Shown here piece after piece: positions 1 to 64,000 of a stretch of DNA of 64,000 bases (position 1 is its first letter; each line of letters starts with the position of its first letter). The position numbers and the translations under genes are program-made. Origin of the DNA: Streptomyces griseus subsp. griseus (GTDB lineage Bacteria > Actinomycetota > Actinomycetes > Streptomycetales > Streptomycetaceae); the NCBI RefSeq assembly GCF_003610995.1, contig NZ_CP032543.1:6634001-6698000 (forward strand). Direction: 5' to 3'. A model generated the notes under the pieces. It made no database searches, was not told the DNA's origin, and saw only the letters and a program-made list of their open reading frames with translations.

Positions 1-202
1 CCACCGGGATGGCGGCCAGCTCCCGGTCGACCAGGGAGCCCAGGAGCGGGTCGAGGACGGCCCGTACGGCGTCGACGGCGCGGGCATGGTCCTCCCGCAC
101 GGCACGGGCCCGGCCCAGCAGGGCCTCCGCCCCGGCCAGCAGCTCCCGGGCGGCGCGGCCCGTGGTCGCCGGGCGGGCGGTCCTGGCCCCGGTGTCGGTC
201 AT
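1..202 (-). CDS. N-terminal fragment of an unrecognised protein (cut by window edge)
   Basis: The reverse strand reads from an ATG at 202 without a stop to the window edge (67 codons). Codon third positions are almost all G or C, as in the neighbouring real genes. A GGAGAG ribosome-binding site lies about ten bases upstream of the ATG. The visible part is rich in Ala, Arg and Leu and looks helical, with no motif I recognise. It is divergent in spacing from the IclR gene behind it but on the same strand, so it could be its downstream neighbour. Function unknown; the reading frame is fairly secure, the identity is not. Confidence 0.5.
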   Translation of the reverse strand, partial: MTDTGARTARPATTGRAARELLAGAEALLGRARAVREDHARAVDAVRAVLDPLLGSLVDRELAAIPV

Positions 203-274
203 CGTCACTCTCTCCGCCGTGCGCCGCGACCGGCAGGTGGCGGTCCCTTCGCTATGGGCAGCCATCGTCCCACG

Positions 275-359
275 GCCCACCGACAGCCCTCGGCCCGCCG
301 GCTGCACCTGGCCCACCGACAGCCTCGGCCCACCGACAGCCCTCCGCGCACCGGCAGCC
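275..359. repeat. short direct repeats in intergenic DNA
   Basis: The 14-mer GCCCACCGACAGCC occurs three times, at 275-288, 311-324 and 329-342, with a degenerate fourth copy at 346-359. The array lies between the first partial gene and the 3-prime end of the IclR gene. It does not form a clear hairpin. It may be a small tandem duplication or a protein-binding array; nothing in the sequence decides this. Confidence 0.6.
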
Positions 360-369
360 CCCGGCCCCG

Positions 370-1152
370 CTACCGCGCGGGCGGTCGCCGTTCCGCTGGG
401 GAGAGCAGCAGCACCTCCAGGGCCCGTGCGCAGGACCGGGCCTCGGTGAGCAGCCACTCGGTGCGCTCGGCGGTGATCAGGGACGGGGTCGCCCGTACGG
501 CGAGGGCGAAGCGCGCGTACCCCGCACCGTCCAGGACCGGCACGGCCAGGGTCCGCACCCCGTGCGCCGACTCACCGTCGTTGAGTGCGTAGGCCTCGGC
601 CCGTACCTTCACCAACTCCGCCTCCAGTGCAGCCGGTTCGACGATCGTCCGGTCGGTGAACGCGAGCAGCGGCGGCAGCGACCCGGGGCCGCCCTCGTCG
701 GGACGGGCCCAGGCGAGGAGCACCTTGCCCAGCGCGGTCGAGTGCAGCGGCCGGCGCAGCCCCGTCCTCGGCGTCACCGAACCGCCCGCCACGATCACCG
801 CGTGCGGCCCGCTGCGCAGCGCCAGGTCCGCCGTCGCGCCCGTCCGCTCGGCCAGGTCCGCCAGCTCCGGCGCGGCCAGGTGCAGCCCGCGCTGGTGGTA
901 GGAGAGCCGGCCCAGCTCGGTGACGGCGGGGCCCAGGCGGTAGCGGGCGGTACGCGGATCCTGCTCCAGGAACCCCGCGCCGAGCAGCGTGCGCGCCAGC
1001 CGGTGCGCCGTGGACACCGGGAGTTCCAGCCGCCGGGCGAGGTCGGAGGCGCTGAGGTCGGGCCCGTTGTCGTGGAAGCAGTGCAGGACCTCCAGCGCGC
1101 GCCGGACGGCCTGGGCGCCACCCGGTGCGCGTGCTGTCACGGCCTCGGCCAT
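370..1152 (-). CDS. IclR-family transcriptional regulator
   Basis: A 260-residue protein of normal IclR length. Residues 14-75 form the winged helix-turn-helix (ALEVLHCF start, then SASDLARRLELPVSTAHR as recognition region). The remainder is the IclR effector-binding domain, with the typical LHSTALGKVLLAW segment near residue 140. It diverges from the sulfonate operon across about 200 bases of leader and promoter DNA, so it is the natural candidate to control that operon, itself, or both. The ligand is not readable from sequence. IclR proteins can repress or activate; direction of control is unknown. Confidence 0.9.
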   Translation of the reverse strand: MAEAVTARAPGGAQAVRRALEVLHCFHDNGPDLSASDLARRLELPVSTAHRLARTLLGAGFLEQDPRTARYRLGPAVTELGRLSYHQRGLHLAAPELADLAERTGATADLALRSGPHAVIVAGGSVTPRTGLRRPLHSTALGKVLLAWARPDEGGPGSLPPLLAFTDRTIVEPAALEAELVKVRAEAYALNDGESAHGVRTLAVPVLDGAGYARFALAVRATPSLITAERTEWLLTEARSCARALEVLLLSPAERRPPAR

Positions 1153-1353
1153 GTCGCTTCACTCTCCGCTCGTCGAAGGGGCACACAGGTGTGTTCGGTT
1201 GCCACATTACGGGAGTTGAACAAGGGCTCCACCCTGCTGGGAAACACTCTGTTCACACGTGATCCCACATCATGGGAAGAGAGTTGTCGCGCCTCGTATC
1301 GCCGTGGCAAGCTGCGGCCACCACCACCGACGAGCGGGAAGGAGCAGCGAGCC
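1153..1353. promoter_or_regulatory. divergent promoter region between iclR-type gene and sulfonate operon
   Basis: About 200 bases separate the start codon of the IclR gene from the leader peptide of the opposite operon. It contains a short inverted repeat, TCCCA-CATCA-TGGGA (1263-1277), and a widely spaced TTGAACA...TGTTCA pair. Either could be an operator for the IclR protein or a sulfur regulator. No clear -35/-10 pair is evident. Binding-site assignment is inference only. Confidence 0.4.
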
Positions 1354-1470
1354 ATGGCCCGACGTACCGCCGTGCACGCGCTCTCCGCCCCGGGCGCCCC
1401 CGTGCCACTCACCCTCACCGTGCGCCGCCACATCGACCTGGCGCGCGTCTCCAGCGCAGCCTGTCGCTGA
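1354..1470 (+). CDS. putative cysteine-type leader peptide of the sulfonate operon
   Basis: A 38-codon ORF starts at ATG 1354 behind a strong GGGAAGGAG ribosome-binding site and ends RRHIDLARVSSAACR-stop. This C-terminal pattern (RRHxDLxRVxSAxCR) is the recurring actinobacterial 'putative leader peptide' found ahead of sulfur-assimilation genes. The single Cys sits next to last, so ribosome progress through that codon could report cysteine or Cys-tRNA supply. About 170 bases follow before the next start codon, room for an attenuator. The match is to a known small-peptide family; the attenuation mechanism here is inference. Confidence 0.8.
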   Translation: MARRTAVHALSAPGAPVPLTLTVRRHIDLARVSSAACR

Positions 1471-1639
1471 CCCCTCGCGGCACCCCCTCCCGCACCTTCC
1501 GGCCGCCCCTCGCGCCGCCGTGGACCCGCCGCACCGCGCCCTGTTCCCCGTGTGCCGCCGTGCGTGCCAGGGGTCTCCGGGCCACCCCGCGCACCCCGCA
1601 TCCCTCGCGCCCCACCGACCCCTGTGGAGACACACCCCC

Positions 1640-2664
1640 ATGACGTCTGGCCCCGCCCTGCCCGCGACGCTCTGGTTCACCCGCTGTCCCGTGCCCACCG
1701 CCACCGGGATCGCCGCCGACCGGCAGTGGCTCACCGACGAGTTCGCCCCGGACGGGATCACGGTCCGCTCCCTCCAGGACGCCGAACCGGACGCGGACCG
1801 GGAGGCCCACTTCACCCACGCCCTGCCCGGGCTCTTCCGGGAAGGCGGCAACGTGCCTGCCCTGTGGGCCCGTTCGCGCGGTGAGCGGACCCGGCTGATC
1901 GGCCTGACCTGGATCGAGGAGCGCCAGGTCGTCCTGGTCGCCCCCGGGTCCGGCATCCGGTCCGCCGGTGACCTGCGAGGGCGGCGGATCGCCCTGCCGG
2001 TGCACCCCATCGACATCGACTTCTGGCGGGCCATGGCGGTGCGCGGCTTCGAGGGCGCCCTCGCATCGGCGGGTCTCTCCCTGGCGGACGCCGACCCGGT
2101 CGACGTACCGGCGGACGGGCGCACGGGGCAGTGGGCCGCCGAACTGGCCGCCCTGCGCCGGGGTGACGTCGACGCGGTGTACGTCAAGGGGGCCCTCGCG
2201 GTCGAAGCGGCCCGCAGGTCCGGGGCCGAGGTCGCGGTGGAACTCGACGACCTGCCGGACCGCCGCTTCCGGATCAACAACGGAACCCCCGCCCGATCAC
2301 CGTCCACCAGGACCTCCTGGACGAACACCCCGCGCTCGTCGACCGCTTCCTCGCCGTGCTGCTCCGGGCCGCCGACTGGGCGGCGGAGAGCCCGGCGGAG
2401 GTCGACCGGATCCTCGGTGCCGAGACCGGGGCCGGGGCCGAAGGGGTCGCGGGTGCCTACCGCCCCGGCACCCACCTCACCCTCCACCCCGACCTCTCAC
2501 CGGAGCGCCTCGGCCTGCTCGCCGAGCAGGAGAGCGCCCTGCGTGCCCACGGCTTCCTGCCCGAGCCCGTCCCCGTCCCCGCGTGGGCCGACCCCGAACC
2601 GCTGCGCCGCGCCGCCGCCCTGAACGCCGCCCGTCCGGCATCGCCCCTGCCCACCGCCCCTTGA
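1640..2664 (+). pseudogene. DszB-like sulfinate desulfinase homologue, interrupted by one frameshift
   Basis: Frame 1 runs from ATG 1640 to about 2285; the protein continues in another frame from the five-C run at 2286-2290 (restored reading: RPITVHQDLLDEHPALV...) to TGA 2664. One extra C there would give about 341 residues. The N-terminus aligns with the Rhodococcus DszB 2-hydroxybiphenyl-sulfinate desulfinase as I recall it. RCPVP carries the nucleophile Cys16, AHFTH carries His57, and LFREGG carries Arg67 and Gly70; these match DszB Cys27, His60, Arg70 and Gly73, with identical His-Arg-Gly spacing. No signal peptide is present, so it should be cytoplasmic. Similar proteins are often labelled ABC substrate-binding proteins. 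The frameshift may be a sequencing error. Confidence 0.75.
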
Positions 2665-2678
2665 GCCCGAGGACCACC

Positions 2679-3706
2679 GTGAACTCCACCCGACCACGTC
2701 TCCGTACCACCGTCCCGACCGCCCTCCTCGCGGCCGCCGCCCTCCTCGTCCTGTCCGCCTGCTCCACCTCCCACGACACCGACGGCAGCGCCCCGCGGGC
2801 AGTTCGGGAGAGACCGTCGACGTCCGTATCCCCGACCCCGGCAACTCCGGCATCCTCGCCCTCGGCAAGAAGGACGGCAGCCTCGACAAGGCGCTCGGCA
2901 AGGTCGGTGCCAGGGTGAGGTGGACCGGCAGCGCGGGCCCGTTCGCCCCGGCCGCCCAGGCGATGAACGCCGGCCAACTCGACATCGCCACCGGCTCCAT
3001 CACCTCCGGCATCACCTCGCTCTCCCAGCGACCCGGCTTCAAGTTCTTCACCGCCGTCGACCCCGACGCGAAGGGCGAGGGCATCCTCGTCCGCGACGGC
3101 TCCGGCATCGAATCCGTCGCCGACCTGGTGGGGAGGAAGGTCGCCGTCAACCAGGGCGGCACCGGGGAGTACCTGCTGCTCAAGGCGCTGGCCAAGGAGA
3201 AGATCCCGGCGGACAAGGTGGAGCGGGTCCATCTGCGCCCCGACCAGACCGCCGCCGTCTTCAACGCCGGGCAGGTCGACGCCTGGGCGGTCTGGGCCAC
3301 CTACGCGGTCGCGGAGATCGGCAGCGGCAAGGCCCACTTCCTCGCCGACGGAGAGGCCATCGGCTCGGACAACTACAGCCTCAACGCCGTCCGCACGGGC
3401 TTCGCCGAACAGCACCCGGCCGTCGTCAAGGCCCTCTACGACTACCTCCACACGGCCAGCGCCAAGGAGAAGAAGGACCCGGCCGCCTATCTGAACGTCT
3501 TCACCGACGTCGGCCCGACCGCCGTCACCGGCAAGGCCAAGGAGGTCCAGACCGAGATCACCGCGGAGTCCGGCACCGTGGACCCGATCGGCCCCGAGGA
3601 CATCGCCCGCTTCGAGTCCGTCGCGGCCTTCTACGCCGAGCAGCAGGTCACCAAGGAGAAGGTGGACATCGCCGCGCACCTCCTCGACGTCGAGAAGCTG
3701 ACATGA
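2679..3706 (+). pseudogene. ssuA: sulfonate ABC transporter substrate-binding lipoprotein, interrupted by one frameshift
   Basis: Starts at GTG 2679 with a lipoprotein signal peptide: basic N-region, hydrophobic core and lipobox VLSAC about 28 residues in. The frame breaks near 2791-2800 (CCCCGCGGGC); adding one base restores GSSGETVDVRIPD and the rest of an about 342-residue protein. The mature part is an SsuA/NMT1-type periplasmic-binding fold (GTGEYLLLKAL, FNAGQVDAWAVW). It would capture sulfonate outside the membrane for the permease encoded next. Its TGA overlaps the permease ATG by four bases. The intact downstream frame and operon position favour a sequencing error over true loss. Confidence 0.8.
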
Positions 3707-4554
3707 GCGACACCCGTGTGAAGGCCGTCGACTCCCCGCCACCCCCGGGACTCGTCACCCCGCGCCCCCAGCTCCGGAAACCCCGCAGCCGCGCCTACGC
3801 CCTGACCGTCCGCGCCCTGGGCCCGTTCGTCCTGCTCGGCCTGTGGTGGGCCGCGTCCGCCACCGGCCTGCTCACCCCGGACGTCCTCGCCTCTCCCGCA
3901 GAAGTCCTCAGGGCAGTCGCGGAGTTGTGGGAGAACGGGCAGCTGCCCGACGCGCTCACCACCTCCCTGACCCGCTCCGGGCTCGGGCTGCTCATCGGCC
4001 TCGGCGCCGGACTGACCCTCGGCATCACCACCGGGTTCACCCGGCTCGGCGACGAGCTGCTGGACTCCTCCCTCCAGACCCTGCGCACCATCCCGTTCCT
4101 CTCCCTGGTCCCGCTGTTCATGGTCTGGTTCGGCATCAACGAGACGGCGAAGATCCTCCTCATCGCGGTCGCCACCACCTTCCCCATGTACGTCTCCGCC
4201 TCCAGCGGCGTCCGCAACACCGACCCCAAGCTCGTCGAGGCCATGCGCTCCTTCGGCATGAGCCGTCCCGCCATCGTCCGCGAGGTCGTCCTGCCCGGCG
4301 CGCTGCCCTCGCTCCTCGCCGGACTGCGGCTCTCGATGACCCTCAGCGTCATCGCCCTGATCGCCGCCGAGGAGATCAACGCCACGGCGGGCATCGGCTA
4401 CTTGATGTCCCAGGCCCAGAGCTACGCCCGTACCGACATCCTCGCCGTCTGCATCCTCGTCTACGGGCTCCTCGGCCTCACCGCCGACGTCCTCGTACGG
4501 CTCCTGGAGCGCTTCCTGATGCCGTGGCGCACCCCGCAGGGAGCCCGCCGATGA
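3703..4554 (+). CDS. ssuC: ABC transporter permease, SsuC type
   Basis: A 283-residue inner-membrane protein with about six transmembrane helices after a Pro-rich N-terminal tail. The BPD_transp_1 EAA loop is visible as EAMRSFGMSRPAIVREVVLPGALPS cut into its core G-x8-LP pattern near residues 180-205. It belongs to the nitrate/sulfonate/taurine permease family. ATGA overlaps join it to the binding protein before and the ATPase after, so the three are translated together. Sulfonate as substrate is inferred from the SsuD and DszB-like enzymes in the same operon. Confidence 0.9.
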   Translation: MSDTRVKAVDSPPPPGLVTPRPQLRKPRSRAYALTVRALGPFVLLGLWWAASATGLLTPDVLASPAEVLRAVAELWENGQLPDALTTSLTRSGLGLLIGLGAGLTLGITTGFTRLGDELLDSSLQTLRTIPFLSLVPLFMVWFGINETAKILLIAVATTFPMYVSASSGVRNTDPKLVEAMRSFGMSRPAIVREVVLPGALPSLLAGLRLSMTLSVIALIAAEEINATAGIGYLMSQAQSYARTDILAVCILVYGLLGLTADVLVRLLERFLMPWRTPQGARR

Positions 4555-5309
4555 CCGGGAACGCCCACCGTCAGGCAGCCGTACGGGTACGGGGCCTGCG
4601 CCGGGTCTTCGGCTCCCGGGCCGTCCTCGACGACCTCGAACTGGACATCGCGCGCGGTGAGTTCGTCGCCCTGCTCGGTGCGAGCGGCAGCGGCAAGACG
4701 ACCCTGCTGCGGATCCTCGGGGCTCTCGACGGCGCCGACGGGGGAGAGGTGCTCGTCCCCGAGGCCCGCACCGTCGTCTTCCAGGAACCCCGCCTCGTAC
4801 CGTCCAAGAAGGTGCTCGCCAACGTCACCGTCGCCCTGCCGCGCGGCCGGCGCGACGACGGGCTGCGGGCGCTCGCCGAGGTGGGGCTGGAACGGCACGC
4901 CGACGCCTGGCCCGCCACCCTCTCCGGCGGCGAGGCCCAGCGGGTGGCCCTCGCCCGGGCGCTCGTACGGGAGCCCGAACTCCTGCTGCTGGACGAACCG
5001 TTCGCCGCCCTGGACGCCCTGACCCGGCTGAAGATGCAGGACCTGGTGGACGAGCTTTGCCGCAAGCACCGGCCCGCCGTCCTGCTGGTGACCCATGACG
5101 TCGAGGAGGCCGTACGTCTCGCCGACCGGGTCGCCGTCCTGCGCGACGGGCGGCTCGTCACCGACGAGAAGGTCAGCATCGCCCGCCCCCGCGACCCCGG
5201 CGATCCCGCCTTCGCCGCCCTGCGCCGCCGCCTCCTCGACGACCTAGGCGTCCCGGCCGCGTCCCACCCCGTGAGAACCCCCGAACTCGACCGTTTCGGA
5301 GTGATCTGA
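4551..5309 (+). CDS. ssuB: ABC transporter ATP-binding protein, SsuB type
   Basis: A 252-residue ATPase. Walker A is GASGSGKTT (near residue 42), the Q-loop is VVFQEPRL, the signature is LSGGEAQRVALARAL, Walker B is LLLLDEPFAALD, and the switch histidine is in LLVTHDVEEAV. It powers the SsuC permease. Its start overlaps the permease stop and its own stop touches the ATG of the next gene. The family includes nitrate, taurine and sulfonate importers; the operon makes sulfonate most likely. Confidence 0.92.
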   Translation: MTGNAHRQAAVRVRGLRRVFGSRAVLDDLELDIARGEFVALLGASGSGKTTLLRILGALDGADGGEVLVPEARTVVFQEPRLVPSKKVLANVTVALPRGRRDDGLRALAEVGLERHADAWPATLSGGEAQRVALARALVREPELLLLDEPFAALDALTRLKMQDLVDELCRKHRPAVLLVTHDVEEAVRLADRVAVLRDGRLVTDEKVSIARPRDPGDPAFAALRRRLLDDLGVPAASHPVRTPELDRFGVI

Positions 5310-6212
5310 ATGACCATCACCATCGGTGTCCACGCCAGCAACCCGTCCCTCTTCCACCTCTACCACCTGACCCGGCTCGGCCTCGCCCAGCAGGAGCTGG
5401 AACCCCTCGGCGAGACCGTCGCCTTCCACCCGTACAGCGACGGCGTCCGCACCGGCGAACTCCTCACCCAGGGCGTCATCGACTTCGGCGGCACCGGCTC
5501 CACCCCGCCCGTCACCGCCCAGTCCGCAGGCCACGACCTCGTCTACACCGCCGTCTCCGCCCCGCGCCCCGAGCACGGCGCCCTGCTCGTCCCCGAGGAC
5601 AGCCCGGTCCGTACCGTCGCCGACCTCAAGGGCGCCACCGTCCACCTGGCGATCGGCTCCTGGCAGACCCACCTCGTCGCCAAGGCCCTCGACGACGCGG
5701 GCCTCTCCTACGCCGACGACATCACCGCCGTACGCTCCACCGACGAGAGCGAGCAGCTCCTGCGCACCGGGGCCGTCGCCGCCTGGGTCGCCCAGGGACC
5801 CCAGCTCGCCGCCGCCCGCCGCACCGGCGGAGTACGCACCCTGATCCCCACCGGCGACGTCATCAGCGACCGGTCGGTGTTCTTCACCCGCCGGGAACTC
5901 GCCGAGCGGCGGCCCGAGATCGTCGAGGCGCTGACCCGTGCCCTGCGCCGCGCCGACGACTGGGCCGCCGCCCACCCCCGCGAGGCCGCCCACCTCGCCG
6001 CCGCCGACCTCGGCGGCGAGGTGGGTGACTGGGAGGCCGCCCTCACCGCCCTGCCCTGGCGGATCGAGGCGGTGAGCGAGGAGTTCCTCGCCGAGCAGCA
6101 GGAGGCGGCCGGCATCTTCCACCGCACCGGCTTCATCGAGCACCCGGTCACCGTGGCCCGGGCCGTGGCCCGCACCTCCGCGACCGCCCCGGCCGCCGCG
6201 AAGGCGGTCTGA
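5310..6212 (+). CDS. SsuA-like binding-protein fold without signal peptide
   Basis: A 300-residue protein of the sulfonate/NMT1 binding-protein superfamily (LLTQGVIDFGGTGSTPP, VPEDSPVRTVADLKG, RTGAVAAWVAQGPQ). It begins MTITIGVHASNP and has no hydrophobic leader or lipobox, so it should stay in the cytoplasm. There is no zero-gap ambiguity: its ATG directly follows the ssuB stop. The DszB-type Cys/His/Arg set of the first gene is not seen here. It could be a leaderless binding protein, a mis-started one, or a second desulfinase-fold enzyme or sulfur carrier. It sits between the transporter and the monooxygenase. Confidence 0.75.
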   Translation: MTITIGVHASNPSLFHLYHLTRLGLAQQELEPLGETVAFHPYSDGVRTGELLTQGVIDFGGTGSTPPVTAQSAGHDLVYTAVSAPRPEHGALLVPEDSPVRTVADLKGATVHLAIGSWQTHLVAKALDDAGLSYADDITAVRSTDESEQLLRTGAVAAWVAQGPQLAAARRTGGVRTLIPTGDVISDRSVFFTRRELAERRPEIVEALTRALRRADDWAAAHPREAAHLAAADLGGEVGDWEAALTALPWRIEAVSEEFLAEQQEAAGIFHRTGFIEHPVTVARAVARTSATAPAAAKAV

Positions 6213-6218
6213 GCAGCC

Positions 6219-7292
6219 ATGGCCACCGAAGTCCTCTGGTACATCATCCCGCGCGAGGGCGCCTACCCGTGGGAGCCGGCCGGTCGCCGCCCCACCGGCC
6301 TCGGCTACCTCACCCGGCTCGCCGGAACGGTCGAACAGCTCGGCTACAGCGGGGCGTTGCTCGCCACCGACCTGCACGACGTCTGGCCGCTGGGCAGCGC
6401 GCTGTCCGCCGCCACCAGCACCCGCTTCAAGCCGCTGCTCGCCGTCCACCCCGGACTGATCTCGCCGACCCTGCTGGCGAAGATGGCGCTCACCTTCGAC
6501 AACCTCTTCGGCGGACGGCTGCGCTTCAACGTCGTCAACGGCTCCACCAAGTCCCTCCAGGAGTACGGGCTCCATGTGGAGCATGACGAGCGGTACGCGC
6601 TGAGCGCCGAATACTGGTCCCTCGTCAAACGGCTCACCGCGGGCGAGGTCTTCGACCACCAGGGCCGGTTCTACGACCTGAAGAACGCGGGTGCCTCGTT
6701 CCGCGAGCTCAACCCCGTCCAGGACCCGCACATCCCGCTCTGGTTCGGCGGCTCCTCCGCCCCCGGCATCGAGATGGCCGCCCAGCACGTCGACGTCTTC
6801 CTCACCTGGGGCGAGCCCCCGCACCTGCTCAAGGAGAAGCTGGAACAGGTCCGCGCCCGGGCCGCCGCCCACGGACGCACCCTGCGCATCGGGCTCCGCC
6901 TCCACCTCATCGTCCGCGACACCGAGGACGAGGCATGGGCGGCGGCCGACCGGCTGCTGGACGTCACCAGCGAGGCGACGTACGCCCGGCAGCTCGGGGA
7001 CCGGGCGGGGGAGGACGGCGTCGGCTGGCAGCGCCAGTTCCGCCAGCACGGCGGCAGGGTGCCGGCCCGCGCCCGCGAGCTGGAGACCCACCCCAATCTG
7101 TGGCCCGGCATGAGCCTCTTCCGTCCGGGCCCCGGCACCGCCGTCGTCGGCTCGACGGCCCAGGTGACCGAGCGGCTGAAGGAGTACGAGGAGCTGGGCG
7201 TCGACACCTTCATCCTCTCCGGCAACCCGCTCCTGGAGGAGGCCTACCGCGTCGCCGAGACGGTCCTCCCGGCCCTGGGCATACGCCGCTGA
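6219..7292 (+). CDS. ssuD: FMNH2-dependent alkanesulfonate monooxygenase-like (LLM class)
   Basis: A 357-residue luciferase-like TIM-barrel flavoprotein. Long stretches match E. coli SsuD as I recall it: LWFGGSS, VDVFLTWGEPP, KEKLEQVRARAAAHGR and EEAYRV. The substrate/flavin residues Arg and His in GLRLHLIV and the lid-loop Arg in LFRPGPGTAVVG are kept. The SsuD active-site Cys54 region (TGRSCEDAW) reads TDLHDVW here, so the Cys is missing. It would cleave a C-S bond to release sulfite, or oxidise a sulfone to a sulfinate that the DszB-like enzyme could then desulfinate. No FMN reductase (ssuE) is next to it. The start has the overlap-free spacing of six bases after the previous gene. Confidence 0.88.
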   Translation: MATEVLWYIIPREGAYPWEPAGRRPTGLGYLTRLAGTVEQLGYSGALLATDLHDVWPLGSALSAATSTRFKPLLAVHPGLISPTLLAKMALTFDNLFGGRLRFNVVNGSTKSLQEYGLHVEHDERYALSAEYWSLVKRLTAGEVFDHQGRFYDLKNAGASFRELNPVQDPHIPLWFGGSSAPGIEMAAQHVDVFLTWGEPPHLLKEKLEQVRARAAAHGRTLRIGLRLHLIVRDTEDEAWAAADRLLDVTSEATYARQLGDRAGEDGVGWQRQFRQHGGRVPARARELETHPNLWPGMSLFRPGPGTAVVGSTAQVTERLKEYEELGVDTFILSGNPLLEEAYRVAETVLPALGIRR

Positions 7293-7439
7293 CCCGCGTG
7301 GAGGCGGGGGCACGGCCCCGGTCGGCCCCGCGCGGACTGCGGTGGTCGGCGGCCGGTGCGAGACTCGACGGGACAGGGAGAAACCCTCGCGCCACCGTGT
7401 GCGGGTGCGGGGCCACGGGATCCGCCGAAGGAGCACGTC

Positions 7440-8234
7440 ATGCTCAACCCCACCTTCCCCGACGGATCGCCCAACTGGGTCGATCTCGGCACGCCCGACC
7501 TCGACGGGGCCACCGCCTTCTACGGCGGCCTCTTCGGCTGGGAGCTGGTCCCCGGCGGCCCCGAGGTCGGGGGATACGGGATGTTCACCCTGGACGGCAA
7601 CACCGTCGGCGGGGTCATGACGGTCCCCGAGGAGCAGTCCGCCAGCGCCTGGTCCCTCTATTTCCGGACGACCGACGCCGACGACACCGTCGAGCTGGTG
7701 GCCCGGGCGGGCGGCCGCTCCGCCTTCGAGCCGATGGACGTCCTCGACCACGGCCGGATGGGCGGCTTCCTGGACCCGGCCGGAGCCTATTTCGGCGTCT
7801 GGCAGCCCCGGCAGAACCCCGGCCTCGGCGTCATCCAGCAGCCGGGCTCGCTCCTGTGGGCCGAGCTGTACACCCCGGACGTCCCGGCGGCGGCCCGGTT
7901 CTTCGGCGAGGTCTTCGGCTGGAAGACCGACGCGCTGAAGGTGGAGGGCACCGACTACGTCTACACCACGGTCCACCCGGCGGGCACCGGATCTGAGCTG
8001 TCGTTCGGCGGCCTGGTGACCATGGGCGACGTCCCGGCCGAGGCCGCGCGCGGCCCGCACTGGATGCCGTACTTCGCGGTCGAGGACGTGGAGGCCACGG
8101 TGGCCGCCGCCAGGACGCTCGGCGGTGCGGAGGCGCTGCCCGCCATGGAGGTGCCCGGCGTCGGCACCATGGCCAACGTCACCGACCCCTTCGGCGCGGT
8201 GTTCGCGGTGATGAAGCCCCAGCCGAGGCAGTGA
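7440..8234 (+). CDS. two-domain VOC (glyoxalase-fold) protein
   Basis: A 264-residue protein started at ATG 7440 behind GAAGGAG. It contains two vicinal-oxygen-chelate modules: residues 10-120 (WVDLGTPDLDGATAFYGGLFGWE) and 140-260 (WAELYTPDVPAAARFFGEVFGWK, ending ANVTDPFGAVFAVMKP). This arrangement matches the CFP30B/27-kDa glyoxalase-like proteins of actinobacteria. No catalytic activity is assigned to most members. It lies downstream of the sulfonate operon after a 147-base gap, probably as a separate unit. Confidence 0.88.
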   Translation: MLNPTFPDGSPNWVDLGTPDLDGATAFYGGLFGWELVPGGPEVGGYGMFTLDGNTVGGVMTVPEEQSASAWSLYFRTTDADDTVELVARAGGRSAFEPMDVLDHGRMGGFLDPAGAYFGVWQPRQNPGLGVIQQPGSLLWAELYTPDVPAAARFFGEVFGWKTDALKVEGTDYVYTTVHPAGTGSELSFGGLVTMGDVPAEAARGPHWMPYFAVEDVEATVAAARTLGGAEALPAMEVPGVGTMANVTDPFGAVFAVMKPQPRQ

Positions 8235-8367
8235 CGGCATACACAGGGCGGAATCAGGGCAGATCCAGGCCGTACGCCGACCGCTCCAGGCCGTCCTCCG
8301 ACCGCCGCGCCCGGCGATTGATGAATCGTTGATCAGTCGTTTATCGCGGCCGGGCACCGTATCTCCC

Positions 8368-8622
8368 ATGCTGATCAACACGGTGACCGAGGACGCGCTC
8401 GACTGGCAGGAGACCGCGTTGTGCGCGCAGGCCGGACCTGAGTTCTTCTTCCCGGCCCCGGGCAGTTCGACGCGCGAGGCCAAGCAGCTCTGCGGAGCCT
8501 GCGAGGGGCGCGTGGCCTGCCTGGAGTACGCACTCGCCAACGACGAGCGGTTCGGCGTCTGGGGCGGGCTCTCCGAGAAGGAGCGCGAACGACTGCGCCG
8601 GGAAGAGCGCAACCGGGGCTGA
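8368..8622 (+). CDS. WhiB-family [4Fe-4S] transcription factor
   Basis: An 84-residue Wbl protein with the four iron-sulfur ligands Cys19, Cys42, Cys45 and Cys51 (C-x22-C-x2-C-x5-C) followed by the GVWGGLSEKER turn and a basic C-terminus for DNA contact. The DWQETALCAQ and ECxxYALANDERFG-like wording resembles sporulation WhiB itself more than WblA, C or D. ATG 8368 gives the family's usual length; an upstream ATG at 8329 would add 13 residues. The promoter contains repeated TTGAT(G/C) words around 8320-8340. It likely works with a sigma factor; the target is unknown. Confidence 0.9.
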   Translation: MLINTVTEDALDWQETALCAQAGPEFFFPAPGSSTREAKQLCGACEGRVACLEYALANDERFGVWGGLSEKERERLRREERNRG

Positions 8623-8684
8623 ACCGCCCCGCCCTCGCCGCCCGGACCGCGGGCACCGTCGGACGGCGCGTCGAGGACGCCTGA

Positions 8685-8903
8685 GGAGCGGGCACCGGTG
8701 TCACGGACACCCTGCTGGTCGTCGCGCGGCCGGCCGGGAGCGGGGACGCGGCCGAGGGCCTGTTCGCCGCCGAACTGACGGTGGCCTGCGCCCGGCGCAC
8801 CGCGTGGACCGGGCCGAGGCGCACCCAGCGGCGGATGCTGCGCCGGCACCCCCGCGGCGACGTACACGACGTGGCGTACGCGGAGGTCACGGCGGTGGAG
8901 TGA
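8685..8903 (+). pseudogene. possible gene remnant
   Basis: Between the Wbl gene and the convergent desaturase lies a GC3-rich open frame with no usable start codon, bounded by TGA 8682-8684 and TGA 8901-8903. It reads GAGTGVTDTLLVVARPAGSG and continues AEGLFAAEL to the C-terminus. The codon pattern looks like genuine coding DNA that has lost its 5-prime part. The ATGTGxTDxLLV-like wording faintly recalls adenosylcobinamide amidohydrolase (CbiZ), but this is a guess. It could equally be chance open frame in GC-rich DNA. Confidence 0.3.
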
Positions 8904-8916
8904 GGGGCGACGGGGG

Positions 8917-9891
8917 TCAGGCGCGGCCGCGCGCGACCATCCGCGCCTTGCGTGCGGCGAGCTTCTCGTCGAACTTCGACGCCTCGCTGTCCAGCCCGCC
9001 CATGTACAGGCCGAGTTCCTCCTGCGCCTTCACGCCCTCCGGGCCGAGCCCGTCGATGTCCATGACCTTCAGATAGCGCAGCACCGGCTGGATCACATCG
9101 TCGTGGTGGATGCGCATGTTGTAGATCTCGCCGATCGCCATCTGCGCGGCGGCCCGCTCGAAGCCGGGCATGCCGTGGCCGGGCATCCGGAAGTTGACGA
9201 CGACATCGCGCACGGCCTGCATGGTCAGGTCCGGGGCCAGTTCGAAGGCGGCGCCCAGGAGGTTGCGGTAGAAGACCATGTGCAGGTTCTCGTCGGTCGC
9301 GATCCGGGCCAGCATCCGGTCGCAGACCGGGTCGCCGGACTGGTGGCCGGTGTTGCGGTGCGAGACGCGGGTGGCCAGCTCCTGGAAGGCGACGTACGCG
9401 ACGGAGTGCAGCATCGAGTGCCGGTTGTCCGACTCGAAGCCCTCCGCCATGTGCGCCATGCGGAACTGCTCCAGCTTGTCCGGGTCCACGGCGCGCGAGG
9501 TGAGCAGGTAGTCGCGCATCACGATGCCGTGGCGGCCCTCCTCGGCGGTCCAGCGGTGCACCCAGGTGCCCCAGGCGCCGTCGCGGCCGAAGAGTGAGGC
9601 GATCTCGTGGTGGTAGCTGGGGAGGTTGTCCTCGGTGAGGAGGTTCACCACGAGCGCGATCTTGCCGATGTCGGTGACCTTGGACTGGTCCGCCGCCCAT
9701 GCCTCGCCGTCCTCGAAGACGCCGGGGAAGTTGCGGCCGTCGGAGAAGGGGACGTACTCGTGGGGCATCCAGTCCTTGGCGACCTTGAGATGGCGGTTGA
9801 GCTCCTTCTCCACCACCTCTTCGAGCGCGTACAGCAGTTGGGCGTCGGTCCACGCCTTCGAACTGCCGAGGTGGGGAGAGGTGATCGTCAC
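8917..9891 (-). CDS. acyl-ACP desaturase (soluble di-iron fatty acid desaturase)
   Basis: A 324-residue soluble stearoyl-ACP desaturase-type protein. The two di-iron motifs are EEGRH near residue 116 and DENLH near residue 202, with the upstream Glu in DNLPSYHHE. It belongs to the actinobacterial DesA branch and would place a double bond into acyl chains on carrier protein, using O2 and ferredoxin. It stands alone with its own promoter. The upstream palindrome at 9918-9935 suggests control by a TetR-like lipid regulator. No reductase gene is adjacent. Confidence 0.92.
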   Translation of the reverse strand: MTITSPHLGSSKAWTDAQLLYALEEVVEKELNRHLKVAKDWMPHEYVPFSDGRNFPGVFEDGEAWAADQSKVTDIGKIALVVNLLTEDNLPSYHHEIASLFGRDGAWGTWVHRWTAEEGRHGIVMRDYLLTSRAVDPDKLEQFRMAHMAEGFESDNRHSMLHSVAYVAFQELATRVSHRNTGHQSGDPVCDRMLARIATDENLHMVFYRNLLGAAFELAPDLTMQAVRDVVVNFRMPGHGMPGFERAAAQMAIGEIYNMRIHHDDVIQPVLRYLKVMDIDGLGPEGVKAQEELGLYMGGLDSEASKFDEKLAARKARMVARGRA

Positions 9892-9917
9892 GGGGAGCTC
9901 CTGGGGACGGGAGAATT

Positions 9918-9935
9918 ACCTACGGCTTCGTAGGT
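9918..9935. promoter_or_regulatory. palindromic operator upstream of the desaturase
   Basis: A perfect inverted repeat ACCTACG-GCTT-CGTAGGT lies 27 bases upstream of the desaturase ATG, and a third half-site CCGTAGGT follows at 9943-9950. The size and symmetry suit a dimeric TetR-family repressor, as known for desaturase control in other bacteria (DesT-type). Position near the expected promoter supports repression. The regulator gene is not in this window. Confidence 0.6.
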
Positions 9936-10061
9936 TACGTGACCGTAGGTTAAGGCGACGGTAAGGGCAAAGCCAAGCCCGTCCCCGAGGGCACCCGGTC
10001 ACGTATCGTGATGCGTGCAGCTCATGCCGGACTTCGCCGTACGTCCAGGGGTCTTCGCAGG

Positions 10062-12371
10062 TCAGCGGGGCTCCTCGGGCAGGCCGAGGTCCCGGCGCAG
10101 ATACCGGGCGGTAACCGAGACGGGGTCCGCCAGCAGCTCCTGCGGGGTCCCCTCGAAGACCAGCTCGCCGCCCTTCTTCCCGCCGTCCGGACCGAGGTCG
10201 ACGACCCGGTCCGCCCGCTTCACCACCTCCAGGTTGTGCTCCACACAGATCACCGTGTTCCCCGCGTCGACCAGCCGGTCGAGCAGGTCTACCAGCGCCC
10301 CGGTGTCGGCCAGGTGCAGCCCGGTCGTCGGCTCGTCCAGGACGTAGACGCTGGAGGTCCGGTGCAGCTGGGTGGCGAGCTTGATCCGCTGGCGCTCACC
10401 GCCGGAGAGGGTGCTGAGGGGCTGCCCGAGCGTCAGATAGGTGAGGCCGACCTCGTCCAGGGTGCGCAGCTTCCGCAGTAGCGCCCGATCCTCGAAGAGT
10501 CCGACCGCCTGTGCCGCCGTCATCTCCAGCACGTCCACGATGGACCGGCCGCCGACCCGGTGTTTCAGGACGTCGTCGTGGAACCGGCGGCCCTCGCACT
10601 CCTGGCAGGTCGTGGTCACCGGGTCCATGAACGCCAGGTCGGTGGAGATCACCCCACGGCCCGAGCAGCCCGGGCAGGCGCCGGTCGAGTTGAAGCTGAA
10701 CAGCCCCGCGTCGACACCGTTCTCCCGCGCGAAGACCTTGCGGATGGCGTCCAGCGCACCGATGTACGAGGCCGGGGTGGAGCGGGAGGAGGCGGTGATC
10801 GCGCTCTGGTCGATGACCACCGCCTGCGGGTGGGCCGCCGTGAACACCTCCGAGACGAGCGTCGACTTGCCCGAACCCGCCACCCCCGTCACCACGGTCA
10901 GCACTCCGGTGGGGAACGACACGTCCAGCCCCTTGAGGTTGTGCAGCTCGGCGCCCCGGACCGGGAGATGCCCGGTGGGGGAGCGGAACTCGCTCTTGAC
11001 GGGGGTGCGTTGACGCAGACAGCGGCCGGTGAGCGTGTCCGCCGCACGCAGCCGGTCGAACGGCCCCTCGAAGACGACATGGCCGCCCTCCGAACCGGCG
11101 CGCGGCCCCATGTCGACGATGTGGTCGGCGACCGCCATCACATCCGGGTCGTGCTCCACCACCAGCACCGTGTTGCCCTTGTCGCGCAGCCGTACCAGCA
11201 GATCGCCGAGCCGCCCGACGTCCCTGGGGTGCAGCCCGATGCTCGGCTCGTCGAAGACGAAGGTCAGCCCGGTCAGGGAGCTCCCCAGATGGCGCACCAT
11301 CTTGAGCCGCTGCCCCTCGCCGCCCGAGAGCGTGGTCGTCTCCCGGTCCAGGCTGAGGTATCCCAGCCCGATCCCCACGAGCCGCTCCAGCCGCTCACGG
11401 GCCGCCGCCGCGATCGGGCCGCCCACCGGGTCGTCGATCCGCGCCAGTACGCCGACGAGATCGGCGACCTCCATCCGCCCGTAGTCGGCGGGCGAGAGCC
11501 CGTCGACGCGGGTGGCGAGCGCCGCCGCGTTCAGCCGCGCGCCGCCGCAGGAGCCGCAGACCCTCTCGACGGTGAACCGGTCGGCCGCCGCACGCCGCTT
11601 GTCCGACAGCGACGCCGTGTCGCGCTTGAGGTAGAGCCGCTCGAACCGGGTCACCACCCCCTCGAACCGCATGTCCGCCGAGCCCGTGCGCAGGTCGAGG
11701 CGGACGGTGAACCCGGATCCGTACAGCAGGAGTCGGCGCTCCTCCTCGCCGTAATCGGAGAGCGGCAGATCGTTGTCGAACCGCCCCGACCCGCCGTACA
11801 GGCTCCACTCCCAGCTGCCCACCGAGAGCCCGGGCAGCAGCAGCGCCCCCTCGTTCAGCGACTTCGACCAGTCCACCGCCCGGTCCAGATCGAGGCGGAC
11901 CGTCCGCCCCACCCCGTCGCACTCCGGGCACATCCCCGCCGGGTCGTTGAAGGAGTACGCGCTCGCCCCGCCGGCGCTCGGGGCGCCGTACCGGGAGAAC
12001 AGCACCCGGAGCACCGACCAGATGTCCGTCGCCGTGCCCACGGTCGACCGGACGTTGCCGCCGAGCGGCCGCTGGTCGATGACGACGGCCACGGACAGGT
12101 CCTCCATGGACTCGGCCCGTGGCCGCTCGTACTTGGGCAGCCGGTTCCGCAGGAACGAGGTGAAGGTCTCGTTCAGCTGCCGCTGGGACTCCACGGCGAT
12201 CGTGTCGAAGACGACCGACGACTTCCCCGAACCGGAGACCCCCGTGAAGACGGTGATCCGGCCCTTCGGCAGGGTGAGGGAGACATCGCGCAGATTGTTC
12301 TCGTGCGCCCCGGTGATGGCGATGGGGCGCACGGTCGGCTGGTGGTGGTTCGTGGCGGTGCTGTGATCCAT
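10062..12371 (-). CDS. UvrA-like ATPase (short, resistance-type paralogue)
   Basis: A 769-residue tandem ABC ATPase of the UvrA family. Walker A boxes are GVSGSGKSS near residue 45 and GVAGSGKST in the second half; signatures are LSGGEGQR and LSGGERQR. Zinc-binding Cys pairs appear as CPECDGVG, CGSCGG, CPGCSGRG and CQECEG. Housekeeping UvrA is about 950-1000 residues, so this is the shorter paralogue class that includes DrrC, linked to resistance to DNA-binding drugs. It follows the ABC-F gene on the same strand after 66 bases, so the two may be co-transcribed as a resistance pair. Confidence 0.88.
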   Translation of the reverse strand: MDHSTATNHHQPTVRPIAITGAHENNLRDVSLTLPKGRITVFTGVSGSGKSSVVFDTIAVESQRQLNETFTSFLRNRLPKYERPRAESMEDLSVAVVIDQRPLGGNVRSTVGTATDIWSVLRVLFSRYGAPSAGGASAYSFNDPAGMCPECDGVGRTVRLDLDRAVDWSKSLNEGALLLPGLSVGSWEWSLYGGSGRFDNDLPLSDYGEEERRLLLYGSGFTVRLDLRTGSADMRFEGVVTRFERLYLKRDTASLSDKRRAAADRFTVERVCGSCGGARLNAAALATRVDGLSPADYGRMEVADLVGVLARIDDPVGGPIAAAARERLERLVGIGLGYLSLDRETTTLSGGEGQRLKMVRHLGSSLTGLTFVFDEPSIGLHPRDVGRLGDLLVRLRDKGNTVLVVEHDPDVMAVADHIVDMGPRAGSEGGHVVFEGPFDRLRAADTLTGRCLRQRTPVKSEFRSPTGHLPVRGAELHNLKGLDVSFPTGVLTVVTGVAGSGKSTLVSEVFTAAHPQAVVIDQSAITASSRSTPASYIGALDAIRKVFARENGVDAGLFSFNSTGACPGCSGRGVISTDLAFMDPVTTTCQECEGRRFHDDVLKHRVGGRSIVDVLEMTAAQAVGLFEDRALLRKLRTLDEVGLTYLTLGQPLSTLSGGERQRIKLATQLHRTSSVYVLDEPTTGLHLADTGALVDLLDRLVDAGNTVICVEHNLEVVKRADRVVDLGPDGGKKGGELVFEGTPQELLADPVSVTARYLRRDLGLPEEPR

Positions 12372-12437
12372 ACCGGCGACGGTAGGCGGGATACCCGACA
12401 GCTTCTGTCGCCTTTTCCCGAGATCCTCCGCGACGGC

Positions 12438-14069
12438 TCACCGCCCGGCCCGCACCTCCTCCGCCGAGGTGTCCCGCAGCTCCCCGTCCAGCCGCAGCCA
12501 CCGGGTGATCCCGATCGACTCCAGGAACGGCACGTCGTGGCTCGCCACGATCAGCGCCCCCTCGTACGCGTCGAGGGCCTCGGTCAGCCGCCGTACGCTC
12601 GCCAGGTCGAGGCTGTTCGTCGGCTCGTCCAGCAACAGCAGCCGGGGCGCCGGGTCCGCGAGCAGCAGCATCGCCAGCGTCGCCCGGAACCGCTCCCCGC
12701 CCGACAGCGTCCCGGCCGGGTGGTCGGCGGCGCCCCCCGTGAAGAGGAAGCGCGCCAGCCGGGCCCGGACTTCGTTGTCGGTGAGGCCGGGGGCCGACCA
12801 CTTCACGTTCTCCGCCACCGACAGCGCGTCGTCCAGCGTGTCCAGCCGCTGCCGGAGGAAGCCCAGCGGCAGCGGCGTCGAAACCTCGCCGGAGACCGGG
12901 GCGAGCTCGCCCGCGATCGTCCGCAGCAGCGCCGTCTTGCCCGCTCCGTTGCGCCCGGTCAACGCGATCCGCTCGGGCCCCCGGACCGTCAACTCCCCGC
13001 CCAGCGGCGGCCCGTAGGGCGGCACCGGGTCGCGCAGGAGGAGCACATCGCTCCCCGGATGCACCCGCGTCCTCGGCAACTCGATGCGGATCTCCGCGTC
13101 CTCGCGCACCGCCGACTCCGCCTCGTCGAGACGCTCCCGGGCCTGGGCCAGTCGCTCGGTGTGCAGGGTGCGGTGCTTGCCGGCCGACTCCTGGGCGGAC
13201 CGTTTGCGCTGGCCCATCACCACCTTGGGCTCCCGCCTGGTGTCCCACATCTTCTGCCCGTACCGCCTGCGCCGGGCCAACTTCATATGTGCCTCTGCCA
13301 GTTCGCGCTTCTGCCGCTGGACATCCGACTCGGCGGCCCGCACCATCCGCTGCGCCGCCTCCTGTTCGACCGCGAGCGCCTCCTCGTACGCCGAGACGTT
13401 TCCGCCGTACCAGGTGACCGAGCCGTCCCGCAGATCCGCGATCCGGTCGACGCGCTCCAGCAGCTCCCGGTCGTGGCTCACCATGAGCAGCGCCCCGCTC
13501 CAGGAGTCGACCGCGTCGTACAGCCGCTTGCGGGCCACCGCGTCCAGGTTGTTCGTCGGCTCGTCCAGCAGCAGCACCCCGGGGCGGGCCAGCAGCAGGG
13601 CGGCGAGGCGCAGCAGCACGCACTCGCCGCCGGACATCTCCCCGACCGTGCGGTCCAGGCCGATATGGCCGAGGCCGAGCCCGTCAAGGGTGGCGCGGGC
13701 GCGCTGCTCCACGTCCCAGTCCTCGCCGATCAGGGTGAAGAGCTCCTCGCGTACGTCACCGGCCGCGACGGCGTCGATCGCCGCCCGCCGGTCCGCGATG
13801 CCCAGCACCTGATCGACCCGGAGCGCGGTGTCCAGGGTCACCGTCTGCGGCAGATACCCGAGGCCGCCACGGATCCTGATCCTGCCCTCCAGTGGGGCGA
13901 GTTCACCGGCGATCAGCCGCAACAGGGTGGATTTGCCGCATCCGTTGAGCCCGATGAGCCCGGTGCGGCCGGGGCCCGCGGCGAGGTCGAATCCGGCGAA
14001 GACCTCGGTGCCGTCGGGCCAGGAGAAGGAGAGGGAGGTACAGCTGATGTGGGTGTCGGACGCAGACAT
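12438..14069 (-). CDS. ABC-F ribosome-protection-type ATPase
   Basis: A 543-residue duplicated ABC protein without membrane segments. Walker A boxes are GLNGCGKST and GRNGAGKTA; signatures are MSGGE and LSGGERF; Walker B boxes are LLLDEPTNNLD and LLLDEPTNSLD. A charged helical linker with RRRRYGQKMWD joins the halves, as in antibiotic-resistance ABC-F proteins that act on the ribosome. ATG 14069 was chosen because GGGAGAT precedes it; a longer open frame upstream to 14147 is less likely. A long leader hairpin (14118-14187) precedes it. Note the second Walker A ends in T-A rather than T-T or S-T. Confidence 0.9.
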   Translation of the reverse strand: MSASDTHISCTSLSFSWPDGTEVFAGFDLAAGPGRTGLIGLNGCGKSTLLRLIAGELAPLEGRIRIRGGLGYLPQTVTLDTALRVDQVLGIADRRAAIDAVAAGDVREELFTLIGEDWDVEQRARATLDGLGLGHIGLDRTVGEMSGGECVLLRLAALLLARPGVLLLDEPTNNLDAVARKRLYDAVDSWSGALLMVSHDRELLERVDRIADLRDGSVTWYGGNVSAYEEALAVEQEAAQRMVRAAESDVQRQKRELAEAHMKLARRRRYGQKMWDTRREPKVVMGQRKRSAQESAGKHRTLHTERLAQARERLDEAESAVREDAEIRIELPRTRVHPGSDVLLLRDPVPPYGPPLGGELTVRGPERIALTGRNGAGKTALLRTIAGELAPVSGEVSTPLPLGFLRQRLDTLDDALSVAENVKWSAPGLTDNEVRARLARFLFTGGAADHPAGTLSGGERFRATLAMLLLADPAPRLLLLDEPTNSLDLASVRRLTEALDAYEGALIVASHDVPFLESIGITRWLRLDGELRDTSAEEVRAGR

Positions 14070-14117
14070 ACGGATCTCCCGTGTACGTCGGGGAATGAGC
14101 GCGGGACGGCTGACGAG

Positions 14118-14187
14118 CTGAGATCGCACACGGGCGCCTGAGGCCACGGACGAGCCGTGGCGGCGCTGCGCGGTGCGGGGATCTCAG
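14118..14187 (-). promoter_or_regulatory. long structured leader (possible attenuator) of the ABC-F gene
   Basis: Nested complementary segments fold into one imperfect hairpin: 14118-14125 with 14180-14187 (CTGAGATC), 14126-14129 with 14173-14176, 14134-14138 with 14162-14166, and 14143-14149 with 14155-14161 (GCCACGG, loop ACGAG). On the gene strand it starts about 50 bases upstream of the ABC-F ATG. Many ABC-F resistance genes are switched by ribosome-sensed attenuation, which this could support. There is no U-run, so termination is not proven. Confidence 0.5.
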
Positions 14188-14321
14188 ATCAGCAACGTCC
14201 CTCTCCGATCCGACGACAACAGGAACATCACCAAGGTAGAACCGGGGCGCACGGCCCGGCAACGGGTTTTCGGCCGGGAGCCCGTGCGGCCGTTCCGTTC
14301 AGCTGAGCGGTGGCCCGCCGG

Positions 14322-14738
14322 TCAGCAGGCGCCGCCCAGCAGATCGGTCAGATCCCGGTCCAGCTCCAGATAGCGGTACTCGTCGCCCGCCGGCACCAGC
14401 TCCTGCGCCCGCTCCAGGAAATGGCGCAGCTCAGCCGTGCGCACGTGGACCATGGCGATGCCCTCGGCCGCGTGGAACTCCAGCACCGTCCGCTCGTACC
14501 CGAACGGCCTGACCCGGACGTCGCCCTCCCCGGCCGGGGTGTCGACCCCTGCCGTCAGCAGCTCGCGGGAGAACTCCCAGGACACCTCGGTCCCCTCCAG
14601 GGTCGCCGGGGCCGGGAACGCCATCCGCACGGCGAAGGGGTCCTTGCGGTCGTAACTCAGTGTGGCCGGCAGGGTTTCCATCCGCGGGGCGGACGCGACC
14701 ATGCGGGCCTGCACGGACTGCTCGATAACGCTGGACAA
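14322..14738 (-). CDS. SsgA-like (SALP) sporulation/cell-division regulator
   Basis: The core SYDRKDPFAVRMAFPAPATLEG, WEFSRELLTAGVD, GDVRVRPFG, RTVLEFHAAEG and MVHVRTAELRHFLERA is the SsgA-like protein signature found only in sporulating actinomycetes. SALPs help place FtsZ and remodel the wall during septation. TTG at 14738 behind GGGAGC gives 138 residues, the family's usual length; an in-frame ATG at 14801 would add 21 residues of atypical composition. The protein ends LLGGAC. It is monocistronic, ending near the ABC-F promoter region. Confidence 0.88.
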   Translation of the reverse strand: MSSVIEQSVQARMVASAPRMETLPATLSYDRKDPFAVRMAFPAPATLEGTEVSWEFSRELLTAGVDTPAGEGDVRVRPFGYERTVLEFHAAEGIAMVHVRTAELRHFLERAQELVPAGDEYRYLELDRDLTDLLGGAC

Positions 14739-14954
14739 GACCTGCTCCCTCTCGCGGCTGGGCGAACGGTTCCCGGCATTGGAGTAGACGACGGAACTCA
14801 TCGATCCGTGCACCGGCGGGCGGCGTGAGCTGCGTCACCGCCCACGCCCCGCCCTCCTCCGCGCTCTCCTGCACCCCTGGCCTCCTGCCCGGTTCTCGGC
14901 GGCGCACCCTGGAGGGCGCGCGTTCCCGGTGGGAGGGAGCGTGGCCCGTCCAAC

Positions 14955-15257
14955 CTACTGGCCGCGCAACTCCTGCTTGTAAGCGCTGAGTTCCGGTGCC
15001 GTCCTGGTCACGAGAAATTCGGTGATCCGATAGGCGCAGACGCCGTGTTCGGCGAAGGGGTCGGCCGCGGCGATCGCCTCGATCCGCTCCCGGTCGTCCC
15101 CGACGGCGAGGATCACCCCGCCGTCCCGGGGGTTCTTGCGGCCCGAGGCGATGAAGACGCCGGCCGTGTACTGCTCGTCCAGCCAGGCGATGTGCTCCCG
15201 CATCAGCGCGTCCGCGCGCTCGACCGGGGCCGTGTAGGTCAATTCCAGTACGAACAT
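14955..15257 (-). CDS. YciI family protein
   Basis: A 100-residue small alpha/beta-barrel protein (MFVLELTYTAPVERADALM, then HIAWLDEQYTAGVFIASGRK). The His22-region and Asp26-like pair in HIAWLDEQ matches the conserved His-Asp of YciI proteins. The family is a ferredoxin-like fold of unknown or hydrolase-like activity and is sometimes fused to other enzymes. It diverges from the endonuclease V gene with a 53-base gap. No specific function can be given. Confidence 0.85.
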   Translation of the reverse strand: MFVLELTYTAPVERADALMREHIAWLDEQYTAGVFIASGRKNPRDGGVILAVGDDRERIEAIAAADPFAEHGVCAYRITEFLVTRTAPELSAYKQELRGQ

Positions 15258-15310
15258 GATCGCCAGGCTACGGGACCGGGGGCACCCGGGAACCGCCTAA
15301 GCTGCTGGTC

Positions 15311-16003
15311 ATGACGGAACAGCCCCCTCCCGCCCATGAGACCCCCGCAGACGAAGCCGAGGGCCGGACGATCCAGGACCGCCTGCGCGGCCTGGTGGTG
15401 CTGGACGAGCCGGGCCCGGCGCCCGGCACCGGCCTGGTGACCGGTGTCGACGTGGCGTACGACGAGGAGAAGGACGTCGTCGTCGCGGCGGCCGTCGTGC
15501 TGGACGCCGAGACGCTGGAGACCGTGGACGAGGCCACGGCGGTCGGCAGGATCACCTTCCCGTACGTCCCCGGGCTGCTGGCCTTCCGCGAGATCCCCGC
15601 CGTGCTGGAGGCCCTGGAGTCGCTGACCGCCGACCCCGGCGTCGTCATCTGCGACGGGTACGGCCTCGCCCACCCGCGCCGCTTCGGGCTCGCCAGCCAT
15701 CTGGGCGTGCTCACCGGGCTGCCCGTGATCGGCGTCGGCAAGAACCCCTTCACCTTCACGTACGAAGCCCCCGGCCCCCGGCGCGGCGACTCCTCCCCGC
15801 TGGTGGACGGCGACGAGGTGGTGGGCCGGGCGCTGCGCACCCAGGAGAACACCAACCCGGTCTTCGTCTCCGTCGGCCACCGGATCAGCCTCGACAACGC
15901 CTGCGCCCACACCCTGCGCCTGGCCCGCCGCTTCCGCCAGCCGGAGAGCACCCGCCGGGCGGACGCCCTGTGCCGGCAGACCCTGCGGGAAGCGACCGCC
16001 TGA
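15311..16003 (+). CDS. nfi: endonuclease V (deoxyinosine 3-prime endonuclease)
   Basis: A 230-residue protein with the endonuclease V landmarks in order: GVDVAYD (metal Asp), YVPGLLAFREIPA (wedge PYxPG and catalytic Glu), DGYGLAHPRRFGLASHLG (Asp and His), VIGVGKN, and NPVFVSVGHRISLD. It nicks one base 3-prime to deoxyinosine as a repair step for deaminated adenine. The N-terminal 20 residues are an acidic, Pro-rich extension. Stands alone between two divergent small genes. Confidence 0.93.
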   Translation: MTEQPPPAHETPADEAEGRTIQDRLRGLVVLDEPGPAPGTGLVTGVDVAYDEEKDVVVAAAVVLDAETLETVDEATAVGRITFPYVPGLLAFREIPAVLEALESLTADPGVVICDGYGLAHPRRFGLASHLGVLTGLPVIGVGKNPFTFTYEAPGPRRGDSSPLVDGDEVVGRALRTQENTNPVFVSVGHRISLDNACAHTLRLARRFRQPESTRRADALCRQTLREATA

Positions 16004-16081
16004 GGTCCGCCGCTCGCCGTCGGATTCGACTGAGTATCCGTACGGATGGCGTAAAGCGATCTTGCTGGGCAGGCTGAACGT

Positions 16082-16225
16082 ATGAACACCTCTCGTACGG
16101 CCGTCCGTCCCATGCCCCTCGACCCCGCCCAGCGCCGTATGGCGCTCGGTATGGCACTCGGCGGGGTCGTCGGCCTCGTCTGGCTGGGCGCGATGCTCTA
16201 CACGCTGGTCAGCTGGATCTTCTGA
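16082..16225 (+). CDS. small single-pass membrane protein
   Basis: A 47-residue ORF (ATG 16082, TGA 16225). After a basic N-terminus (MNTSRTAVRPMPLDPAQRR) comes a hydrophobic stretch of about 25 residues rich in Gly, Leu and Val ending VSWIF. Codon third positions are G/C-biased, supporting a real gene. The ribosome-binding site is weak. The positive-inside N-terminus suggests the C-terminus faces out. Function unknown; it ends ten bases before the convergent reductase-like gene. Confidence 0.65.
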   Translation: MNTSRTAVRPMPLDPAQRRMALGMALGGVVGLVWLGAMLYTLVSWIF

Positions 16226-16235
16226 CAGCCCCTCT

Positions 16236-17426
16236 TCACCGCACAGCCGCCACCCGGAAGCGCAGCCCCGCCGCCGTCAGGCGCTCCAGCAGGGCATCGC
16301 CCATCGCCGCCGCAGTGGTGACCTGGCCGGAGGTCTCCGGAAGCTTGTCCAGCGCCAGGCAGAGGGCCGACTCGGCGAGGATCTTGGCCGTCTCGTCGTA
16401 GCCCGGATCGCCGCCCGACACCTCGGTGAAGACCCGCCGCCCGCCGCCCTCCCCGACGAAGCGGACGGTGAACCAGCTCCGCCTCCGGCGCTCCGCGTCC
16501 GGTCCCTGCCCCGCCTGGTACCGCCCCATCAGCCAGTCGCGCACGAGCCCCACCTGCGCGGCGGCTACCAGGGCGCCTACGGCCGCCGGACCGCCGAGGG
16601 CCATCGGCAGCGTCTTGACCGAGGCGAAGTGGCGGTAGCGGAAGTCGGGGCCGTACCGTTCCAGCGCCCGCGCGGAGCGGCCCACGACCGCCGGGTCGAC
16701 GGTCGGCAGCGGCAGCGCCCAGGTGCCGGTGGCCCCGCTGAAGTGCGGGGAGCCCGCGGGGGTGCGGACCCGGCGGCCGACCTGGCGGGGCTCGTACAGG
16801 CGGCGCTCCCGGGCGGCGAGCAGCATCTGCGGGCCGCGGCCCATCGCGGTGAGCGCCGAGGCGAACGTACCGCCGGAGAAGACGGCGTTGCTGCGGACGA
16901 AGCCGTCGACGGCCAGCGGCACCCCCTCCGGCAGCTGCTTGACCGTGAAGTAAGCACCCAGGTCATGGGGTACGGAGTCGAAGCCGCAGGCGTGCACGAT
17001 GCGGGCGCCCGTCTCCCGGGCCCGCGCGTCGTGGCGCACGTAGGTCCGGTCGATGAACTCCGCCTCGCCGGTGAGGTCCAGGTAGTCCGTCCCGGCCTCG
17101 GCGCAGGCGGCGACGAGCTTCTCGCCGTACAGGATGTACGGGCCCACGGTGGTGGCCACCACCCGTGCGGAGGCGGCGAGTTCGCGCAGGGCCTCCTCGT
17201 CGTCGGCGTCGGTCTCCAGCAGCGGCAGCCCGGCGCAGCGCGGCTCGATCGCGGTGAGCCGTTCGCGCAGGTGCGCCAGCTTGGTGCGGCTGCGGCCGGC
17301 CAGTCCCCAGCGCAGCCCTTCGGGGGCGTGCGCCGCCAGGTACTCGGCGGTGAGCACCCCGACGAAGCCGGTGGCACCGAAAAGGACGACATCCAGGGGG
17401 CGTGCTGCCCCGTTCTGCCTGTTCAC
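16236..17426 (-). CDS. saccharopine-dehydrogenase-like / trans-acting enoyl reductase family protein
   Basis: A 396-residue protein. The N-terminal Rossmann motif is DVVLFGATGFVGVLTAEYLA, followed by GLAGRSRTKL, TTVGPYILYGEKLVAACAEAGTDYLDLTGE (split as family core) and HACGFDSVPHDLGAY. This is the pattern of mycobacterial trans-acting enoyl reductases and their many actinobacterial relatives. GTG 17426 is preferred because GGAGG lies eight bases upstream; the open frame extends a further 30 residues of low-complexity Ala/Pro/Ser. It diverges from the beta-oxidation operon. Substrate unknown. Confidence 0.85.
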   Translation of the reverse strand: MNRQNGAARPLDVVLFGATGFVGVLTAEYLAAHAPEGLRWGLAGRSRTKLAHLRERLTAIEPRCAGLPLLETDADDEEALRELAASARVVATTVGPYILYGEKLVAACAEAGTDYLDLTGEAEFIDRTYVRHDARARETGARIVHACGFDSVPHDLGAYFTVKQLPEGVPLAVDGFVRSNAVFSGGTFASALTAMGRGPQMLLAARERRLYEPRQVGRRVRTPAGSPHFSGATGTWALPLPTVDPAVVGRSARALERYGPDFRYRHFASVKTLPMALGGPAAVGALVAAAQVGLVRDWLMGRYQAGQGPDAERRRRSWFTVRFVGEGGGRRVFTEVSGGDPGYDETAKILAESALCLALDKLPETSGQVTTAAAMGDALLERLTAAGLRFRVAAVR

Positions 17427-17654
17427 GAGGGCCTCCGGAGGGCGGGACGGGGAAGACGTGGCAGGCAGGCTAGCGGAGGGGGCCGACGGGTGTGCGGCCG
17501 GGCGGGGCGCGGACATGGATCGTCCGGGAGGGATGCGAGAGGATCGTGGAGGAAGAACTAAGCGCTTGCTCGGCCCGGGGGGTTGTGGAGAGCGGGGCGT
17601 GTTCTTAGCATCATTGATGTTACATCGGTTGTGTCACACCCCTGGGGCTCAAGG

Positions 17655-18787
17655 ATGGCAAGGACCGGGCACGGCCCGCTGACCGGAGTCCGTGCCGTCG
17701 AGTTGGCGGGGATCGGCCCCGGGCCGTTCGCGGCCATGCTCCTGGCGGACCTCGGAGCCGATGTCGTGCGCGTCGACCGGCCCGGCGGCCCGGCGCTCGG
17801 CATCGACCCGGCGTACGACATCACCAACCGCAACAAGCGCTCCGTCCTCGTCGACCTCAAGGCCGAGGGCGGCGCCGACCGGGTCCTGGACCTGGTCGAA
17901 CGCGCCGACATCCTCGTCGAGGGGTACCGCCCCGGCGTCGCCGAGCGGCTCGGCGTCGGGCCCGACGCCTGCCTCGCCCGCAACCCGAAGCTGGTCTACG
18001 GGCGGATGACCGGCTGGGGCCAGGACGGGCCGCTGGCGCAGCGGGCCGGGCACGACATCGCCTACCTCGCCCTGAGCGGCACTCTCTCCATGATCGGCAA
18101 GCCGGACGAGCCGCCGGTGGTCCCCGCCAACCTGGTCGGCGACTACGCGGGCGGCTCGCTCTACCTCGTCGTCGGCGTCCTCGCCGCCCTCCAGCACGCG
18201 CGTACACCCGGTGGCTCCGGCCAGGTGGTGGACGCGGCGATCGTCGACGGCGCCGCCCACCTCGCCTCGATGATCCACGGCATGCTGGCCGCCGGGAGCT
18301 GGCAGGACCGGCGCGGCACCAACCTGCTGGACGGCGGCTGCCCCTTCTACGGCACCTACGCCACCTCCGACGGCGGTCACATGGCGGTCGGGCCGCTGGA
18401 GGGGCAGTTCTACGCCCGGTTCATCGGCTCCTCGGCCTGGCGGACGCCTTCCCCGACCGGTGGGAGCTGGCCCGCTGGGACGAGCTGCGCGCCGCCGTCA
18501 CCGAGCGCTTTCTCACCCGTACGCGGGCGGAGTGGACCGAGGTGTTCGACGGCACCGACGCCTGCGTGGCCCCCGTGCTCTCCCTCCGCGAGGCGTCCCA
18601 CCACCCGCACCTCGCCGCCCGCTCCACCTACGTCGACCACAGCGGCATCACCCAGCCCGCCCCCGCCCCGCGCTTCTCCGCCACTCCCGTCTCCGTCCGC
18701 AGCGGGCCCGCACAGCCGGGCGCCGACACGGACGCGGTCGCCGCCGACTGGGACGTACCGGGGCTCCGGCCCCACCCTCACGACTAG
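17655..18787 (+). pseudogene. alpha-methylacyl-CoA racemase-like CoA-transferase III, interrupted by one frameshift
   Basis: The first frame runs from ATG 17655 to about 18428 (…GQFYARFIG); the protein continues one frame over as LLGLADAFPDRWELARWDEL to TAG 18787. One missing C at GGCTC (18426-18430) explains the break; the repaired length is near 377 residues. Racemase catalytic residues are visible: His in AGHDIAYLALSG and Asp in NLVGDYAGG. It would epimerise 2-methyl-branched acyl-CoA so that the next gene's dehydrogenase can use it. First gene of the beta-oxidation operon, eight bases ahead of the dehydrogenase start. Probably intact in the organism. Confidence 0.82.
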
Positions 18788-18795
18788 GAGACCCC

Positions 18796-19938
18796 GTGCA
18801 ACGCCAGATCTTCACCGAGGAGCACGACGCGTTCCGCGAGACCGTCCGGGCCTTCCTGGCCAAGGAGGTGCTCCCGCACTACGAGCAGTGGGAGCGGGAC
18901 GGCATCGTCTCGCGCGACGCCTGGCTCGCCGCCGGACGCGCCGGGCTGCTCGGCCTCGCCGTCCCGGAGGAGTACGGAGGCGGCGGCTCCAGCGACTTCC
19001 GCTACAGCGCCGTCCTCGCCGAGGAGTTCACCCGGGCCGGGGCGCCCGGCCTCGCGGTCGGCCTGCACAACGACATCGTCGGCCCCTACCTCACCGGCCT
19101 CGCCACCGACGAGCAGAGGCGACGCTGGCTCCCCGGCTTCTGCTCCGGCGAGACCATCACCGCCATCGCCATGACCGAGCCGGGCGCCGGCTCCGACCTC
19201 CAGGCGATCCGCACCACCGCCGAGGACAAGGGCGACCACTGGCTGCTCAACGGCTCGAAGACCTTCATCTCCAACGGCATCCTCGCCGACCTGGTGATCG
19301 TCGTCGCCAAGACCACCCCCGACGGCGGTGCCAAGGGGCTCTCGCTGATCGTCGTGGAGCGCGGGGCCGAAGGGTTCGAGCGCGGCCGCAACCTCGACAA
19401 GATCGGCCAGAAGTCGCAGGACACCGCCGAGTTGTTCTTCAACGACGTCCGCGTCCCCAAGGAGAACCTGCTCGGCGAGCTGGACGGCGCCTTCATCCAC
19501 CTGATGACCAACCTGGCCCAGGAGCGCATGGGTATCGCGGTCGCCGGGATCGCCGCCGCCGAACACCTGCTGGAGATCACCACGCAGTACGTCAAGGAGC
19601 GCGAGGCCTTCGGGCGGCCGCTCTCCAAGCTCCAGCACATCCGGTTCGAGATCGCGGAGATGGCCACCGAGTGCGCCGTCACCCGGACCTTCCTGGACCG
19701 GTGCATCGTCGACCACTCCGACGGGGCCCTCGACGCCGTCCACGCCTCCATGGCCAAGTGGTGGGCCACCGAACTGCAGAAGCGCGTCGCCGACCGCTGC
19801 CTCCAACTGCACGGCGGCTACGGCTACATGAGCGAGTACAGGGTCGCCAAGGCGTTCACCGACGGCCGTATCCAGACCATCTACGGCGGCACCACCGAGA
19901 TCATGAAGGAGATCATCGGCCGCTCGCTGCTCGCCTGA
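18796..19938 (+). CDS. acyl-CoA dehydrogenase
   Basis: A 380-residue FAD enzyme. [13 protein letters not shown] and the C-terminal [11 protein letters not shown] and [11 protein letters not shown] blocks are the family signatures. The position holding the catalytic Glu of medium-chain enzymes is Gly here (YGGTTEI), and a Glu is present in QERMGIA, the site used by long-chain and isovaleryl-type enzymes. This points to long or branched acyl-CoA substrates. GTG 18796 sits nine bases after the racemase stop behind GGAG. It catalyses the first oxidation of the beta-oxidation cycle. Confidence 0.92.
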
Positions 19939-19981
19939 CAACTTCTCCGCCCCTCGCCACCACCCCCGAAAGGCAGCTGTC

Positions 19982-21195
<1,214 letters not shown>

Positions 21196-21240
21196 CCCGT
21201 CCTGCCCCCGGCCACCCCTGCTTACGGAGAAGACACCGAC

Positions 21241-23415
21241 ATGACCGAGAGCACCACCATCCGCTGGGAACAGGACGAGACCGGCGTCGTCACCCTCGTC
21301 CTCGACGATCCGAACCAGTCGGCCAACACGATGAACCAGGCCTTCAAGGACTCCATCGCGGCCATCGCCGACCGCGCCGAGGCGGAGAAGGACTCCATCC
21401 GCGGCATCATCTACACCTCCGCCAAGAAGACCTTCTTCGCGGGCGGCGACCTCAAGGACATGATCAAGGCCGGCCCCGAGAACGCCCAGGCCGCCTTCGA
21501 CACCGGCACCGAGATCAAGCGCTCGCTCCGCCGCATCGAGACCCTCGGCAAACCGATCGTCGCCGCCATCAACGGAGCCGCCCTCGGCGGCGGTTACGAG
21601 ATCGCGCTCGCCTCCCACCACCGCGTCGCCCTCGACGCCCCCGGCTCCCGTATCGGCCTGCCCGAGGTCACCCTCGGCCTGCTCCCGGCGGGCGGCGGCC
21701 TCACCCGTACCGTACGGCTCATGGGCATCGCCGACGCGCTGCTCAAGGTGCTCCTCCAGGGCACCCAGTACACCCCGCGGCGCGCTCTGGAGAACGGCCT
21801 CGTCCACGAAGTCGCCGCCACCCGCGAGGAGATGATCGAGAAGGCCCGCGCCTTCATCGACGCCAACCCCGAGTCCCAGCAGCCCTGGGACGTCAAGGGC
21901 TACCGCATCCCCGGCGGCACCCCCTCCCACCCCAAGTTCGCCGCCAACCTCCCCGCGTTCCCGGCCAACTTGAAGAAGCAGATCGCGGGCGCGCCCATGC
22001 CCGCGCCGCGCAACATCCTGGCGGCGGCCGTCGAGGGCTCGCAGGTCGACTTCGAGACCGCCCTGACCATCGAGGCCCGGTACTTCACCGAGCTGGTCAC
22101 CGGCCAGGTCGCCAAGAACATGATCCAGGCGTTCTTCTTCGACCTCCAGGCCGTCAACTCCGGTGCCAACCGCCCCAAGGACATCCCCGAGCGCCCCGTG
22201 CGCAAGGTCGCCGTGCTCGGCGCCGGGATGATGGGCGCGGGCATCGCCTACTCCTGCGCCAAGGCCGGGATCGAGGTCGTCCTCAAGGACGTCTCCACCG
22301 AGGCGGCCGCCAAGGGCAAGGCGTACAGCGAGAAGCTGCTCGCCAAGGCGCTCTCCCGGGGCCGTACGACGGAGGCGAAGCGCGACGAACTGCTGGCCCG
22401 CATCACCCCGACCGGCGACGCGGCCGATCTCGCGGGCTGCGACGCGGTGATCGAGGCCGTCTTCGAGGACACCGGGCTCAAGCACAAGGTGTTCCAGGAG
22501 ATCCAGGACGTCATCGAGCCCGACGCGCTGCTCTGCTCCAACACCTCCACCCTCCCCATCACGGTCCTGGCCGAAGGCGTCTCCCGCCCGGCCGACTTCA
22601 TCGGCCTGCACTTCTTCTCACCGGTCGACAAGATGCCGCTGGTCGAGATCATCAAGGGCGAGCGGACCGGCGACGAGGCGCTGGCCCGCGCCTTCGACCT
22701 CGTACGGCGCATCAAGAAGACGCCGATCGTCGTCAACGACTCGCGCGGCTTCTTCACCTCGCGCGTCATCGGCCAGTTCATCAGCGAGGGCGTCGCCATG
22801 GTCGGCGAGGGCGTGGAGCCCGCCTCGGTCGAACAGGCGGCCGCCCAGTCCGGCTATCCGGCCAAGGTGCTCTCCCTGATGGACGACCTGACCCTGACCC
22901 TGCCGCGCAAGATCCGCAACGAGACCAAGCGCGCGGTGGAGGAGGCCGGTGGCACCTGGCCCGGCCACCCCTCGGACGCGGTCGTCGACCGCATGGTCGA
23001 CGAGTTCGGCCGCCCCGGCCGCAGCGGGGGAGCGGGCTTCTACGACTACGACGAGGAGGGCAGGCGCACGGGCCTCTGGCCGGGCCTGCGCGAGCACTTC
23101 ACCACCAAGTCCGAAGCGGACGTGCCCTTCGAGGACATGAAGGAGCGGATGCTCTTCTCCGAGGCCCTGGACAGCGTCCGCTGCCTGGAGGAGAACGTCC
23201 TCATCTCCGTCGCCGACGCCAACATCGGCTCCATCATGGGCATCGGCTTCCCGCCGTGGACCGGCGGCGTGCTCCAGTACATCAACGGGTACGAGGGCGG
23301 CCTGCCCGGCTTCGTCGTCCGCGCCCGGGAGTTGGCCGAGCGCTACGGCGACCGCTTCCTGCCGCCCGCGCTGCTCGTGGAGAAGGCGGAGAAGGGCGAG
23401 ACCTTCCACGACTGA
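21241..23415 (+). CDS. FadB/FadJ-type bifunctional enoyl-CoA hydratase / 3-hydroxyacyl-CoA dehydrogenase
   Basis: A 724-residue fusion. Residues 1-200 form the crotonase domain (AINGAALGGGYEIALASHHR oxyanion region, LPEVTLGLLPAGGG with the catalytic Glu). Residues 320-500 form the NAD-binding half (VAVLGAGMMGAGIAYSC) and residues 500-700 the dehydrogenase C-domains (HFFSPVDKMPLVEI with the catalytic His). With the thiolase it forms a trifunctional complex. Last gene of the operon; a strong bidirectional hairpin follows its stop. Confidence 0.94.
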   Translation: MTESTTIRWEQDETGVVTLVLDDPNQSANTMNQAFKDSIAAIADRAEAEKDSIRGIIYTSAKKTFFAGGDLKDMIKAGPENAQAAFDTGTEIKRSLRRIETLGKPIVAAINGAALGGGYEIALASHHRVALDAPGSRIGLPEVTLGLLPAGGGLTRTVRLMGIADALLKVLLQGTQYTPRRALENGLVHEVAATREEMIEKARAFIDANPESQQPWDVKGYRIPGGTPSHPKFAANLPAFPANLKKQIAGAPMPAPRNILAAAVEGSQVDFETALTIEARYFTELVTGQVAKNMIQAFFFDLQAVNSGANRPKDIPERPVRKVAVLGAGMMGAGIAYSCAKAGIEVVLKDVSTEAAAKGKAYSEKLLAKALSRGRTTEAKRDELLARITPTGDAADLAGCDAVIEAVFEDTGLKHKVFQEIQDVIEPDALLCSNTSTLPITVLAEGVSRPADFIGLHFFSPVDKMPLVEIIKGERTGDEALARAFDLVRRIKKTPIVVNDSRGFFTSRVIGQFISEGVAMVGEGVEPASVEQAAAQSGYPAKVLSLMDDLTLTLPRKIRNETKRAVEEAGGTWPGHPSDAVVDRMVDEFGRPGRSGGAGFYDYDEEGRRTGLWPGLREHFTTKSEADVPFEDMKERMLFSEALDSVRCLEENVLISVADANIGSIMGIGFPPWTGGVLQYINGYEGGLPGFVVRARELAERYGDRFLPPALLVEKAEKGETFHD

Positions 23416-23424
23416 CCCTGCACC

Positions 23425-23462
23425 GGGCCGCGTTCACCGTCACTCGGTGGTGAACGCGGCCC
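23425..23462. terminator. bidirectional terminator between fadB-type and MerR genes
   Basis: A 14-base-pair perfect stem, GGGCCGCGTTCACC (23425-23438) with GGTGAACGCGGCCC (23449-23462), and a ten-base loop. It lies ten bases after the FadB-type stop and overlaps the last codons of the convergent MerR gene. It can stop transcription from both sides. Confidence 0.85.
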
Positions 23463-24171
23463 GCAGCTCCTCCTTGAGCGAGCGCTGAAAGGCCGTCACC
23501 AAGGCCTGCACGACGATCGGTTGCATATGGGCCGACAGCGACTTCATCGCGGCCACGTGCTCAGGATCGCCCTCGCGCTCCCGGTAGGGATTCCACACCT
23601 CGTCCCGGAAGAGCCGGGTCATCTCCTGCGCGGCGGACCGCGTGTGCTCCAGCAGGACGGTCCGGGCCGCCAGGATCGTCTCGTGCGCGATCGGCACGTC
23701 CAGCAGCTCCACCCCGAGCCGCAGCAGCCCGAGATCCACCCGGTACGCCTGGACGTCCTCCTCGGTCCGCACCAGCACCCCCATCGCCGCCAGCCGCTCC
23801 ACGTCCGGCGCGGCCAGTGCCCGCCCCGCCCGCTTCTCCAGCTCGGCCCCCGTCATGTCCTCCGCCGTGTCCGGCGCCCAGGAAGCGACCAGCGCGCGGT
23901 GGATCGCGAGATCATGGGCGCTCAGGTCGGGCGGCAGCTGCTCCAGATACCGTTCGATGGCGGCGAGCGTCATGCCCTGGTGCTGAAGCTCCTCGATCAG
24001 CGCGAGCCGGGAGAGGTGATCGGCCCCGTAGTGCCCGACCCGGCGCGGCCCGATGACCGGGGGCGGCAGCAGACCCCGGGTGCTGTAGAACCGCACGGTA
24101 CGTACGGTGACTCCGGCCCGCGCCGCCAGCTCGTCCACCGTGAGCGTGGGCTCGTCGGTCCCCGTCGCCAT
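23440..24171 (-). CDS. MerR-family transcriptional regulator
   Basis: A 243-residue protein from ATG 24171, chosen because GGAGCAGAG precedes it. Residues 8-75 are the MerR winged helix (LTVDELAARAGVTVRTVRFYSTRGLLPPP, split by family convention at the turn). The C-terminal 160 residues are an all-helical effector region without Cys clusters, so it senses an organic ligand rather than a metal. It faces the beta-oxidation operon end to end, and homologues next to fatty-acid genes suggest lipid control, but this is inference. Confidence 0.87.
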   Translation of the reverse strand: MATGTDEPTLTVDELAARAGVTVRTVRFYSTRGLLPPPVIGPRRVGHYGADHLSRLALIEELQHQGMTLAAIERYLEQLPPDLSAHDLAIHRALVASWAPDTAEDMTGAELEKRAGRALAAPDVERLAAMGVLVRTEEDVQAYRVDLGLLRLGVELLDVPIAHETILAARTVLLEHTRSAAQEMTRLFRDEVWNPYREREGDPEHVAAMKSLSAHMQPIVVQALVTAFQRSLKEELRAAFTTE

Positions 24172-24353
24172 CTCTGCTCCCCGCCGTCGAACCGTCGTAT
24201 CGGACAGTGCCGCTGTCTCACCACTACTGCGAAAGTCTCCGGCACCGGGGGCCCGCCGTCCACCCCGGCCGCTGTCGGTGCCGGACCGTACGGTGAAGCC
24301 ATGACCGGGACGGCCCCGGCCCCGCCCTGACGACCACCCGCCCGCGAGGGACC

Positions 24354-25286
24354 ATGGAGGGAAGGGACGGGCAGCGCACCGCAGGTCCGCCGGGAGTGCG
24401 GGAGCACCGGATGAGCAGCGCGAAGGACGTCGAGGAGCCCCTGCCACCGCCGCCCGGCGGGGTCCTGTGGAGCCTGTCCGGGGACATCCGGGCTCTGCTC
24501 ATGCTGCCCGCCGCCCTCACCCTCCAGGTCGCCCACCCCGCCGTCGGCGCGGGCGTCGATGAGCACTCCGTCTTCCGTACCGACCCCTGGGGGCGCGGCG
24601 AACGCTCCCTGCGGTCGCTCCAGCTCTGGGTGTACGGGGGAGCGGAGGCCGCCGAGGAGGGGCGCAGGCTGCGGCGGCTGCACCGGACGATCCAGGGCAC
24701 CGACACCCGGGGCCGTGCGTACCACGCGCTGACGCCCGCCCACTACGCCTGGGTGCACGCCACCGGCTTTCCCGTCCACCGGCACGCGGCGCGCTATCTC
24801 ATCCGGCCGATGAGCCCCGCCCAGGAACGTGCCCTGTACGCGGAGTGGCTCCAGGTCGGCCGGATCCTCGGCATCCACGACCGGGACATGCCCCGGACCA
24901 TCGAGGAGTTCTGGCCGTACTGGGAGAAGATGCTCGCCGGGGAGATCGAGGCGACGACCGTGGTGCGCGAACTGGTCGACGTGGACCAGCCCGTGCCGCC
25001 GCCGGACTGTGGCCCGTGGCCGGTGCGGACGGTCCTGCGGGCCTTGTGGCCGGTGCTCCTGCCGCCGCTGTCCCGCGGCCGGCGGTTCGTCACCATCGGG
25101 CTCATGCCGCCGGACGCCCGCGCGGCGATCGGCCTGCCGTGGACGGCGGCGCAGGAGAAGCGGCTGCGGCGGATCTGTGCCGTGCTGCGGGTGGTCGTGC
25201 CCGCTCTGCCGGAGCGGCTGCGGTATCTGCCGATGGCCCGGGCGGCCCGCGCCGCGCACGCCACCGGGGGCCGCAGGAACGGCTGA
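24354..25286 (+). CDS. MpaB-like oxygenase family protein (DUF2236)
   Basis: About 310 residues with the DUF2236 pattern: GDIRALLMLPAALTLQVAHPAVGAGV near the start, then SVFRTDPWGRGERSL, LHRTIQGTDTRGRAYHALTP and WVHATGFP. The family includes latex-clearing protein and fungal MpaB, haem or di-iron oxygenases of hydrophobic substrates. ATG 24354 follows GAGGGA closely; an internal ATG at 24411 would give 291 residues and start nearer the conserved region. Substrate unknown. It converges on the M1 peptidase gene. Confidence 0.8.
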   Translation: MEGRDGQRTAGPPGVREHRMSSAKDVEEPLPPPPGGVLWSLSGDIRALLMLPAALTLQVAHPAVGAGVDEHSVFRTDPWGRGERSLRSLQLWVYGGAEAAEEGRRLRRLHRTIQGTDTRGRAYHALTPAHYAWVHATGFPVHRHAARYLIRPMSPAQERALYAEWLQVGRILGIHDRDMPRTIEEFWPYWEKMLAGEIEATTVVRELVDVDQPVPPPDCGPWPVRTVLRALWPVLLPPLSRGRRFVTIGLMPPDARAAIGLPWTAAQEKRLRRICAVLRVVVPALPERLRYLPMARAARAAHATGGRRNG

Positions 25287-25330
25287 ACTTCACCGTTCCG
25301 ACGACCCCCGGTCCCACCGGCGCGCAGTGA

Positions 25331-26893
25331 TCAGCGGTGACTGTGACCGCCGTGGGCCCCATGGTCCCCGTCGGCCCCGTGGTCCCCATGGTCATGGACC
25401 GTGTTTGTCGCCGCGATCTTCTTCCACGACGCGGGCCGCTCCGGCCGCCCCGCCGCACGGGACGACACCGCGCCCTTGGCGGCCCCCGTCGAGGACGCCG
25501 CAGGCAGCGCCGGCCGCTTCGGCTGGTAGAGCCAGGTGTCGAAGAGCGTCGCCAGCGGCTTGCCCGAGACCCGCTCCGCGTACCGCAGGAAGTCGCCCAC
25601 CGTCGCGTTGGAGTGCGCCTTCTCGGTCGGCCACCCCTTCAGCAGGGCGAAGAAGGTGTCATCGCCCACCTCGTTGCGCAGCGCCTGGAGCGCCAGCGCG
25701 CCCCGGTCGTAGACGGCGATGTCGAACTGCTTGTCCGGACCCGGGTCGCCCGGCCTCACCTTCCAGAACGGGTCGTTCGCCGGATGCTGGGCGTAGACGT
25801 AGTCCGCCAGCTCCTGCGCGGTGCCCTCGCCCTCCTTCTCCGACCAGAGCCACTGGCTGTAGCGGGCGAAGCCCTCGTTGATCCAGATGTCCTTCCAGCC
25901 GGCGACCGAGACGCTGTTGCCGTACCACTGGTGCGCGATCTCGTGGACGACGACCGAGACGTTGGCCCCGTTCGCGAACTGCCGCGGGCTGTAGAAGGGC
26001 CGCGTCTGGGTCTCCAGCGCGAAGCCGCTCGTCACATTGGGCACATAGCCGCCGAGCGCGTTGAACGGGTACGGGCCGAAGACCTCGCTCAGCCACTCCG
26101 CGACCTCGGCGGTCCTCTCGATGCTGGCCCGGGCGGCACCCGCGTTGGCGCCGAGGTCCTTGCTGTACGCGTTCAGCACCGGCAGGCCGTCGGCCGTCCT
26201 GTCCGTCGTGATGTCGAACTTGCCGACCGCGAGCGTCGAGAGGTACGAGGCCTGCGGTCGGTCGGAACGCCAGTTGAAGCGCGTCCAGCCGAGCTTCGAA
26301 CTCTGCGACACGAGCACGCCGTTGCTGATCGCCTGCGTGCCGTCCGGCACGGAGACCGAGATGTCGTACGTGGCCTTGTCGAGGGGGTGGTCGTTGCTCG
26401 GGTACCACCAGACCGCCGACTCCGGCTCCTGCGCGGCGACGCCGCCGTCCGGGGTCCGGGCCCAGGCGGTCCAGCCGTTGACCTTCACCTCGGAGGGCTT
26501 GCCCGCGTACCGGACGACCACCGAGATGTCCCTGTCCTTCGCCAGGCGGTCCGCCGGAGTGATCTCCAGCTCCTGCTCGCCGCTCTTCGCGAAGCCGGCC
26601 TTTCTGCCGTTGACCCGCACCTCGGAGACGGCGAGCCCGAAGTCGAGGTCGAACCGGGTCAGCTCCTGCGTGGTGGTGGCGATGATCGTCGCCGTGCCCT
26701 CCAACAGGTCGGTCGTCGGCTGGTACTTCAGCCGCAGGTCGTAGTGGGAGACGTCGTAGCCGCCGTTTCCGGCGACCGGGTAGTAAGGGTCGCCGATACC
26801 CGGGGCACCCACGGTGCCGGTGGCGGCCGATGCCGGGATCGCCAGCAGGAGGGTGGCCGCCAGTGCGCTGGGGACGATGAATCTGCGGTGCAC
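25331..26893 (-). CDS. secreted M1-family metallopeptidase with histidine-rich tail
   Basis: A 520-residue protein from GTG 26893 behind TTGGAG. A Sec signal peptide (about 23 residues, cleaved near ASAATG) is followed by the M1 N-domain and the zinc site HEIAHQWYG near residue 314, with the third ligand Glu in NEGFARY. It would trim peptides outside the cell. The last 20 residues alternate His with Asp and Gly (HDHGDHGADGDHG pattern), an unusual metal-binding-like extension encoded by a repetitive GGTCCCC/CATGG stretch at 25340-25400. Divergent from the M14 gene. Confidence 0.9.
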   Translation of the reverse strand: MHRRFIVPSALAATLLLAIPASAATGTVGAPGIGDPYYPVAGNGGYDVSHYDLRLKYQPTTDLLEGTATIIATTTQELTRFDLDFGLAVSEVRVNGRKAGFAKSGEQELEITPADRLAKDRDISVVVRYAGKPSEVKVNGWTAWARTPDGGVAAQEPESAVWWYPSNDHPLDKATYDISVSVPDGTQAISNGVLVSQSSKLGWTRFNWRSDRPQASYLSTLAVGKFDITTDRTADGLPVLNAYSKDLGANAGAARASIERTAEVAEWLSEVFGPYPFNALGGYVPNVTSGFALETQTRPFYSPRQFANGANVSVVVHEIAHQWYGNSVSVAGWKDIWINEGFARYSQWLWSEKEGEGTAQELADYVYAQHPANDPFWKVRPGDPGPDKQFDIAVYDRGALALQALRNEVGDDTFFALLKGWPTEKAHSNATVGDFLRYAERVSGKPLATLFDTWLYQPKRPALPAASSTGAAKGAVSSRAAGRPERPASWKKIAATNTVHDHGDHGADGDHGAHGGHSHR

Positions 26894-27199
26894 GCATACT
26901 CCAAGTCGTCGGGACGGTCGACCGGCCGGAGGGTGTCGCCGGCCGGTCGTGGAACCGGGCGGTGGATGGGTTCCGACCGGTCAGGAAAGAGGCTAAGCAG
27001 CCCGCCGGGCAGGCCGGTCGATTCCGGGCATCTCTGTCACATGATCGCCATGCCCTCGTCACGACCGGCAGTGATCGCCCCCTGTTGCACGGGAGTTCAC
27101 CCAGGTAACGTCCGCGGCACCGACCGACCGGGCGGGCACCTCGGTGTCCGCCGCCCGCGCCCGCCCGTACTCCGTCCGTACCCCGGGAGACTGCCGCTG
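26894..27199. other. 306-base divergent intergenic region between two secreted peptidase genes
   Basis: No gene is seen. It must hold the promoters of both peptidase genes. One inverted repeat is present: GACCGGCCGG (26921-26930) with CCGGCCGGTC (26940-26949), in the likely 5-prime leader of the M1 peptidase, where it could hide the leader or bind a regulator. No convincing -35/-10 pair could be picked. Confidence 0.5.
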
Positions 27200-28588
27200 A
27201 TGACCCCTCGCACCATCCGCGCGCTCCGCATGCTCAGCCCGCAGCCCTGGCTCGGACCGGTCGCCCATCCCGGCCGCCCGCCGTCCGGTGCGCGGCGCGG
27301 GGGCCCGGCGGTCCGGCGCCGGAGTGCGGTGGTGGCGGCGGTCTTGGGCGCGCTGGCGGTTCCGTTCGCCATCGCACCCGCCGAGGCCGCGCCGCATCCG
27401 CCGCGCACCGGGTTCGAGGCGAGCGACGGGGCGCGCTGGACCGGGCCGCGGGAGGAGCAGGCCTTCCTGGGGGCGGTGGACCGGGGGAGCGACCGGGCCG
27501 CCGTCGAACGGATCGGGACGACCGGGCAGGGCCGCCCCCTCCAACTCGTGCGCATCGGGAAGCAGTTCCCCGCCGCCACCACGATCCTGCTGATCTGCAG
27601 TCAGCACGGTGACGAGCCCGCCGGGCGTGAGGCCTGTCTGACCACCCTGCGCGACCTGGCCTTCGCCGAGGACCGTGCCACCCGCGCCTTCCTCTCCCGT
27701 ACGACGGTGCTGGTGGTGCCCACCGCCAACCCGGACGGGCGCGCCGCCGACACCCGGGGCAACGCCGACGGCGTCGACGTCAACCGGGACCACATCGCCC
27801 TGGAGACCGCGGAGGGCCGGGCGATCGCGGCCGTCGTCCGCGACGAACGGCCCGATGTCATCTACGACTTGCACGAGTACGGTGCCACGCAGCCGTATTA
27901 CGACAAGGACCTCTTCGTCCTGTGGCCCCGCAACCTGAACGTCGACAGCCGTGTCCACGGCCTCTCGCGCACGCTCTCCGAGCGGTATGTGCGGCCCGCC
28001 GCGACCGAGGCCGGCTACAGCAGCGGCCACTACGGCATCTGGACCGACCCCGTCACCGGCGACCCCATCAAGCAGACCGCCGGTGACGGCCAGGAACGCA
28101 TCCTGCGTAACGCCTCCGGCCTCAAGCACGCCGTCGGCCTCCTCGTCGAGTCACGCATCGACGCCCTGAGCGAGGCGGAGAAGGACGACCCGGCCCTCAA
28201 CCACCGGCGCCGGGTCCACTCCCAGCGGACCGCGCTGGGCGGCCTCTTCGACTTCACCCAGGAGCAGCGCGCCCGCATCCGCGCCGCCACCGCGCTCTCG
28301 CGTCTGAGCGGCTACGCCGACCGCGGCCCCGTCCACCTGGGCGGCGCCGACAACGATCCGGCCGGGCCCGGCGAGGTCCTCACCGACCCGCCGTGCGGCT
28401 ACCGGCTGGACGCGGCCCAGTACGCCGGGGTGAAGGAGCGGCTCGCCCTGCACGGTGTCCGGTCCCACCGGGACGGAGCTGGCGCATATGTGCCCCTGCG
28501 GCAGTCGGCCAGGAGCCTGATTCCGCTCCTCCTCGACCAACGGGCGTCATATTCCATCACATCTGGTCAAGCTGTTACGGCTTGTTGA
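27200..28588 (+). CDS. secreted M14-type zinc carboxypeptidase
   Basis: A 462-residue protein. The N-terminus has a long basic region and a hydrophobic core (SAVVAAVLGALAVPFAIAP) ending AEAA, consistent with a twin-Arg or Sec signal. Zinc-site motifs follow: QHGDEPAGREA (His and Glu ligands), PTANPDGRAADTRGN, VDVNRDH and DLHEYG. These match the M14 carboxypeptidase/succinylglutamate desuccinylase superfamily. It ends SGQAVTAC. A hairpin follows the stop. Natural substrate unknown. Confidence 0.85.
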   Translation: MTPRTIRALRMLSPQPWLGPVAHPGRPPSGARRGGPAVRRRSAVVAAVLGALAVPFAIAPAEAAPHPPRTGFEASDGARWTGPREEQAFLGAVDRGSDRAAVERIGTTGQGRPLQLVRIGKQFPAATTILLICSQHGDEPAGREACLTTLRDLAFAEDRATRAFLSRTTVLVVPTANPDGRAADTRGNADGVDVNRDHIALETAEGRAIAAVVRDERPDVIYDLHEYGATQPYYDKDLFVLWPRNLNVDSRVHGLSRTLSERYVRPAATEAGYSSGHYGIWTDPVTGDPIKQTAGDGQERILRNASGLKHAVGLLVESRIDALSEAEKDDPALNHRRRVHSQRTALGGLFDFTQEQRARIRAATALSRLSGYADRGPVHLGGADNDPAGPGEVLTDPPCGYRLDAAQYAGVKERLALHGVRSHRDGAGAYVPLRQSARSLIPLLLDQRASYSITSGQAVTAC

Positions 28589-28599
28589 TTCTTCGGGAT

Positions 28600-28636
28600 C
28601 GTAGGCAGGTGTGGTACTGCCTACGAAGAGTGTTTT
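28600..28636 (+). terminator. hairpin with T-run between M14 and BCCT genes (terminator or leader switch)
   Basis: A perfect nine-base stem, CGTAGGCAG (28600-28608) with CTGCCTACG (28617-28625), is followed by GAAG then GTGTTTTT (28632-28636). Flanking CTTCG and CGAAG may lengthen the stem. It looks like an intrinsic terminator for the M14 gene. Only about 25 bases remain before the BCCT start, too few for a separate promoter, so it may also act as a regulated leader of the transporter. Confidence 0.7.
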
Positions 28637-28661
28637 TCGGACTCGGTGAAAGGTGCCATTT

Positions 28662-30407
28662 GTGTCCCAGGACGACCAGTCAGCCGGGAGCCGGGAGGAA
28701 CTGTCGGTCACGGCCGACCTTCCCCCCGAACCGCTCAACACCCGGGCCCCGACCACCGACCGGGTGGTGTTCGGCGTCACGGCGGTCCTCACCGTCGCCT
28801 TCGTCGTCTGGGGCGCGATCGCCACCTCATCGCTGGAGACGGCGTCCGGCAAGCTGCTCAAGGGGCTCATCCACAACGGCGGCTGGGCCTTCATGCTCGC
28901 CGCGTCGGGCTTCGTCATCTTCGCCCTCTGGCTGGCCATCAGCCGCTACGGGAAGATCTGCCTCGGCCAGGAAGGGGAGCCGCCGGAGTTCCGGACCATC
29001 TCCTGGGTCGCGATGATGTTCAGCGCCGGTATGGGCATCGGGCTGATGTTCTGGGGCGTCAGTGAGCCCTTGGCCCACTTCCGCACCCCGCCGCCCGGCA
29101 CCGACCCCGCCGACTCGGCCGAGGCCATGCAGACGGCGATGGCCACCACCCTCTTCCACTGGACGCTGCACCCCTGGGCGATCTACGCGGTGGTCGGCCT
29201 CGCCATCGCCTACAGCGCCTACCGGATGCGCAGGAGGCAGACGATCAGCGCGGTCTTCGAGCCGCTGATCGGCGAGCGCCACGCGCGCGGAGGCGTCGGG
29301 CGCGTCATCGACATCCTGGCCATCTTCGCCACGCTCTTCGGCTCGGCGGCCTCGCTGGGCCTCGGCGCCCTCCAGATCGGCAGCGGTATCCAGGAGCTGG
29401 ACTGGCTGGAGAAGGCCGGCACCGGCCTCCTCGTCGCCATCATCGCCGTGCTGACGGTCGGCTTCGTCGCCTCCGCGGTCTCCGGTGTGGAGAAGGGCAT
29501 CCAGTGGCTCTCCAACATCAACATGGTGCTGGCCCTGCTCCTGGTCGTGTTCGTCTTCATCGTCGGCCCCACGATCTTCGTCCTCGACCTGATCCCCACC
29601 TCGCTGGGCGCCTACATCAGTGACCTCGGACAGCTCGCCGGCCGCACCGAGGCCACCGGCGGCGGTGAAGTCGCCGACTGGCTCGGCGGCTGGACGGTCT
29701 TCTACTGGGCCTGGTGGATCTCCTGGACGCCCTTCGTCGGCATGTTCATCGCCCGTATCAGCCGGGGCCGCACGATCCGCCAGTTCGTCGGCGGCGTCAT
29801 CCTGGTGCCCAGCACGGTCAGCCTGATCTGGTTCGCCGTCTTCGGCGGCACGGCCATGAAGCTGGACGAGGCGGGCAAGCTCACCGGCGCGGACACCCCC
29901 GAGGCCCAGCTCTTCGGCGTCCTCCAGGAGTACCCGATCGCCACCGTCACGAGCATCCTGGTGATGATCCTCGTCGGCATCTTTTTCGTCTCCGGCGCCG
30001 ACGCCGCCTCGATCGTCATGGGCACGCTCTCGCAGAAGGGCATCCTGGAGCCCAGCAAGTGGGTCGTCATCTTCTGGGGTGTCGTGACCGGGGCCGTGGC
30101 CGCGATCATGCTGCTCATCGGGGACGGCCAGGAGAACGCGCTGGAGGGGCTCCAGAACCTCACCATCCTGGTCGCCGCGCCCTTCGTCGTCGTCATGGTC
30201 GGCATGTGCGTGGCCCTGATGCGGGACCTGCGCAGGGACCCGCAGATCGTCCGCGAGGAGTTCGGCGTGGAGGCGGTCGAGTCCGCGGTGATCGAGGGGC
30301 ACGCCAAGTACGACGGCGACTTCGAGATCCGTATCGGCCCCGGCACCACGGTCACCACGGACGAGCGCCACAAGGACACCCCGATCGAGAAGGGCCCCCA
30401 GGGCTGA
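28662..30407 (+). CDS. BCCT-family glycine betaine/choline/carnitine transporter
   Basis: A 581-residue membrane protein with about 12 helices. Family marks are the GMGIGLMFWGVSEPL helix with its Gly-rich unwound region, and the Trp-rich segment FYWAWWISWTPFVGMFIARIS of the aromatic substrate box. It imports betaine-type osmolytes by ion coupling. GTG 28662 is chosen with GAAAGG nine bases upstream; GTG 28653 would add three residues and overlaps that site. The C-terminal tail is charged, as in osmosensing BetP relatives. Confidence 0.93.
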   Translation: MSQDDQSAGSREELSVTADLPPEPLNTRAPTTDRVVFGVTAVLTVAFVVWGAIATSSLETASGKLLKGLIHNGGWAFMLAASGFVIFALWLAISRYGKICLGQEGEPPEFRTISWVAMMFSAGMGIGLMFWGVSEPLAHFRTPPPGTDPADSAEAMQTAMATTLFHWTLHPWAIYAVVGLAIAYSAYRMRRRQTISAVFEPLIGERHARGGVGRVIDILAIFATLFGSAASLGLGALQIGSGIQELDWLEKAGTGLLVAIIAVLTVGFVASAVSGVEKGIQWLSNINMVLALLLVVFVFIVGPTIFVLDLIPTSLGAYISDLGQLAGRTEATGGGEVADWLGGWTVFYWAWWISWTPFVGMFIARISRGRTIRQFVGGVILVPSTVSLIWFAVFGGTAMKLDEAGKLTGADTPEAQLFGVLQEYPIATVTSILVMILVGIFFVSGADAASIVMGTLSQKGILEPSKWVVIFWGVVTGAVAAIMLLIGDGQENALEGLQNLTILVAAPFVVVMVGMCVALMRDLRRDPQIVREEFGVEAVESAVIEGHAKYDGDFEIRIGPGTTVTTDERHKDTPIEKGPQG

Positions 30408-30448
30408 GTCCCGGGGACCCCTTCGCACGTACGGCGGCGGCTCAGCCC
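30401..30448. terminator. possible bidirectional terminator between BCCT and oxidase genes
   Basis: GGGCTGAG (30401-30408) pairs with CTCAGCCC (30441-30448). The loop contains a second small palindrome, GTCCCGGGGAC-like. Each arm overlaps the stop codon region of one of the two convergent genes. The long loop makes this weaker than the other hairpins listed. Confidence 0.45.
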
Positions 30449-31377
30449 ACCAGGGCGGCCGCCGCCCGTGCGCAGCCCCACGCCACGGTCACGCCCGCAC
30501 CCCCGTGCCCGTAGTTGTGCACCAGCAGACCGCCGCCGGGCAGGGGCTCCGCCTCGATCCGCACCCCGGCCTCCCGCGCCGGCCGCAGTCCCACCCGGTG
30601 CCCCAGCACCCGGGCGCCCGCGATCTCCGGCCGGACCCGCGCACACCGTGCCAAGATCTCCCGGGCCGTCCCCGCATCGGGCTCCCGTCGCTCGTCGTCC
30701 GCCTCGGCGGTGCCCCCCAGCACCAGACCGGCCGGCTGCGGGAAGAAGTACGTCGTCGCGGCCGACGCCTGGTCCGCCTCGGTGAACCACTCCTCGATCC
30801 CCGGGTTCTCCACCACGACCAGCTGCCCCCGCACCGCCCGCACCCCCGCGTCCGGCACCAGTTCGCGCGCGCCCAGCCCCGTGCAGTTCACCACCACCGG
30901 GGCGGACGCCGCCGCCTCCTCGAACCCGGCCACCGCCCGCCGCTCCACCGCACCCCCCGCCGCCGTCAGCCGCCCCTCCAGCCACGCCAGGTGGACCGGC
31001 ATGTCCAGCAGCGGCAGCACCACCTGCAGCCCCTCGGCCACCTCCACGGCACCCTTCAGCTCCGCCGCCCAGGGCCCCAGCGCCGCGAACCGCTCACCGC
31101 CGTGCACCCCCGCCACCACCCGCACGCCGCTCCCACCGGCCCCGGCCGCCAGCTCCTCGTACACCGCGAGTGTCTCCAGCGACCAGGCGCCGACCCGCTC
31201 CGCCGGTTCGATCCGGTACGGCCACCACAGCGCCCCCGCCACCGCCGACGTCGTCACCCCGGCCGGATCGCGCGACCAGACCCGCACCCGCAGCCCGCGC
31301 TCCGCCAGGGTCACGGCGGTGGTCAGGCCGATGACCCCGCCGCCCACCACGATCACATCCGCCACATCCGTCGTCAT
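30442..31377 (-). CDS. D-amino-acid oxidase-family FAD enzyme
   Basis: A 311-residue flavoprotein. The N-terminal dinucleotide fold is VIVVGGGVIGLTTAVTLAERG and the C-terminal DAAO signature LLVHNYGHGGAGVTVAWG contains the conserved His-Asn-Tyr-Gly. It would oxidise D-amino acids to keto acids with peroxide release, in the cytoplasm. ATG 31377 has AGGAG five bases upstream; the much longer open frame beyond it is the shadow of the opposite ABC-F gene. Divergent from that ABC-F gene. Confidence 0.92.
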   Translation of the reverse strand: MTTDVADVIVVGGGVIGLTTAVTLAERGLRVRVWSRDPAGVTTSAVAGALWWPYRIEPAERVGAWSLETLAVYEELAAGAGGSGVRVVAGVHGGERFAALGPWAAELKGAVEVAEGLQVVLPLLDMPVHLAWLEGRLTAAGGAVERRAVAGFEEAAASAPVVVNCTGLGARELVPDAGVRAVRGQLVVVENPGIEEWFTEADQASAATTYFFPQPAGLVLGGTAEADDERREPDAGTAREILARCARVRPEIAGARVLGHRVGLRPAREAGVRIEAEPLPGGGLLVHNYGHGGAGVTVAWGCARAAAALVG

Positions 31378-31495
31378 GGTCACTCCTGTCCCGTCCGTAC
31401 GCACCTGTCGCTGCCCGGACGCTAACGGAAACCCCACGTCGGGGGCAGAGGGCAGCGGAGGGCACCCGTCACCGGCGACTAGGATCGGCACCCTG

Positions 31496-33133
31496 ATGAC
31501 TGCCACCCTCGTCGCCAAGGACCTCGCCGCCGGACACGGCGACCGCACGCTCTTCGCCGGACTCGACCTCGTCGTCGCCCCCGGAGACGTGATCGGTCTC
31601 GTCGGAGTCAACGGCGCCGGAAAATCGTCCCTGCTCCGCCTGCTCGCCGGACTCGACCGCCCGGAGGAGGGCGAGCTGCGGCTCTCCCCGCCCACCGCCA
31701 CCGTCGGCCACCTCCCGCAGGAGCCGGAGCGGCGCGAGGGCGAGACCGTGGCCGCGTTCCTGGCCCGCCGCACCGGCGTCGCCGACGCCCAGCGCGCCAT
31801 GGACGAGGCGACGGAGGGCCTGGTCTCCGGGGCCCCGGGCGCGGACGACGCGTACTCGGAAACCCTGGAGCGGTGGCTCGCCCTCGGCGGCGCGGACCTG
31901 GAGGAGCGGGCCGCGCAGGTAGCCGCCGAGCTGGGCCTCACGGTCAGCCTGGACCTGCCCATGACGGCCCTCTCCGGAGGCCAGGCGGCGCGCGCCGGAC
32001 TCGCCTCCCTCCTCCTCTCCCGCTACGACGTCTTCCTGCTGGACGAGCCGACCAACGACCTCGACCTCGACGGCCTGGAGCGCCTGGAGCGCTTCGTCTC
32101 GGGGCTGCGGGCCGGGACCGTCGTCATCAGCCACGACCGCGAGTTCCTGATGCGCACGGTCACCAAGGTGCTCGAACTCGACCTGGCCCAGCAGCAGATC
32201 AACCTCTACGGCGGTGGCTACGCGGCCTATCTGGAGGAGCGCGAGACCGCCCGCCGGCACGCCCGCGAGGGGTACGAGGAGTACGCCGACAAGAAGGCCG
32301 CCCTCGAAGCGCGCGGCCATATGCAGCGCTCCTGGATGGACAAGGGCGTCAGGAACGCCCGCCGCAAGGCCACCGACGGCGACAAGCTCGGCCGCAACGC
32401 CCGCAGCGAGGCCAGTGAGAAGCAGGCGGCGAAGGCCCGCCAGACCCAGCGCATGATCGAACGCCTCGACACCGTCGAGGAGCCGCGCAAGGAGTGGGAG
32501 CTGCGGATGGAGATCGCCACCGCCCCGCGCTCCGGATCGGTCGTCGCGACCCTGCGCGAGGCCCAGGTGGTGCGCGGTGAGTTCTCGTTCGGGCCCGCCT
32601 CGCTCCAGATCGACTGGGCCGACCGGGTCGCCATCACCGGCGCCAACGGCGCGGGCAAGTCCACCCTGCTCGCGGCCCTGTTGGAGCGGCTCCCGCTGGA
32701 CTCCGGCCAGGCCACGCTCGGTTCGGGCGTCGTGGTCGGCGAGGTCGACCAGGCCCGTCGGCTCTTCCTCGGCTCCCAGTCGCTGCTGGCGGCGTTCTGC
32801 GCCGCGGTCCCCGACACGGAACCGGCCGAAGTCCGCACACTGCTGGCCAAGTTCGGCCTGCGCGCCGACCATGTGATGCGCCCGGCCACCAGCCTCTCCC
32901 CGGGCGAACGCACCCGCGCTGCCCTCGCCCTGCTCCAGGGCCGGGGAGTCAACCTCCTGGTACTCGACGAGCCGACGAACCACCTGGACCTGCCCGCCAT
33001 CGAACAGCTGGAAGCGGCCCTGGAGAGCTACACGGGCACCCTGCTGCTGGTCACCCACGACCGGCGGATGCTGGAGGCGGTCCGCACCACCCGCCGTATC
33101 GAAGTGGCGGACGGCCAGATCAAGGAAGTCTGA
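31496..33133 (+). CDS. ABC-F family ATPase
   Basis: A 545-residue duplicated ABC ATPase with no membrane domain. Walker A boxes are GVNGAGKSS and GANGAGKST; signatures LSGGQAARAGLA and LSPGERTRAAL; Walker B FLLDEPTNDLD and LVLDEPTNHLD. The linker (about residues 240-320) is highly charged. The second signature has Pro in place of the first Gly. It is a translation-factor-type ABC-F, less resistance-like than the one at 12438. ATG 31496 was used; the upstream open frame is a shadow of the oxidase. A strong terminator follows. Confidence 0.9.
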   Translation: MTATLVAKDLAAGHGDRTLFAGLDLVVAPGDVIGLVGVNGAGKSSLLRLLAGLDRPEEGELRLSPPTATVGHLPQEPERREGETVAAFLARRTGVADAQRAMDEATEGLVSGAPGADDAYSETLERWLALGGADLEERAAQVAAELGLTVSLDLPMTALSGGQAARAGLASLLLSRYDVFLLDEPTNDLDLDGLERLERFVSGLRAGTVVISHDREFLMRTVTKVLELDLAQQQINLYGGGYAAYLEERETARRHAREGYEEYADKKAALEARGHMQRSWMDKGVRNARRKATDGDKLGRNARSEASEKQAAKARQTQRMIERLDTVEEPRKEWELRMEIATAPRSGSVVATLREAQVVRGEFSFGPASLQIDWADRVAITGANGAGKSTLLAALLERLPLDSGQATLGSGVVVGEVDQARRLFLGSQSLLAAFCAAVPDTEPAEVRTLLAKFGLRADHVMRPATSLSPGERTRAALALLQGRGVNLLVLDEPTNHLDLPAIEQLEAALESYTGTLLLVTHDRRMLEAVRTTRRIEVADGQIKEV

Positions 33134-33145
33134 GCGGAGTTACGG

Positions 33146-33184
33146 GGGTGGGGGCGGGCCGCACGTGGCGGCCCGCCCCCACCC
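33146..33184. terminator. strong bidirectional terminator
   Basis: A 17-base-pair GC-rich stem, arms 33146-33162 and 33168-33184, with a five-base loop ACGTG. It separates the convergent ABC-F and tex genes by only 61 bases, so it probably serves both. Confidence 0.9.
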
Positions 33185-33194
33185 GTCTCCGGGC

Positions 33195-35624
33195 TCAGCG
33201 CCCCCGGCCGCCCTGCTGCGGATCGGTCAGCCCGGCCCGCCGCAGCGCATCGGCCATCGCGCTGTTCGCCGGAGCCGGAGCACCCTGCCCCTGCCGCGAG
33301 CCACCGCCACCGCCGCGCCGGTCCCGGCCGCCGCCCTGACGGCCCTGCCCGCCGCCGGACCCCTGGCCGCCGCCCTGGCCCTGTCGCTGCTTCGGCGGAC
33401 GGGCGCCGCCCCGCTCACCACGGCCCTGCCCGCCGCCCGCGCCCGGCTCGTCGTCCAGCCGCAGCGTCAGCGAGATCCGCTTGCGCGGCACGTCGACGTC
33501 CATGACCTTGACCTTCACGATGTCCCCGGGCTTCACGACATCGCGCGGGTCCTTCACGAACGTCTTCGACAGCGCCGACACATGCACCAGGCCGTCCTGG
33601 TGGACGCCGATGTCGACGAACGCCCCGAACGCCGCCACATTCGTCACGACGCCCTCCAGCACCATGCCGGGCTCCAGGTCGCCGAGCTTTTCGACGCCCT
33701 CCTTGAAGGTCGCCGTGCGGAACGCGGGCCGCGGGTCGCGCCCCGGCTTCTCCAGCTCCTTCAGGATGTCCGTCACGGTCGGCAGACCGAACATGTCGTC
33801 CACGAAGTCCGCCGCGCGCAGCGACCGCAGCGCCTCCGTGTTGCCGATCAGCGAGGCGACCTCGCCGCCCGCCGTTCCACTCATCCGCCGCACCACCGGG
33901 TAGGCCTCCGGGTGCACGCTGGAGCCGTCCAGCGGGTCGTCGCCGCCCCGGATACGCAGGAAGCCCGCGCACTGCTCGTACGCCTTCGGACCCAGCCGAG
34001 CCACGTCCTTGAGCGCCTTGCGGGAGCGGAAGGGGCCGTTGGTGTCGCGGTGCGTCACGATGTTCTCGGCGAGTCCCGAGCTGATCCCCGAGACCCGCGA
34101 AAGGAGCGGCGCCGAGGCGGTGTTGACGTCCACGCCGACACCGTTCACACAGTCCTCCACCACCGCGTCCAGCGAACGCGACAGCTTCACCTCGGACAGG
34201 TCGTGCTGGTACTGGCCGACGCCGATCGACTTCGGGTCGATCTTCACCAGCTCGGCCAGCGGGTCCTGGAGCCGCCGCGCGATCGAGACCGCGCCGCGCA
34301 ACGACACGTCCATGTCGGGCAGTTCCTGCGAGGCGAAGGCCGAGGCGGAGTACACCGAGGCGCCCGCCTCCGAGACCATCACCTTGGTGAGCTTCAACTC
34401 CGGGTGCTTGTCGATCAGTTCACCGGCGAGCTTGTCCGTCTCACGGGACGCCGTGCCGTTGCCGATCGCGATCAGGTCGACCGCGTGCTCCTTCGCCAGG
34501 TGCGCGAGCTTGGCCAGCGCCTGGTCCCACTTGTTGGCGGGCACATGCGGGTGGATCACCTCGGTGGCCACCACCTTGCCGGTCGCGTCGACGACCGCGA
34601 CCTTCACCCCCGTACGGAAACCGGGGTCCAGGCCCAGCGTGGCCCGCGTCCCGGCCGGGGCGGCGAGCAGCAGGTCGCGCAGGTTGGAGGCGAAGACCCG
34701 TACGGCCTCGTCCTCCGCCGCCGTGCGCAGCCGCAGCCGCAGATCGATGCCCAGGTGCACCTGGATCCGGGTCCGCCACGCCCAACGCACCGTGTCCGCC
34801 AGCCACTTGTCGCCCGGCCGGCCCCGGTCGGCGATCTCGAAACGGCGGGCGATCATGTTCTCGTACGTCGAGGGGCCCGGTCGTTCGGCCACCTCCGGCT
34901 CCTCCGGCTCCAGGACCAGGTCGAGGACGTTCTCCTTCTCGCCCCGGAGCATCGCGAGCACCCGGTGCGAGGGCAGCGCGGTGAACGGCTCCGCGAAGTC
35001 GAAGTAGTCGGCGAACTTGGCGCCCGCCTCCTCCTGGCCCTCACGCACCTTCGCCGCCAGCCGGCCGCGGGTCCACATGCGCTCGCGCAGCTCACCGGTC
35101 AGGTCGGCGTCCTCGGAGAACCGCTCGGTGAGGATGGAGCGCGCGCCCTCCAGGGCCGCAGCCGCGTCCGCCACGCCCTTGTCGCCGTCCACGAACGCGG
35201 CGGCGGCGGCGAGCGGATCGACCGACGGGTCGGCGAGCAGCCCGTCCGCCAGCGGTTCGAGCCCCGCCTCCCGGGCGATCTGCGCCTTCGTCCGCCGCTT
35301 CGGCTTGAACGGCAGGTAGATGTCCTCCAGGCGCGCCTTGGTCTCGGCGCCCCGGATCGCGGCCTCCAGCGCGGCGTCGAGCTTGCCCTGTTCGCGGACG
35401 GAGTCGAGGATCGACGTGCGCCGCTCCTCCAGCTCCCGCAGATACCGCAGCCGCTCCTCCAGCGTGCGCAGCTGCGCGTCGTCGAGCGATTCGGTCGCCT
35501 CCTTGCGGTAGCGCGCGATGAACGGCACGGTGGACCCGCCGTCGAGCAGCTCGACGGCCGCCCTGACCTGTCGCTCACGTACGCCGAGCTCCTCGGCGAT
35601 CCTGCCTTCGATGGACGTCGTCAC
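33195..35624 (-). CDS. tex: Tex family S1 RNA-binding transcription accessory protein
   Basis: An 809-residue protein with the Tex order: N-terminal helical region (PFIARYRKEATESLDD), YqgF-like nuclease fold (LGLDPGFRTGVKVAVVD), helix-hairpin-helix (VDVNTASAPLLSRVSGIS) and S1 domain (GMVLEGVVTNVAAFGAFVDIG). It binds nucleic acid and affects transcription. After residue 730 comes a long Gly/Gln/Arg low-complexity tail with RGG-like repeats, unlike the short E. coli tail, ending MADALRRAGLTDPQ. ATG 35624 gives the standard start MTTSIEGRIAEELG. Confidence 0.95.
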   Translation of the reverse strand: MTTSIEGRIAEELGVRERQVRAAVELLDGGSTVPFIARYRKEATESLDDAQLRTLEERLRYLRELEERRTSILDSVREQGKLDAALEAAIRGAETKARLEDIYLPFKPKRRTKAQIAREAGLEPLADGLLADPSVDPLAAAAAFVDGDKGVADAAAALEGARSILTERFSEDADLTGELRERMWTRGRLAAKVREGQEEAGAKFADYFDFAEPFTALPSHRVLAMLRGEKENVLDLVLEPEEPEVAERPGPSTYENMIARRFEIADRGRPGDKWLADTVRWAWRTRIQVHLGIDLRLRLRTAAEDEAVRVFASNLRDLLLAAPAGTRATLGLDPGFRTGVKVAVVDATGKVVATEVIHPHVPANKWDQALAKLAHLAKEHAVDLIAIGNGTASRETDKLAGELIDKHPELKLTKVMVSEAGASVYSASAFASQELPDMDVSLRGAVSIARRLQDPLAELVKIDPKSIGVGQYQHDLSEVKLSRSLDAVVEDCVNGVGVDVNTASAPLLSRVSGISSGLAENIVTHRDTNGPFRSRKALKDVARLGPKAYEQCAGFLRIRGGDDPLDGSSVHPEAYPVVRRMSGTAGGEVASLIGNTEALRSLRAADFVDDMFGLPTVTDILKELEKPGRDPRPAFRTATFKEGVEKLGDLEPGMVLEGVVTNVAAFGAFVDIGVHQDGLVHVSALSKTFVKDPRDVVKPGDIVKVKVMDVDVPRKRISLTLRLDDEPGAGGGQGRGERGGARPPKQRQGQGGGQGSGGGQGRQGGGRDRRGGGGGSRQGQGAPAPANSAMADALRRAGLTDPQQGGRGR

Positions 35625-35760
35625 GGTTTTCCCGACTCGCCTTCTCGTACTGGCTGTGCTGGCCGTGCTCGCGGTGCGATGAGCACGTTCTTCCCTGGGC
35701 TTCCCCAGGCCTGCATTCTGCCGGGTGGCCGGGGCCGATGTCGCGCGACCTCGGGGAACA

Positions 35761-35800
35761 CGCCCGGAGCCCCCGCCACCGTGTGCGAGGGCTCCGGGCG
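35761..35800 (-). terminator. terminator after the SCO6745-family gene
   Basis: CGCCCGGAGCCC (35761-35772) pairs with GGGCTCCGGGCG (35789-35800), a 12-base-pair stem with a 16-base loop. It starts ten bases past the stop of the gene at 35810-36679, read on the reverse strand, and also shields the tex promoter region. Confidence 0.8.
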
Positions 35801-35809
35801 CGGCAGGGT

Positions 35810-36679
35810 TCAGCCCTGGCCGGTCGCCTCGGCCGGGAAGGCGCCCGCGGCGGCCGCCGTGAACAGGAAGCCGCGCCCCAGCTCGGTGAGCCGCTCCACA
35901 CCGTCCGCGCCCAGGTGTTCGTACGGGGCCCGGTCCATCCGGTCCGTCGCCTCCTCCACCTCCGCGCGCAGCGCCGTCCCCGCGTCGGTCAGCGCCGGCT
36001 CCTCGCCCGCCGCCAGCAGCCCGCGCTCCCGCAGCCGGGCGGAGGCCGCCTCCCAGTCGGTGCGGCGCCAGCCCCGGGAGGAGAGGAGCCAGCGGATCGC
36101 CATGCCCTTGCCCGTGGCGGTGTGGCTGACGAGCGACTCCACCGGGTCCAGACCGGCGGCGAGCAGCGCCGCGAGGTGCGCGTCGCCGCGGTGTTCGCGC
36201 AGCAGGGTCGCGGCGTGCCAGAACGCCAGGTGCGGCTCGTCGGGCACCGGCAGCTCCGCGTGCGCGGCGTAGAGCGGGCGGGCGTGCGGGGTGCAGGCCT
36301 CGGTGGCGCGCAGCGCGAGCCGGGCCGCCTCCGCCATCTCGTCCGAGGCGATGATCTCCTCACCGAGCAGCCGCCGCAGCGTCGCGTCCGCCGCCCGCAG
36401 CCGTGCCCCGAGCACCTGCTCGGGCGAGGCCACGGACCAGACGGCGGGCACGTGCTCGGCCACCAGGGCGGGGTTGAAGTTGTAGAAGGTCGCGGTGACG
36501 GTGCCCGCCCCCACGGCCCCGAACGCTGCGGCGCGGGTGGCGAAGTAGGCGGCGCTCGGGTCCTCGATGCCGAGCTTGCCCAGCTCGGCGCCCAGGTCGG
36601 GGGAGAAGAAGAGGCAGGAGTGCAGCGGGTTGACGGCGTTGTGGCAGCGGCGTTCCGCGCGGACCGGAAGAGAACTCAT
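35810..36679 (-). CDS. SCO6745-family protein (helical, function unknown)
   Basis: A 289-residue, mostly helical protein (CHNAVNPLHSCLFFSPDLGAEL start; RAAAFGAVGAGTVTATFYNFNP; SHTATGKGMAIRWLLSSRGW; AGEEPALTDAGTALRAEVE). The middle and C-terminal parts resemble a winged-helix transcription factor of the MarR type, while the N-terminal half is actinobacterium-specific. This family name comes from the S. coelicolor homologue, consistent with synteny across the window. Conserved His and Asn near the N-terminus hint at ligand or metal binding, unproven. ATG 36679 preceded by a TCCGG stretch only; start is from conservation. Confidence 0.75.
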   Translation of the reverse strand: MSSLPVRAERRCHNAVNPLHSCLFFSPDLGAELGKLGIEDPSAAYFATRAAAFGAVGAGTVTATFYNFNPALVAEHVPAVWSVASPEQVLGARLRAADATLRRLLGEEIIASDEMAEAARLALRATEACTPHARPLYAAHAELPVPDEPHLAFWHAATLLREHRGDAHLAALLAAGLDPVESLVSHTATGKGMAIRWLLSSRGWRRTDWEAASARLRERGLLAAGEEPALTDAGTALRAEVEEATDRMDRAPYEHLGADGVERLTELGRGFLFTAAAAGAFPAEATGQG

Positions 36680-36803
36680 ACCCGCACGTTACCGACTGGT
36701 CGGTACGGCGGGAACCCTGGGGAGGGCCCCGGCGCGGAGAACGGCCCGATGGCAGAGAAGGTGGGGTACTCGTCGTTGCGGCCACCGCCGCCCGCCGCCC
36801 AGG

Positions 36804-37775
36804 ATGGCAGGTGTGATCCAGCGAACCGTGCTCGTCGTCCTCTTCGACGGCGTCCAGAGTCTCGACGCGACCGGCCCGATGGAGGTCTTCGCCGGGGCCT
36901 CCCGGGCGCCGGGCGTCTCCTACGACCTGCGGACCGCCTCATGCGACGGCGGCCCCGTCTGCGCCTCCAGCGGGCTGACCCTGATGCCCGACAGCAGCCT
37001 GGCGGAGGCACCCGTACCGCACACCCTGCTGGTCCCCGGCGGGCACGGCAGCCGCGCCGCCCACCCGGAGCTGACCGACTGGCTGCGGGCCCACGCGCCA
37101 CGGGCCGAGCGGCTGGTCTCCGTCTGCACCGGGGCCCTGCTCCTGGCCCGCGCCGGCCTGCTGGACGGGCACCGGGTGACCACCCACTGGGCCTTCTGCG
37201 AGCAGCTCGCCCGGGACTTCCCCGACGTCCGGGTGGACCCCGACCCGATCTTCGTACGGGACGGGCGGCTGGCCACCTCGGCGGGCGTCACCGCGGGCAT
37301 CGACCTGGCGCTCGCGCTGGTGGAGGAGGACCACGGCCGGGACCTGGCGCTGACCGTCGCCCGCCACCTCGTGGTCTTCCTGCGCCGCCCCGGCAACCAG
37401 GCCCAGTTCAGCGCGCAGCTCAGCGCCCAGACCGCACAGCGCGAACCCCTGCGCGAGGTCCAGCACTGGATCACCCAGCACCCGGACGCGGACCTCGCCG
37501 TGGAAGCCCTCGCGGCCCGCGCCCGGCTCTCGCCCCGGCACTTCGCCCGCGCGTTCCGGGCGGAGACCGGTACGACACCGGGGCGGTACGTCGACCGCGT
37601 ACGCCTGGAGCACGCCCGCAGGCTCCTGGAGGACACCTCCGAACCCGTCGAACGGATCGCCCGCGCCAGCGGCTACGGCACGCCCGAAGCCATGCGCCGC
37701 GCCTTCGTGAAGGCCCTCGCCACGGCACCGGCCGAGTACCGCCGCCGCTTCCGTACGCCGATGTCCGCCACCTGA
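36804..37775 (+). CDS. GlxA-type regulator: DJ-1/PfpI domain plus AraC helix-turn-helix
   Basis: About 323 residues. Residues 5-170 are a DJ-1/PfpI sensor domain with the nucleophile-elbow Cys in SVCTGALLLARAG. Residues 215-315 carry two AraC-type helix-turn-helices (AVEALAARARLSPRHFARAF and VERIARASGYGTPEAMRRAF). ATG 36804 or in-frame GTG 36813 may start it; both lie just before the conserved core. It sits 27 bases upstream of an isonitrile-hydratase-like gene on the same strand, so it may control it. Signal unknown. Confidence 0.9.
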   Translation: MAGVIQRTVLVVLFDGVQSLDATGPMEVFAGASRAPGVSYDLRTASCDGGPVCASSGLTLMPDSSLAEAPVPHTLLVPGGHGSRAAHPELTDWLRAHAPRAERLVSVCTGALLLARAGLLDGHRVTTHWAFCEQLARDFPDVRVDPDPIFVRDGRLATSAGVTAGIDLALALVEEDHGRDLALTVARHLVVFLRRPGNQAQFSAQLSAQTAQREPLREVQHWITQHPDADLAVEALAARARLSPRHFARAFRAETGTTPGRYVDRVRLEHARRLLEDTSEPVERIARASGYGTPEAMRRAFVKALATAPAEYRRRFRTPMSAT

Positions 37776-37802
37776 CCCGACCCGCCCACCGAAAGGCAGC
37801 CC

Positions 37803-38438
37803 GTGCAGATCGCCATCACCCTCTTCGACCGCTTCACCGCCCTGGACGCGGTGGGACCCTACGAGATCCTCAGCCGCGCCCCGGGAGCCGAGGTCGTCTT
37901 CGTCGCCGAACGGACCGGCCCCGTGGCCAACGACACCGGCAGCCTCGAACTCGTCGCCCACCAGACCCTCGCCGAGGTGCCGGCCCCCGACCTGGTGATC
38001 GTGCCGGGCGGTCCGGGGCAGAGCGACCAGATGGAGAACGGGACGCTGCTCGGCTGGCTGCGCACGGCCGACGCCACCACCACCTGGACGACCTCCGTCT
38101 GCACCGGCTCCCTGCTGCTCGCGGCGGCCGGACTGCTGGAAGGCCGGCGGGCCACCTCCCACTGGCTGGCGCTGGAGGCCCTGAAGGAGTTCGGCGCCGA
38201 GCCGACGGGGGAGCGGGTGGTGTTCGACGGCAAGTACGTCACCGCCGCCGGGGTCTCCTCCGGCATCGACATGGGGCTCACCCTGCTCGGCCGGATCGCG
38301 GGCGACGACACCGCGCGCTCGGTTCAGCTGCTCACGGAGTACGACCCGCAGCCGCCCTACGACTGCGGGTCCCCCGAGAAGGCCCCGGCTGCCCTGGTCG
38401 AGGAGTGGCGGGCCAGGAGCCGCCACCTCACCCGGTAG
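37803..38438 (+). CDS. DJ-1/PfpI protein resembling isonitrile hydratase
   Basis: A 211-residue free-standing DJ-1 domain from GTG 37803 behind GAAAGGCAG. The active-site elbow SVCTGSLLLAAAGLLEG with Cys near residue 100, the HWLALE helix, GGVSSGIDM-like VTAAGVSSGID and the tail QLLTEYDPQPPYDCGSPEKAP closely match Pseudomonas InhA isonitrile hydratase as I recall it. It could hydrate isonitriles to N-formamides. It pairs with the GlxA-type regulator upstream. Its last 11 bases overlap the convergent hydratase gene. Confidence 0.85.
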   Translation: MQIAITLFDRFTALDAVGPYEILSRAPGAEVVFVAERTGPVANDTGSLELVAHQTLAEVPAPDLVIVPGGPGQSDQMENGTLLGWLRTADATTTWTTSVCTGSLLLAAAGLLEGRRATSHWLALEALKEFGAEPTGERVVFDGKYVTAAGVSSGIDMGLTLLGRIAGDDTARSVQLLTEYDPQPPYDCGSPEKAPAALVEEWRARSRHLTR

Positions 38439-39192
38439 GGCCCGTCGGGTAGGTGAAGCGCGGCGCGCGCCGCTCCAGGAAGGCGGCGACCCCCTCCGCG
38501 GTGTCGCCGCTGGCCTGCGCCTGACCGGTCCAGTACACGTCCCGGTCCTGCCGTCCCGCCGCGAACTCCTTCGCCGCCGCCTGCGTCAGCTGGGAGCGCG
38601 AGGCCAGCACCCCGGCGTACGCCGCCACCCGCTCGTCCAGTCCGCCGGCGGGCAGCACCTCGTCCACCAGGCCGGTGCGCAGGGCCCTCTCCGTATCGAT
38701 CAGCTCCCCCGAGAAGAGCAGGTGCTTCGCCGTGGCCGGGCCGACCAGCGCGACCAGCCGCCGGGTGGAGGAGGAGGGGTAGACGATGCCGAGCTTGGCC
38801 GGGGTGACGCCGAACAGCGCGCCCTCCCGCGCGAACCGCAGATCGCAGGCTGCCGCCAGCTGGCTGCCGCCGCCCACGCAGTAACCGCGCACGGCGGCGA
38901 GCGTCGGCCGGGGGAAGGCGGCGAGCGCCTCCTCGGCCGCCACCGCCAGGGCCTGCGCGTCCCCGGCGCTCTCCCGCAGCGTGGAGATGTCCGCCCCGGC
39001 GCAGAAGGTGTCGCCTGCACCCGTCAGCACCAGCACCCGGACCGCCGGGTCGGCGGCCAGCCGCTCCAGCAGTTCCGGCAGGCTCCGCCACATCGCGGCG
39101 GTCATGGCGTTGCGCTTGGCGGGGTGGCTGATCACGACGGTGGCGATCCCGCCGTCGACGGAGCAGAGCAGCTGGGGTTCCGTACGGTCCAT
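38428..39192 (-). CDS. enoyl-CoA hydratase/isomerase family protein
   Basis: A 254-residue crotonase. Oxyanion-hole segments are KRNAMTAAMW, GDTFCAGADIS and RGYCVGGGSQLAAACDLRFA. The second catalytic Glu position of classical hydratase (PExxLG) reads TPAKLGIVYPSSST, so it lacks that Glu and may be an isomerase, hydrolase or decarboxylase rather than a hydratase. ATG 39192 was chosen; upstream open frame is a shadow. Overlaps the DJ-1 gene tail to tail. Confidence 0.87.
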   Translation of the reverse strand: MDRTEPQLLCSVDGGIATVVISHPAKRNAMTAAMWRSLPELLERLAADPAVRVLVLTGAGDTFCAGADISTLRESAGDAQALAVAAEEALAAFPRPTLAAVRGYCVGGGSQLAAACDLRFAREGALFGVTPAKLGIVYPSSSTRRLVALVGPATAKHLLFSGELIDTERALRTGLVDEVLPAGGLDERVAAYAGVLASRSQLTQAAAKEFAAGRQDRDVYWTGQAQASGDTAEGVAAFLERRAPRFTYPTGPTG

Positions 39193-39273
39193 GCGCCGGA
39201 TGCTATCCGCAGGGTTCGAACCTATGATCAAGAAGGGGTCGCGAAGCGGACACGCACCGTGAAGGAGCTGTCG

Positions 39274-39951
39274 ATGAACGGACCCACCGCCGAGAGCAGC
39301 AACCACGGCCCCGGCACCAGGCGCGGAAAGCGCGGACCTACCACCGAAGGCAGAAAGCTCAGCCGCGGTTTCAGCTGGCTCGCCCTCCTCGGCACGCTGC
39401 TGGTGATCGCGGGCATCGTCGGCCTGGTCTACACCGGCGTCGCCACCCTCACCTCCATGCTGCTGTTCGGCTGGCTGCTGCTGATCGGCGGCATCGTCGC
39501 TCTGGCACAGGCGATCCAGTCGCGCGGCACCAACTACTTCTGGCTGGGCGTCGTGGTCGCCGCCCTGAACCTCGCCGCCGGTGTCGTGGTGATCCGCCAC
39601 CCCGAGGGCACCGCCGAGGCGCTGACCATGTTCGCCGCGCTGCTCTTCCTGACGGGCGGGGTGTTCCGGCTGGTCGGCAGCGTCGTCGTCCGGGGGCCGC
39701 AGATGGGGTGGACGCTCCTCCAGGGCGCCTTCGGGCTGCTGCTGGGCCTGCTGGTGCTGTTCGACTGGCCGCACAGCAGCCTGTACGTTCTCGGCGTCTT
39801 CTTCTCGCTGGCCCTGCTCTTCGACGGCCTCGGCCTCATCGCCATCGGGGTCGGCGGCCGGCGCATCGTCAGCATGGTCTCGGACCGGCTCGAAGAACCC
39901 GGCCCGGCTACGGACAGTCCGCCCCAGGCCCCGGGAGATGGGCGGAAGTAG
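39274..39951 (+). CDS. HdeD-like DUF308 membrane protein
   Basis: A 225-residue membrane protein. A polar N-tail of about 30 residues precedes six hydrophobic helices in three hairpin pairs (SWLALLGTLLVIAGIVGLVYTG, MLLFGWLLLIGGIVALA and so on, each split by short loops). This is the DUF308/HdeD fold, linked to acid tolerance in E. coli. GAAGGAG precedes ATG 39274. No partner gene is evident; physiological role unknown here. Confidence 0.85.
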   Translation: MNGPTAESSNHGPGTRRGKRGPTTEGRKLSRGFSWLALLGTLLVIAGIVGLVYTGVATLTSMLLFGWLLLIGGIVALAQAIQSRGTNYFWLGVVVAALNLAAGVVVIRHPEGTAEALTMFAALLFLTGGVFRLVGSVVVRGPQMGWTLLQGAFGLLLGLLVLFDWPHSSLYVLGVFFSLALLFDGLGLIAIGVGGRRIVSMVSDRLEEPGPATDSPPQAPGDGRK

Positions 39952-40097
39952 TCCACCACCTGGCGCCATCGCGCACCTTCGGTCAAATAGCGCCGATACA
40001 CAGCTATTTCCGATCAGTGGCACGGTACGGACCAAGCCATTCCCAACACTCTTTACTCGACGGTCAGTGCAGTGCGAGTGAGAGCTGGTGCCGGACG

Positions 40098-40553
40098 ATG
40101 GAGAGCCTCGGGAGTGCCCCTGCCGAACCCGTGTCGTACGAGGGGGTGTGGCGCTTCACCGCCCCCGCCGTCGACGTGTCCGTGCCCCAGGCCCGGCACG
40201 CCGTACGCGACCTCCTCGGCCGCCAGGGCGTGCCGATCGAGGACGACATCCTCCAGGGCCTGCTGCTGATCCTCTCGGAACTGGTCACCAACGCGGTCAA
40301 GCACGCGGCGCTGCTCTCGCCGGAACTGGCGGTCGAGGTGGCCATCGGTGCCGACTGGGTCAGGGTCTCCGTCGAGGACAGCCACCCCTACCGGCCCACC
40401 GCGCTGGAGACGGACTACGCGCAGACAGGCGGCCGCGGGCTCCTGCTGGTCAAGGAGATCACCGCCGAGGCGGGCGGGACCTGCGACGTGGAGCACACTG
40501 CGAGCGGCGGCAAGATCATCTGGGCGGCGCTGCCGTTGAAGACGCAGCTCTGA
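40098..40553 (+). CDS. RsbW-like HATPase_c protein (anti-sigma/regulatory kinase fold)
   Basis: A 151-residue GHKL ATPase domain without receiver or membrane part. Motifs: N-box ELVTNAVKHA, G1 VSVEDSH and G2 TGGRGLLLVKEI. Streptomyces encode many such proteins that act as anti-sigma factors or partners of PP2C phosphatases. ATG 40098 gives the core plus 20 N-terminal residues; no clear ribosome-binding site. It is flanked by a 146-base promoter region and the opposite idi gene. Partner sigma factor unknown. Confidence 0.85.
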   Translation: MESLGSAPAEPVSYEGVWRFTAPAVDVSVPQARHAVRDLLGRQGVPIEDDILQGLLLILSELVTNAVKHAALLSPELAVEVAIGADWVRVSVEDSHPYRPTALETDYAQTGGRGLLLVKEITAEAGGTCDVEHTASGGKIIWAALPLKTQL

Positions 40554-40580
40554 CCGCCCCGTACGCGATCCGTGCGAGGG

Positions 40581-41174
40581 TCACCAGCCCGCGGACGGAC
40601 CCGTCAGCTCACGGATCGCCGGACGCGCCGCGTCCAGCACCGTCATGAACCACGCCGAGAACGGCGCCCGCGCATGCCGCTCCGCCAGCTCCGCCGCCGT
40701 CACGAAGGCCGTCTCGCCGACCTCCTCCGGGTCCGGCTTCAGCGCCTCCTGGGCCATCCCCACGAACAGATGGTTGAACTCCTGCTCCACCAGGCCCGAG
40801 GCCGGGTCCGGGTGGTTGTAGCGGACCGTGCCCGCCTCGGCGAGCAGCGAGGGCGCGATCCCCAGCTCCTCGTACGTACGTCGCGCGGCTGCCGCGAAGG
40901 GGGCCTCACCCGGGTAGGGGTGGCCGCAGCAGGTGTTCGACCAGACACCGGGGGAGTGGTACTTGCCGAGCGCCCTGCGCTGGAGCAGCAGCCGGCCCTG
41001 CTCGTCGAAGAGGAAGACGGAGAACGCGCGGTGCAGCTGCCCGGGGGCCTGGTGGGCCGCCAGCTTCTCCGCGGTGCCGATGGTGGTGCCGTTCTCGTCG
41101 ACCAGTTCGAGCATGATCGCTTCTGCGGTGCCGTTCGACGAGCTGTGCGTCGCGGTGGCTGGTGTGGTCGGCAT
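40581..41174 (-). CDS. idi: isopentenyl-diphosphate delta-isomerase, type I
   Basis: A 197-residue Nudix-fold enzyme. Active-site landmarks are SNTCCGHPYPGE (catalytic Cys) and the metal Glu residues in ARRTYEELGI and VEQEFNHLFVG. It interconverts IPP and DMAPP, feeding the polyprenyl synthase and squalene pathway encoded 12 kb downstream. ATG 41174 has AAGG seven bases upstream. From memory the S. coelicolor idi lies in the same place ahead of the hopanoid genes. Confidence 0.94.
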   Translation of the reverse strand: MPTTPATATHSSSNGTAEAIMLELVDENGTTIGTAEKLAAHQAPGQLHRAFSVFLFDEQGRLLLQRRALGKYHSPGVWSNTCCGHPYPGEAPFAAAARRTYEELGIAPSLLAEAGTVRYNHPDPASGLVEQEFNHLFVGMAQEALKPDPEEVGETAFVTAAELAERHARAPFSAWFMTVLDAARPAIRELTGPSAGW

Positions 41175-41321
41175 ACCCATCCTTGTCTGTGGTCCCCGGC
41201 CTCGTGCGCCGGACCCCTCGAGTCCGGTCAAGTCTGCCGTACAAAAGCCGCTTGTCCGCACTTCGGGTCCGGGCATGTCCGCCCCGCCGCGCTCCTCGCG
41301 CACGCCGGGGCGGACGGGTCG

Positions 41322-42671
41322 TCAGACCCCGAAGGCCGCCGGATAGCGGATCATGCCCACCGGAACCGGAGCGGAATCGTCCAGCACCAGCGCCATCATC
41401 GCCTCGTCCGGCACCTCGAAACCGGCCCGGATCCCGTAGCGGGACGCCGGTACGAAGCCGAAGCGCGCGTAGTAGCCGGGGTGCCCGAGCACCACCACGA
41501 GCGCCTCCCCACGCACCCGTGCGCCATCGAGGACCGCCCGCACCACGGCCTGCCCGGCCCCCTGCCCCTGGTGCGCGGGCGAGGTGGCCACCGGGGCCAG
41601 GGCCAGCGCCGGGGCGTCGCCGACCCGGCACCGGGTCAGCAGCGCGTACGCCGCCGGGGACCCGTCCGGCGCCTCGGCTACGTACGAGAGCTCCGGCAGC
41701 CAGGCCTCGGGATCGGCCCGCAGCGCGTCCACGAGGCCGGCCTCCTCCCGGGTCGGGAAGGCAGCGGCGTTGACCGCGTACACGGCCTCCCGGTCCGCCG
41801 CCGTCTCCGGCCGGGTGGTCCAGCGGGGATCGGCCGGGCGCAGCAGGTACGCGGCGTAGCCGTACTCCGCGCCGTGCTTCCGCCGTACGGCCGGCTCCTC
41901 GCGGGTGGCCGCCGGCGCGCACTCCATGCCGGGAACCGCCCGGTCGGCGCTCTCCATCCGTTCGTCGAGCGGGACGTGGTGGGTGTCCCCGTCGCTGTCG
42001 GGGTGGAGCAGGACCGCCCAGACCGTACAGCCCGCGGCGACGGCCGCCGCGGTGGTCTCCGGCAGGGTGCGCGGGGAGCCGTCGCGCTCCCGGAGGGCGC
42101 GCGCCCCGGCCGATGGCGCGCCGGTGGTCCGGACGTACTCGGAGACCATCAGCGCGCCGCCCGGAGCGAGCAGCCGCTGCCAGTCCCGTACGGCGGTGGC
42201 GAAGCCGGTGCGGTACGCCGCCCCCTCGGGGGTGCCTTGCCGGTCAAGCCGGGCGCGCGGGTGCCGGCACCGCTCCCTGAGCCGGTCCGGCCGACAGGAC
42301 ACTCCCCCGGCCAGGACCAGGTCGAAGGAGCCCGCCGGGACATCGGGGCCGGTGAGGGCGCCCATGTCGGCCCGGACCGTACGGATACGGTCGCCCAGGC
42401 CGCGCGCCTCCGCCGCCTCGTCCAGCTCGTCCAGGAACGGCTGATGCAGGTCGACGGCGGTCACCCGGGCGCCCGCCTCGGCGGCGAGCAGCAGCGAGGC
42501 CCGGCCCGGGCCGCAGCCCAGGTCGAGGACGCGCGGACGGTCGGGGAGAGGCCCGGCCAGAGCGAGCAGCCGGCGCGTGGTGGCGTCGGAGCCGGGGCTC
42601 TGCCGGGGGAGAGGGTGGTGCAGGGCGAAGAACGCCTCGGTGCGCGAGGCGTCGTCGGTGTGGTCGGTCAA
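41322..42671 (-). CDS. fusion of SAM-dependent methyltransferase and GNAT acetyltransferase
   Basis: About 449 residues from TTG 42671. Residues 1-270: class I methyltransferase (VLDLGCGPGRASLLLAAEAG motif I, VTAVDLHQPFLDEL, then PGGALMVSEY). Residues 290-449: YhbS-type GNAT (TTRPETAADREAVYAVN, LAPVATSPAHQGQGAGQAVV acetyl-CoA loop, GHPGYYARFGFVPASRYGI). Between DLVLA and EGAAYRTGF an 81-base in-frame insert adds 27 Arg/Pro-rich residues (42228-42308). The start is uncertain: an ATG at 42791 is in frame but that stretch has non-coding codon use. Substrates unknown; the fusion suggests two modifications of one molecule. Confidence 0.78.
   Translation of the reverse strand: MTDHTDDASRTEAFFALHHPLPRQSPGSDATTRRLLALAGPLPDRPRVLDLGCGPGRASLLLAAEAGARVTAVDLHQPFLDELDEAAEARGLGDRIRTVRADMGALTGPDVPAGSFDLVLAGGVSCRPDRLRERCRHPRARLDRQGTPEGAAYRTGFATAVRDWQRLLAPGGALMVSEYVRTTGAPSAGARALRERDGSPRTLPETTAAAVAAGCTVWAVLLHPDSDGDTHHVPLDERMESADRAVPGMECAPAATREEPAVRRKHGAEYGYAAYLLRPADPRWTTRPETAADREAVYAVNAAAFPTREEAGLVDALRADPEAWLPELSYVAEAPDGSPAAYALLTRCRVGDAPALALAPVATSPAHQGQGAGQAVVRAVLDGARVRGEALVVVLGHPGYYARFGFVPASRYGIRAGFEVPDEAMMALVLDDSAPVPVGMIRYPAAFGV
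42228..42308. mobile_element. 81-base palindromic in-frame insertion (MITE-like)
   Basis: The segment begins GGGGGTGCC and ends ACTCCCCC, so its ends are imperfect inverted repeats, and it contains the perfect palindrome GGTGCCGGCACC and other GC palindromes. It is exactly 27 codons, keeps the frame, and interrupts a conserved methyltransferase stretch that would otherwise read DLVLA-EGAAYRTGF. No gene is encoded. It looks like a small palindromic repeat that inserted without breaking the host gene. Element family not recognised. Confidence 0.5.
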
Positions 42672-42723
42672 CGGGGGAACCCTTGGGTGCGAGGGCTCCG
42701 ACCTGATCCGGACAGAGGTGGAC

Positions 42724-42792
42724 CTAGCCGGAGACCCGGGAGATGAGGGGGAACGATTGCTGCGCCCAGAAGGCGTCGTCGCGACCGTCATC
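42724..42792 (-). other. short GC3-rich frame, possible micropeptide or remnant
   Basis: Between the methyltransferase and CDF genes a 22-codon frame reads DDGRDDAFWAQQSFPLISR and ends VSG-stop with strong G/C third-position bias, unlike the overlapping ATG frame (42791, MTVATTPSG) whose third positions are random. AGGAG lies at 42801-42805. There is no start codon in the biased frame; one extra base near ATGACGG would supply it. It may be a leader peptide damaged by a missing base, or a remnant. Confidence 0.25.
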
Positions 42793-42895
42793 AACCTCAG
42801 CTCCTCTCGAAAGGGGTCCCGGTCCACCGGGGCCGTCCACCGCGGGACTCGAACGTCTCGGCGGGACGAACCCTAGCACCGCCGCCGCTTCCGGC

Positions 42896-43837
42896 TCAGT
42901 GGCACAGACGCGCCTCGTGCTCCGCATGGCCGCTCGGCTCCAGCTGGAAGGTGCAGTGCTCCACGTCGAAGTGGTCACCGAGGCAGCCCTGCAACTCGTG
43001 CAGCACCTTCTCGTGCCCTATCGAGTCCAGCATCTCCTGGCGCACCACCACATGCGCGGAGAGCACCGGCATCCCCGAGGTGATCGTCCAGGCGTGCAGG
43101 TCGTGGACGCCCAGGACACCGGGCAGCGCCGTGATGTGGGCCCGTACCTCCGCCATGTCCACCCCCTTGGGGGCCGCCTCCAGCAGCACGTTCAGCGTCT
43201 CCCGCAGCAGCTTCACGGTCCGGGGGACGATCATCAGGCCGATCACCAGCGAGGCGATCGGGTCGGCGGCCTGCCAGCCGGTCCCCATGATGATGGCCGC
43301 CGAGACGATCACCGCGACCGAGCCCAGGGTGTCCGCGAGCACCTCCAGATAGGCGCCGCGCACATTCAGGCTCTCCTTCTGACCACGCATCAGCAGAGAG
43401 AGGGAGACGATATTGGCCACCAGGCCGACCGCGGCGAACGCGATGGCGAGGCCGCCCTTCGTCTCCGCCGGGGTGATGAACCGGTCGACCGCCTCGAAGA
43501 TCAGGAAACCGCCGACACCGAGCAGCAGCAGACAGTTGGCCAGCGCCGCCAGGATCTCGGCGCGGGCGAAGCCGAAGGTCCGGTTGGGTCCGGCCGGGCG
43601 GTTGGCGAAGTGGATGGCCAGCAGCGCCATCCCGAGCCCCAGGGCGTCGGTGGCCATATGGGCGGCGTCCGCGATCAGGGCAAGCGAGTCGGAGAGCACC
43701 CCGCCGACGATCTCCATGACCATCACGCTCAGCGTGATGCCCAGGGCGACCCGGAGCCTGCCCCGGTACGCGGCGGCCGCCGTGCCGGTCGGAGGAGGCC
43801 CGCCGTGCGTATGCCCGTGATCGTGGCCAGCCCCCAT
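42896..43837 (-). CDS. cation diffusion facilitator (zinc-type exporter)
   Basis: A 313-residue membrane protein with six helices. The N-tail MGAGHDHGHTHGG is His-rich. Metal-site residues are in LIADAAHMATDALG (HxxxD, helix 2) and EVLADTLGSVAV (DxxxD, helix 5); the C-terminal cytoplasmic domain includes VHDLHAWTIT. This is the ZitB/CzcD type that expels zinc. ATG 43837 has GGAGG eight bases upstream. A Zur-box-like palindrome lies about 100 bases upstream, which fits the reported Zur activation of zitB in S. coelicolor. Confidence 0.9.
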   Translation of the reverse strand: MGAGHDHGHTHGGPPPTGTAAAAYRGRLRVALGITLSVMVMEIVGGVLSDSLALIADAAHMATDALGLGMALLAIHFANRPAGPNRTFGFARAEILAALANCLLLLGVGGFLIFEAVDRFITPAETKGGLAIAFAAVGLVANIVSLSLLMRGQKESLNVRGAYLEVLADTLGSVAVIVSAAIIMGTGWQAADPIASLVIGLMIVPRTVKLLRETLNVLLEAAPKGVDMAEVRAHITALPGVLGVHDLHAWTITSGMPVLSAHVVVRQEMLDSIGHEKVLHELQGCLGDHFDVEHCTFQLEPSGHAEHEARLCH

Positions 43838-43930
43838 GCGAAACGCCTCCAGCTCCGTGCGACAACGCCCGGCGAAACCGCCCGACCACGCCAGTGAACT
43901 ACGGGTGGGGGGTATCGGGCAACACGGCAC

Positions 43931-43945
43931 TGAACACCGTTGTCA
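43931..43945 (-). promoter_or_regulatory. possible Zur/Fur-type 7-1-7 box upstream of the CDF exporter
   Basis: TGACAAC-G-GTGTTCA on the gene strand keeps the TGA...TCA ends and five of seven symmetric positions of a 7-1-7 Fur-family box. It lies 94-108 bases before the exporter start codon. In S. coelicolor Zur is known to activate zitB at high zinc; this site would suit that. The match is imperfect and unverified. Confidence 0.35.
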
Positions 43946-43950
43946 TATGC

Positions 43951-43981
43951 TCTGACCTGCGGAAACGTTCCGCAGGTCAGA
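43951..43981. terminator. terminator after galE
   Basis: A 14-base-pair perfect stem, TCTGACCTGCGGAA (43951-43964) with TTCCGCAGGTCAGA (43968-43981), and a three-base loop. It starts 13 bases beyond the galE stop read on the reverse strand and insulates the CDF promoter. Confidence 0.85.
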
Positions 43982-43993
43982 GCGCTGACATGA

Positions 43994-44971
43994 TCAGGTA
44001 CGGGCCTCCGGGTGGCGCAGGCACCAGCCCTCCCAGGCCGACTCCACCATCGACCGCACATCCCGGCGGGCCGTCCATCCCAGCGCCTCGGCCATCAGCG
44101 CGTCCGACGCCACCGCCCTCGCCGCGTCACCCGGACGGCGGGTCTCCACCACCGGCTCCACCGCGTACCCGGTGACATCGAGGATCATGTCGATCAGCTC
44201 CCGCACCGAGACGCCCTCGCCCCGGCCGACGTTCAGCGTCAGATCGCCGCCCTCCGCCTCGGCCAGCTTCCGGGCGGCGGCGAGGTGGGCCTCGGCCAGG
44301 TCCGCGACATGGATGTAGTCGCGGACACAGGTGCCGTCGGGCGTCGGGTAGTCGTCACCGAAGATCCGGGGCGCCTCACCCCGCGTCAGCCGGTCGAAGA
44401 CCATCGGGACGATGTTGAAGATCCCGCTGTCCGCCAGCTCGGGCTCGCCCGCCCCCGCCACGTTGAAGTACCGCAGACAGGCGGTGGAGATCCCGTGCGC
44501 CCTGCCCGTCGCCCGCACCAGCCACTCCCCGGCGAGCTTGGTCTCGCCGTACGGGTTGATCGGCAGGCAGGGCGTCTCCTCGGTGATGAGCTCCACATCC
44601 GGTACGCCGTAGACGGCCGCCGACGACGAGAAGACGAACCGCCGCACACCCGCCGCGACCACGGCCTCCAGCAGCACGCCCAGCCCGGCGATGTTCTCCC
44701 GGTAGTACAGCAGGGGCTTCTCCACGGACTCGCCGACCTGCTTCTTCGCCGCGAGATGCACCACACCGCTCACCGCGTGACCGGCGAGCACCCGGTCCAG
44801 CAGAGCCCGGTCCGAGGCCGAGCCCTCCACCAGCGTGACGGCCTCCGGCAGCCGGTCCGCGACGCCCGTGGAGCCGTCGTCGACCACGACGACCCGCTCA
44901 CCCGCCGCGACCATGGCCCGCGCCACGTGTGCCCCGATGTATCCCGCCCCGCCTGTGATCAGCCATGTCAT
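43994..44971 (-). CDS. galE: UDP-glucose 4-epimerase
   Basis: A 325-residue SDR-fold enzyme: WLITGGAGYIGAHVARAM (NAD site), VHLAAKKQVGESV, SSSAAVYG, and the catalytic NPYGETK (Tyr-x3-Lys). CVRDYIHVADLAEAHL is typical of GalE. It makes UDP-galactose (or UDP-GalNAc) for glycans. It diverges from the CDP-alcohol phosphotransferase gene and may supply its glycosyltransferase partner. Start ATG 44971; the longer upstream frame is not coding. Confidence 0.93.
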   Translation of the reverse strand: MTWLITGGAGYIGAHVARAMVAAGERVVVVDDGSTGVADRLPEAVTLVEGSASDRALLDRVLAGHAVSGVVHLAAKKQVGESVEKPLLYYRENIAGLGVLLEAVVAAGVRRFVFSSSAAVYGVPDVELITEETPCLPINPYGETKLAGEWLVRATGRAHGISTACLRYFNVAGAGEPELADSGIFNIVPMVFDRLTRGEAPRIFGDDYPTPDGTCVRDYIHVADLAEAHLAAARKLAEAEGGDLTLNVGRGEGVSVRELIDMILDVTGYAVEPVVETRRPGDAARAVASDALMAEALGWTARRDVRSMVESAWEGWCLRHPEART

Positions 44972-45209
44972 GACGGCCAGCCTAAGCGTCGGGCCCACCC
45001 GGTCCGACCGGCGGTTTGTGGGCCGGGGCACCGATCGATGATGATGATCGCGAACGGAACCGGCTCGAGCAGGTCCACCCGAACGGCGCACAAACAGGTG
45101 GTGAACTCGGCCTTCCGTTCATCCGATAGCCTCAGCCGACACGCCGCCGGCCCGCCCTGTGGCCGTGCTGCCGTGTGTCGTCCTCGTCAGTGCCAAGGAG
45201 TGAGTTCGT

Positions 45210-47042
45210 CTGTCGACCGCCATTCTCACCGGTACGCCGGTACCCGGGTCGTCGCTCGCGGACGATCTGCGGTCCCTCGGCTTCGACGTGCTCACCGCCG
45301 TCGACGCCGGTGACGCCGCAGCGCTCCTCGCCGCCGTCCCGGCCGGCCGCCGGGTCGCGCTCGTCGACCCGCGCTTCGTGGGCCACGTCCACGCGCTGCG
45401 GCTCGGCCTGACCGACCCGCGCTTCGCCGCCGCCGCCGTCCCCGGTGCGCTCACCGCCCAGCCCGAGGCCCGCGGGGCCCTGCTGCGCGCGCTGCACCGC
45501 ACCACCGCCGCCGTCGGCGCGGGCGCCCCCGTCGTCGCCCAGCACACCGACCCGGCACCCGAGGACCGCACCGTCCCCGGCCGTATCGCCGTCGCGCTGG
45601 AGGCCGAAGGCACCGCCGTCAAGCGCCCCGAGCTGGGATCGCTCACCGCCACCGTCCCCACCGACGCCGGAGCGCGGGCGACCGCCGAGACCGCCCGCGA
45701 CGAGATCGACGACGAGGCGGTACGGCTGCGCAGCGCGGTCAAGGCCCACGACGGCTTCTTCACGACCTTCGCCATCAGCCCGTACTCCCGCTACATCGCC
45801 CGCTGGTGCGCCCGCCGGAACCTCACCCCGAACCAGGTCACCACCGCGTCCCTGATCACCGCGCTCATCGCGGCGGGCAGCGCGGCCACCGGTACCCGGG
45901 GCGGCTACATCGCCGCCGGGATCCTGCTCCTGGTCTCCTTCGTGCTGGACTGCACCGACGGGCAGCTCGCCCGCTACTCGCTGCGGTACTCGACGATGGG
46001 CGCCTGGCTGGACGCCACCTTCGACCGGGCCAAGGAGTACGCGTACTACGCGGGCCTCGCCATCGGCGCCGTACGCGGCGGCGACGACGTCTGGGTGCTG
46101 GCGCTCGGGGCGATGGTCCTCCAGGCCTGCCGCCATGTCGTGGACTTCTCGTTCAACGAGGCCAACCACGACGCGGTCGCCAACACCAGCCCCACCGCCG
46201 CCCTCTCCGACAAGCTGGACAGCGTCGGCTGGACGGTCTGGGCGCGCCGGATGATCGTGCTGCCGATCGGCGAGCGCTGGGCCATGATCGCGGTGCTCAC
46301 CGCGTTCACCACTCCCCGCATCGTCTTCTACGCCCTGCTCGTCGGCTGCTCCCTGGCCGCCTGCTACACCACCGCCGGCCGCCTCCTGCGCTCGCTGACC
46401 CGCAAGGCCGGGCGCACCGACCGCGCCGCCCAGGCCCTGGCGGACCTCGCCGACTCCGGCCCCCTCGCCCAGGGCGTCGCGGCGGTCGCCCCCGGACCGC
46501 GGGGCGCGTTCACCGCCCCGGCCGTCGCCCTGCTCGGCACCCTGGTCATGGTCGGCGCCGCGCTCTTCCTCCCGTACGGGAGCCGGCTCACCGTCGCGGC
46601 CGCGGCGGTGTACGTGGTGCTCTCCGGCCTGGCCGTGGCCCGCCCGCTCAAGGGCGCCCTGGACTGGCTGGTGCCGCCGTTCTTCCGGGCCGCGGAGTAC
46701 GTCACGATCCTCGTGCTGGCCGCCCGCAGCGACGTACCGCACGCCGTTCCGGCGGCTTTCGGACTGGTTTCGGCCGTCGCCTACCATCACTACGACACGG
46801 TGTACCGCATCCGCGGAGGCACCGGCGCGCCGCCCCGGTGGCTGGTGCGCACGATCGGTGGACACGAGGGCCGTACCGCGCTGGTGGCCGTCCTCGCCGC
46901 CGTACTCACCCACGCCTCAGGTTTCACCACGGCCCTCACCGCCCTCGCGGTGGCCGTGGCTCTGGTGGTGCTCGTGGAGTCCATCCGCTTCTGGGTGTCC
47001 TCCTCGGCCCCCGCCGTACACGACGAAGGAGAACTCGCATGA
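45210..47042 (+). CDS. large CDP-alcohol phosphotransferase with N- and C-terminal extensions (DUF5941-type)
   Basis: About 610 residues if begun at CTG 45210, nine bases after AAGGAG; the first GTG in frame (45288) would drop 26 conserved-looking residues (STAILTGTPVPGSSLADDLR). Residues 1-180 are an Ala-rich nucleotidyltransferase-like region of unknown role. Residues 190-400 are the CDP-alcohol phosphatidyltransferase domain with the full motif DCTDGQLARY...G264...D268...D272 (all four Asp present). The C-terminal 200 residues hold further membrane helices. It would move a phospho-alcohol from CDP onto a lipid or glycan acceptor in the membrane. Its TGA overlaps the next ATG. Confidence 0.82.
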   Translation: MSTAILTGTPVPGSSLADDLRSLGFDVLTAVDAGDAAALLAAVPAGRRVALVDPRFVGHVHALRLGLTDPRFAAAAVPGALTAQPEARGALLRALHRTTAAVGAGAPVVAQHTDPAPEDRTVPGRIAVALEAEGTAVKRPELGSLTATVPTDAGARATAETARDEIDDEAVRLRSAVKAHDGFFTTFAISPYSRYIARWCARRNLTPNQVTTASLITALIAAGSAATGTRGGYIAAGILLLVSFVLDCTDGQLARYSLRYSTMGAWLDATFDRAKEYAYYAGLAIGAVRGGDDVWVLALGAMVLQACRHVVDFSFNEANHDAVANTSPTAALSDKLDSVGWTVWARRMIVLPIGERWAMIAVLTAFTTPRIVFYALLVGCSLAACYTTAGRLLRSLTRKAGRTDRAAQALADLADSGPLAQGVAAVAPGPRGAFTAPAVALLGTLVMVGAALFLPYGSRLTVAAAAVYVVLSGLAVARPLKGALDWLVPPFFRAAEYVTILVLAARSDVPHAVPAAFGLVSAVAYHHYDTVYRIRGGTGAPPRWLVRTIGGHEGRTALVAVLAAVLTHASGFTTALTALAVAVALVVLVESIRFWVSSSAPAVHDEGELA

Positions 47043-47776
47043 TCGGCCTCGTACTGGCAGCCGGTGCAGGACGACGTCTGCGCCCCTACACGGACACGCT
47101 CCCCAAGGCGCTCGTCCCTGTCGACGGCGACAAGACGGTCCTCGACCTCACGCTGGCCAACTTCGCGGAGGTCGGACTCACCGAGGTCGCGATCGTCGTC
47201 GGCTACCGCAAGGAGGCCGTCTACGCGCGCAAGGCCGAGCTGGAGGCGACGTACGGCCTCACGCTCACGCTCATCGACAACGACAAGGCCGAGGAGTGGA
47301 ACAACGCCTACTCCCTGTGGTGCGCCCGTGACGTCATCAAGCGCGGCGTGATCCTCGCCAACGGCGACACCGTGCACCCGGTCTCCGTCGAGAAGACCCT
47401 GCTGGACGCCCGCGGCAAGGGCCAGAGGATCATCCTCGCGCTGGACACCGAGAAGAGCCTCGCCGACGAGGAGATGAAGGTCATCACCGAGGAGGGCAAG
47501 GGCGTCCAGCGCATCACCAAGCTGATGGACCCGGCCGCCGCCACCGGTGAGTACATCGGCGTCACCCTCATCGAGGCCGAGGCCGCCGAGGAGCTCGCCG
47601 ACGCCCTGAAGACCACCTTCGAGCGCGACCCCGACCTCTACTACGAGGACGGCTACCAGGAGCTCGTCAACCGCGGCTTCACCGTCGACGTCGCCCCCAT
47701 CGGCACCGTGACCTGGGTCGAGATCGACAACCACGCCGACCTCGAGAAGGGCCGTGAGATCGCGTGCCAGTACTGA
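47039..47776 (+). CDS. CTP:phosphoalcohol cytidylyltransferase-like NTP transferase
   Basis: A 245-residue single-domain nucleotidyltransferase. The sugar-nucleotide signature is LVLAAGAGRRLRPYTDTLPKAL and the NNAYSLW motif and ANGDTV metal site place it with LicC (phosphocholine) and inositol-1-phosphate cytidylyltransferases. It would form the CDP-activated alcohol used by the two phosphotransferases on either side. ATG 47039 overlaps the upstream stop by four bases and follows GAAGGAG. The alcohol is unknown; glycerol-1-phosphate is suggested by the next gene. Confidence 0.85.
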   Translation: MIGLVLAAGAGRRLRPYTDTLPKALVPVDGDKTVLDLTLANFAEVGLTEVAIVVGYRKEAVYARKAELEATYGLTLTLIDNDKAEEWNNAYSLWCARDVIKRGVILANGDTVHPVSVEKTLLDARGKGQRIILALDTEKSLADEEMKVITEEGKGVQRITKLMDPAAATGEYIGVTLIEAEAAEELADALKTTFERDPDLYYEDGYQELVNRGFTVDVAPIGTVTWVEIDNHADLEKGREIACQY

Positions 47777-48825
47777 CCCGGCTCATTCCGTCCCCGGTCG
47801 TCGTCGACATCCGGCGCGGCGCCATGGACGATCTGGCGGGTCTCCTGGCCGATCAGCGGATCTCCTCCTCGGGCAAGCTGGCCATCGCGATCAGCGACGG
47901 GTCCGGGCGCGCCCTGCGGGAGAGGCTCGCCCCGGACCTCCCGGGTGCCGACTGGTACGCCGTCGCCGACGGCACGATCGACTCCGCGGTGAAGCTCGCC
48001 GACGGCATCAAGGGCAACCGGTACGACGCCGTGGTGGGCCTCGGCGGCGGCAAGATCATCGACGTGGCGAAGTACGCCGCGGCGCGGGTCGGGCTGCCCA
48101 TGGTCGCCGTCGCGACGAACCTCTCGCACGACGGCCTCTGCTCGCCTGTCGCCACCCTGGACAACGACAACGGGCGCGGCTCCTACGGGGTCCCCACCCC
48201 GATCGCCGTGGTCATCGACCTCGACGTGATCCGTGAGGCGCCCGCCCGCTACGTCCGCTCGGGCATCGGCGACGCGATCTCGAACATCTCCTGCGTCGCC
48301 GACTGGGAGCTGGCCCACGAGGTCAACGGCGAGGAGATCGACGGCCTCGCGGCCGCGATGGCCCGCCAGGCCGGGGAGGCCGTGCTGCGCCACCCCGGCG
48401 GGGTCGGCGACGACGCCTTCCTCAAGGTGCTGGCCGAGGGGCTGGTGCTGACCGGCATCTCGATGTCGGTCGCGGGCGACTCCCGTCCGGCCTCCGGCGC
48501 CTGCCACGAGATCAACCACGCCTTCGACCTGCTCTACCCGCACCGCGCGGCCAGCCACGGCGAGCAGGTCGGCCTCGGCGCCTGCTTCGCCATGCATCTG
48601 CGCGGCGCCCGCCAGGAGTCCCTCCTGATGGCATCGATACTGCGCCGCCACGGTCTGCCGGTCCTGCCGCAGGAGATCGGGTTCAGCGTCGACGAGTTCG
48701 TGAAGGCCGTCGACTACGCGCCGCAGACGCGTCCGGGACGCTTCACGGTCCTGGAGCACCTCAACCTGTCCACCGACCAGATCAGGGACGCGTACGCCGA
48801 CTATGCCTCGACCATCAGTAGCTGA
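47764..48825 (+). CDS. sn-glycerol-1-phosphate dehydrogenase homologue (archaeal/AraM type)
   Basis: A 353-residue iron-containing-ADH-fold protein. Its blocks match archaeal and AraM G1P dehydrogenases as I recall them: GLGGGKIIDVAKYAA (NAD site), NLSHDGLCSPVATL, CVADWELAHEV, SMSVAGDSRPASGACHEINHAFD (metal His) and ASHGEQVGLG (metal His). It would reduce dihydroxyacetone phosphate to sn-glycerol-1-phosphate, the archaeal lipid enantiomer. GTG 47764 lies inside the end of the cytidylyltransferase gene (13-base overlap), and its own end overlaps the next gene by 23, showing tight coupling. A different phosphoketose substrate is possible. Confidence 0.82.
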   Translation: MPVLTRLIPSPVVVDIRRGAMDDLAGLLADQRISSSGKLAIAISDGSGRALRERLAPDLPGADWYAVADGTIDSAVKLADGIKGNRYDAVVGLGGGKIIDVAKYAAARVGLPMVAVATNLSHDGLCSPVATLDNDNGRGSYGVPTPIAVVIDLDVIREAPARYVRSGIGDAISNISCVADWELAHEVNGEEIDGLAAAMARQAGEAVLRHPGGVGDDAFLKVLAEGLVLTGISMSVAGDSRPASGACHEINHAFDLLYPHRAASHGEQVGLGACFAMHLRGARQESLLMASILRRHGLPVLPQEIGFSVDEFVKAVDYAPQTRPGRFTVLEHLNLSTDQIRDAYADYASTISS

Positions 48826-49582
48826 ACTCCGCCCGGTCGTGCACCCCCCGGGGGTGAAGGACCGGCGCAGCGGCGAGCACTGGGCCGGCCGCATGTACAT
48901 GCGTGAGGTCTCCCTGCGCGTGGACCGCTACCTGGTGAACACCCGGGTCACCCCGAACCAGGTCACGTACGTGATGACGCTGGCCGGCGCCCTGGCCGCC
49001 CCGGCGCTGCTGGTGCCGGGCATCTGGGGCGCGGTGCTCGGCGTGGTGATGGTCCAGCTCTACCTGCTGTTCGACTGCGTGGACGGCGAGCTGGCCCGCT
49101 GGAAGAAGCAGTACTCGCTCAGCGGCGTCTACCTGGACCGGGTCGCCGCCTACCTGTGCGACGCGGCGGTGCTCGTCGGCCTCGGCCTGCGCGCCGCCGA
49201 CATCTGGGGCGAGGGCCGGACCGACTGGCTCTGGGCGTTCCTCGGGACGCTCGCCGCGCTCGGCGCGATCCTGATCAAGGCCGAGACGGACCTGGTCGGC
49301 GTGGCCCGTCACCAGGGCGGGCTGCCGCCGGTCAAGGAGGCGGCGTCCGAGCCGCGCTCCTCCGGTATGGCGCTGGCCCGCCGGGCGGCCGGCGCGCTCA
49401 AGTTCCACCGGCTGATCCTCGGGATCGAGGCCTCGCTGCTGATCCTCCTGGTGGCGATCCTGGACACCATCGGTGGCGACCTCTTCTACACCCGCCTCGC
49501 CACCGCCGTCCTGGCCGGCATCGCGCTGCTGCAGACCCTGCTGCACCTGGTGTCCGTCCTGGCGTCCAGCAGGCTGAAGTGA
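48803..49582 (+). CDS. second CDP-alcohol phosphotransferase with altered catalytic motif
   Basis: A 259-residue membrane protein with about six helices and the CDP-alcohol phosphotransferase motif D91-CV-D94-GELAR-WKKQYSLS-G108-VYL-D112. The fourth Asp, four residues after D112 and normally the catalytic base, is Ala116 here (LDRVAAYLCD). It may use a nearby acid, act as a regulatory partner, or have different chemistry. It overlaps genes on both sides. A role with the larger paralogue at 45210 is likely. Confidence 0.85.
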   Translation: MPRPSVAELRPVVHPPGVKDRRSGEHWAGRMYMREVSLRVDRYLVNTRVTPNQVTYVMTLAGALAAPALLVPGIWGAVLGVVMVQLYLLFDCVDGELARWKKQYSLSGVYLDRVAAYLCDAAVLVGLGLRAADIWGEGRTDWLWAFLGTLAALGAILIKAETDLVGVARHQGGLPPVKEAASEPRSSGMALARRAAGALKFHRLILGIEASLLILLVAILDTIGGDLFYTRLATAVLAGIALLQTLLHLVSVLASSRLK

Positions 49583-50463
49583 CCCCTGCCATGAAACTGG
49601 GCGCGGTGGTCATCACCATGGGCGACCGCCCCGACGAGCTCCGCACCCTCCTCGACTCGGTCGCCGCGCAGGACGGCGACCGGATCGAGGTCGTGGTGGT
49701 CGGCAACGGGGCCCCGGTCCCGGACGTCCCGGCCGGGGTGCGGACCGTGGAGCTGCCCGAGAACCTGGGCATCCCCGGCGGCCGCAACGTCGGCATCGAG
49801 GCGTTCGGCCCGTCCGGCGCCGACGTGGACGCCCTGCTCTTCCTCGACGACGACGGGATGCTCCCCAACCGGGACACCGCCGAGCTGTGCCGGCAGGCGT
49901 TCGAGGCCGACCCGAAGCTCGGCATCGTCACCTTCCGGATCGCCGACCCGGACACGGGTGCCACCCAGCGCCGCCATGTGCCCCGGCTCCGGGCGGCCGA
50001 CCCGATGCGCTCCTCACGCGTGACGACCTTCCTCGGCGGCGCCAACGCCGTACGGACGACGGTCCTCGCCGAGGTCGGCGGGCTGCCGCAGGAGTTCTTC
50101 TACGCCCACGAGGAGACGGACCTGGCCTGGCGGGCGCTGGACGCGGGCTGGATGATCGACTACCGCGCGGACATGGTGCTGAACCACCCCACCACCGCCC
50201 CCTCCCGGCACGCGGTCTACCACCGCATGGTGGCCCGCAACCGGGTCTGGCTGGCCCGCCGCAACCTGCCCGCCCCGCTGGTCCCCCTCTATGTGGGGGT
50301 CTGGCTGCTGCTGACGCTGGTCAGACGCCCGTCGCCGCCCGCGCTGAAGGCATGGTTCGGCGGTTTCCGGGAAGGCTGGTCGACACCCTGCGGACCCCGG
50401 CGCCCGATGAAGTGGCGTACGGTGTGGCGCCTGACGAGGCTGGGCCGACCTCCGGTCATCTGA
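49579..50463 (+). CDS. GT2-family glycosyltransferase
   Basis: A 294-residue GT-A protein. VVITMGDRPDELRTLLDSV and VVGNGAPVPD form the nucleotide pocket, LFLDDDGML is the metal DxD site, and EEFFYAHEETDLAWRA carries the acceptor/catalytic ED. This resembles rhamnosyl- or galactofuranosyl-transferases. A C-terminal hydrophobic segment (LVPLYVGVWLLLTLV) may hold it to the membrane. GTG 49579 overlaps the upstream stop (GTGA); ATG 49591 is an alternative. It would decorate the polymer or lipid of this cluster. Confidence 0.88.
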   Translation: MTPAMKLGAVVITMGDRPDELRTLLDSVAAQDGDRIEVVVVGNGAPVPDVPAGVRTVELPENLGIPGGRNVGIEAFGPSGADVDALLFLDDDGMLPNRDTAELCRQAFEADPKLGIVTFRIADPDTGATQRRHVPRLRAADPMRSSRVTTFLGGANAVRTTVLAEVGGLPQEFFYAHEETDLAWRALDAGWMIDYRADMVLNHPTTAPSRHAVYHRMVARNRVWLARRNLPAPLVPLYVGVWLLLTLVRRPSPPALKAWFGGFREGWSTPCGPRRPMKWRTVWRLTRLGRPPVI

Positions 50464-50564
50464 GAGGCTTTCCTCTGAGAGCATGAGGCGTATTTTCTTT
50501 CCGGAACCTGTCCGCCTGAGCCGCGCCCGCGACTGGCTGCGCGTGAAGACGAGAGTTTCAACTT

Positions 50565-51494
50565 GTGAGTGACACGACCCATGACGGCGGGGTAGCCCTC
50601 GGGACCCCGCCGTCCGCCGACGAGGGCCTCGGCGCGGCCCAGCTGGCCGCCAAGTACGGCCTGACCGTGAGCGGCGCCCGGCCGGGGCTGTTCGCATACA
50701 TGAGACAGCTCTGGGGACGGCGCCACTTCATCCTGGCCTTCTCCCGGGCGAAGCTGACCGCTCAGTACAGCCAGGCCAAGCTGGGCCAGCTGTGGCAGGT
50801 GGTCACCCCTCTCCTGAACGCCGCTGTCTATTACCTGATCTTCGGACTGATCCTGGGGACCAGGAGGGGCATTCCGGACGACGTCTTCGTGCCGTTCCTG
50901 GTCACCGGCGTCTTCGTCTTCACCTTCACGCAGAGCTCCGTGATGGCGGGCGTCAAGTCGATCTCCGGCAACCTCGGACTGGTCCGGGCCCTCCACTTCC
51001 CCCGGGCCTCGCTGCCCATCTCCTTCTCGCTCCAGCAGCTCCAGCAGCTGATGTTCTCGATGATCGTGCTGGTCGCCGTCACCGTCATCTTCGGCAGCTA
51101 TCCGTCGCTGTCGTGGCTGCTGGTCGTCCCGGCGCTGCTCCTCCAGTTCGTCTTCAACACCGGCCTGGCCCTCGTCATGGCGCGGCTCGGCTCCAAGACC
51201 CCCGACCTCGCGCAGCTGATGCCGTTCGTCATGCGGACCTGGATGTACGCCTCGGGCGTCATGTTCTCCATCCCCGTGATGCTCAAGGACAAGCCCGCGT
51301 GGATCGCCGACGTGCTCCAGTACAACCCGGCGGCCATCTACATGGACCTGGTCCGCTTCGCCCTGATCGACGGGTACGGCTCCGAGAACCTGCCGGACCA
51401 CGTCTGGGCCGTCGGCCTCGCCTGGGCCCTGCTGCTGGGAGTCGTGGGATTCGTGTACTTCTGGAAGGCAGAGGACCGGTACGGCCGTGGCTGA
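50565..51494 (+). CDS. ABC-2 exporter permease, TagG/Wzm type
   Basis: A 309-residue protein with six membrane helices after a 45-residue cytoplasmic N-tail (KLTAQYSQAKLGQLWQVVTPLLNAAVYYLIFG is the typical start, quoted here in part: QAKLGQLWQVVTPLL). The family exports teichoic acids and O-antigen. It follows a 101-base gap after the glycosyltransferase, so it may have its own promoter. It overlaps the ATPase gene by eight bases. Substrate inferred as the product of the preceding genes. Confidence 0.9.
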   Translation: MSDTTHDGGVALGTPPSADEGLGAAQLAAKYGLTVSGARPGLFAYMRQLWGRRHFILAFSRAKLTAQYSQAKLGQLWQVVTPLLNAAVYYLIFGLILGTRRGIPDDVFVPFLVTGVFVFTFTQSSVMAGVKSISGNLGLVRALHFPRASLPISFSLQQLQQLMFSMIVLVAVTVIFGSYPSLSWLLVVPALLLQFVFNTGLALVMARLGSKTPDLAQLMPFVMRTWMYASGVMFSIPVMLKDKPAWIADVLQYNPAAIYMDLVRFALIDGYGSENLPDHVWAVGLAWALLLGVVGFVYFWKAEDRYGRG

Positions 51495-52272
51495 GGACAA
51501 CGCACAGGGACGCATCCCCACGGTGATCGCCGACGATGTCCACATCGTCTACCGGGTCAACGGCACCGGCGGCGGCCGGGGCAGCGCCACCGCGGCGCTG
51601 AGCCGCATGCTGCGCCGCGGCAAGGGCGAGCCGCGCGGGGTCAGGAAAGTGCACGCCGTGCGCGGCGTCTCCTTCACCGCCTACCGCGGCGAGGCCATCG
51701 GCCTCATCGGCACCAACGGCTCCGGCAAGTCGACGCTGCTGCGGGCCATCGCCGGCCTGCTGCCGACCGAGTCCGGCCATGTCTACACCGACGGCCAGCC
51801 CTCGCTGCTCGGCGTCAACGCGGCGCTGATGAGCGACCTCACCGGCGAGCGCAACGTGGTCCTGGGCGGCCTGGCCATGGGGATGACCCGGGACGAGGTC
51901 CGCGAGCGCTACCGCGAGATCGTGGACTTCTCCGGCATCAACGAGAAGGGCGACTTCATCACCCTGCCGATGCGGACGTACTCCTCCGGCATGGCGGCAC
52001 GCCTGCGCTTCTCCATCGCCGCCGCCAAGAACCACGACGTCCTCATGATCGACGAGGCGCTGGCCACCGGTGACCGCAAGTTCCGGGTCCGCTCCGAGGA
52101 GCGGATCCGCGAGCTCCGCAAGGAGGCGGGCACCGTCTTCCTGGTCAGCCACAACAACAAGTCGATCCGGGACACCTGCGACCGGGCGCTCTGGCTGGAG
52201 AAGGGCGAACTCCTGATGGACGGCCCCACCGAGGAAGTCCTCAAGGCCTACGAACGCGAGACGGGCAAGTAG
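51487..52272 (+). CDS. ABC exporter ATPase, TagH/Wzt type
   Basis: A 261-residue ATPase. Walker A GTNGSGKST, the polysaccharide-exporter signature TYSSGMAARLRF and Walker B VLMIDEALATGD place it with TagH/Wzt. It lacks the C-terminal carbohydrate-binding domain of long Wzt proteins, as in short teichoic-acid types. Pairs with the permease immediately upstream. A strong terminator follows its stop, closing the cluster. Confidence 0.92.
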   Translation: MAEDNAQGRIPTVIADDVHIVYRVNGTGGGRGSATAALSRMLRRGKGEPRGVRKVHAVRGVSFTAYRGEAIGLIGTNGSGKSTLLRAIAGLLPTESGHVYTDGQPSLLGVNAALMSDLTGERNVVLGGLAMGMTRDEVRERYREIVDFSGINEKGDFITLPMRTYSSGMAARLRFSIAAAKNHDVLMIDEALATGDRKFRVRSEERIRELRKEAGTVFLVSHNNKSIRDTCDRALWLEKGELLMDGPTEEVLKAYERETGK

Positions 52273-52286
52273 CTTCCCAGCCACCC

Positions 52287-52321
52287 GTGGCCTCCGCCGG
52301 AGCGGTTCCGGCGGAGGCCAC
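52287..52321 (+). terminator. terminator closing the exporter operon
   Basis: A 15-base-pair perfect stem, arms 52287-52301 (GTGGCCTCCGCCGGA) and 52307-52321, with a five-base loop, 15 bases after the ATPase stop. No T-run, as usual in Streptomyces. Confidence 0.88.
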
Positions 52322-52638
52322 GGCGGTGTGCGGGCGCGGTGGCCGAGGCGGTGCGGGCCACCCGCAGTACGCCTCAGGGGGTGATCTCCTCCCGGCGGAT
52401 GACGTCAATCCACCGGCGTACGAGGAAGGTTGACAGGAGGTACGCCCTCCGCCCCCGGGAGGCGCTCCACCCCGCCGCACCCCTGTGAGCTGCACAACGT
52501 AGGCTGTAGCGGTGCTGATTCATGGCAAGTGGGGCGATACGCCCCCGGCGCTCCGCCCGCGGTGCCGCAGTGCACTCGGAAGAACGAGCGGCGTGTCCGA
52601 AAAGGGTTGTTTTGGGTCAGCAGTGTAGAACGGGAGAT
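52322..52638 (+). promoter_or_regulatory. intergenic region with the presumed hopanoid operon promoter
   Basis: A 317-base gene-free stretch. A TTGACA hexamer at 52430-52435 lacks a good -10 partner. A TAGGCT hexamer at 52500-52505 fits a Streptomyces vegetative -10 in isolation. An AT-richer patch (AAAAGGGTTGTTTTGG) lies at 52600-52618. One of these should drive hpnC onward, but none is convincing by eye. Confidence 0.4.
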
Positions 52639-52710
52639 GTGACGGCAATGACGGAAAATCTCCAGCTCCGGCGTGGTTCCGCCGTCCCCGCCCCGGGCGG
52701 TCCGCAGTGA
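52639..52710 (+). CDS. upstream micro-ORF coupled to hpnC
   Basis: A 20-23 codon frame starts at GTG 52639 or ATG 52648 (MTENLQLRRGSAVPAPGGPQ) behind GGGAG and stops at TGA 52708-52710, which overlaps the hpnC GTG (52707) as GTGA. The overlap implies that ribosomes finishing the micro-ORF could restart on hpnC. No known peptide family is recognised. It may be a regulatory leader rather than a functional peptide. Confidence 0.45.
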   Translation: MTAMTENLQLRRGSAVPAPGGPQ

Positions 52711-53618
52711 CCTCCACCCCGCAGGCGCGCACCGGTGACGCCACGCTCGGCAAGGCCGCGGACGAGAACTTCCCCGTGGCCCCCTTCTTCCTGCCCCGCG
52801 CCTGGCGCGACGACCTGATGGCGGTCTACGGCTACGCCCGGCTCGTCGACGACATCGGCGACGGCGACCTCGCCCCCGGCGGCGCCGACGCCCGCCACCT
52901 GGGCCTGGAGCCGGAGCAGAGCGACGACCGGCTCGCCATGCTGGACGCGTTCGAGGCCGACCTGTACCGGGTCTTCGCCACCACCGGCCAGGAGCCGCTC
53001 CACCCCCTGCTGCGCGCCCTGCGCCCCACCGTGCGGCGCCGCGCGCTCACCCCCGAACCCTTCCTCGGCCTGATCGAGGCCAACCGGCAGGACCAGAAGG
53101 TCCGCCGTTACGCCACCTACGCGGAGCTCGCCGCCTACTGCGAGCTCTCCGCCAACCCGGTCGGCCGCCTGGTCCTCGCCCTGACCGGCACCACGAGCCC
53201 GGAGCGCGTACGCAACTCCGACGCGGTCTGCACCGCGCTCCAGATCGTCGAACACCTCCAGGACGTGGCCGAGGACCTGGCCCGCGACCGGATCTATCTG
53301 CCCGCCGAGGACCTGGACCGCTTCCGGGTCACCGAGGCCGACCTGGCCGTGCCGTCCGCCGGAGCCTCGGTCCGAGCCCTGATCGCGTACGAAGCCGAAC
53401 GCGCGAGCGAGCTGCTGAATGAAGGCACCCCCCTCGTGGGTAGCGTCAACGGCAGACTCAGGCTCCTCCTCGCCGGATTCGTCGGCGGCGGGCGCTCGGC
53501 CCTCGCGGCGATCTCGGCCGCGGGGTTCGACGTACTGCCCGGACCGCCCAAGCCCACCAAGCCGAGCATGCTGCGCGAAGTCGCAGTCGTCCTGCGAAGA
53601 GCGCGTAGAGAGGGGTGA
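52707..53618 (+). CDS. hpnC: squalene synthase HpnC
   Basis: A 303-residue trans-isoprenyl synthase. The two Asp-rich sites are ARLVDDIGDGD and HLQDVAEDLARDRIYLP. In the HpnCDE route this enzyme turns presqualene diphosphate into hydroxysqualene. GTG 52707 is set by the GTGA overlap upstream and the conserved FPVAPFFLPRAWR start. Its TGA overlaps the hpnD GTG. First enzyme gene of the hopanoid operon. Confidence 0.93.
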   Translation: MTSTPQARTGDATLGKAADENFPVAPFFLPRAWRDDLMAVYGYARLVDDIGDGDLAPGGADARHLGLEPEQSDDRLAMLDAFEADLYRVFATTGQEPLHPLLRALRPTVRRRALTPEPFLGLIEANRQDQKVRRYATYAELAAYCELSANPVGRLVLALTGTTSPERVRNSDAVCTALQIVEHLQDVAEDLARDRIYLPAEDLDRFRVTEADLAVPSAGASVRALIAYEAERASELLNEGTPLVGSVNGRLRLLLAGFVGGGRSALAAISAAGFDVLPGPPKPTKPSMLREVAVVLRRARREG

Positions 53619-54568
53619 GCCCGACCGTGGAGGGACAGACGACGTCCATGTCGCCGCCGGTACAGGCCGCATACAGTTACTGCGAGGCCGTCACCGGACA
53701 GCAGGCCCGGAACTTCGCCTACGGCATCAGGCTGCTGCCGTACGAGAAGCGGCAGGCCATGTCGGCGCTGTACGCCTTCTCCCGCCGGGTCGACGACATC
53801 GGCGACGGCGAGCTGGACCCGGGGACCAAGCGGACCCGCCTGGAGAGCACCCGTGAGCTGCTGGACCGGATCCGGCACGGCAAGGTCGAGGACGACGACA
53901 CCGACCCGGTGGCCGTCGCCCTCGCGGACGCCGCGCGCCGGTTCCCGCTGCCGCTGGAAGGCCTCGACGAGCTGATCGACGGCGTCCTGATGGACGTCCG
54001 CGGCGCCACGTACGAGACCTGGGACGACCTGAAGACGTACTGCCGCTGCGTCGCCGGCGCCATCGGCCGCCTCAGCCTCGGCGTCTTCGGCACGGAACCG
54101 GGCGCGCCCGGCGCCGAGAGGGCCCCGGAGTACGCCGACACCCTCGGCCTCGCCCTCCAGCTCACCAACATCCTGCGCGACGTCCGCGAGGACGCCGGCA
54201 ACGGGCGCACCTACCTCCCCGCCGAGGACCTGGCCAAGTTCGGCTGCTCCGACGGCTTCCACCGGTCCACCCCGCCCCCCGGCTCCGACTTCGCGGGCCT
54301 CGTCCACTTCGAGGTGCGCCGGGCCCGCGCCCTGTTCGCCGAGGGGTACCGCCTGCTGCCGATGCTGGACCGCCGCAGCGGCGCCTGCGTCGCCGCCATG
54401 GCCGGGATCTACCGCCGCCTCCTGGACCGGATCGAACGCGACCCGGAGGCCGTGCTGCGCGGCCGCGTCTCGCTCCCCGGCCACGAGAAGGCGTACGTCG
54501 CGGTGCGCGGCCTCTCCGGACTGGACGCCCGCCATGTCTCCCGGCTGACCTCCAGGGGGCGGGCCTGA
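53615..54568 (+). CDS. hpnD: presqualene diphosphate synthase HpnD
   Basis: A 317-residue squalene/phytoene-synthase-family protein. YCEAVTGQQARNFAYGIRLLP start, then SRRVDDIGDGEL and QLTNILRDVREDAGNGRTYLP metal sites. It condenses two farnesyl diphosphates to presqualene diphosphate. Starts at GTG 53615 overlapping the hpnC stop. A 118-base gap to hpnE follows. Confidence 0.94.
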   Translation: MSPTVEGQTTSMSPPVQAAYSYCEAVTGQQARNFAYGIRLLPYEKRQAMSALYAFSRRVDDIGDGELDPGTKRTRLESTRELLDRIRHGKVEDDDTDPVAVALADAARRFPLPLEGLDELIDGVLMDVRGATYETWDDLKTYCRCVAGAIGRLSLGVFGTEPGAPGAERAPEYADTLGLALQLTNILRDVREDAGNGRTYLPAEDLAKFGCSDGFHRSTPPPGSDFAGLVHFEVRRARALFAEGYRLLPMLDRRSGACVAAMAGIYRRLLDRIERDPEAVLRGRVSLPGHEKAYVAVRGLSGLDARHVSRLTSRGRA

Positions 54569-54686
54569 TGCGTTCCGGCAGGCCCGGGGCCTGGGCAACC
54601 CTCCGGTGGCCCGACGCGTCCACGACTGCGACGATTCTCTCCGGGGCGACCCGGCGAACGGTGACGGCCCGGCGAGAGGGGCAGGT

Positions 54687-56071
54687 ATGAGCGACGAGAC
54701 CCGGCCCCCCGTCGCGGTCGTCGTCGGCGGCGGCCTCGCCGGCATCACTGCCGCCCTCCGCCTCGCCGACGCCGGGGTCGACGTGACCCTGCTGGAAGGG
54801 CGGCCCCGCCTCGGCGGCCTCGCCTTCTCCTTCCAGCGCGGCGACCTCACCGTCGACAACGGCCAGCACGTCTACCTGCGCTGCTGCACCGGCTACCGCT
54901 GGTTCCTCGACCGCGTCGAGGCCGCCCACCTCGCCCCCCTCCAGGACCGGCTGGACGTCCCCGTCCTGGACGTCGGCCGCGCCGCCGGACCGCGCCTGGG
55001 ACGGCTGCGCCGCACCGCCCTGCCCGTACCGCTGCACCTCGCCGGCGGCCTCGCGGCCTACCCGCACCTCTCCCTCGCCGAGAAGGCGAACGTCGGCCGC
55101 GCCGCCCTCGCGCTCGGCCGCCTCGACCCCGCCGACCCGGCCCTGGACCGTATCGACTTCGCCACCTGGCTGAAGCGGCACGGCCAGTCCGAGCGCACCA
55201 TCGAGGCCCTCTGGGACCTCGTCGGCGTCGCCACCCTCAACGCCACCGCGCCGAACGCCTCCATGGCCCTGGCCGCCAAGGTCTTCAGGACCGGCCTGCT
55301 CTCCGAGCCGGGCGCCGCCGACATCGGCTGGGCCACCGTCCCGCTCGGCGAACTGCACGACACCCTCGCCCGCAAGGCCCTCGACACGGCGGGCGTCCGC
55401 ACCGAGCTGCGCGCCAAGGTGGGGTCCCTGACCCGCACCGAGGACGGCCGCTGGAGCGTCACGACGGCGGGGGAGCGCCTCACCGCCGACACCGTCGTCC
55501 TCGCCGTACCCCAGCACGAGACCCACGACCTGCTGCCCGCGGGCGCGCTGGACGAGCCGGACCTGCTCCTCGACATCGACAACGCGCCCATCCTCAACGT
55601 GCACGTCGTCTACGACCGCAAGGTGCTGCGCCGCCCGTTCTTCGCCGCGATCGGCTCCCCGGTCCAGTGGGTCTTCGACCGTACGCACTCCTCGGGGCTC
55701 AAGGGCCCCGGGCAGTATCTGGCGGTCTCCCAGTCCGCCGCCCAGGACGAGATCGACCTCCCCGTCGCCGAGCTGCGCGAGCGCTACCTCCCCGAGCTGG
55801 AGCGGCTCCTGCCCGCCGCGCGTGGCGCCGGCATCCGGGACTTCTTCGTCACCCGGGAGCGCACCGCCACCTTCGCGCCCGCCCGGGCGTCGGCGCCCTG
55901 CGCCCCGGCCCCCGTACCCGGGCGCCCGGACTGCACCTCTCGGGTGCCTGGACCGCCACCGGCTGGCCCGCGACGATGGAGGGTGCCGTGCGCAGCGGCT
56001 CCCAGGCCGCCGACGCGGCCCTCCACGACCTCGGCCGTCCCCATGGACATCCGCTGCAGGAGGCGGCATGA
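54687..56071 (+). pseudogene. hpnE: hydroxysqualene dehydroxylase HpnE, interrupted by one frameshift
   Basis: Starts at ATG 54687 behind GAGAGGGG. The FAD fold is VVVGGGLAGITAALRLADAG and QHVYLRCCTGYRWFLDRV is typical HpnE. The frame breaks at GCCCGGG (55881-55887); adding one C restores APGVGALRPGPRTRAPGLHL and the FAD C-motif SGAWTATGWPATMEGAVRSG to TGA 56071, about 461 residues. It reduces hydroxysqualene to squalene. As the only visible gene for this step and with flanking pathway genes intact, a sequencing error is the likeliest cause. Stop overlaps the next ATG. Confidence 0.9.
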
Positions 56072-57171
56072 GCAGTACCACCGGAACAAGAGGAGAGTCA
56101 GTGACCCCGGCGAATCCGGCTTCCGACACCGTGGACCAGACCACGGACGTCACCGCGCTTCTGGAGCGCGGACGAGCCCTGTCAGCGCCGGTGCTGCGGG
56201 CTGCCGTGGACCGGCTGGCGCCGCCCATGGACACCGTCGCGGCCTACCACTTCGGCTGGATCGACGCCGAAGGACGGCCCTCGGACGGCGACGGCGGCAA
56301 GGCCGTGCGCCCCGCCCTCGCCCTGCTGTCGGCCGAAGCGGCGGGTGCCCCCGCCGAGGCGGGTGTCCCCGGCGCCGTGGCCGTCGAGCTCGTGCACAAC
56401 TTCTCGCTGCTGCACGACGACCTCATGGACGGCGACGAGCAGCGCCGCCACCGCGACACCGTATGGAAGGTGCACGGCCCCGCCCAGGCCATCCTGGTGG
56501 GCGACGCGCTCTTCGCCCTCGCCTACGACGTCCTGCTGGAGCTCGGCACGGTCGAGGCGGGCCGCGCGGCCCGCCGGCTGACCTCCGCCACCCGCAAGCT
56601 CATCGACGGACAGGCCCAGGACATCTCCTACGAGCACCGCGAGCGGGTCACCGTCGAGGAGTGCCTGGAGATGGAGGGCAACAAGACCGGTGCCCTGCTG
56701 GCCTGCGCCGTCTCCATCGGCGCGGTGCTCGGCGGCGCGGACGACCGCACCGCCGACACCCTGGAGGCGTACGGCTACCACCTGGGCCTCGCCTTCCAGG
56801 CCGTCGACGACCTGCTCGGCATCTGGGGCGACCCCGAGTCCACCGGCAAGCAGACCTGGAGCGACCTGCGCCAGCGCAAGAAGTCCCTCCCGGTCGTCGC
56901 CGCGCTCGCCGCGGGCGGCCCGGCCTCCGAGCGGCTCGGCGAACTGCTCGCCGCCGACGCCAAGAGCAGCGACTTCGACAGCTTCTCCGAAGAGGAGTTC
57001 GCCGCCCGCGCGGCGCTCATCGAGGAGGCGGGCGGCCGCGAGTGGACCGCGCAGGAAGCACGTCGTCAGCACGCGGTCGCCATCGAGGCGCTGCACGGTG
57101 TCGACATGCCGCACCAGGTACGGGCGCAGCTCACCGCGCTCGCGGACTTCGTGGTGGTGCGGAAGCGGTGA
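56068..57171 (+). CDS. polyprenyl diphosphate synthase
   Basis: A 367-residue trans-prenyltransferase. First Asp-rich motif LLHDDLMDGDEQRRH, second AVDDLLGIWGD, plus GKAVRPALALLSAEA. It would supply farnesyl diphosphate for HpnD, though chain length is not certain from sequence. ATG 56068 has AGGAGG four bases upstream and overlaps the hpnE stop; GTG 56101 behind AGAGGAG is a strong alternative (356 residues). Confidence 0.9.
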   Translation: MSSTTGTRGESVTPANPASDTVDQTTDVTALLERGRALSAPVLRAAVDRLAPPMDTVAAYHFGWIDAEGRPSDGDGGKAVRPALALLSAEAAGAPAEAGVPGAVAVELVHNFSLLHDDLMDGDEQRRHRDTVWKVHGPAQAILVGDALFALAYDVLLELGTVEAGRAARRLTSATRKLIDGQAQDISYEHRERVTVEECLEMEGNKTGALLACAVSIGAVLGGADDRTADTLEAYGYHLGLAFQAVDDLLGIWGDPESTGKQTWSDLRQRKKSLPVVAALAAGGPASERLGELLAADAKSSDFDSFSEEEFAARAALIEEAGGREWTAQEARRQHAVAIEALHGVDMPHQVRAQLTALADFVVVRKR

Positions 57172-57279
57172 TCAGCACCCGCATATGACTCGCAGTCGCC
57201 GGCCGGCGCCCTGACAGGGGCGCCGGCCGACGGAGACCCCAGCACAGCAGAGAAGACCACTGCACGTAAGGGGAAGCTC

Positions 57280-59280
57280 ATGACAGCGACGACCGACGGA
57301 TCCACCGGGGCCGCGAACCTCTCCGCGACCCCGGCAGGGCATCCGGCCGACACGACCACCGCCGCGGACGACGTACTCGCCGCCGCGCGGCAGGCCGCGG
57401 AACGCTCCGTGGCCCACCTCCTGGGCAGACAGGACGAGCAGGGCTGGTGGAAGGGCGACCTGGCCACCAACGTCACGATGGACGCCGAGGACCTGCTCCT
57501 GCGCCAGTTCCTCGGGATCCAGGACCCGGAGACCACCCGGGCCGCCGCCCTCTTCATCCGGGGCGAACAGCTCGGCGACGGCACCTGGAACACCTTCTAC
57601 GAGGGGCCGAGCGACCTCTCCGCCACCATCGAGGCCTATGTGGCCCTGCGGCTGGCCGGGGACCGCCCCGACGAACCGCACATGGCGCGCGCCTCCGCCT
57701 GGGTCAGGGAGCAGGGCGGCATCGCGGCCGCCCGCGTCTTCACCCGGATCTGGCTGGCCCTGTTCGGCTGGTGGAAGTGGGACGACCTCCCCGAACTCCC
57801 GCCCGAGCTGATGTTCTTCCCCAAGTGGGTCCCGCTCAACATCTACGACTTCGGCTGCTGGGCCCGCCAGACCATCGTTCCCCTGACCATCGTCTCCGCG
57901 AAGCGCCCCGTGCGGCCCGCGCCCTTCGCCCTGGACGAGCTGCACACCGACCCCGCCGAGCCCAACCCGCCCAGGAAGATGGCCCCGGCGGCCAGTTGGG
58001 ACGGCCTCTTCCAGCGCCTGGACAAGGGGCTGCACCTCTATCACAAGGTCGCCCCCCGCCTGCTGCGCCGGATCGCGATGAACGTGGCCGCCCGGTGGAT
58101 CGTCGAACGCCAGGAGAACGACGGCTGCTGGGGCGGTATCCAGCCCCCGGCCGTCTACTCCGTCATCGCCCTGCACCTGCTCGGCTACGACCTCGACCAC
58201 CCGGTGATGAAGGCGGGCCTGGCCTCGCTGGACCGGTTCGCCGTCCACCGCGAGGACGGCGCCCGGATGGTCGAGGCCTGCCAGTCGCCAGTCTGGGACA
58301 CCTGCCTGGCCACCATCGCCCTGGTCGACGGCGGACTCAGACCCGACCACCCGGCGCTGGTGAAGGCCGCCGACTGGATGCTGGCCGAGGAGATCACCCG
58401 GCCCGGCGACTGGTCCGTACGTAGACCCGAACTGGCCCCAGGCGGCTGGGCGTTCGAGTTCCACAACGACAACTACCCGGACATCGACGACACCGCCGAA
58501 GTCGTCCTGGCGCTGCGCCGGGTGCGCCACCCCGACCCCGCCCGGCTGGAAGCCGCCATCGAACGCGGGGTGCGCTGGAACCTCGGGATGCAGTCCCGCA
58601 ACGGTGCCTGGGGCGCGTTCGACGCAGATAACACTAGCCCCTTCCCCAACCGCCTGCCCTTCTGCGACTTCGGCGAGGTCATCGACCCGCCCTCGGCCGA
58701 TGTCACCGGCCATGTGGTGGAGATGCTCGCCGTCGAAGGGCTCGGCAGCCACCCCCGTACCCGGCGGGGCATCGAATGGCTGCTCGCCGAACAGGAGGCG
58801 TGCGGCGCCTGGTTCGGCCGCTGGGGCGTCAACTACGTCTACGGGACGGGATCGGTGGTGCCCGCACTGGTCGCCGCCGGACTGCCCGCCGGACACCCCT
58901 CGGTCCGCCGGGCGGTGACCTGGCTGGAGTCCGTGCAGAACGACGACGGCGGCTGGGGCGAGGACCTGCGCTCGTATCAGGAGGAGAAGTGGATCGGGCA
59001 CGGTGAGTCCACCGCCTCCCAGACCGCCTGGGCGCTGCTCGCCCTGCTCGCCGCGGGCCGCCGCGACAGCCGGGCCGTCGCCCGCGGGGTCACCTGGCTG
59101 ACCGAGGCCCAGCAGGCCGACGGCTCCTGGGACGAGCCGTATTTCACCGGCACCGGCTTCCCCTGGGACTTCTCCATCAACTACCACCTCTACCGGCAGG
59201 TCTTCCCCCTCACGGCACTCGGGCGCTACGTGTACGGCGACCCGTTCGCCGACCGTACGGGCGTCGCCAAGGGGGCCTGA
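57280..59280 (+). CDS. shc: squalene-hopene cyclase
   Basis: A 666-residue membrane-bound alpha/alpha-barrel cyclase. The initiating acid motif is D401-IDDTA (NYPDIDDTAE). Several QW repeats (QEQGWWKGDLAT-type, QNDDGGWGED, QADGSWDE) and the FPWDFSINYHLYRQVFP end block are present. It folds squalene into hopene and hopanol. GTAAGGGGAAG precedes ATG 57280. Its stop overlaps the hpnG start by one base. Confidence 0.97.
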   Translation: MTATTDGSTGAANLSATPAGHPADTTTAADDVLAAARQAAERSVAHLLGRQDEQGWWKGDLATNVTMDAEDLLLRQFLGIQDPETTRAAALFIRGEQLGDGTWNTFYEGPSDLSATIEAYVALRLAGDRPDEPHMARASAWVREQGGIAAARVFTRIWLALFGWWKWDDLPELPPELMFFPKWVPLNIYDFGCWARQTIVPLTIVSAKRPVRPAPFALDELHTDPAEPNPPRKMAPAASWDGLFQRLDKGLHLYHKVAPRLLRRIAMNVAARWIVERQENDGCWGGIQPPAVYSVIALHLLGYDLDHPVMKAGLASLDRFAVHREDGARMVEACQSPVWDTCLATIALVDGGLRPDHPALVKAADWMLAEEITRPGDWSVRRPELAPGGWAFEFHNDNYPDIDDTAEVVLALRRVRHPDPARLEAAIERGVRWNLGMQSRNGAWGAFDADNTSPFPNRLPFCDFGEVIDPPSADVTGHVVEMLAVEGLGSHPRTRRGIEWLLAEQEACGAWFGRWGVNYVYGTGSVVPALVAAGLPAGHPSVRRAVTWLESVQNDDGGWGEDLRSYQEEKWIGHGESTASQTAWALLALLAAGRRDSRAVARGVTWLTEAQQADGSWDEPYFTGTGFPWDFSINYHLYRQVFPLTALGRYVYGDPFADRTGVAKGA

Positions 59281-59927
59281 TGGCCGGCGCGCCGGAGTCC
59301 ACGGCGCCCCGCGCCCCGCTGCTGGTCGCCTGCGCACTGGGCATCGAGCAGCTCGCCCTGCGCAGCGGCAAGCGGGCCGGGGGCCCGGTGCGGGTCCTGC
59401 GGACCGGGATGGGCCCCCGGGCGGCGGAGGCGGCCGTGGCGGCGGCCCTCGCCCCGGGTGGCGTACCGGATGCCGCCGTCATCGCCTCCGGCTTCTGCGC
59501 CGGCCTCGCCCCCGGGATGCACCCCGGGGACCTGGTCGTCGCCGAGGAGACCCGGGACGCGGACGGGGCCACCCCCTGCACCGGCACCGGGCTGCTGGTC
59601 GCCGCCCTGGCCCGGGCGGTCCCCGGCTCCACCGTCCACACCGGCCCCCTCACCGGCTCCGACCACGTCGTACGCGGCCCCGAACGGGCCGCGCTGCGGG
59701 CCACCGGGGCCATCGCGGTGGACATGGAGTCCGCCGCGACACTGCGTACCGCCCTGTGCCACGGACCGCGCCCGGTTGCGGCCGTCCGGGTGGTCGTGGA
59801 CGCTCCAGAGCATGAGCTCGTCCGTATCGGCACGGTACGCGGTGGAATATCGGCCTTCCGTGTTCTCCGTGCCGTCCTTCCCGCTTTTTACGAATGGCAC
59901 CGATCTTTACTGCTCCCCAGGAGGTGA
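59280..59927 (+). CDS. hpnG: adenosylhopane nucleosidase/phosphorylase HpnG-like
   Basis: A 215-residue nucleoside-phosphorylase fold protein (ACALGIEQLAL, RTGMGPRAAEAAV, IASGFCAGLAPGMHPGDLVV, VDMESAATLRTAL). The SAAVDMES-type block binds ribose. HpnG removes adenine from adenosylhopane made by HpnH. TGATG overlap with shc; the hpnH ribosome-binding site GGAGG covers its stop codon. Confidence 0.88.
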   Translation: MAGAPESTAPRAPLLVACALGIEQLALRSGKRAGGPVRVLRTGMGPRAAEAAVAAALAPGGVPDAAVIASGFCAGLAPGMHPGDLVVAEETRDADGATPCTGTGLLVAALARAVPGSTVHTGPLTGSDHVVRGPERAALRATGAIAVDMESAATLRTALCHGPRPVAAVRVVVDAPEHELVRIGTVRGGISAFRVLRAVLPAFYEWHRSLLLPRR

Positions 59928-59932
59928 GCCAG

Positions 59933-60952
59933 ATGGCCATGCCGCTCCGTCAGTCCATCAAGGTCGCGACGTATCTCTTCGAACAGAAGCTCCGCAAGCG
60001 TGAGAAGTTCCCGCTGATCGTCGAACTGGAGCCGTTGTTCGCCTGCAACCTCGCCTGCGAGGGGTGCGGGAAGATCCAGCACCCGGCCGGTGTCCTGAAG
60101 CAGCGCATGCCGGTCGCGCAGGCCGTGGGCGCGGTGCTCGAATCCGGTGCCCCCATGGTCTCCATCGCCGGCGGCGAGCCGCTGATGCATCCGCAGATCG
60201 ACGAGATCGTGCGCCAGCTCGTCGCGAAGAAGAAGTACGTCTTCCTCTGCACCAACGCGATGCTCATGCGCAAGAAGCTGGACAAGTTCACCCCCTCGCC
60301 CTACTTCGCCTTCGCCGTGCACATCGACGGACTGCGCCAGCGGCACGACGAGTCGGTCGCCAAGGAAGGCGTCTTCGACGAGGCCGTCGCCGCGATGAAG
60401 GAGGCCAAGGCGCGCGGCTTCCGCGTCACCACCAACTCCACCTTCTTCAACACCGACACCCCGCAGACCATCATCGAGGTCCTCAACTACCTCAACGACG
60501 ACCTCAAGGTCGACGAGATGATGATCTCGCCCGCCTACGCGTACGAGAAGGCGCCCGACCAGGAGCACTTCCTCGGTGTCGACCAGACCCGTGAACTCTT
60601 CAAGAAGGCCTTCGCGGGCGGCAACCGGGCCCGCTGGCGGCTCAACCACTCGCCGCTCTTCCTGGACTTCCTGGAGGGCAAGGCCGACTTCCCGTGCACC
60701 GCTTGGGCGATCCCCAACTACTCGCTCTTCGGCTGGCAGCGTCCCTGCTACCTGATGAGCGACGGCTACGTACCGACGTACCGTCAGCTCATCGAGGAGA
60801 CCGACTGGGAGAAGTACGGCCGGGGCAAGGACCCGCGCTGTGCCAACTGCATGGCGCACTGCGGCTACGAACCCACGGCCGTCCTCGCCACCATGGGGTC
60901 GCTGAAGGAGTCCCTGCGCGCGGCGCGGGAGACCATCAGCAGCAACCGGTGA
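59933..60952 (+). CDS. hpnH: adenosylhopane synthase HpnH (radical SAM)
   Basis: A 339-residue B12/radical-SAM-type protein of HpnH length. The cluster motif is C38-x3-C42-x2-C45 (FACNLACEGC), followed by SIAGGEPLMHP; extra C-terminal Cys residues lie in DPRCANCMAHCGYEP. It joins a 5-deoxyadenosyl radical to diploptene to begin side-chain building. ATG 59933 has GGAGG eight bases upstream. A strong hairpin follows 9 bases after its stop. Confidence 0.95.
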   Translation: MAMPLRQSIKVATYLFEQKLRKREKFPLIVELEPLFACNLACEGCGKIQHPAGVLKQRMPVAQAVGAVLESGAPMVSIAGGEPLMHPQIDEIVRQLVAKKKYVFLCTNAMLMRKKLDKFTPSPYFAFAVHIDGLRQRHDESVAKEGVFDEAVAAMKEAKARGFRVTTNSTFFNTDTPQTIIEVLNYLNDDLKVDEMMISPAYAYEKAPDQEHFLGVDQTRELFKKAFAGGNRARWRLNHSPLFLDFLEGKADFPCTAWAIPNYSLFGWQRPCYLMSDGYVPTYRQLIEETDWEKYGRGKDPRCANCMAHCGYEPTAVLATMGSLKESLRAARETISSNR

Positions 60953-60960
60953 CGTCGTGA

Positions 60961-60994
60961 CGGTGAGGGGGCCGGGCGACCGGCCCCCTCACCG
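60961..60994 (+). terminator. terminator between hpnH and the aminotransferase gene
   Basis: A 15-base-pair perfect stem, arms 60961-60975 (CGGTGAGGGGGCCGG) and 60980-60994, with a GCGA tetraloop. It lies where I recall ispG and dxs in S. coelicolor, and would reduce or end read-through into the aminotransferase. Confidence 0.85.
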
Positions 60995-61033
60995 CACGTA
61001 CCGACCCACGGAACGCACGGAGGAGAGCGGGCG

Positions 61034-62431
61034 ATGACGGACGGCGGGCCCCAGGGCTTCGACCTGGGACGGCTCCTGGCGGAGCGCGGGGCCGAGCGGT
61101 ACGAGCTGCACGCGCGCCATCTCAACCACCAGCTGCCGCGCATGCTGCACACCATCGGCTTCGACAAGGTCTACGAGCGGGCCGAGGGCGCGTACTTCTG
61201 GGACGCGGAGGGCAACGACTACCTCGACATGCTGGCCGGGTTCGGTGTGATGGGCATCGGCCGGCACCACCCGGTCGTCCGCCAGGCCCTGCACGACGTC
61301 CTCGACGCCCAGCTCGCCGACCTCACCCGCTTCGACTGCCAGCCGCTGCCCGGGCTGCTCGCCGAGAAGCTGCTCGGCCACAGCCCGCACCTGGACCGCG
61401 TCTTCTTCGGGAACAGCGGTACGGAGGCGGTCGAGACGGCACTGAAGTTCGCCCGGTACGCCACCGGGAAACCGCGCGTCCTCTACTGCGACCACGCCTT
61501 CCACGGGCTGACCACCGGCTCGCTCTCCGTCAACGGAGAGAGCGGCTTCCGGGACGGCTTCGCCCCGCTGCTGCCCGACACCCCGATCGCGCTCGGTGAC
61601 CTGGACGCGCTGCGCCGGGAGCTGAAGCGCGGGGACGTGGCTGCCCTGGTCGTGGAGCCGATCCAGGGCAAAGGCGTGCACGCCGCGCCGCCCGGCTTCC
61701 TGCGGGAGGCGCAGGAGCTGCTGCACCGGCACAAGGCGCTCCTGATCGCCGACGAGGTGCAGACGGGGCTCGGCAGGACCGGTGACTTCTACGCGTACCA
61801 GCACGAGGACGGTGTCGAACCCGACCTGGTCTGTGTGGCCAAGGCGCTCTCCGGCGGCTATGTGCCGGTCGGCGCGACGCTCGGCAAGGAGTGGATCTTC
61901 CGCAAGGTCTACTCCTCGATGGACCGGGTCCTCGTCCACTCCGCCAGCTTCGGCTCCAACGCCCAGGCCATGGCGGCGGGGCTCGCGGTGCTCACGGTGA
62001 TGGAGGACGAGGAGATCGTCGCGGGCGCCCGGCGCACCGGTGATCTGCTGCGGGAGCGGCTCGCCGCCCTGGTGGACCGCTACGAGCTGCTGCACGAGGT
62101 GCGCGGGCGCGGGCTGATGATCGGCATCGAGTTCGGCCGCCCCACCTCGCTGAAGCTCCGCGGCCGCTGGACCATGCTCCAGGCGGCCCGCAAGGGACTC
62201 TTCGCCCAGATGGTCGTGGTGCCGCTGCTCCGGAAGCACCGCATCCTCACCCAGGTCTCCGGCGACCACCTGGAAGTGATCAAGCTGATCCCGCCGCTGA
62301 CCATCGGGGAGGCGGAGGTGGAGCGCTTCGTAGCGGCCTTCACCGAGGTCATGGACGACGCGCACAGCGGTGGCGGCCTGATGTGGGACTTCGGCCGGAC
62401 CCTGGTCAAGCAGGCCATGGCCAACCGCTGA
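61034..62431 (+). CDS. PLP-dependent aminotransferase (hopanoid side-chain type)
   Basis: A 465-residue class III aminotransferase. PLP Lys270 is in CVAKALSGGYVPVGA, with GNSGTEAVETALKFAR and IADEVQTGLGRTG as cofactor sites. In the hopanoid locus it should convert ribosylhopane-type intermediates to aminobacteriohopanetriol, reported as a Streptomyces product. It follows the hairpin above with GGAGAGCGG before ATG 61034, so it may be separately controlled. Confidence 0.9.
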   Translation: MTDGGPQGFDLGRLLAERGAERYELHARHLNHQLPRMLHTIGFDKVYERAEGAYFWDAEGNDYLDMLAGFGVMGIGRHHPVVRQALHDVLDAQLADLTRFDCQPLPGLLAEKLLGHSPHLDRVFFGNSGTEAVETALKFARYATGKPRVLYCDHAFHGLTTGSLSVNGESGFRDGFAPLLPDTPIALGDLDALRRELKRGDVAALVVEPIQGKGVHAAPPGFLREAQELLHRHKALLIADEVQTGLGRTGDFYAYQHEDGVEPDLVCVAKALSGGYVPVGATLGKEWIFRKVYSSMDRVLVHSASFGSNAQAMAAGLAVLTVMEDEEIVAGARRTGDLLRERLAALVDRYELLHEVRGRGLMIGIEFGRPTSLKLRGRWTMLQAARKGLFAQMVVVPLLRKHRILTQVSGDHLEVIKLIPPLTIGEAEVERFVAAFTEVMDDAHSGGGLMWDFGRTLVKQAMANR

Positions 62432-62433
62432 GT

Positions 62434-62450
62434 ATTGCCTCTGAGGCAAT
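62434..62450. promoter_or_regulatory. 8-1-8 palindrome, likely operator of the XRE-cupin gene
   Basis: ATTGCCTC-T-GAGGCAAT is a perfect palindrome 40 bases upstream of the XRE-cupin ATG; a degenerate copy, TTTGCCTGGGAGGAAA, follows at 62454-62469 across the ribosome-binding site. This suits autoregulation by the dimeric XRE protein and a promoter inside the gap. Confidence 0.6.
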
Positions 62451-62489
62451 CCATTTGCCTGGGAGGAAAGTTCCTGGCCCAATGGAACC

Positions 62490-63098
62490 ATGAAACCACC
62501 GGACGAAGGGGCGGCCGAGGAGCTCCCCGGCGTCGCACCCCGACTGCGCGACCTGCGCCGAGGCCGCGGCTTCACCCTGGAGACCGCCGCCCAGCGGGCC
62601 GGACTCTCCCCGGCCCACCTCTCCCGGCTGGAGACCGGCCGCAGACAGCCCTCGCTGCCGATGCTGCTGGGCCTGGCCCGCGTCTACGGTACGACGGTCT
62701 CCGAGCTGCTCGGCGAGAAGCCGCCCGAGCGGGAGGCGGTCATCCGGGGCGGCGCCTTCGAGGGCGCCGAGGCCGACGGCTGGATGTACCGCCGGGCGGG
62801 CGGCTCCGGCCGCGCCATGCAGGCGCTGCGGGTCCGGGTCCCGTACGGCGCCCAGGGTGATCTGGTCCGCGTGCACCCCGGCGAGGAGTGGCTGTACCTC
62901 CTGGGCGGGCGGCTGCGGGTCGCGCTGGGGGAGACCGTGCACGATCTGGACCCGGGCGACAGCGCCCACTTCGACTCGCTCACCCCGCACCGCATCGCGG
63001 CCCTGGACCGGGGCGGGGCGGAGCTGCTCTTCGTCCACTCCCTGCTGCAGAGCCCCGCGGCCGAGCTCTGTCTCGGCAACGCACTCCACGCGCGCTGA
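62490..63098 (+). CDS. XRE-family regulator with cupin sensor domain
   Basis: A 202-residue protein. Residues 18-75 are the Cro/CI helix-turn-helix (LRDLRRGRGFTLETAAQRAGLSPAHLSRLE). Residues 110-195 are a cupin fold (VRVHPGEEWLYLLGGRLRVALG, PHRIAAL). This layout resembles regulators such as PuuR that sense small metabolites. GGGAGGAAAG and further bases precede ATG 62490. The operator-like palindromes upstream suggest it regulates itself and the following small gene; control of hopanoid genes is possible. Confidence 0.9.
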   Translation: MKPPDEGAAEELPGVAPRLRDLRRGRGFTLETAAQRAGLSPAHLSRLETGRRQPSLPMLLGLARVYGTTVSELLGEKPPEREAVIRGGAFEGAEADGWMYRRAGGSGRAMQALRVRVPYGAQGDLVRVHPGEEWLYLLGGRLRVALGETVHDLDPGDSAHFDSLTPHRIAALDRGGAELLFVHSLLQSPAAELCLGNALHAR

Positions 63099-63141
63099 CC
63101 CCTTCGTCCCACCGGCCGCGAGGCCGGCAGAGAGGACCGTC

Positions 63142-63318
63142 ATGTCCGATTCCGAGCACTACGACCCGCTCACCCCGAGGCGCCCGAAGGCGGCGAAGGA
63201 CACGCAGGAGCGCCGGATGCCGCGCGGTCTGGTGATCCGGCTCTTCGCCTACCTGGTGGTCGGCCACGTGATCGCGGCCTTCCTCTACCTGCTCTTCGCG
63301 GTGGCGGGCGCCAAGTAG
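63142..63318 (+). CDS. small membrane protein next to XRE-cupin gene (DUF6126-like)
   Basis: A 58-residue protein from ATG 63142 behind AGAGGA. The first 35 residues are charged (MSDSEHYDPLTPRRPKAAKD), then one transmembrane helix (LFAYLVVGHVIAAFLYLLFAV) ends near the C-terminus. I recall the same pairing of XRE-cupin and a tiny membrane protein in other Streptomyces, named DUF6126. Function unknown; probably co-transcribed. Confidence 0.8.
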   Translation: MSDSEHYDPLTPRRPKAAKDTQERRMPRGLVIRLFAYLVVGHVIAAFLYLLFAVAGAK

Positions 63319-63322
63319 ACCG

Positions 63323-64000
63323 TCAGCCCTGGTCGAGGAGGCGTTCGCGCAGCCGTTCCCGGGTCTGGGGCGAGAGGCCCAGCCCCTCCGTCAGATAGCG
63401 GTCGGTCGTGCCCCAGGTCTCGTCGATGGCGGCGTACGCCGCCGCGAGGTAGGAGGACTGCGCCCCGAAGAGCGGGTTGAGCAGCTCCATCACCTCGGCG
63501 GACATCCCTACCTCGGACATGTCCGTGCGCTTCACCTTGTACCGGCGGTGGGGGTCGTTGGACTTGAGGTAGTCCGCCTCGATCGCCTCGCGCTCCACGC
63601 CGACGGCGAGCAGCGAGACCGCGATGGACAGACCGGCCCGGTCCTTGCCCGCCGCGCAGTGCATCAGGGCGGGCACGCTGTCCTCGGCCAGGGCGTGCAG
63701 CACCCGGCTGTGCTCGGCGGTGCGGTCCACGATGGTCGACCGGTACATGGTGATCATGCGCTCGGTGCCCTTGCCGTCGGCGAGGATGGAGCGCAGCTGC
63801 TCGATGTTTCCGTCGCGCACGAGCCGCCAGAACTCGGCTCCGTCGGCCGGGTCGGAGAGGGGAATGCTGACATTGCGGACACCGGCCAGCTCGATGTCGT
63901 ATCCGTCGAGTCGGTGGTCGGCGGAGTTGCGGAAGTCGAAGACGGTGTGCAGCCCGAGCCCGCCGAGGAAGAGCGCGTCCTCGGCGGTGGCGTGCGCCAG
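63323..64000 (-). CDS. tyrosine-protein phosphatase (N-terminus cut by window edge)
   Basis: The reverse strand stays open from the stop at 63323 to the window edge (225 residues visible). The P-loop is HCAAGKDRAGLSIAV (HCx4-5R with the GKDR form of PtpB/Y_phosphatase3 proteins). Upstream segments FDFRNSADHRLDGYD and NVSIPLSDP carry the usual acid and substrate residues. It would dephosphorylate Tyr proteins or phosphoinositides. Converges on the small membrane gene with four bases between. Confidence 0.9.
   Translation of the reverse strand: MAHATAEDALFLGGLGLHTVFDFRNSADHRLDGYDIELAGVRNVSIPLSDPADGAEFWRLVRDGNIEQLRSILADGKGTERMITMYRSTIVDRTAEHSRVLHALAEDSVPALMHCAAGKDRAGLSIAVSLLAVGVEREAIEADYLKSNDPHRRYKVKRTDMSEVGMSAEVMELLNPLFGAQSSYLAAAYAAIDETWGTTDRYLTEGLGLSPQTRERLRERLLDQG

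Follow-up and report, generated by a model that had tools for sequence, protein, structure and literature searches.

What sets archaeal membranes apart in stereochemistry is sn-glycerol-1-phosphate (G1P), and EgsA (4rgq, 5fb3) represents the archaeal G1P dehydrogenases. Bacterial G1P formation is known from the AraM/PcrB system of Bacillus, and LTA synthase (LtaS), which uses phosphatidylglycerol outside the membrane, also places sn-glycerol-1-phosphate outside the cell. In wall teichoic acid synthesis, served by TagF and the TagGH exporter, the activated glycerol is CDP-sn-glycerol-3. The Archaeoglobus route (AF2299 and IPCT-DIPPS) joins a cytidylyltransferase to a phosphotransferase in the metabolism of CDP-1-glycerol and glycerophosphoinositol. 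The donor of AF2299 is CDP-glycerol (PMC4634129), and an A. fulgidus activity that prefers Gro1P provides the archaeal precedent for CDP-1-glycerol, a compound expected to be absent from bacteria (PMC8262930). Bacterial lipoteichoic acid (LTA) and phosphatidylglycerol contain sn-glycerol-1-phosphate that is not derived from CDP-glycerol (PMC7086022, PMC5974469, PMC8262930), so a Streptomyces envelope polymer or lipid built on G1P would not in itself be new, contrary to what the original prediction had held. Polymers of the sn-3 and sn-1 kinds can be told apart by GlpQ digestion (PMC7086022). The new element would be CDP-1-glycerol as the donor.

A synteny study from 2026 already reports the gene set considered here, under the label araM. 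It names the same neighbors (crtB, tagH, tagG, araM, CDP-alcohol transferase, GT2, and nucleotidyltransferase) and links them with teichoic acid and with secondary metabolism; the available part of the study contains no chemistry, active-site, or tree test (PMC13118837). We propose that the seven genes encode a bacterial CDP-sn-glycerol-1 pathway dedicated to the cell envelope, a reading toward which we lean somewhat and for which the sequence evidence is good.

Organization and conservation of the gene cluster

The window analyzed is a stretch of 64,000 nucleotides from Streptomyces griseus subsp. griseus, whose 7.24-Mb genome is a single contig. Seven open reading frames (g1–g7), all on the + strand and in the order anticipated, occupy ~45210..52272. 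At the starts used, the overlaps follow in series (4 nt for g1/g2, 13 nt for g2/g3, and 23 nt for g3/g4), and a further 4-nt overlap of g4 with g5 exists only if g5 begins at GTG 49579 and not at the alternative ATG at 49591; given that start, the coordinates bear out seven genes of which the first five overlap. A gap of 101 nt separates g5 from g6, and the TagG and TagH genes (g6/g7) overlap by 8 nt. Scans for promoters and terminators found none.

A g3 homolog was found in 199 of 199 sampled Streptomyces genomes. Among 101 loci collected by g3 alone, a CTP-type nucleotidyltransferase related to g2 lies within 200 nt of the g3 homolog in 97; three loci have no visible nucleotidyltransferase, and one has it ~3 kb off. 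Because g3 is present in every sampled Streptomyces genome and is adjoined by a g2 relative at this frequency, the cluster is more than a chance arrangement. The homolog search matched 49 of 296 genomes at 1e-20, of which the 14 with at least 48% identity alone count as close relatives, and 20 larger regions were chosen from 47 matched genomes, the window's own and that of a near twin (G107) being excluded. Gene order is kept in Streptomyces and in part beyond. In 24 Micromonosporaceae loci, relatives of g4, GT2, and TagGH were absent above thresholds within the fetched flanks, and the polymer part is therefore not universal.

Since hpnC/hpnD start ~430 bp downstream of the cluster, one could imagine that the cluster decorates hopanoids. 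In 12 of 14 Streptomycetaceae-like loci hpnC is indeed found within the fetched flank, but an hpnC match of at least 300 bits occurs within that flank in 0 of 66 other loci, and in two cases (G171, locus L034, and locus L149) g7 and hpnC are more than 3 kb apart. We rejected this very improbable function because the adjacency is confined to Streptomycetaceae-like loci.

The dehydrogenase g3

The product of g3 (47764..48825) contains an Fe-ADH_2 domain and is assigned to the G1P dehydrogenase superfamily by domain search and tree. The host genome has two PF13685 matches, the second of which is an open reading frame that reads as AroK-AroB. In the tree, 45 rows (two EgsA, four AraM, three clostridial-type, and 36 actinobacterial) split from seven glycerol dehydrogenases with support of 100/100, and g3 falls on the EgsA/AraM side, in agreement with its description as a G1P dehydrogenase homolog. 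The glycerol dehydrogenases replaced an AroB outgroup used in an earlier tree, which was dropped because the AroB branch was too long. The tree and residue table cover 14 of 80 named loci and seven of 12 glycerol dehydrogenase loci, and their PDB rows (two EgsA, 3ce9, and 9h4x) are partial sequences only. Within the EgsA/AraM side, g3 belongs to an actinobacterial branch whose support is moderate (84/91), and a warning about long branches meeting came from the tree program. The four AraM rows, among which we count 9h4x as a putative AraM from its motif and tree position, form a branch of their own (100/99) in which g3 does not cluster. Thus, the expected placement in the G1P dehydrogenase/AraM clade holds for the EgsA/AraM side of the family, whereas an identity of g3 with AraM itself is rejected.

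Asp170, His248, and His265 of g3, which we take to be the metal ligands, are kept in 35, 36, and 36 of the 36 branch members, respectively, and these positions are invariant across the references and the glycerol dehydrogenases too. Alignment A1 covers 18 of 21 g3 proteins. To describe the family more closely, we listed 26 positions, by our own choice, as typical if common to at least five of six EgsA/AraM references and found in no glycerol dehydrogenase row. At 17 of these g3 has the reference residue and at nine it differs; 11 typical residues (G124, D180, W181, L227, M234, S240, R241, P242, S244, H252, and R326) are present in all 36 branch members. Compared with archaeal EgsA, g3 shares the side of the tree, the metal ligands, and the SRPxSG motif but sits on a separate branch, beside a cytidylyltransferase, below the curated family cut-off, and in a host with no PcrB/GGGPS match. 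AraM proteins differ in carrying SVDGF or SMDGY as against S[HN]DGxxSP.

It is possible, though fairly unlikely in our estimate, that g3 now acts on a different phosphorylated keto or aldehyde compound; g2 would then produce some other CDP-alcohol, with the envelope pathway otherwise as proposed. The score of g3 against the NCBIfam equivalog for G1P dehydrogenase, PRK00843, is 236.2 bits, below the cut-off of 413, and g3 is for this reason not filed under it. Its branch is deep and separate, the available literature text gave no reported activity for that branch, and the nine deviating positions include Cys247 beside the supposed ligand His248, where all six references have Glu and the branch has Cys (18), Glu (11), or Asp (7). 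However, Arg241 and Arg326 (36/36) and Arg323 (35/36), the supposed phosphate binders, are kept in the branch and absent from glycerol dehydrogenase, whereas Arg241 is lost in 3ce9 and a Cytobacillus protein. A point on the other side is that even the Priestia AraM has His in place of Arg241. We continue to favor DHAP as the probable substrate, which g3 would convert to sn-glycerol-1-phosphate.

The G1P so formed could feed ether lipids of the archaeal type, the fate that AraM/PcrB gives it in Bacillus. Membership of g3 in the G1P dehydrogenase family fits this fate, and Coleman et al. 2019 list Streptomyces among genera that possess the full set of three archaeal lipid genes (PMC6431249). A PcrB/GGGPS profile, however, had no match in the host genome, with a control matched in seven of 14 genomes, and in 97 of 101 loci a nucleotidyltransferase accompanies g3. 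With PcrB unmatched, we judge an ether-lipid fate in this host extremely unlikely.

The nucleotidyltransferase g2

The gene that overlaps the start of g3, g2 (47039..47776), encodes an NTP_transferase domain that by domain search and solved-chain matches is LicC/IPCT-like, as first proposed. Among solved structures, five chains match its profile at E ≤ 1e-15, namely LicC, PntC, two IPCT entries, and one unnamed nucleotidyl transferase; its closest solved relatives use CTP. Asp110 and Asp230, presumably the catalytic Asp pair, are invariant in the 18 rows of alignment A2 (18 of 20 g2 proteins). From this kinship we predict that g2 is a CTP:sn-glycerol-1-phosphate cytidylyltransferase, which would join G1P and CTP to give CDP-1-glycerol.

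Two members of the CDP-alcohol phosphotransferase family with unlike motifs

The first gene, g1 (45210..47042), encodes a 610-residue membrane protein with CDP-alcohol phosphotransferase and DUF5941 domains by domain search. CTG at 45210 is its likely start: an in-frame TGA lies at 45201, AAGGAG lies at 45195–45200, the first ATG/GTG/TTG start in the gene is GTG 45288, and the model of the N-terminal domain is highly confident from this CTG onward (residues 1–10 have pLDDT 92). Residues 1–165 adopt a nucleotidyltransferase fold without the LAAGxGxR motif. The core at ~180–400 is a CDP-alcohol phosphotransferase with the full D..DG..AR...G...D...D motif, including all four aspartates, and residues 404–609 are DUF5941, which has the same transmembrane fold; the catalytic D..DG..AR was not seen for it in alignment A6. 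DUF5941 thus looks like a second, inactive CDP-alcohol phosphotransferase fold within g1, so that the label of phosphotransferase describes the core of this protein but leaves out its motif-less nucleotidyltransferase fold and this pseudo-phosphotransferase half. DUF5941 is found in 13 of 296 genomes, all among the 14 close relatives; G045 is without it, and in G204 it lies ~0.9 Mb away. In a Streptosporangiaceae strain the g1-type core and DUF5941 are encoded by two distinct genes, and the pair may act as a heterodimer. A DUF5941 profile match to the g1 alignment (97%) was set aside, as it falls beyond the first row, in read-through sequence, and a profile comparison of DUF5941 with g4 gave 0.7%.

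The second phosphotransferase, g4 (48803..49582), is a Pfam CDP-alcohol phosphotransferase family member by domain search. It keeps the first three catalytic aspartates (D1–D3), but the fourth (D4) is replaced by Ala116. Among aligned relatives D1–D3 are present in 28 of 28 and position 4 is His in 21 and Ala in seven; D4 is missing from 60 of 60 g4-type open reading frames at ≥151 bits. In mycobacterial PIP synthase, a change of this aspartate to Asn nearly abolishes activity (PMC4634129). The cluster therefore has two members of the family, as the original prediction stated, of which g1 has the full motif and g4 does not. The g1 core lacks its motif in all four Nocardiopsidaceae loci (L091, L092, L106, and L119) and in two Actinomadura loci (L139 and L145), and in these six loci g4 carries the sole recognizable motif. 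Together with the retention of D1–D3, this weakens the reading of g4 as a plain dead enzyme, and we treat g4 as a putative phosphotransferase. The match in L139, at 19 bits, is weak and could result from a frame problem.

AF2299 is the best solved match to both g1 and g4 by sequence and to g1 by Foldseek. By analogy, g4 and g1 would transfer glycerol-1-phosphate from CDP-1-glycerol to an acceptor, probably a lipid or growing chain, and g1, with its inactive-looking DUF5941 half, could be either a partner of g4 or a second enzyme. Relative to the Archaeoglobus route, the cluster adds a linked G1P dehydrogenase, a glycosyltransferase, and TagGH, and its second phosphotransferase is without D4.

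Glycosyltransferase and exporter

Domain search confirms that g5 (49579..50463) is a GT2 glycosyltransferase. The last two genes encode a TagG-type ABC-2 permease (g6, 50565..51494) and a TagH-like ABC ATPase (g7, 51487..52272), which by domain search and by identities of 66 and 76%, respectively, to the host's own wall teichoic acid permease and ATPase form the TagG/TagH exporter that had been predicted. That wall teichoic acid pair adjoins five TagF/TarF-type genes. Against the NCBIfam TagH model, g7 scores 174 bits (cut-off 320). Wall teichoic acid synthesis thus has a closely related exporter, but none of the seven cluster genes is a Glyphos_transf (TagB/TagF) gene, of which six are found elsewhere in the genome; the cluster is instead predicted to rely on membrane phosphotransferases and on the opposite glycerol enantiomer. 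TagGH may carry anything that is lipid-linked.

CDP-1-glycerol might also go into a small soluble compound, such as a glycerophosphoinositol-like solute, or into a simple lipid, such as a phosphatidylglycerol-like one made when a lipid alcohol serves as acceptor in a Kennedy-type transfer; GT2 and TagGH would then serve a side branch. We think this unlikely: relatives of GT2 and TagG are present in 13 of 14 Streptomycetaceae-like loci and of TagH in 12 of 14, the exporter proteins show 66–76% identity to their counterparts in wall teichoic acid export, and the match to cholinephosphotransferase may reflect helix packing only. In the envelope pathway that we prefer, g5 would add sugar to a glycerophosphate lipid or polymer, and TagGH would export a glycolipid or a short teichoic-acid-like polymer.

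Implications for Streptomyces and the Actinobacteria

Protein families, conserved active-site residues, gene linkage, exporter kinship, and the undetected PcrB/GGGPS can all be read from sequence or model; the step order and final product of the pathway we infer. If the proposed pathway is correct, genus-wide bacterial G1P synthesis, CTP activation, and delivery to the envelope would break the expectation that bacteria have no CDP-1-glycerol.

Streptomyces contains polyglycerolphosphate lipoteichoic acid with no clear LtaS, as stated in PMC3196553, which also names Thermobifida and Agromyces among the bacteria that contain LTA. Like the LtaS pathway, the cluster would put sn-glycerol-1-phosphate outside the cell, but it would do so with a predicted cytoplasmic CDP donor and ABC export. 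We tentatively raise, as a doubtful but real prospect, that all Streptomyces run this pathway, that it is the first CDP-sn-glycerol-1 pathway known from a bacterium, and that a phosphotransferase whose catalytic motif is unusual uses it to build LTA-type G1P material within the cell for export by TagGH. The cluster offers a concrete genetic entry to LTA in a genus without a clear LtaS and, should that last reading be true, would explain how lipoteichoic acid is made in Actinobacteria that have no LtaS.

Results

Seven genes, all on the + strand, occupy positions 45210–52272, and the first five overlap serially, as the original prediction had claimed. In order they encode a CDP-alcohol phosphotransferase with DUF5941 (g1), a nucleotidyltransferase (NTase, g2), a dehydrogenase of the sn-glycerol-1-phosphate dehydrogenase (G1PDH) type (g3), a second phosphotransferase (g4), a GT2 glycosyltransferase (g5), TagG (g6) and TagH (g7). 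A divergent galE (43994–45091) lies upstream of g1, and the hopanoid genes hpnC/hpnD start downstream at 52707. An S. fungicidicus plasmid record is annotated with the identical order, galE and hpnC/D included. L147, a locus titled Streptosporangium nondiastaticum, carries a cluster that looks like those of Streptomyces in both order and similarity (galE, g1–g7, hpnC/D), and thus the record name may mislead. This syntenic set has already been listed, in a teichoic acid connection, in an excerpt of PMC13118837.

In a tree of 52 proteins, 7 glycerol dehydrogenases separate at 100/100 from a set made up of 36 actinobacterial, 4 AraM, 3 clostridial-type, and 2 EgsA rows, which supports the predicted homology of g3 to G1P dehydrogenase. 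The 36 actinobacterial rows form one side of a branch with support of 84/91; for this tree, the program issued a warning of meeting long branches. Because g3 scores below the cut-off of the curated G1PDH equivalog, we class it, on sequence grounds, as a G1PDH superfamily member on a separate branch. Its best solved relatives are 3ce9 and 4rgq, the latter from M. jannaschii. PDB 3ce9 was deposited as a glycerol dehydrogenase, yet it falls on the G1PDH side and is without the Arg of the SRPxSG motif.

A residue table, built on an alignment separate from the tree, comprises 26 positions common to at least five of the six EgsA/AraM references and found in no glycerol dehydrogenase. The window protein carries the reference residue at 17 of these and deviates at nine (R138, T145, I151, N174, S176, S233, C247, N251, and D255); the position of C247 is Glu in 6/6 references. 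Gly124, Asp180, Trp181, Leu227, Met234, Ser240, Arg241, Pro242, Ser244, His252, and Arg326 are invariant in all 36 actinobacterial proteins, and Arg323 is conserved in 35. Arg241 is also absent from 3ce9, the Cytobacillus homologue, and Priestia AraM. The supposed metal ligands are His248 and His265 (each 36/36) and Asp170 (35/36). We consider it likely that g3 is a real G1PDH; Streptomyces homologues were noted earlier (parts of PMC5059525 and PMC6431249).

Of the loci gathered by g3 alone, 101 extend far enough upstream, and 97 of these have a g2 relative no more than 200 nt from g3, including 10 in which g3 is merely 36–43% identical (L043–L052); it lies ~3 kb upstream in L042, and none was found in L040, L071, and L072. 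Five solved chains match the NTase profile at E ≤ 1e-15 (LicC, PntC, an unnamed nucleotidyl transferase, and two IPCT entries). The host genome has no match to PcrB, and its sole other PF13685 match reads as AroK-AroB. Together, these observations indicate that g3 most likely supplies a cytidylyltransferase. That g2 makes CDP-1-glycerol is somewhat more likely than not.

Both g1 and g4 belong to the CDP-alcohol phosphotransferase family, as predicted, but g4 departs from the motif D..DG..AR...G...D...D. Its first three Asp residues (D1–D3) are present in 28/28 aligned relatives, in which the fourth (D4) is replaced by His (21) or Ala (7), and D4 is missing in 60/60 g4-type ORFs scoring at least 151 bits. 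In mycobacterial PIP synthase, changing D4 to Asn almost abolishes activity (excerpt of PMC4634129). Four further g4-labelled ORFs (20–22 bits) are Micromonosporaceae proteins with D4 present; in that family, all 24 loci have NTase and g3, then a single, more distant phosphotransferase with the full motif. The full motif occurs in 73 of 80 g1-type ORFs (46 at ≥141 bits and 27 weaker), and 7 are without any, one of them (L133) truncated by a contig end. In four Nocardiopsidaceae and two Actinomadura loci (among them L139, with a possible frame problem), the g1 core looks degenerate and g4 is the sole motif-bearing phosphotransferase of the fetched stretch. The retention of D1–D3 and these loci argue that g4 is probably active with an altered motif.

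A g3 homologue is present in 199/199 sampled genomes of the host genus, and some (e.g. G361, G403, G452, G457, and G465) have two copies. DUF5941 occurs in 13 of 296 phylum-wide genomes, all within the 14 having a g3 relative of at least 48% identity, 9 of which are of the host's genus. Among 80 named loci, some incomplete and counted at thresholds that we set, we found NTase in 78, g4 in 50, GT2 in 47, DUF5941 in 45, the g1 core in 40, TagG in 22, TagH in 20, and hpnC in 12. The fetched stretch of L135 (S. griseoluteus) holds relatives of g2 and g3 only.

Other settings were also seen. In L046, the only locus from another family that was scanned, an NTase-g3 pair stands in an operon-like array (5698–14380) with two PF01663 phosphodiesterases, a bacterial sugar transferase, and DUF4012, possibly another G1P envelope system. 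On a Nitratidesulfovibrio vulgaris plasmid (L066, NC_017311.1), type III secretion export genes are followed by a solo G1PDH-superfamily gene (8815–9864) that adjoins a SpoIIE phosphatase. Two genes annotated as sn-glycerol-1-phosphate dehydrogenase on a Rubrobacter indicoceani plasmid (L070, NZ_CP031116.1, 889–11589) neighbour FGGY kinases, rpiB, and two G3P dehydrogenases, a setting that looks catabolic.

Discussion

The observation of the original prediction is confirmed, and its interpretation is supported in part and sharpened. The proposed exporter is supported: TagG shares 66% and TagH 76% identity with the respective member of a host-genome pair adjoining TagF/TarF-type genes. The host genome yielded no TagD above the curated cut-off; a second CDP-alcohol locus at ~5.973 Mb (L179, 6427–8939) has a phosphotransferase, a TagD-like match below cut-off, and an ORF reading like a glycosyltransferase. 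The whole route, from DHAP to an exported envelope product derived from CDP-1-glycerol, is in our judgment only marginally favored.

CDP-glycerol is described as sn-3, and the sn-1 units of lipoteichoic acid (LTA) as derived from phosphatidylglycerol, in the sections seen of PMC7086022 and PMC5974469; an activity preferring Gro1P is described for A. fulgidus (part of PMC8262930). In the open-licence literature covered, mostly by title, no proposal of a bacterial CDP-1-glycerol pathway was found. According to excerpts of PMC3196553, S. hygroscopicus has a polyglycerolphosphate LTA that is close to the wall teichoic acid of this species, and clear LtaS orthologues are said to be absent from actinobacterial genomes. 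The g1–g7 cluster would be a candidate to fill this gap of LTA without a clear LtaS in Actinobacteria.
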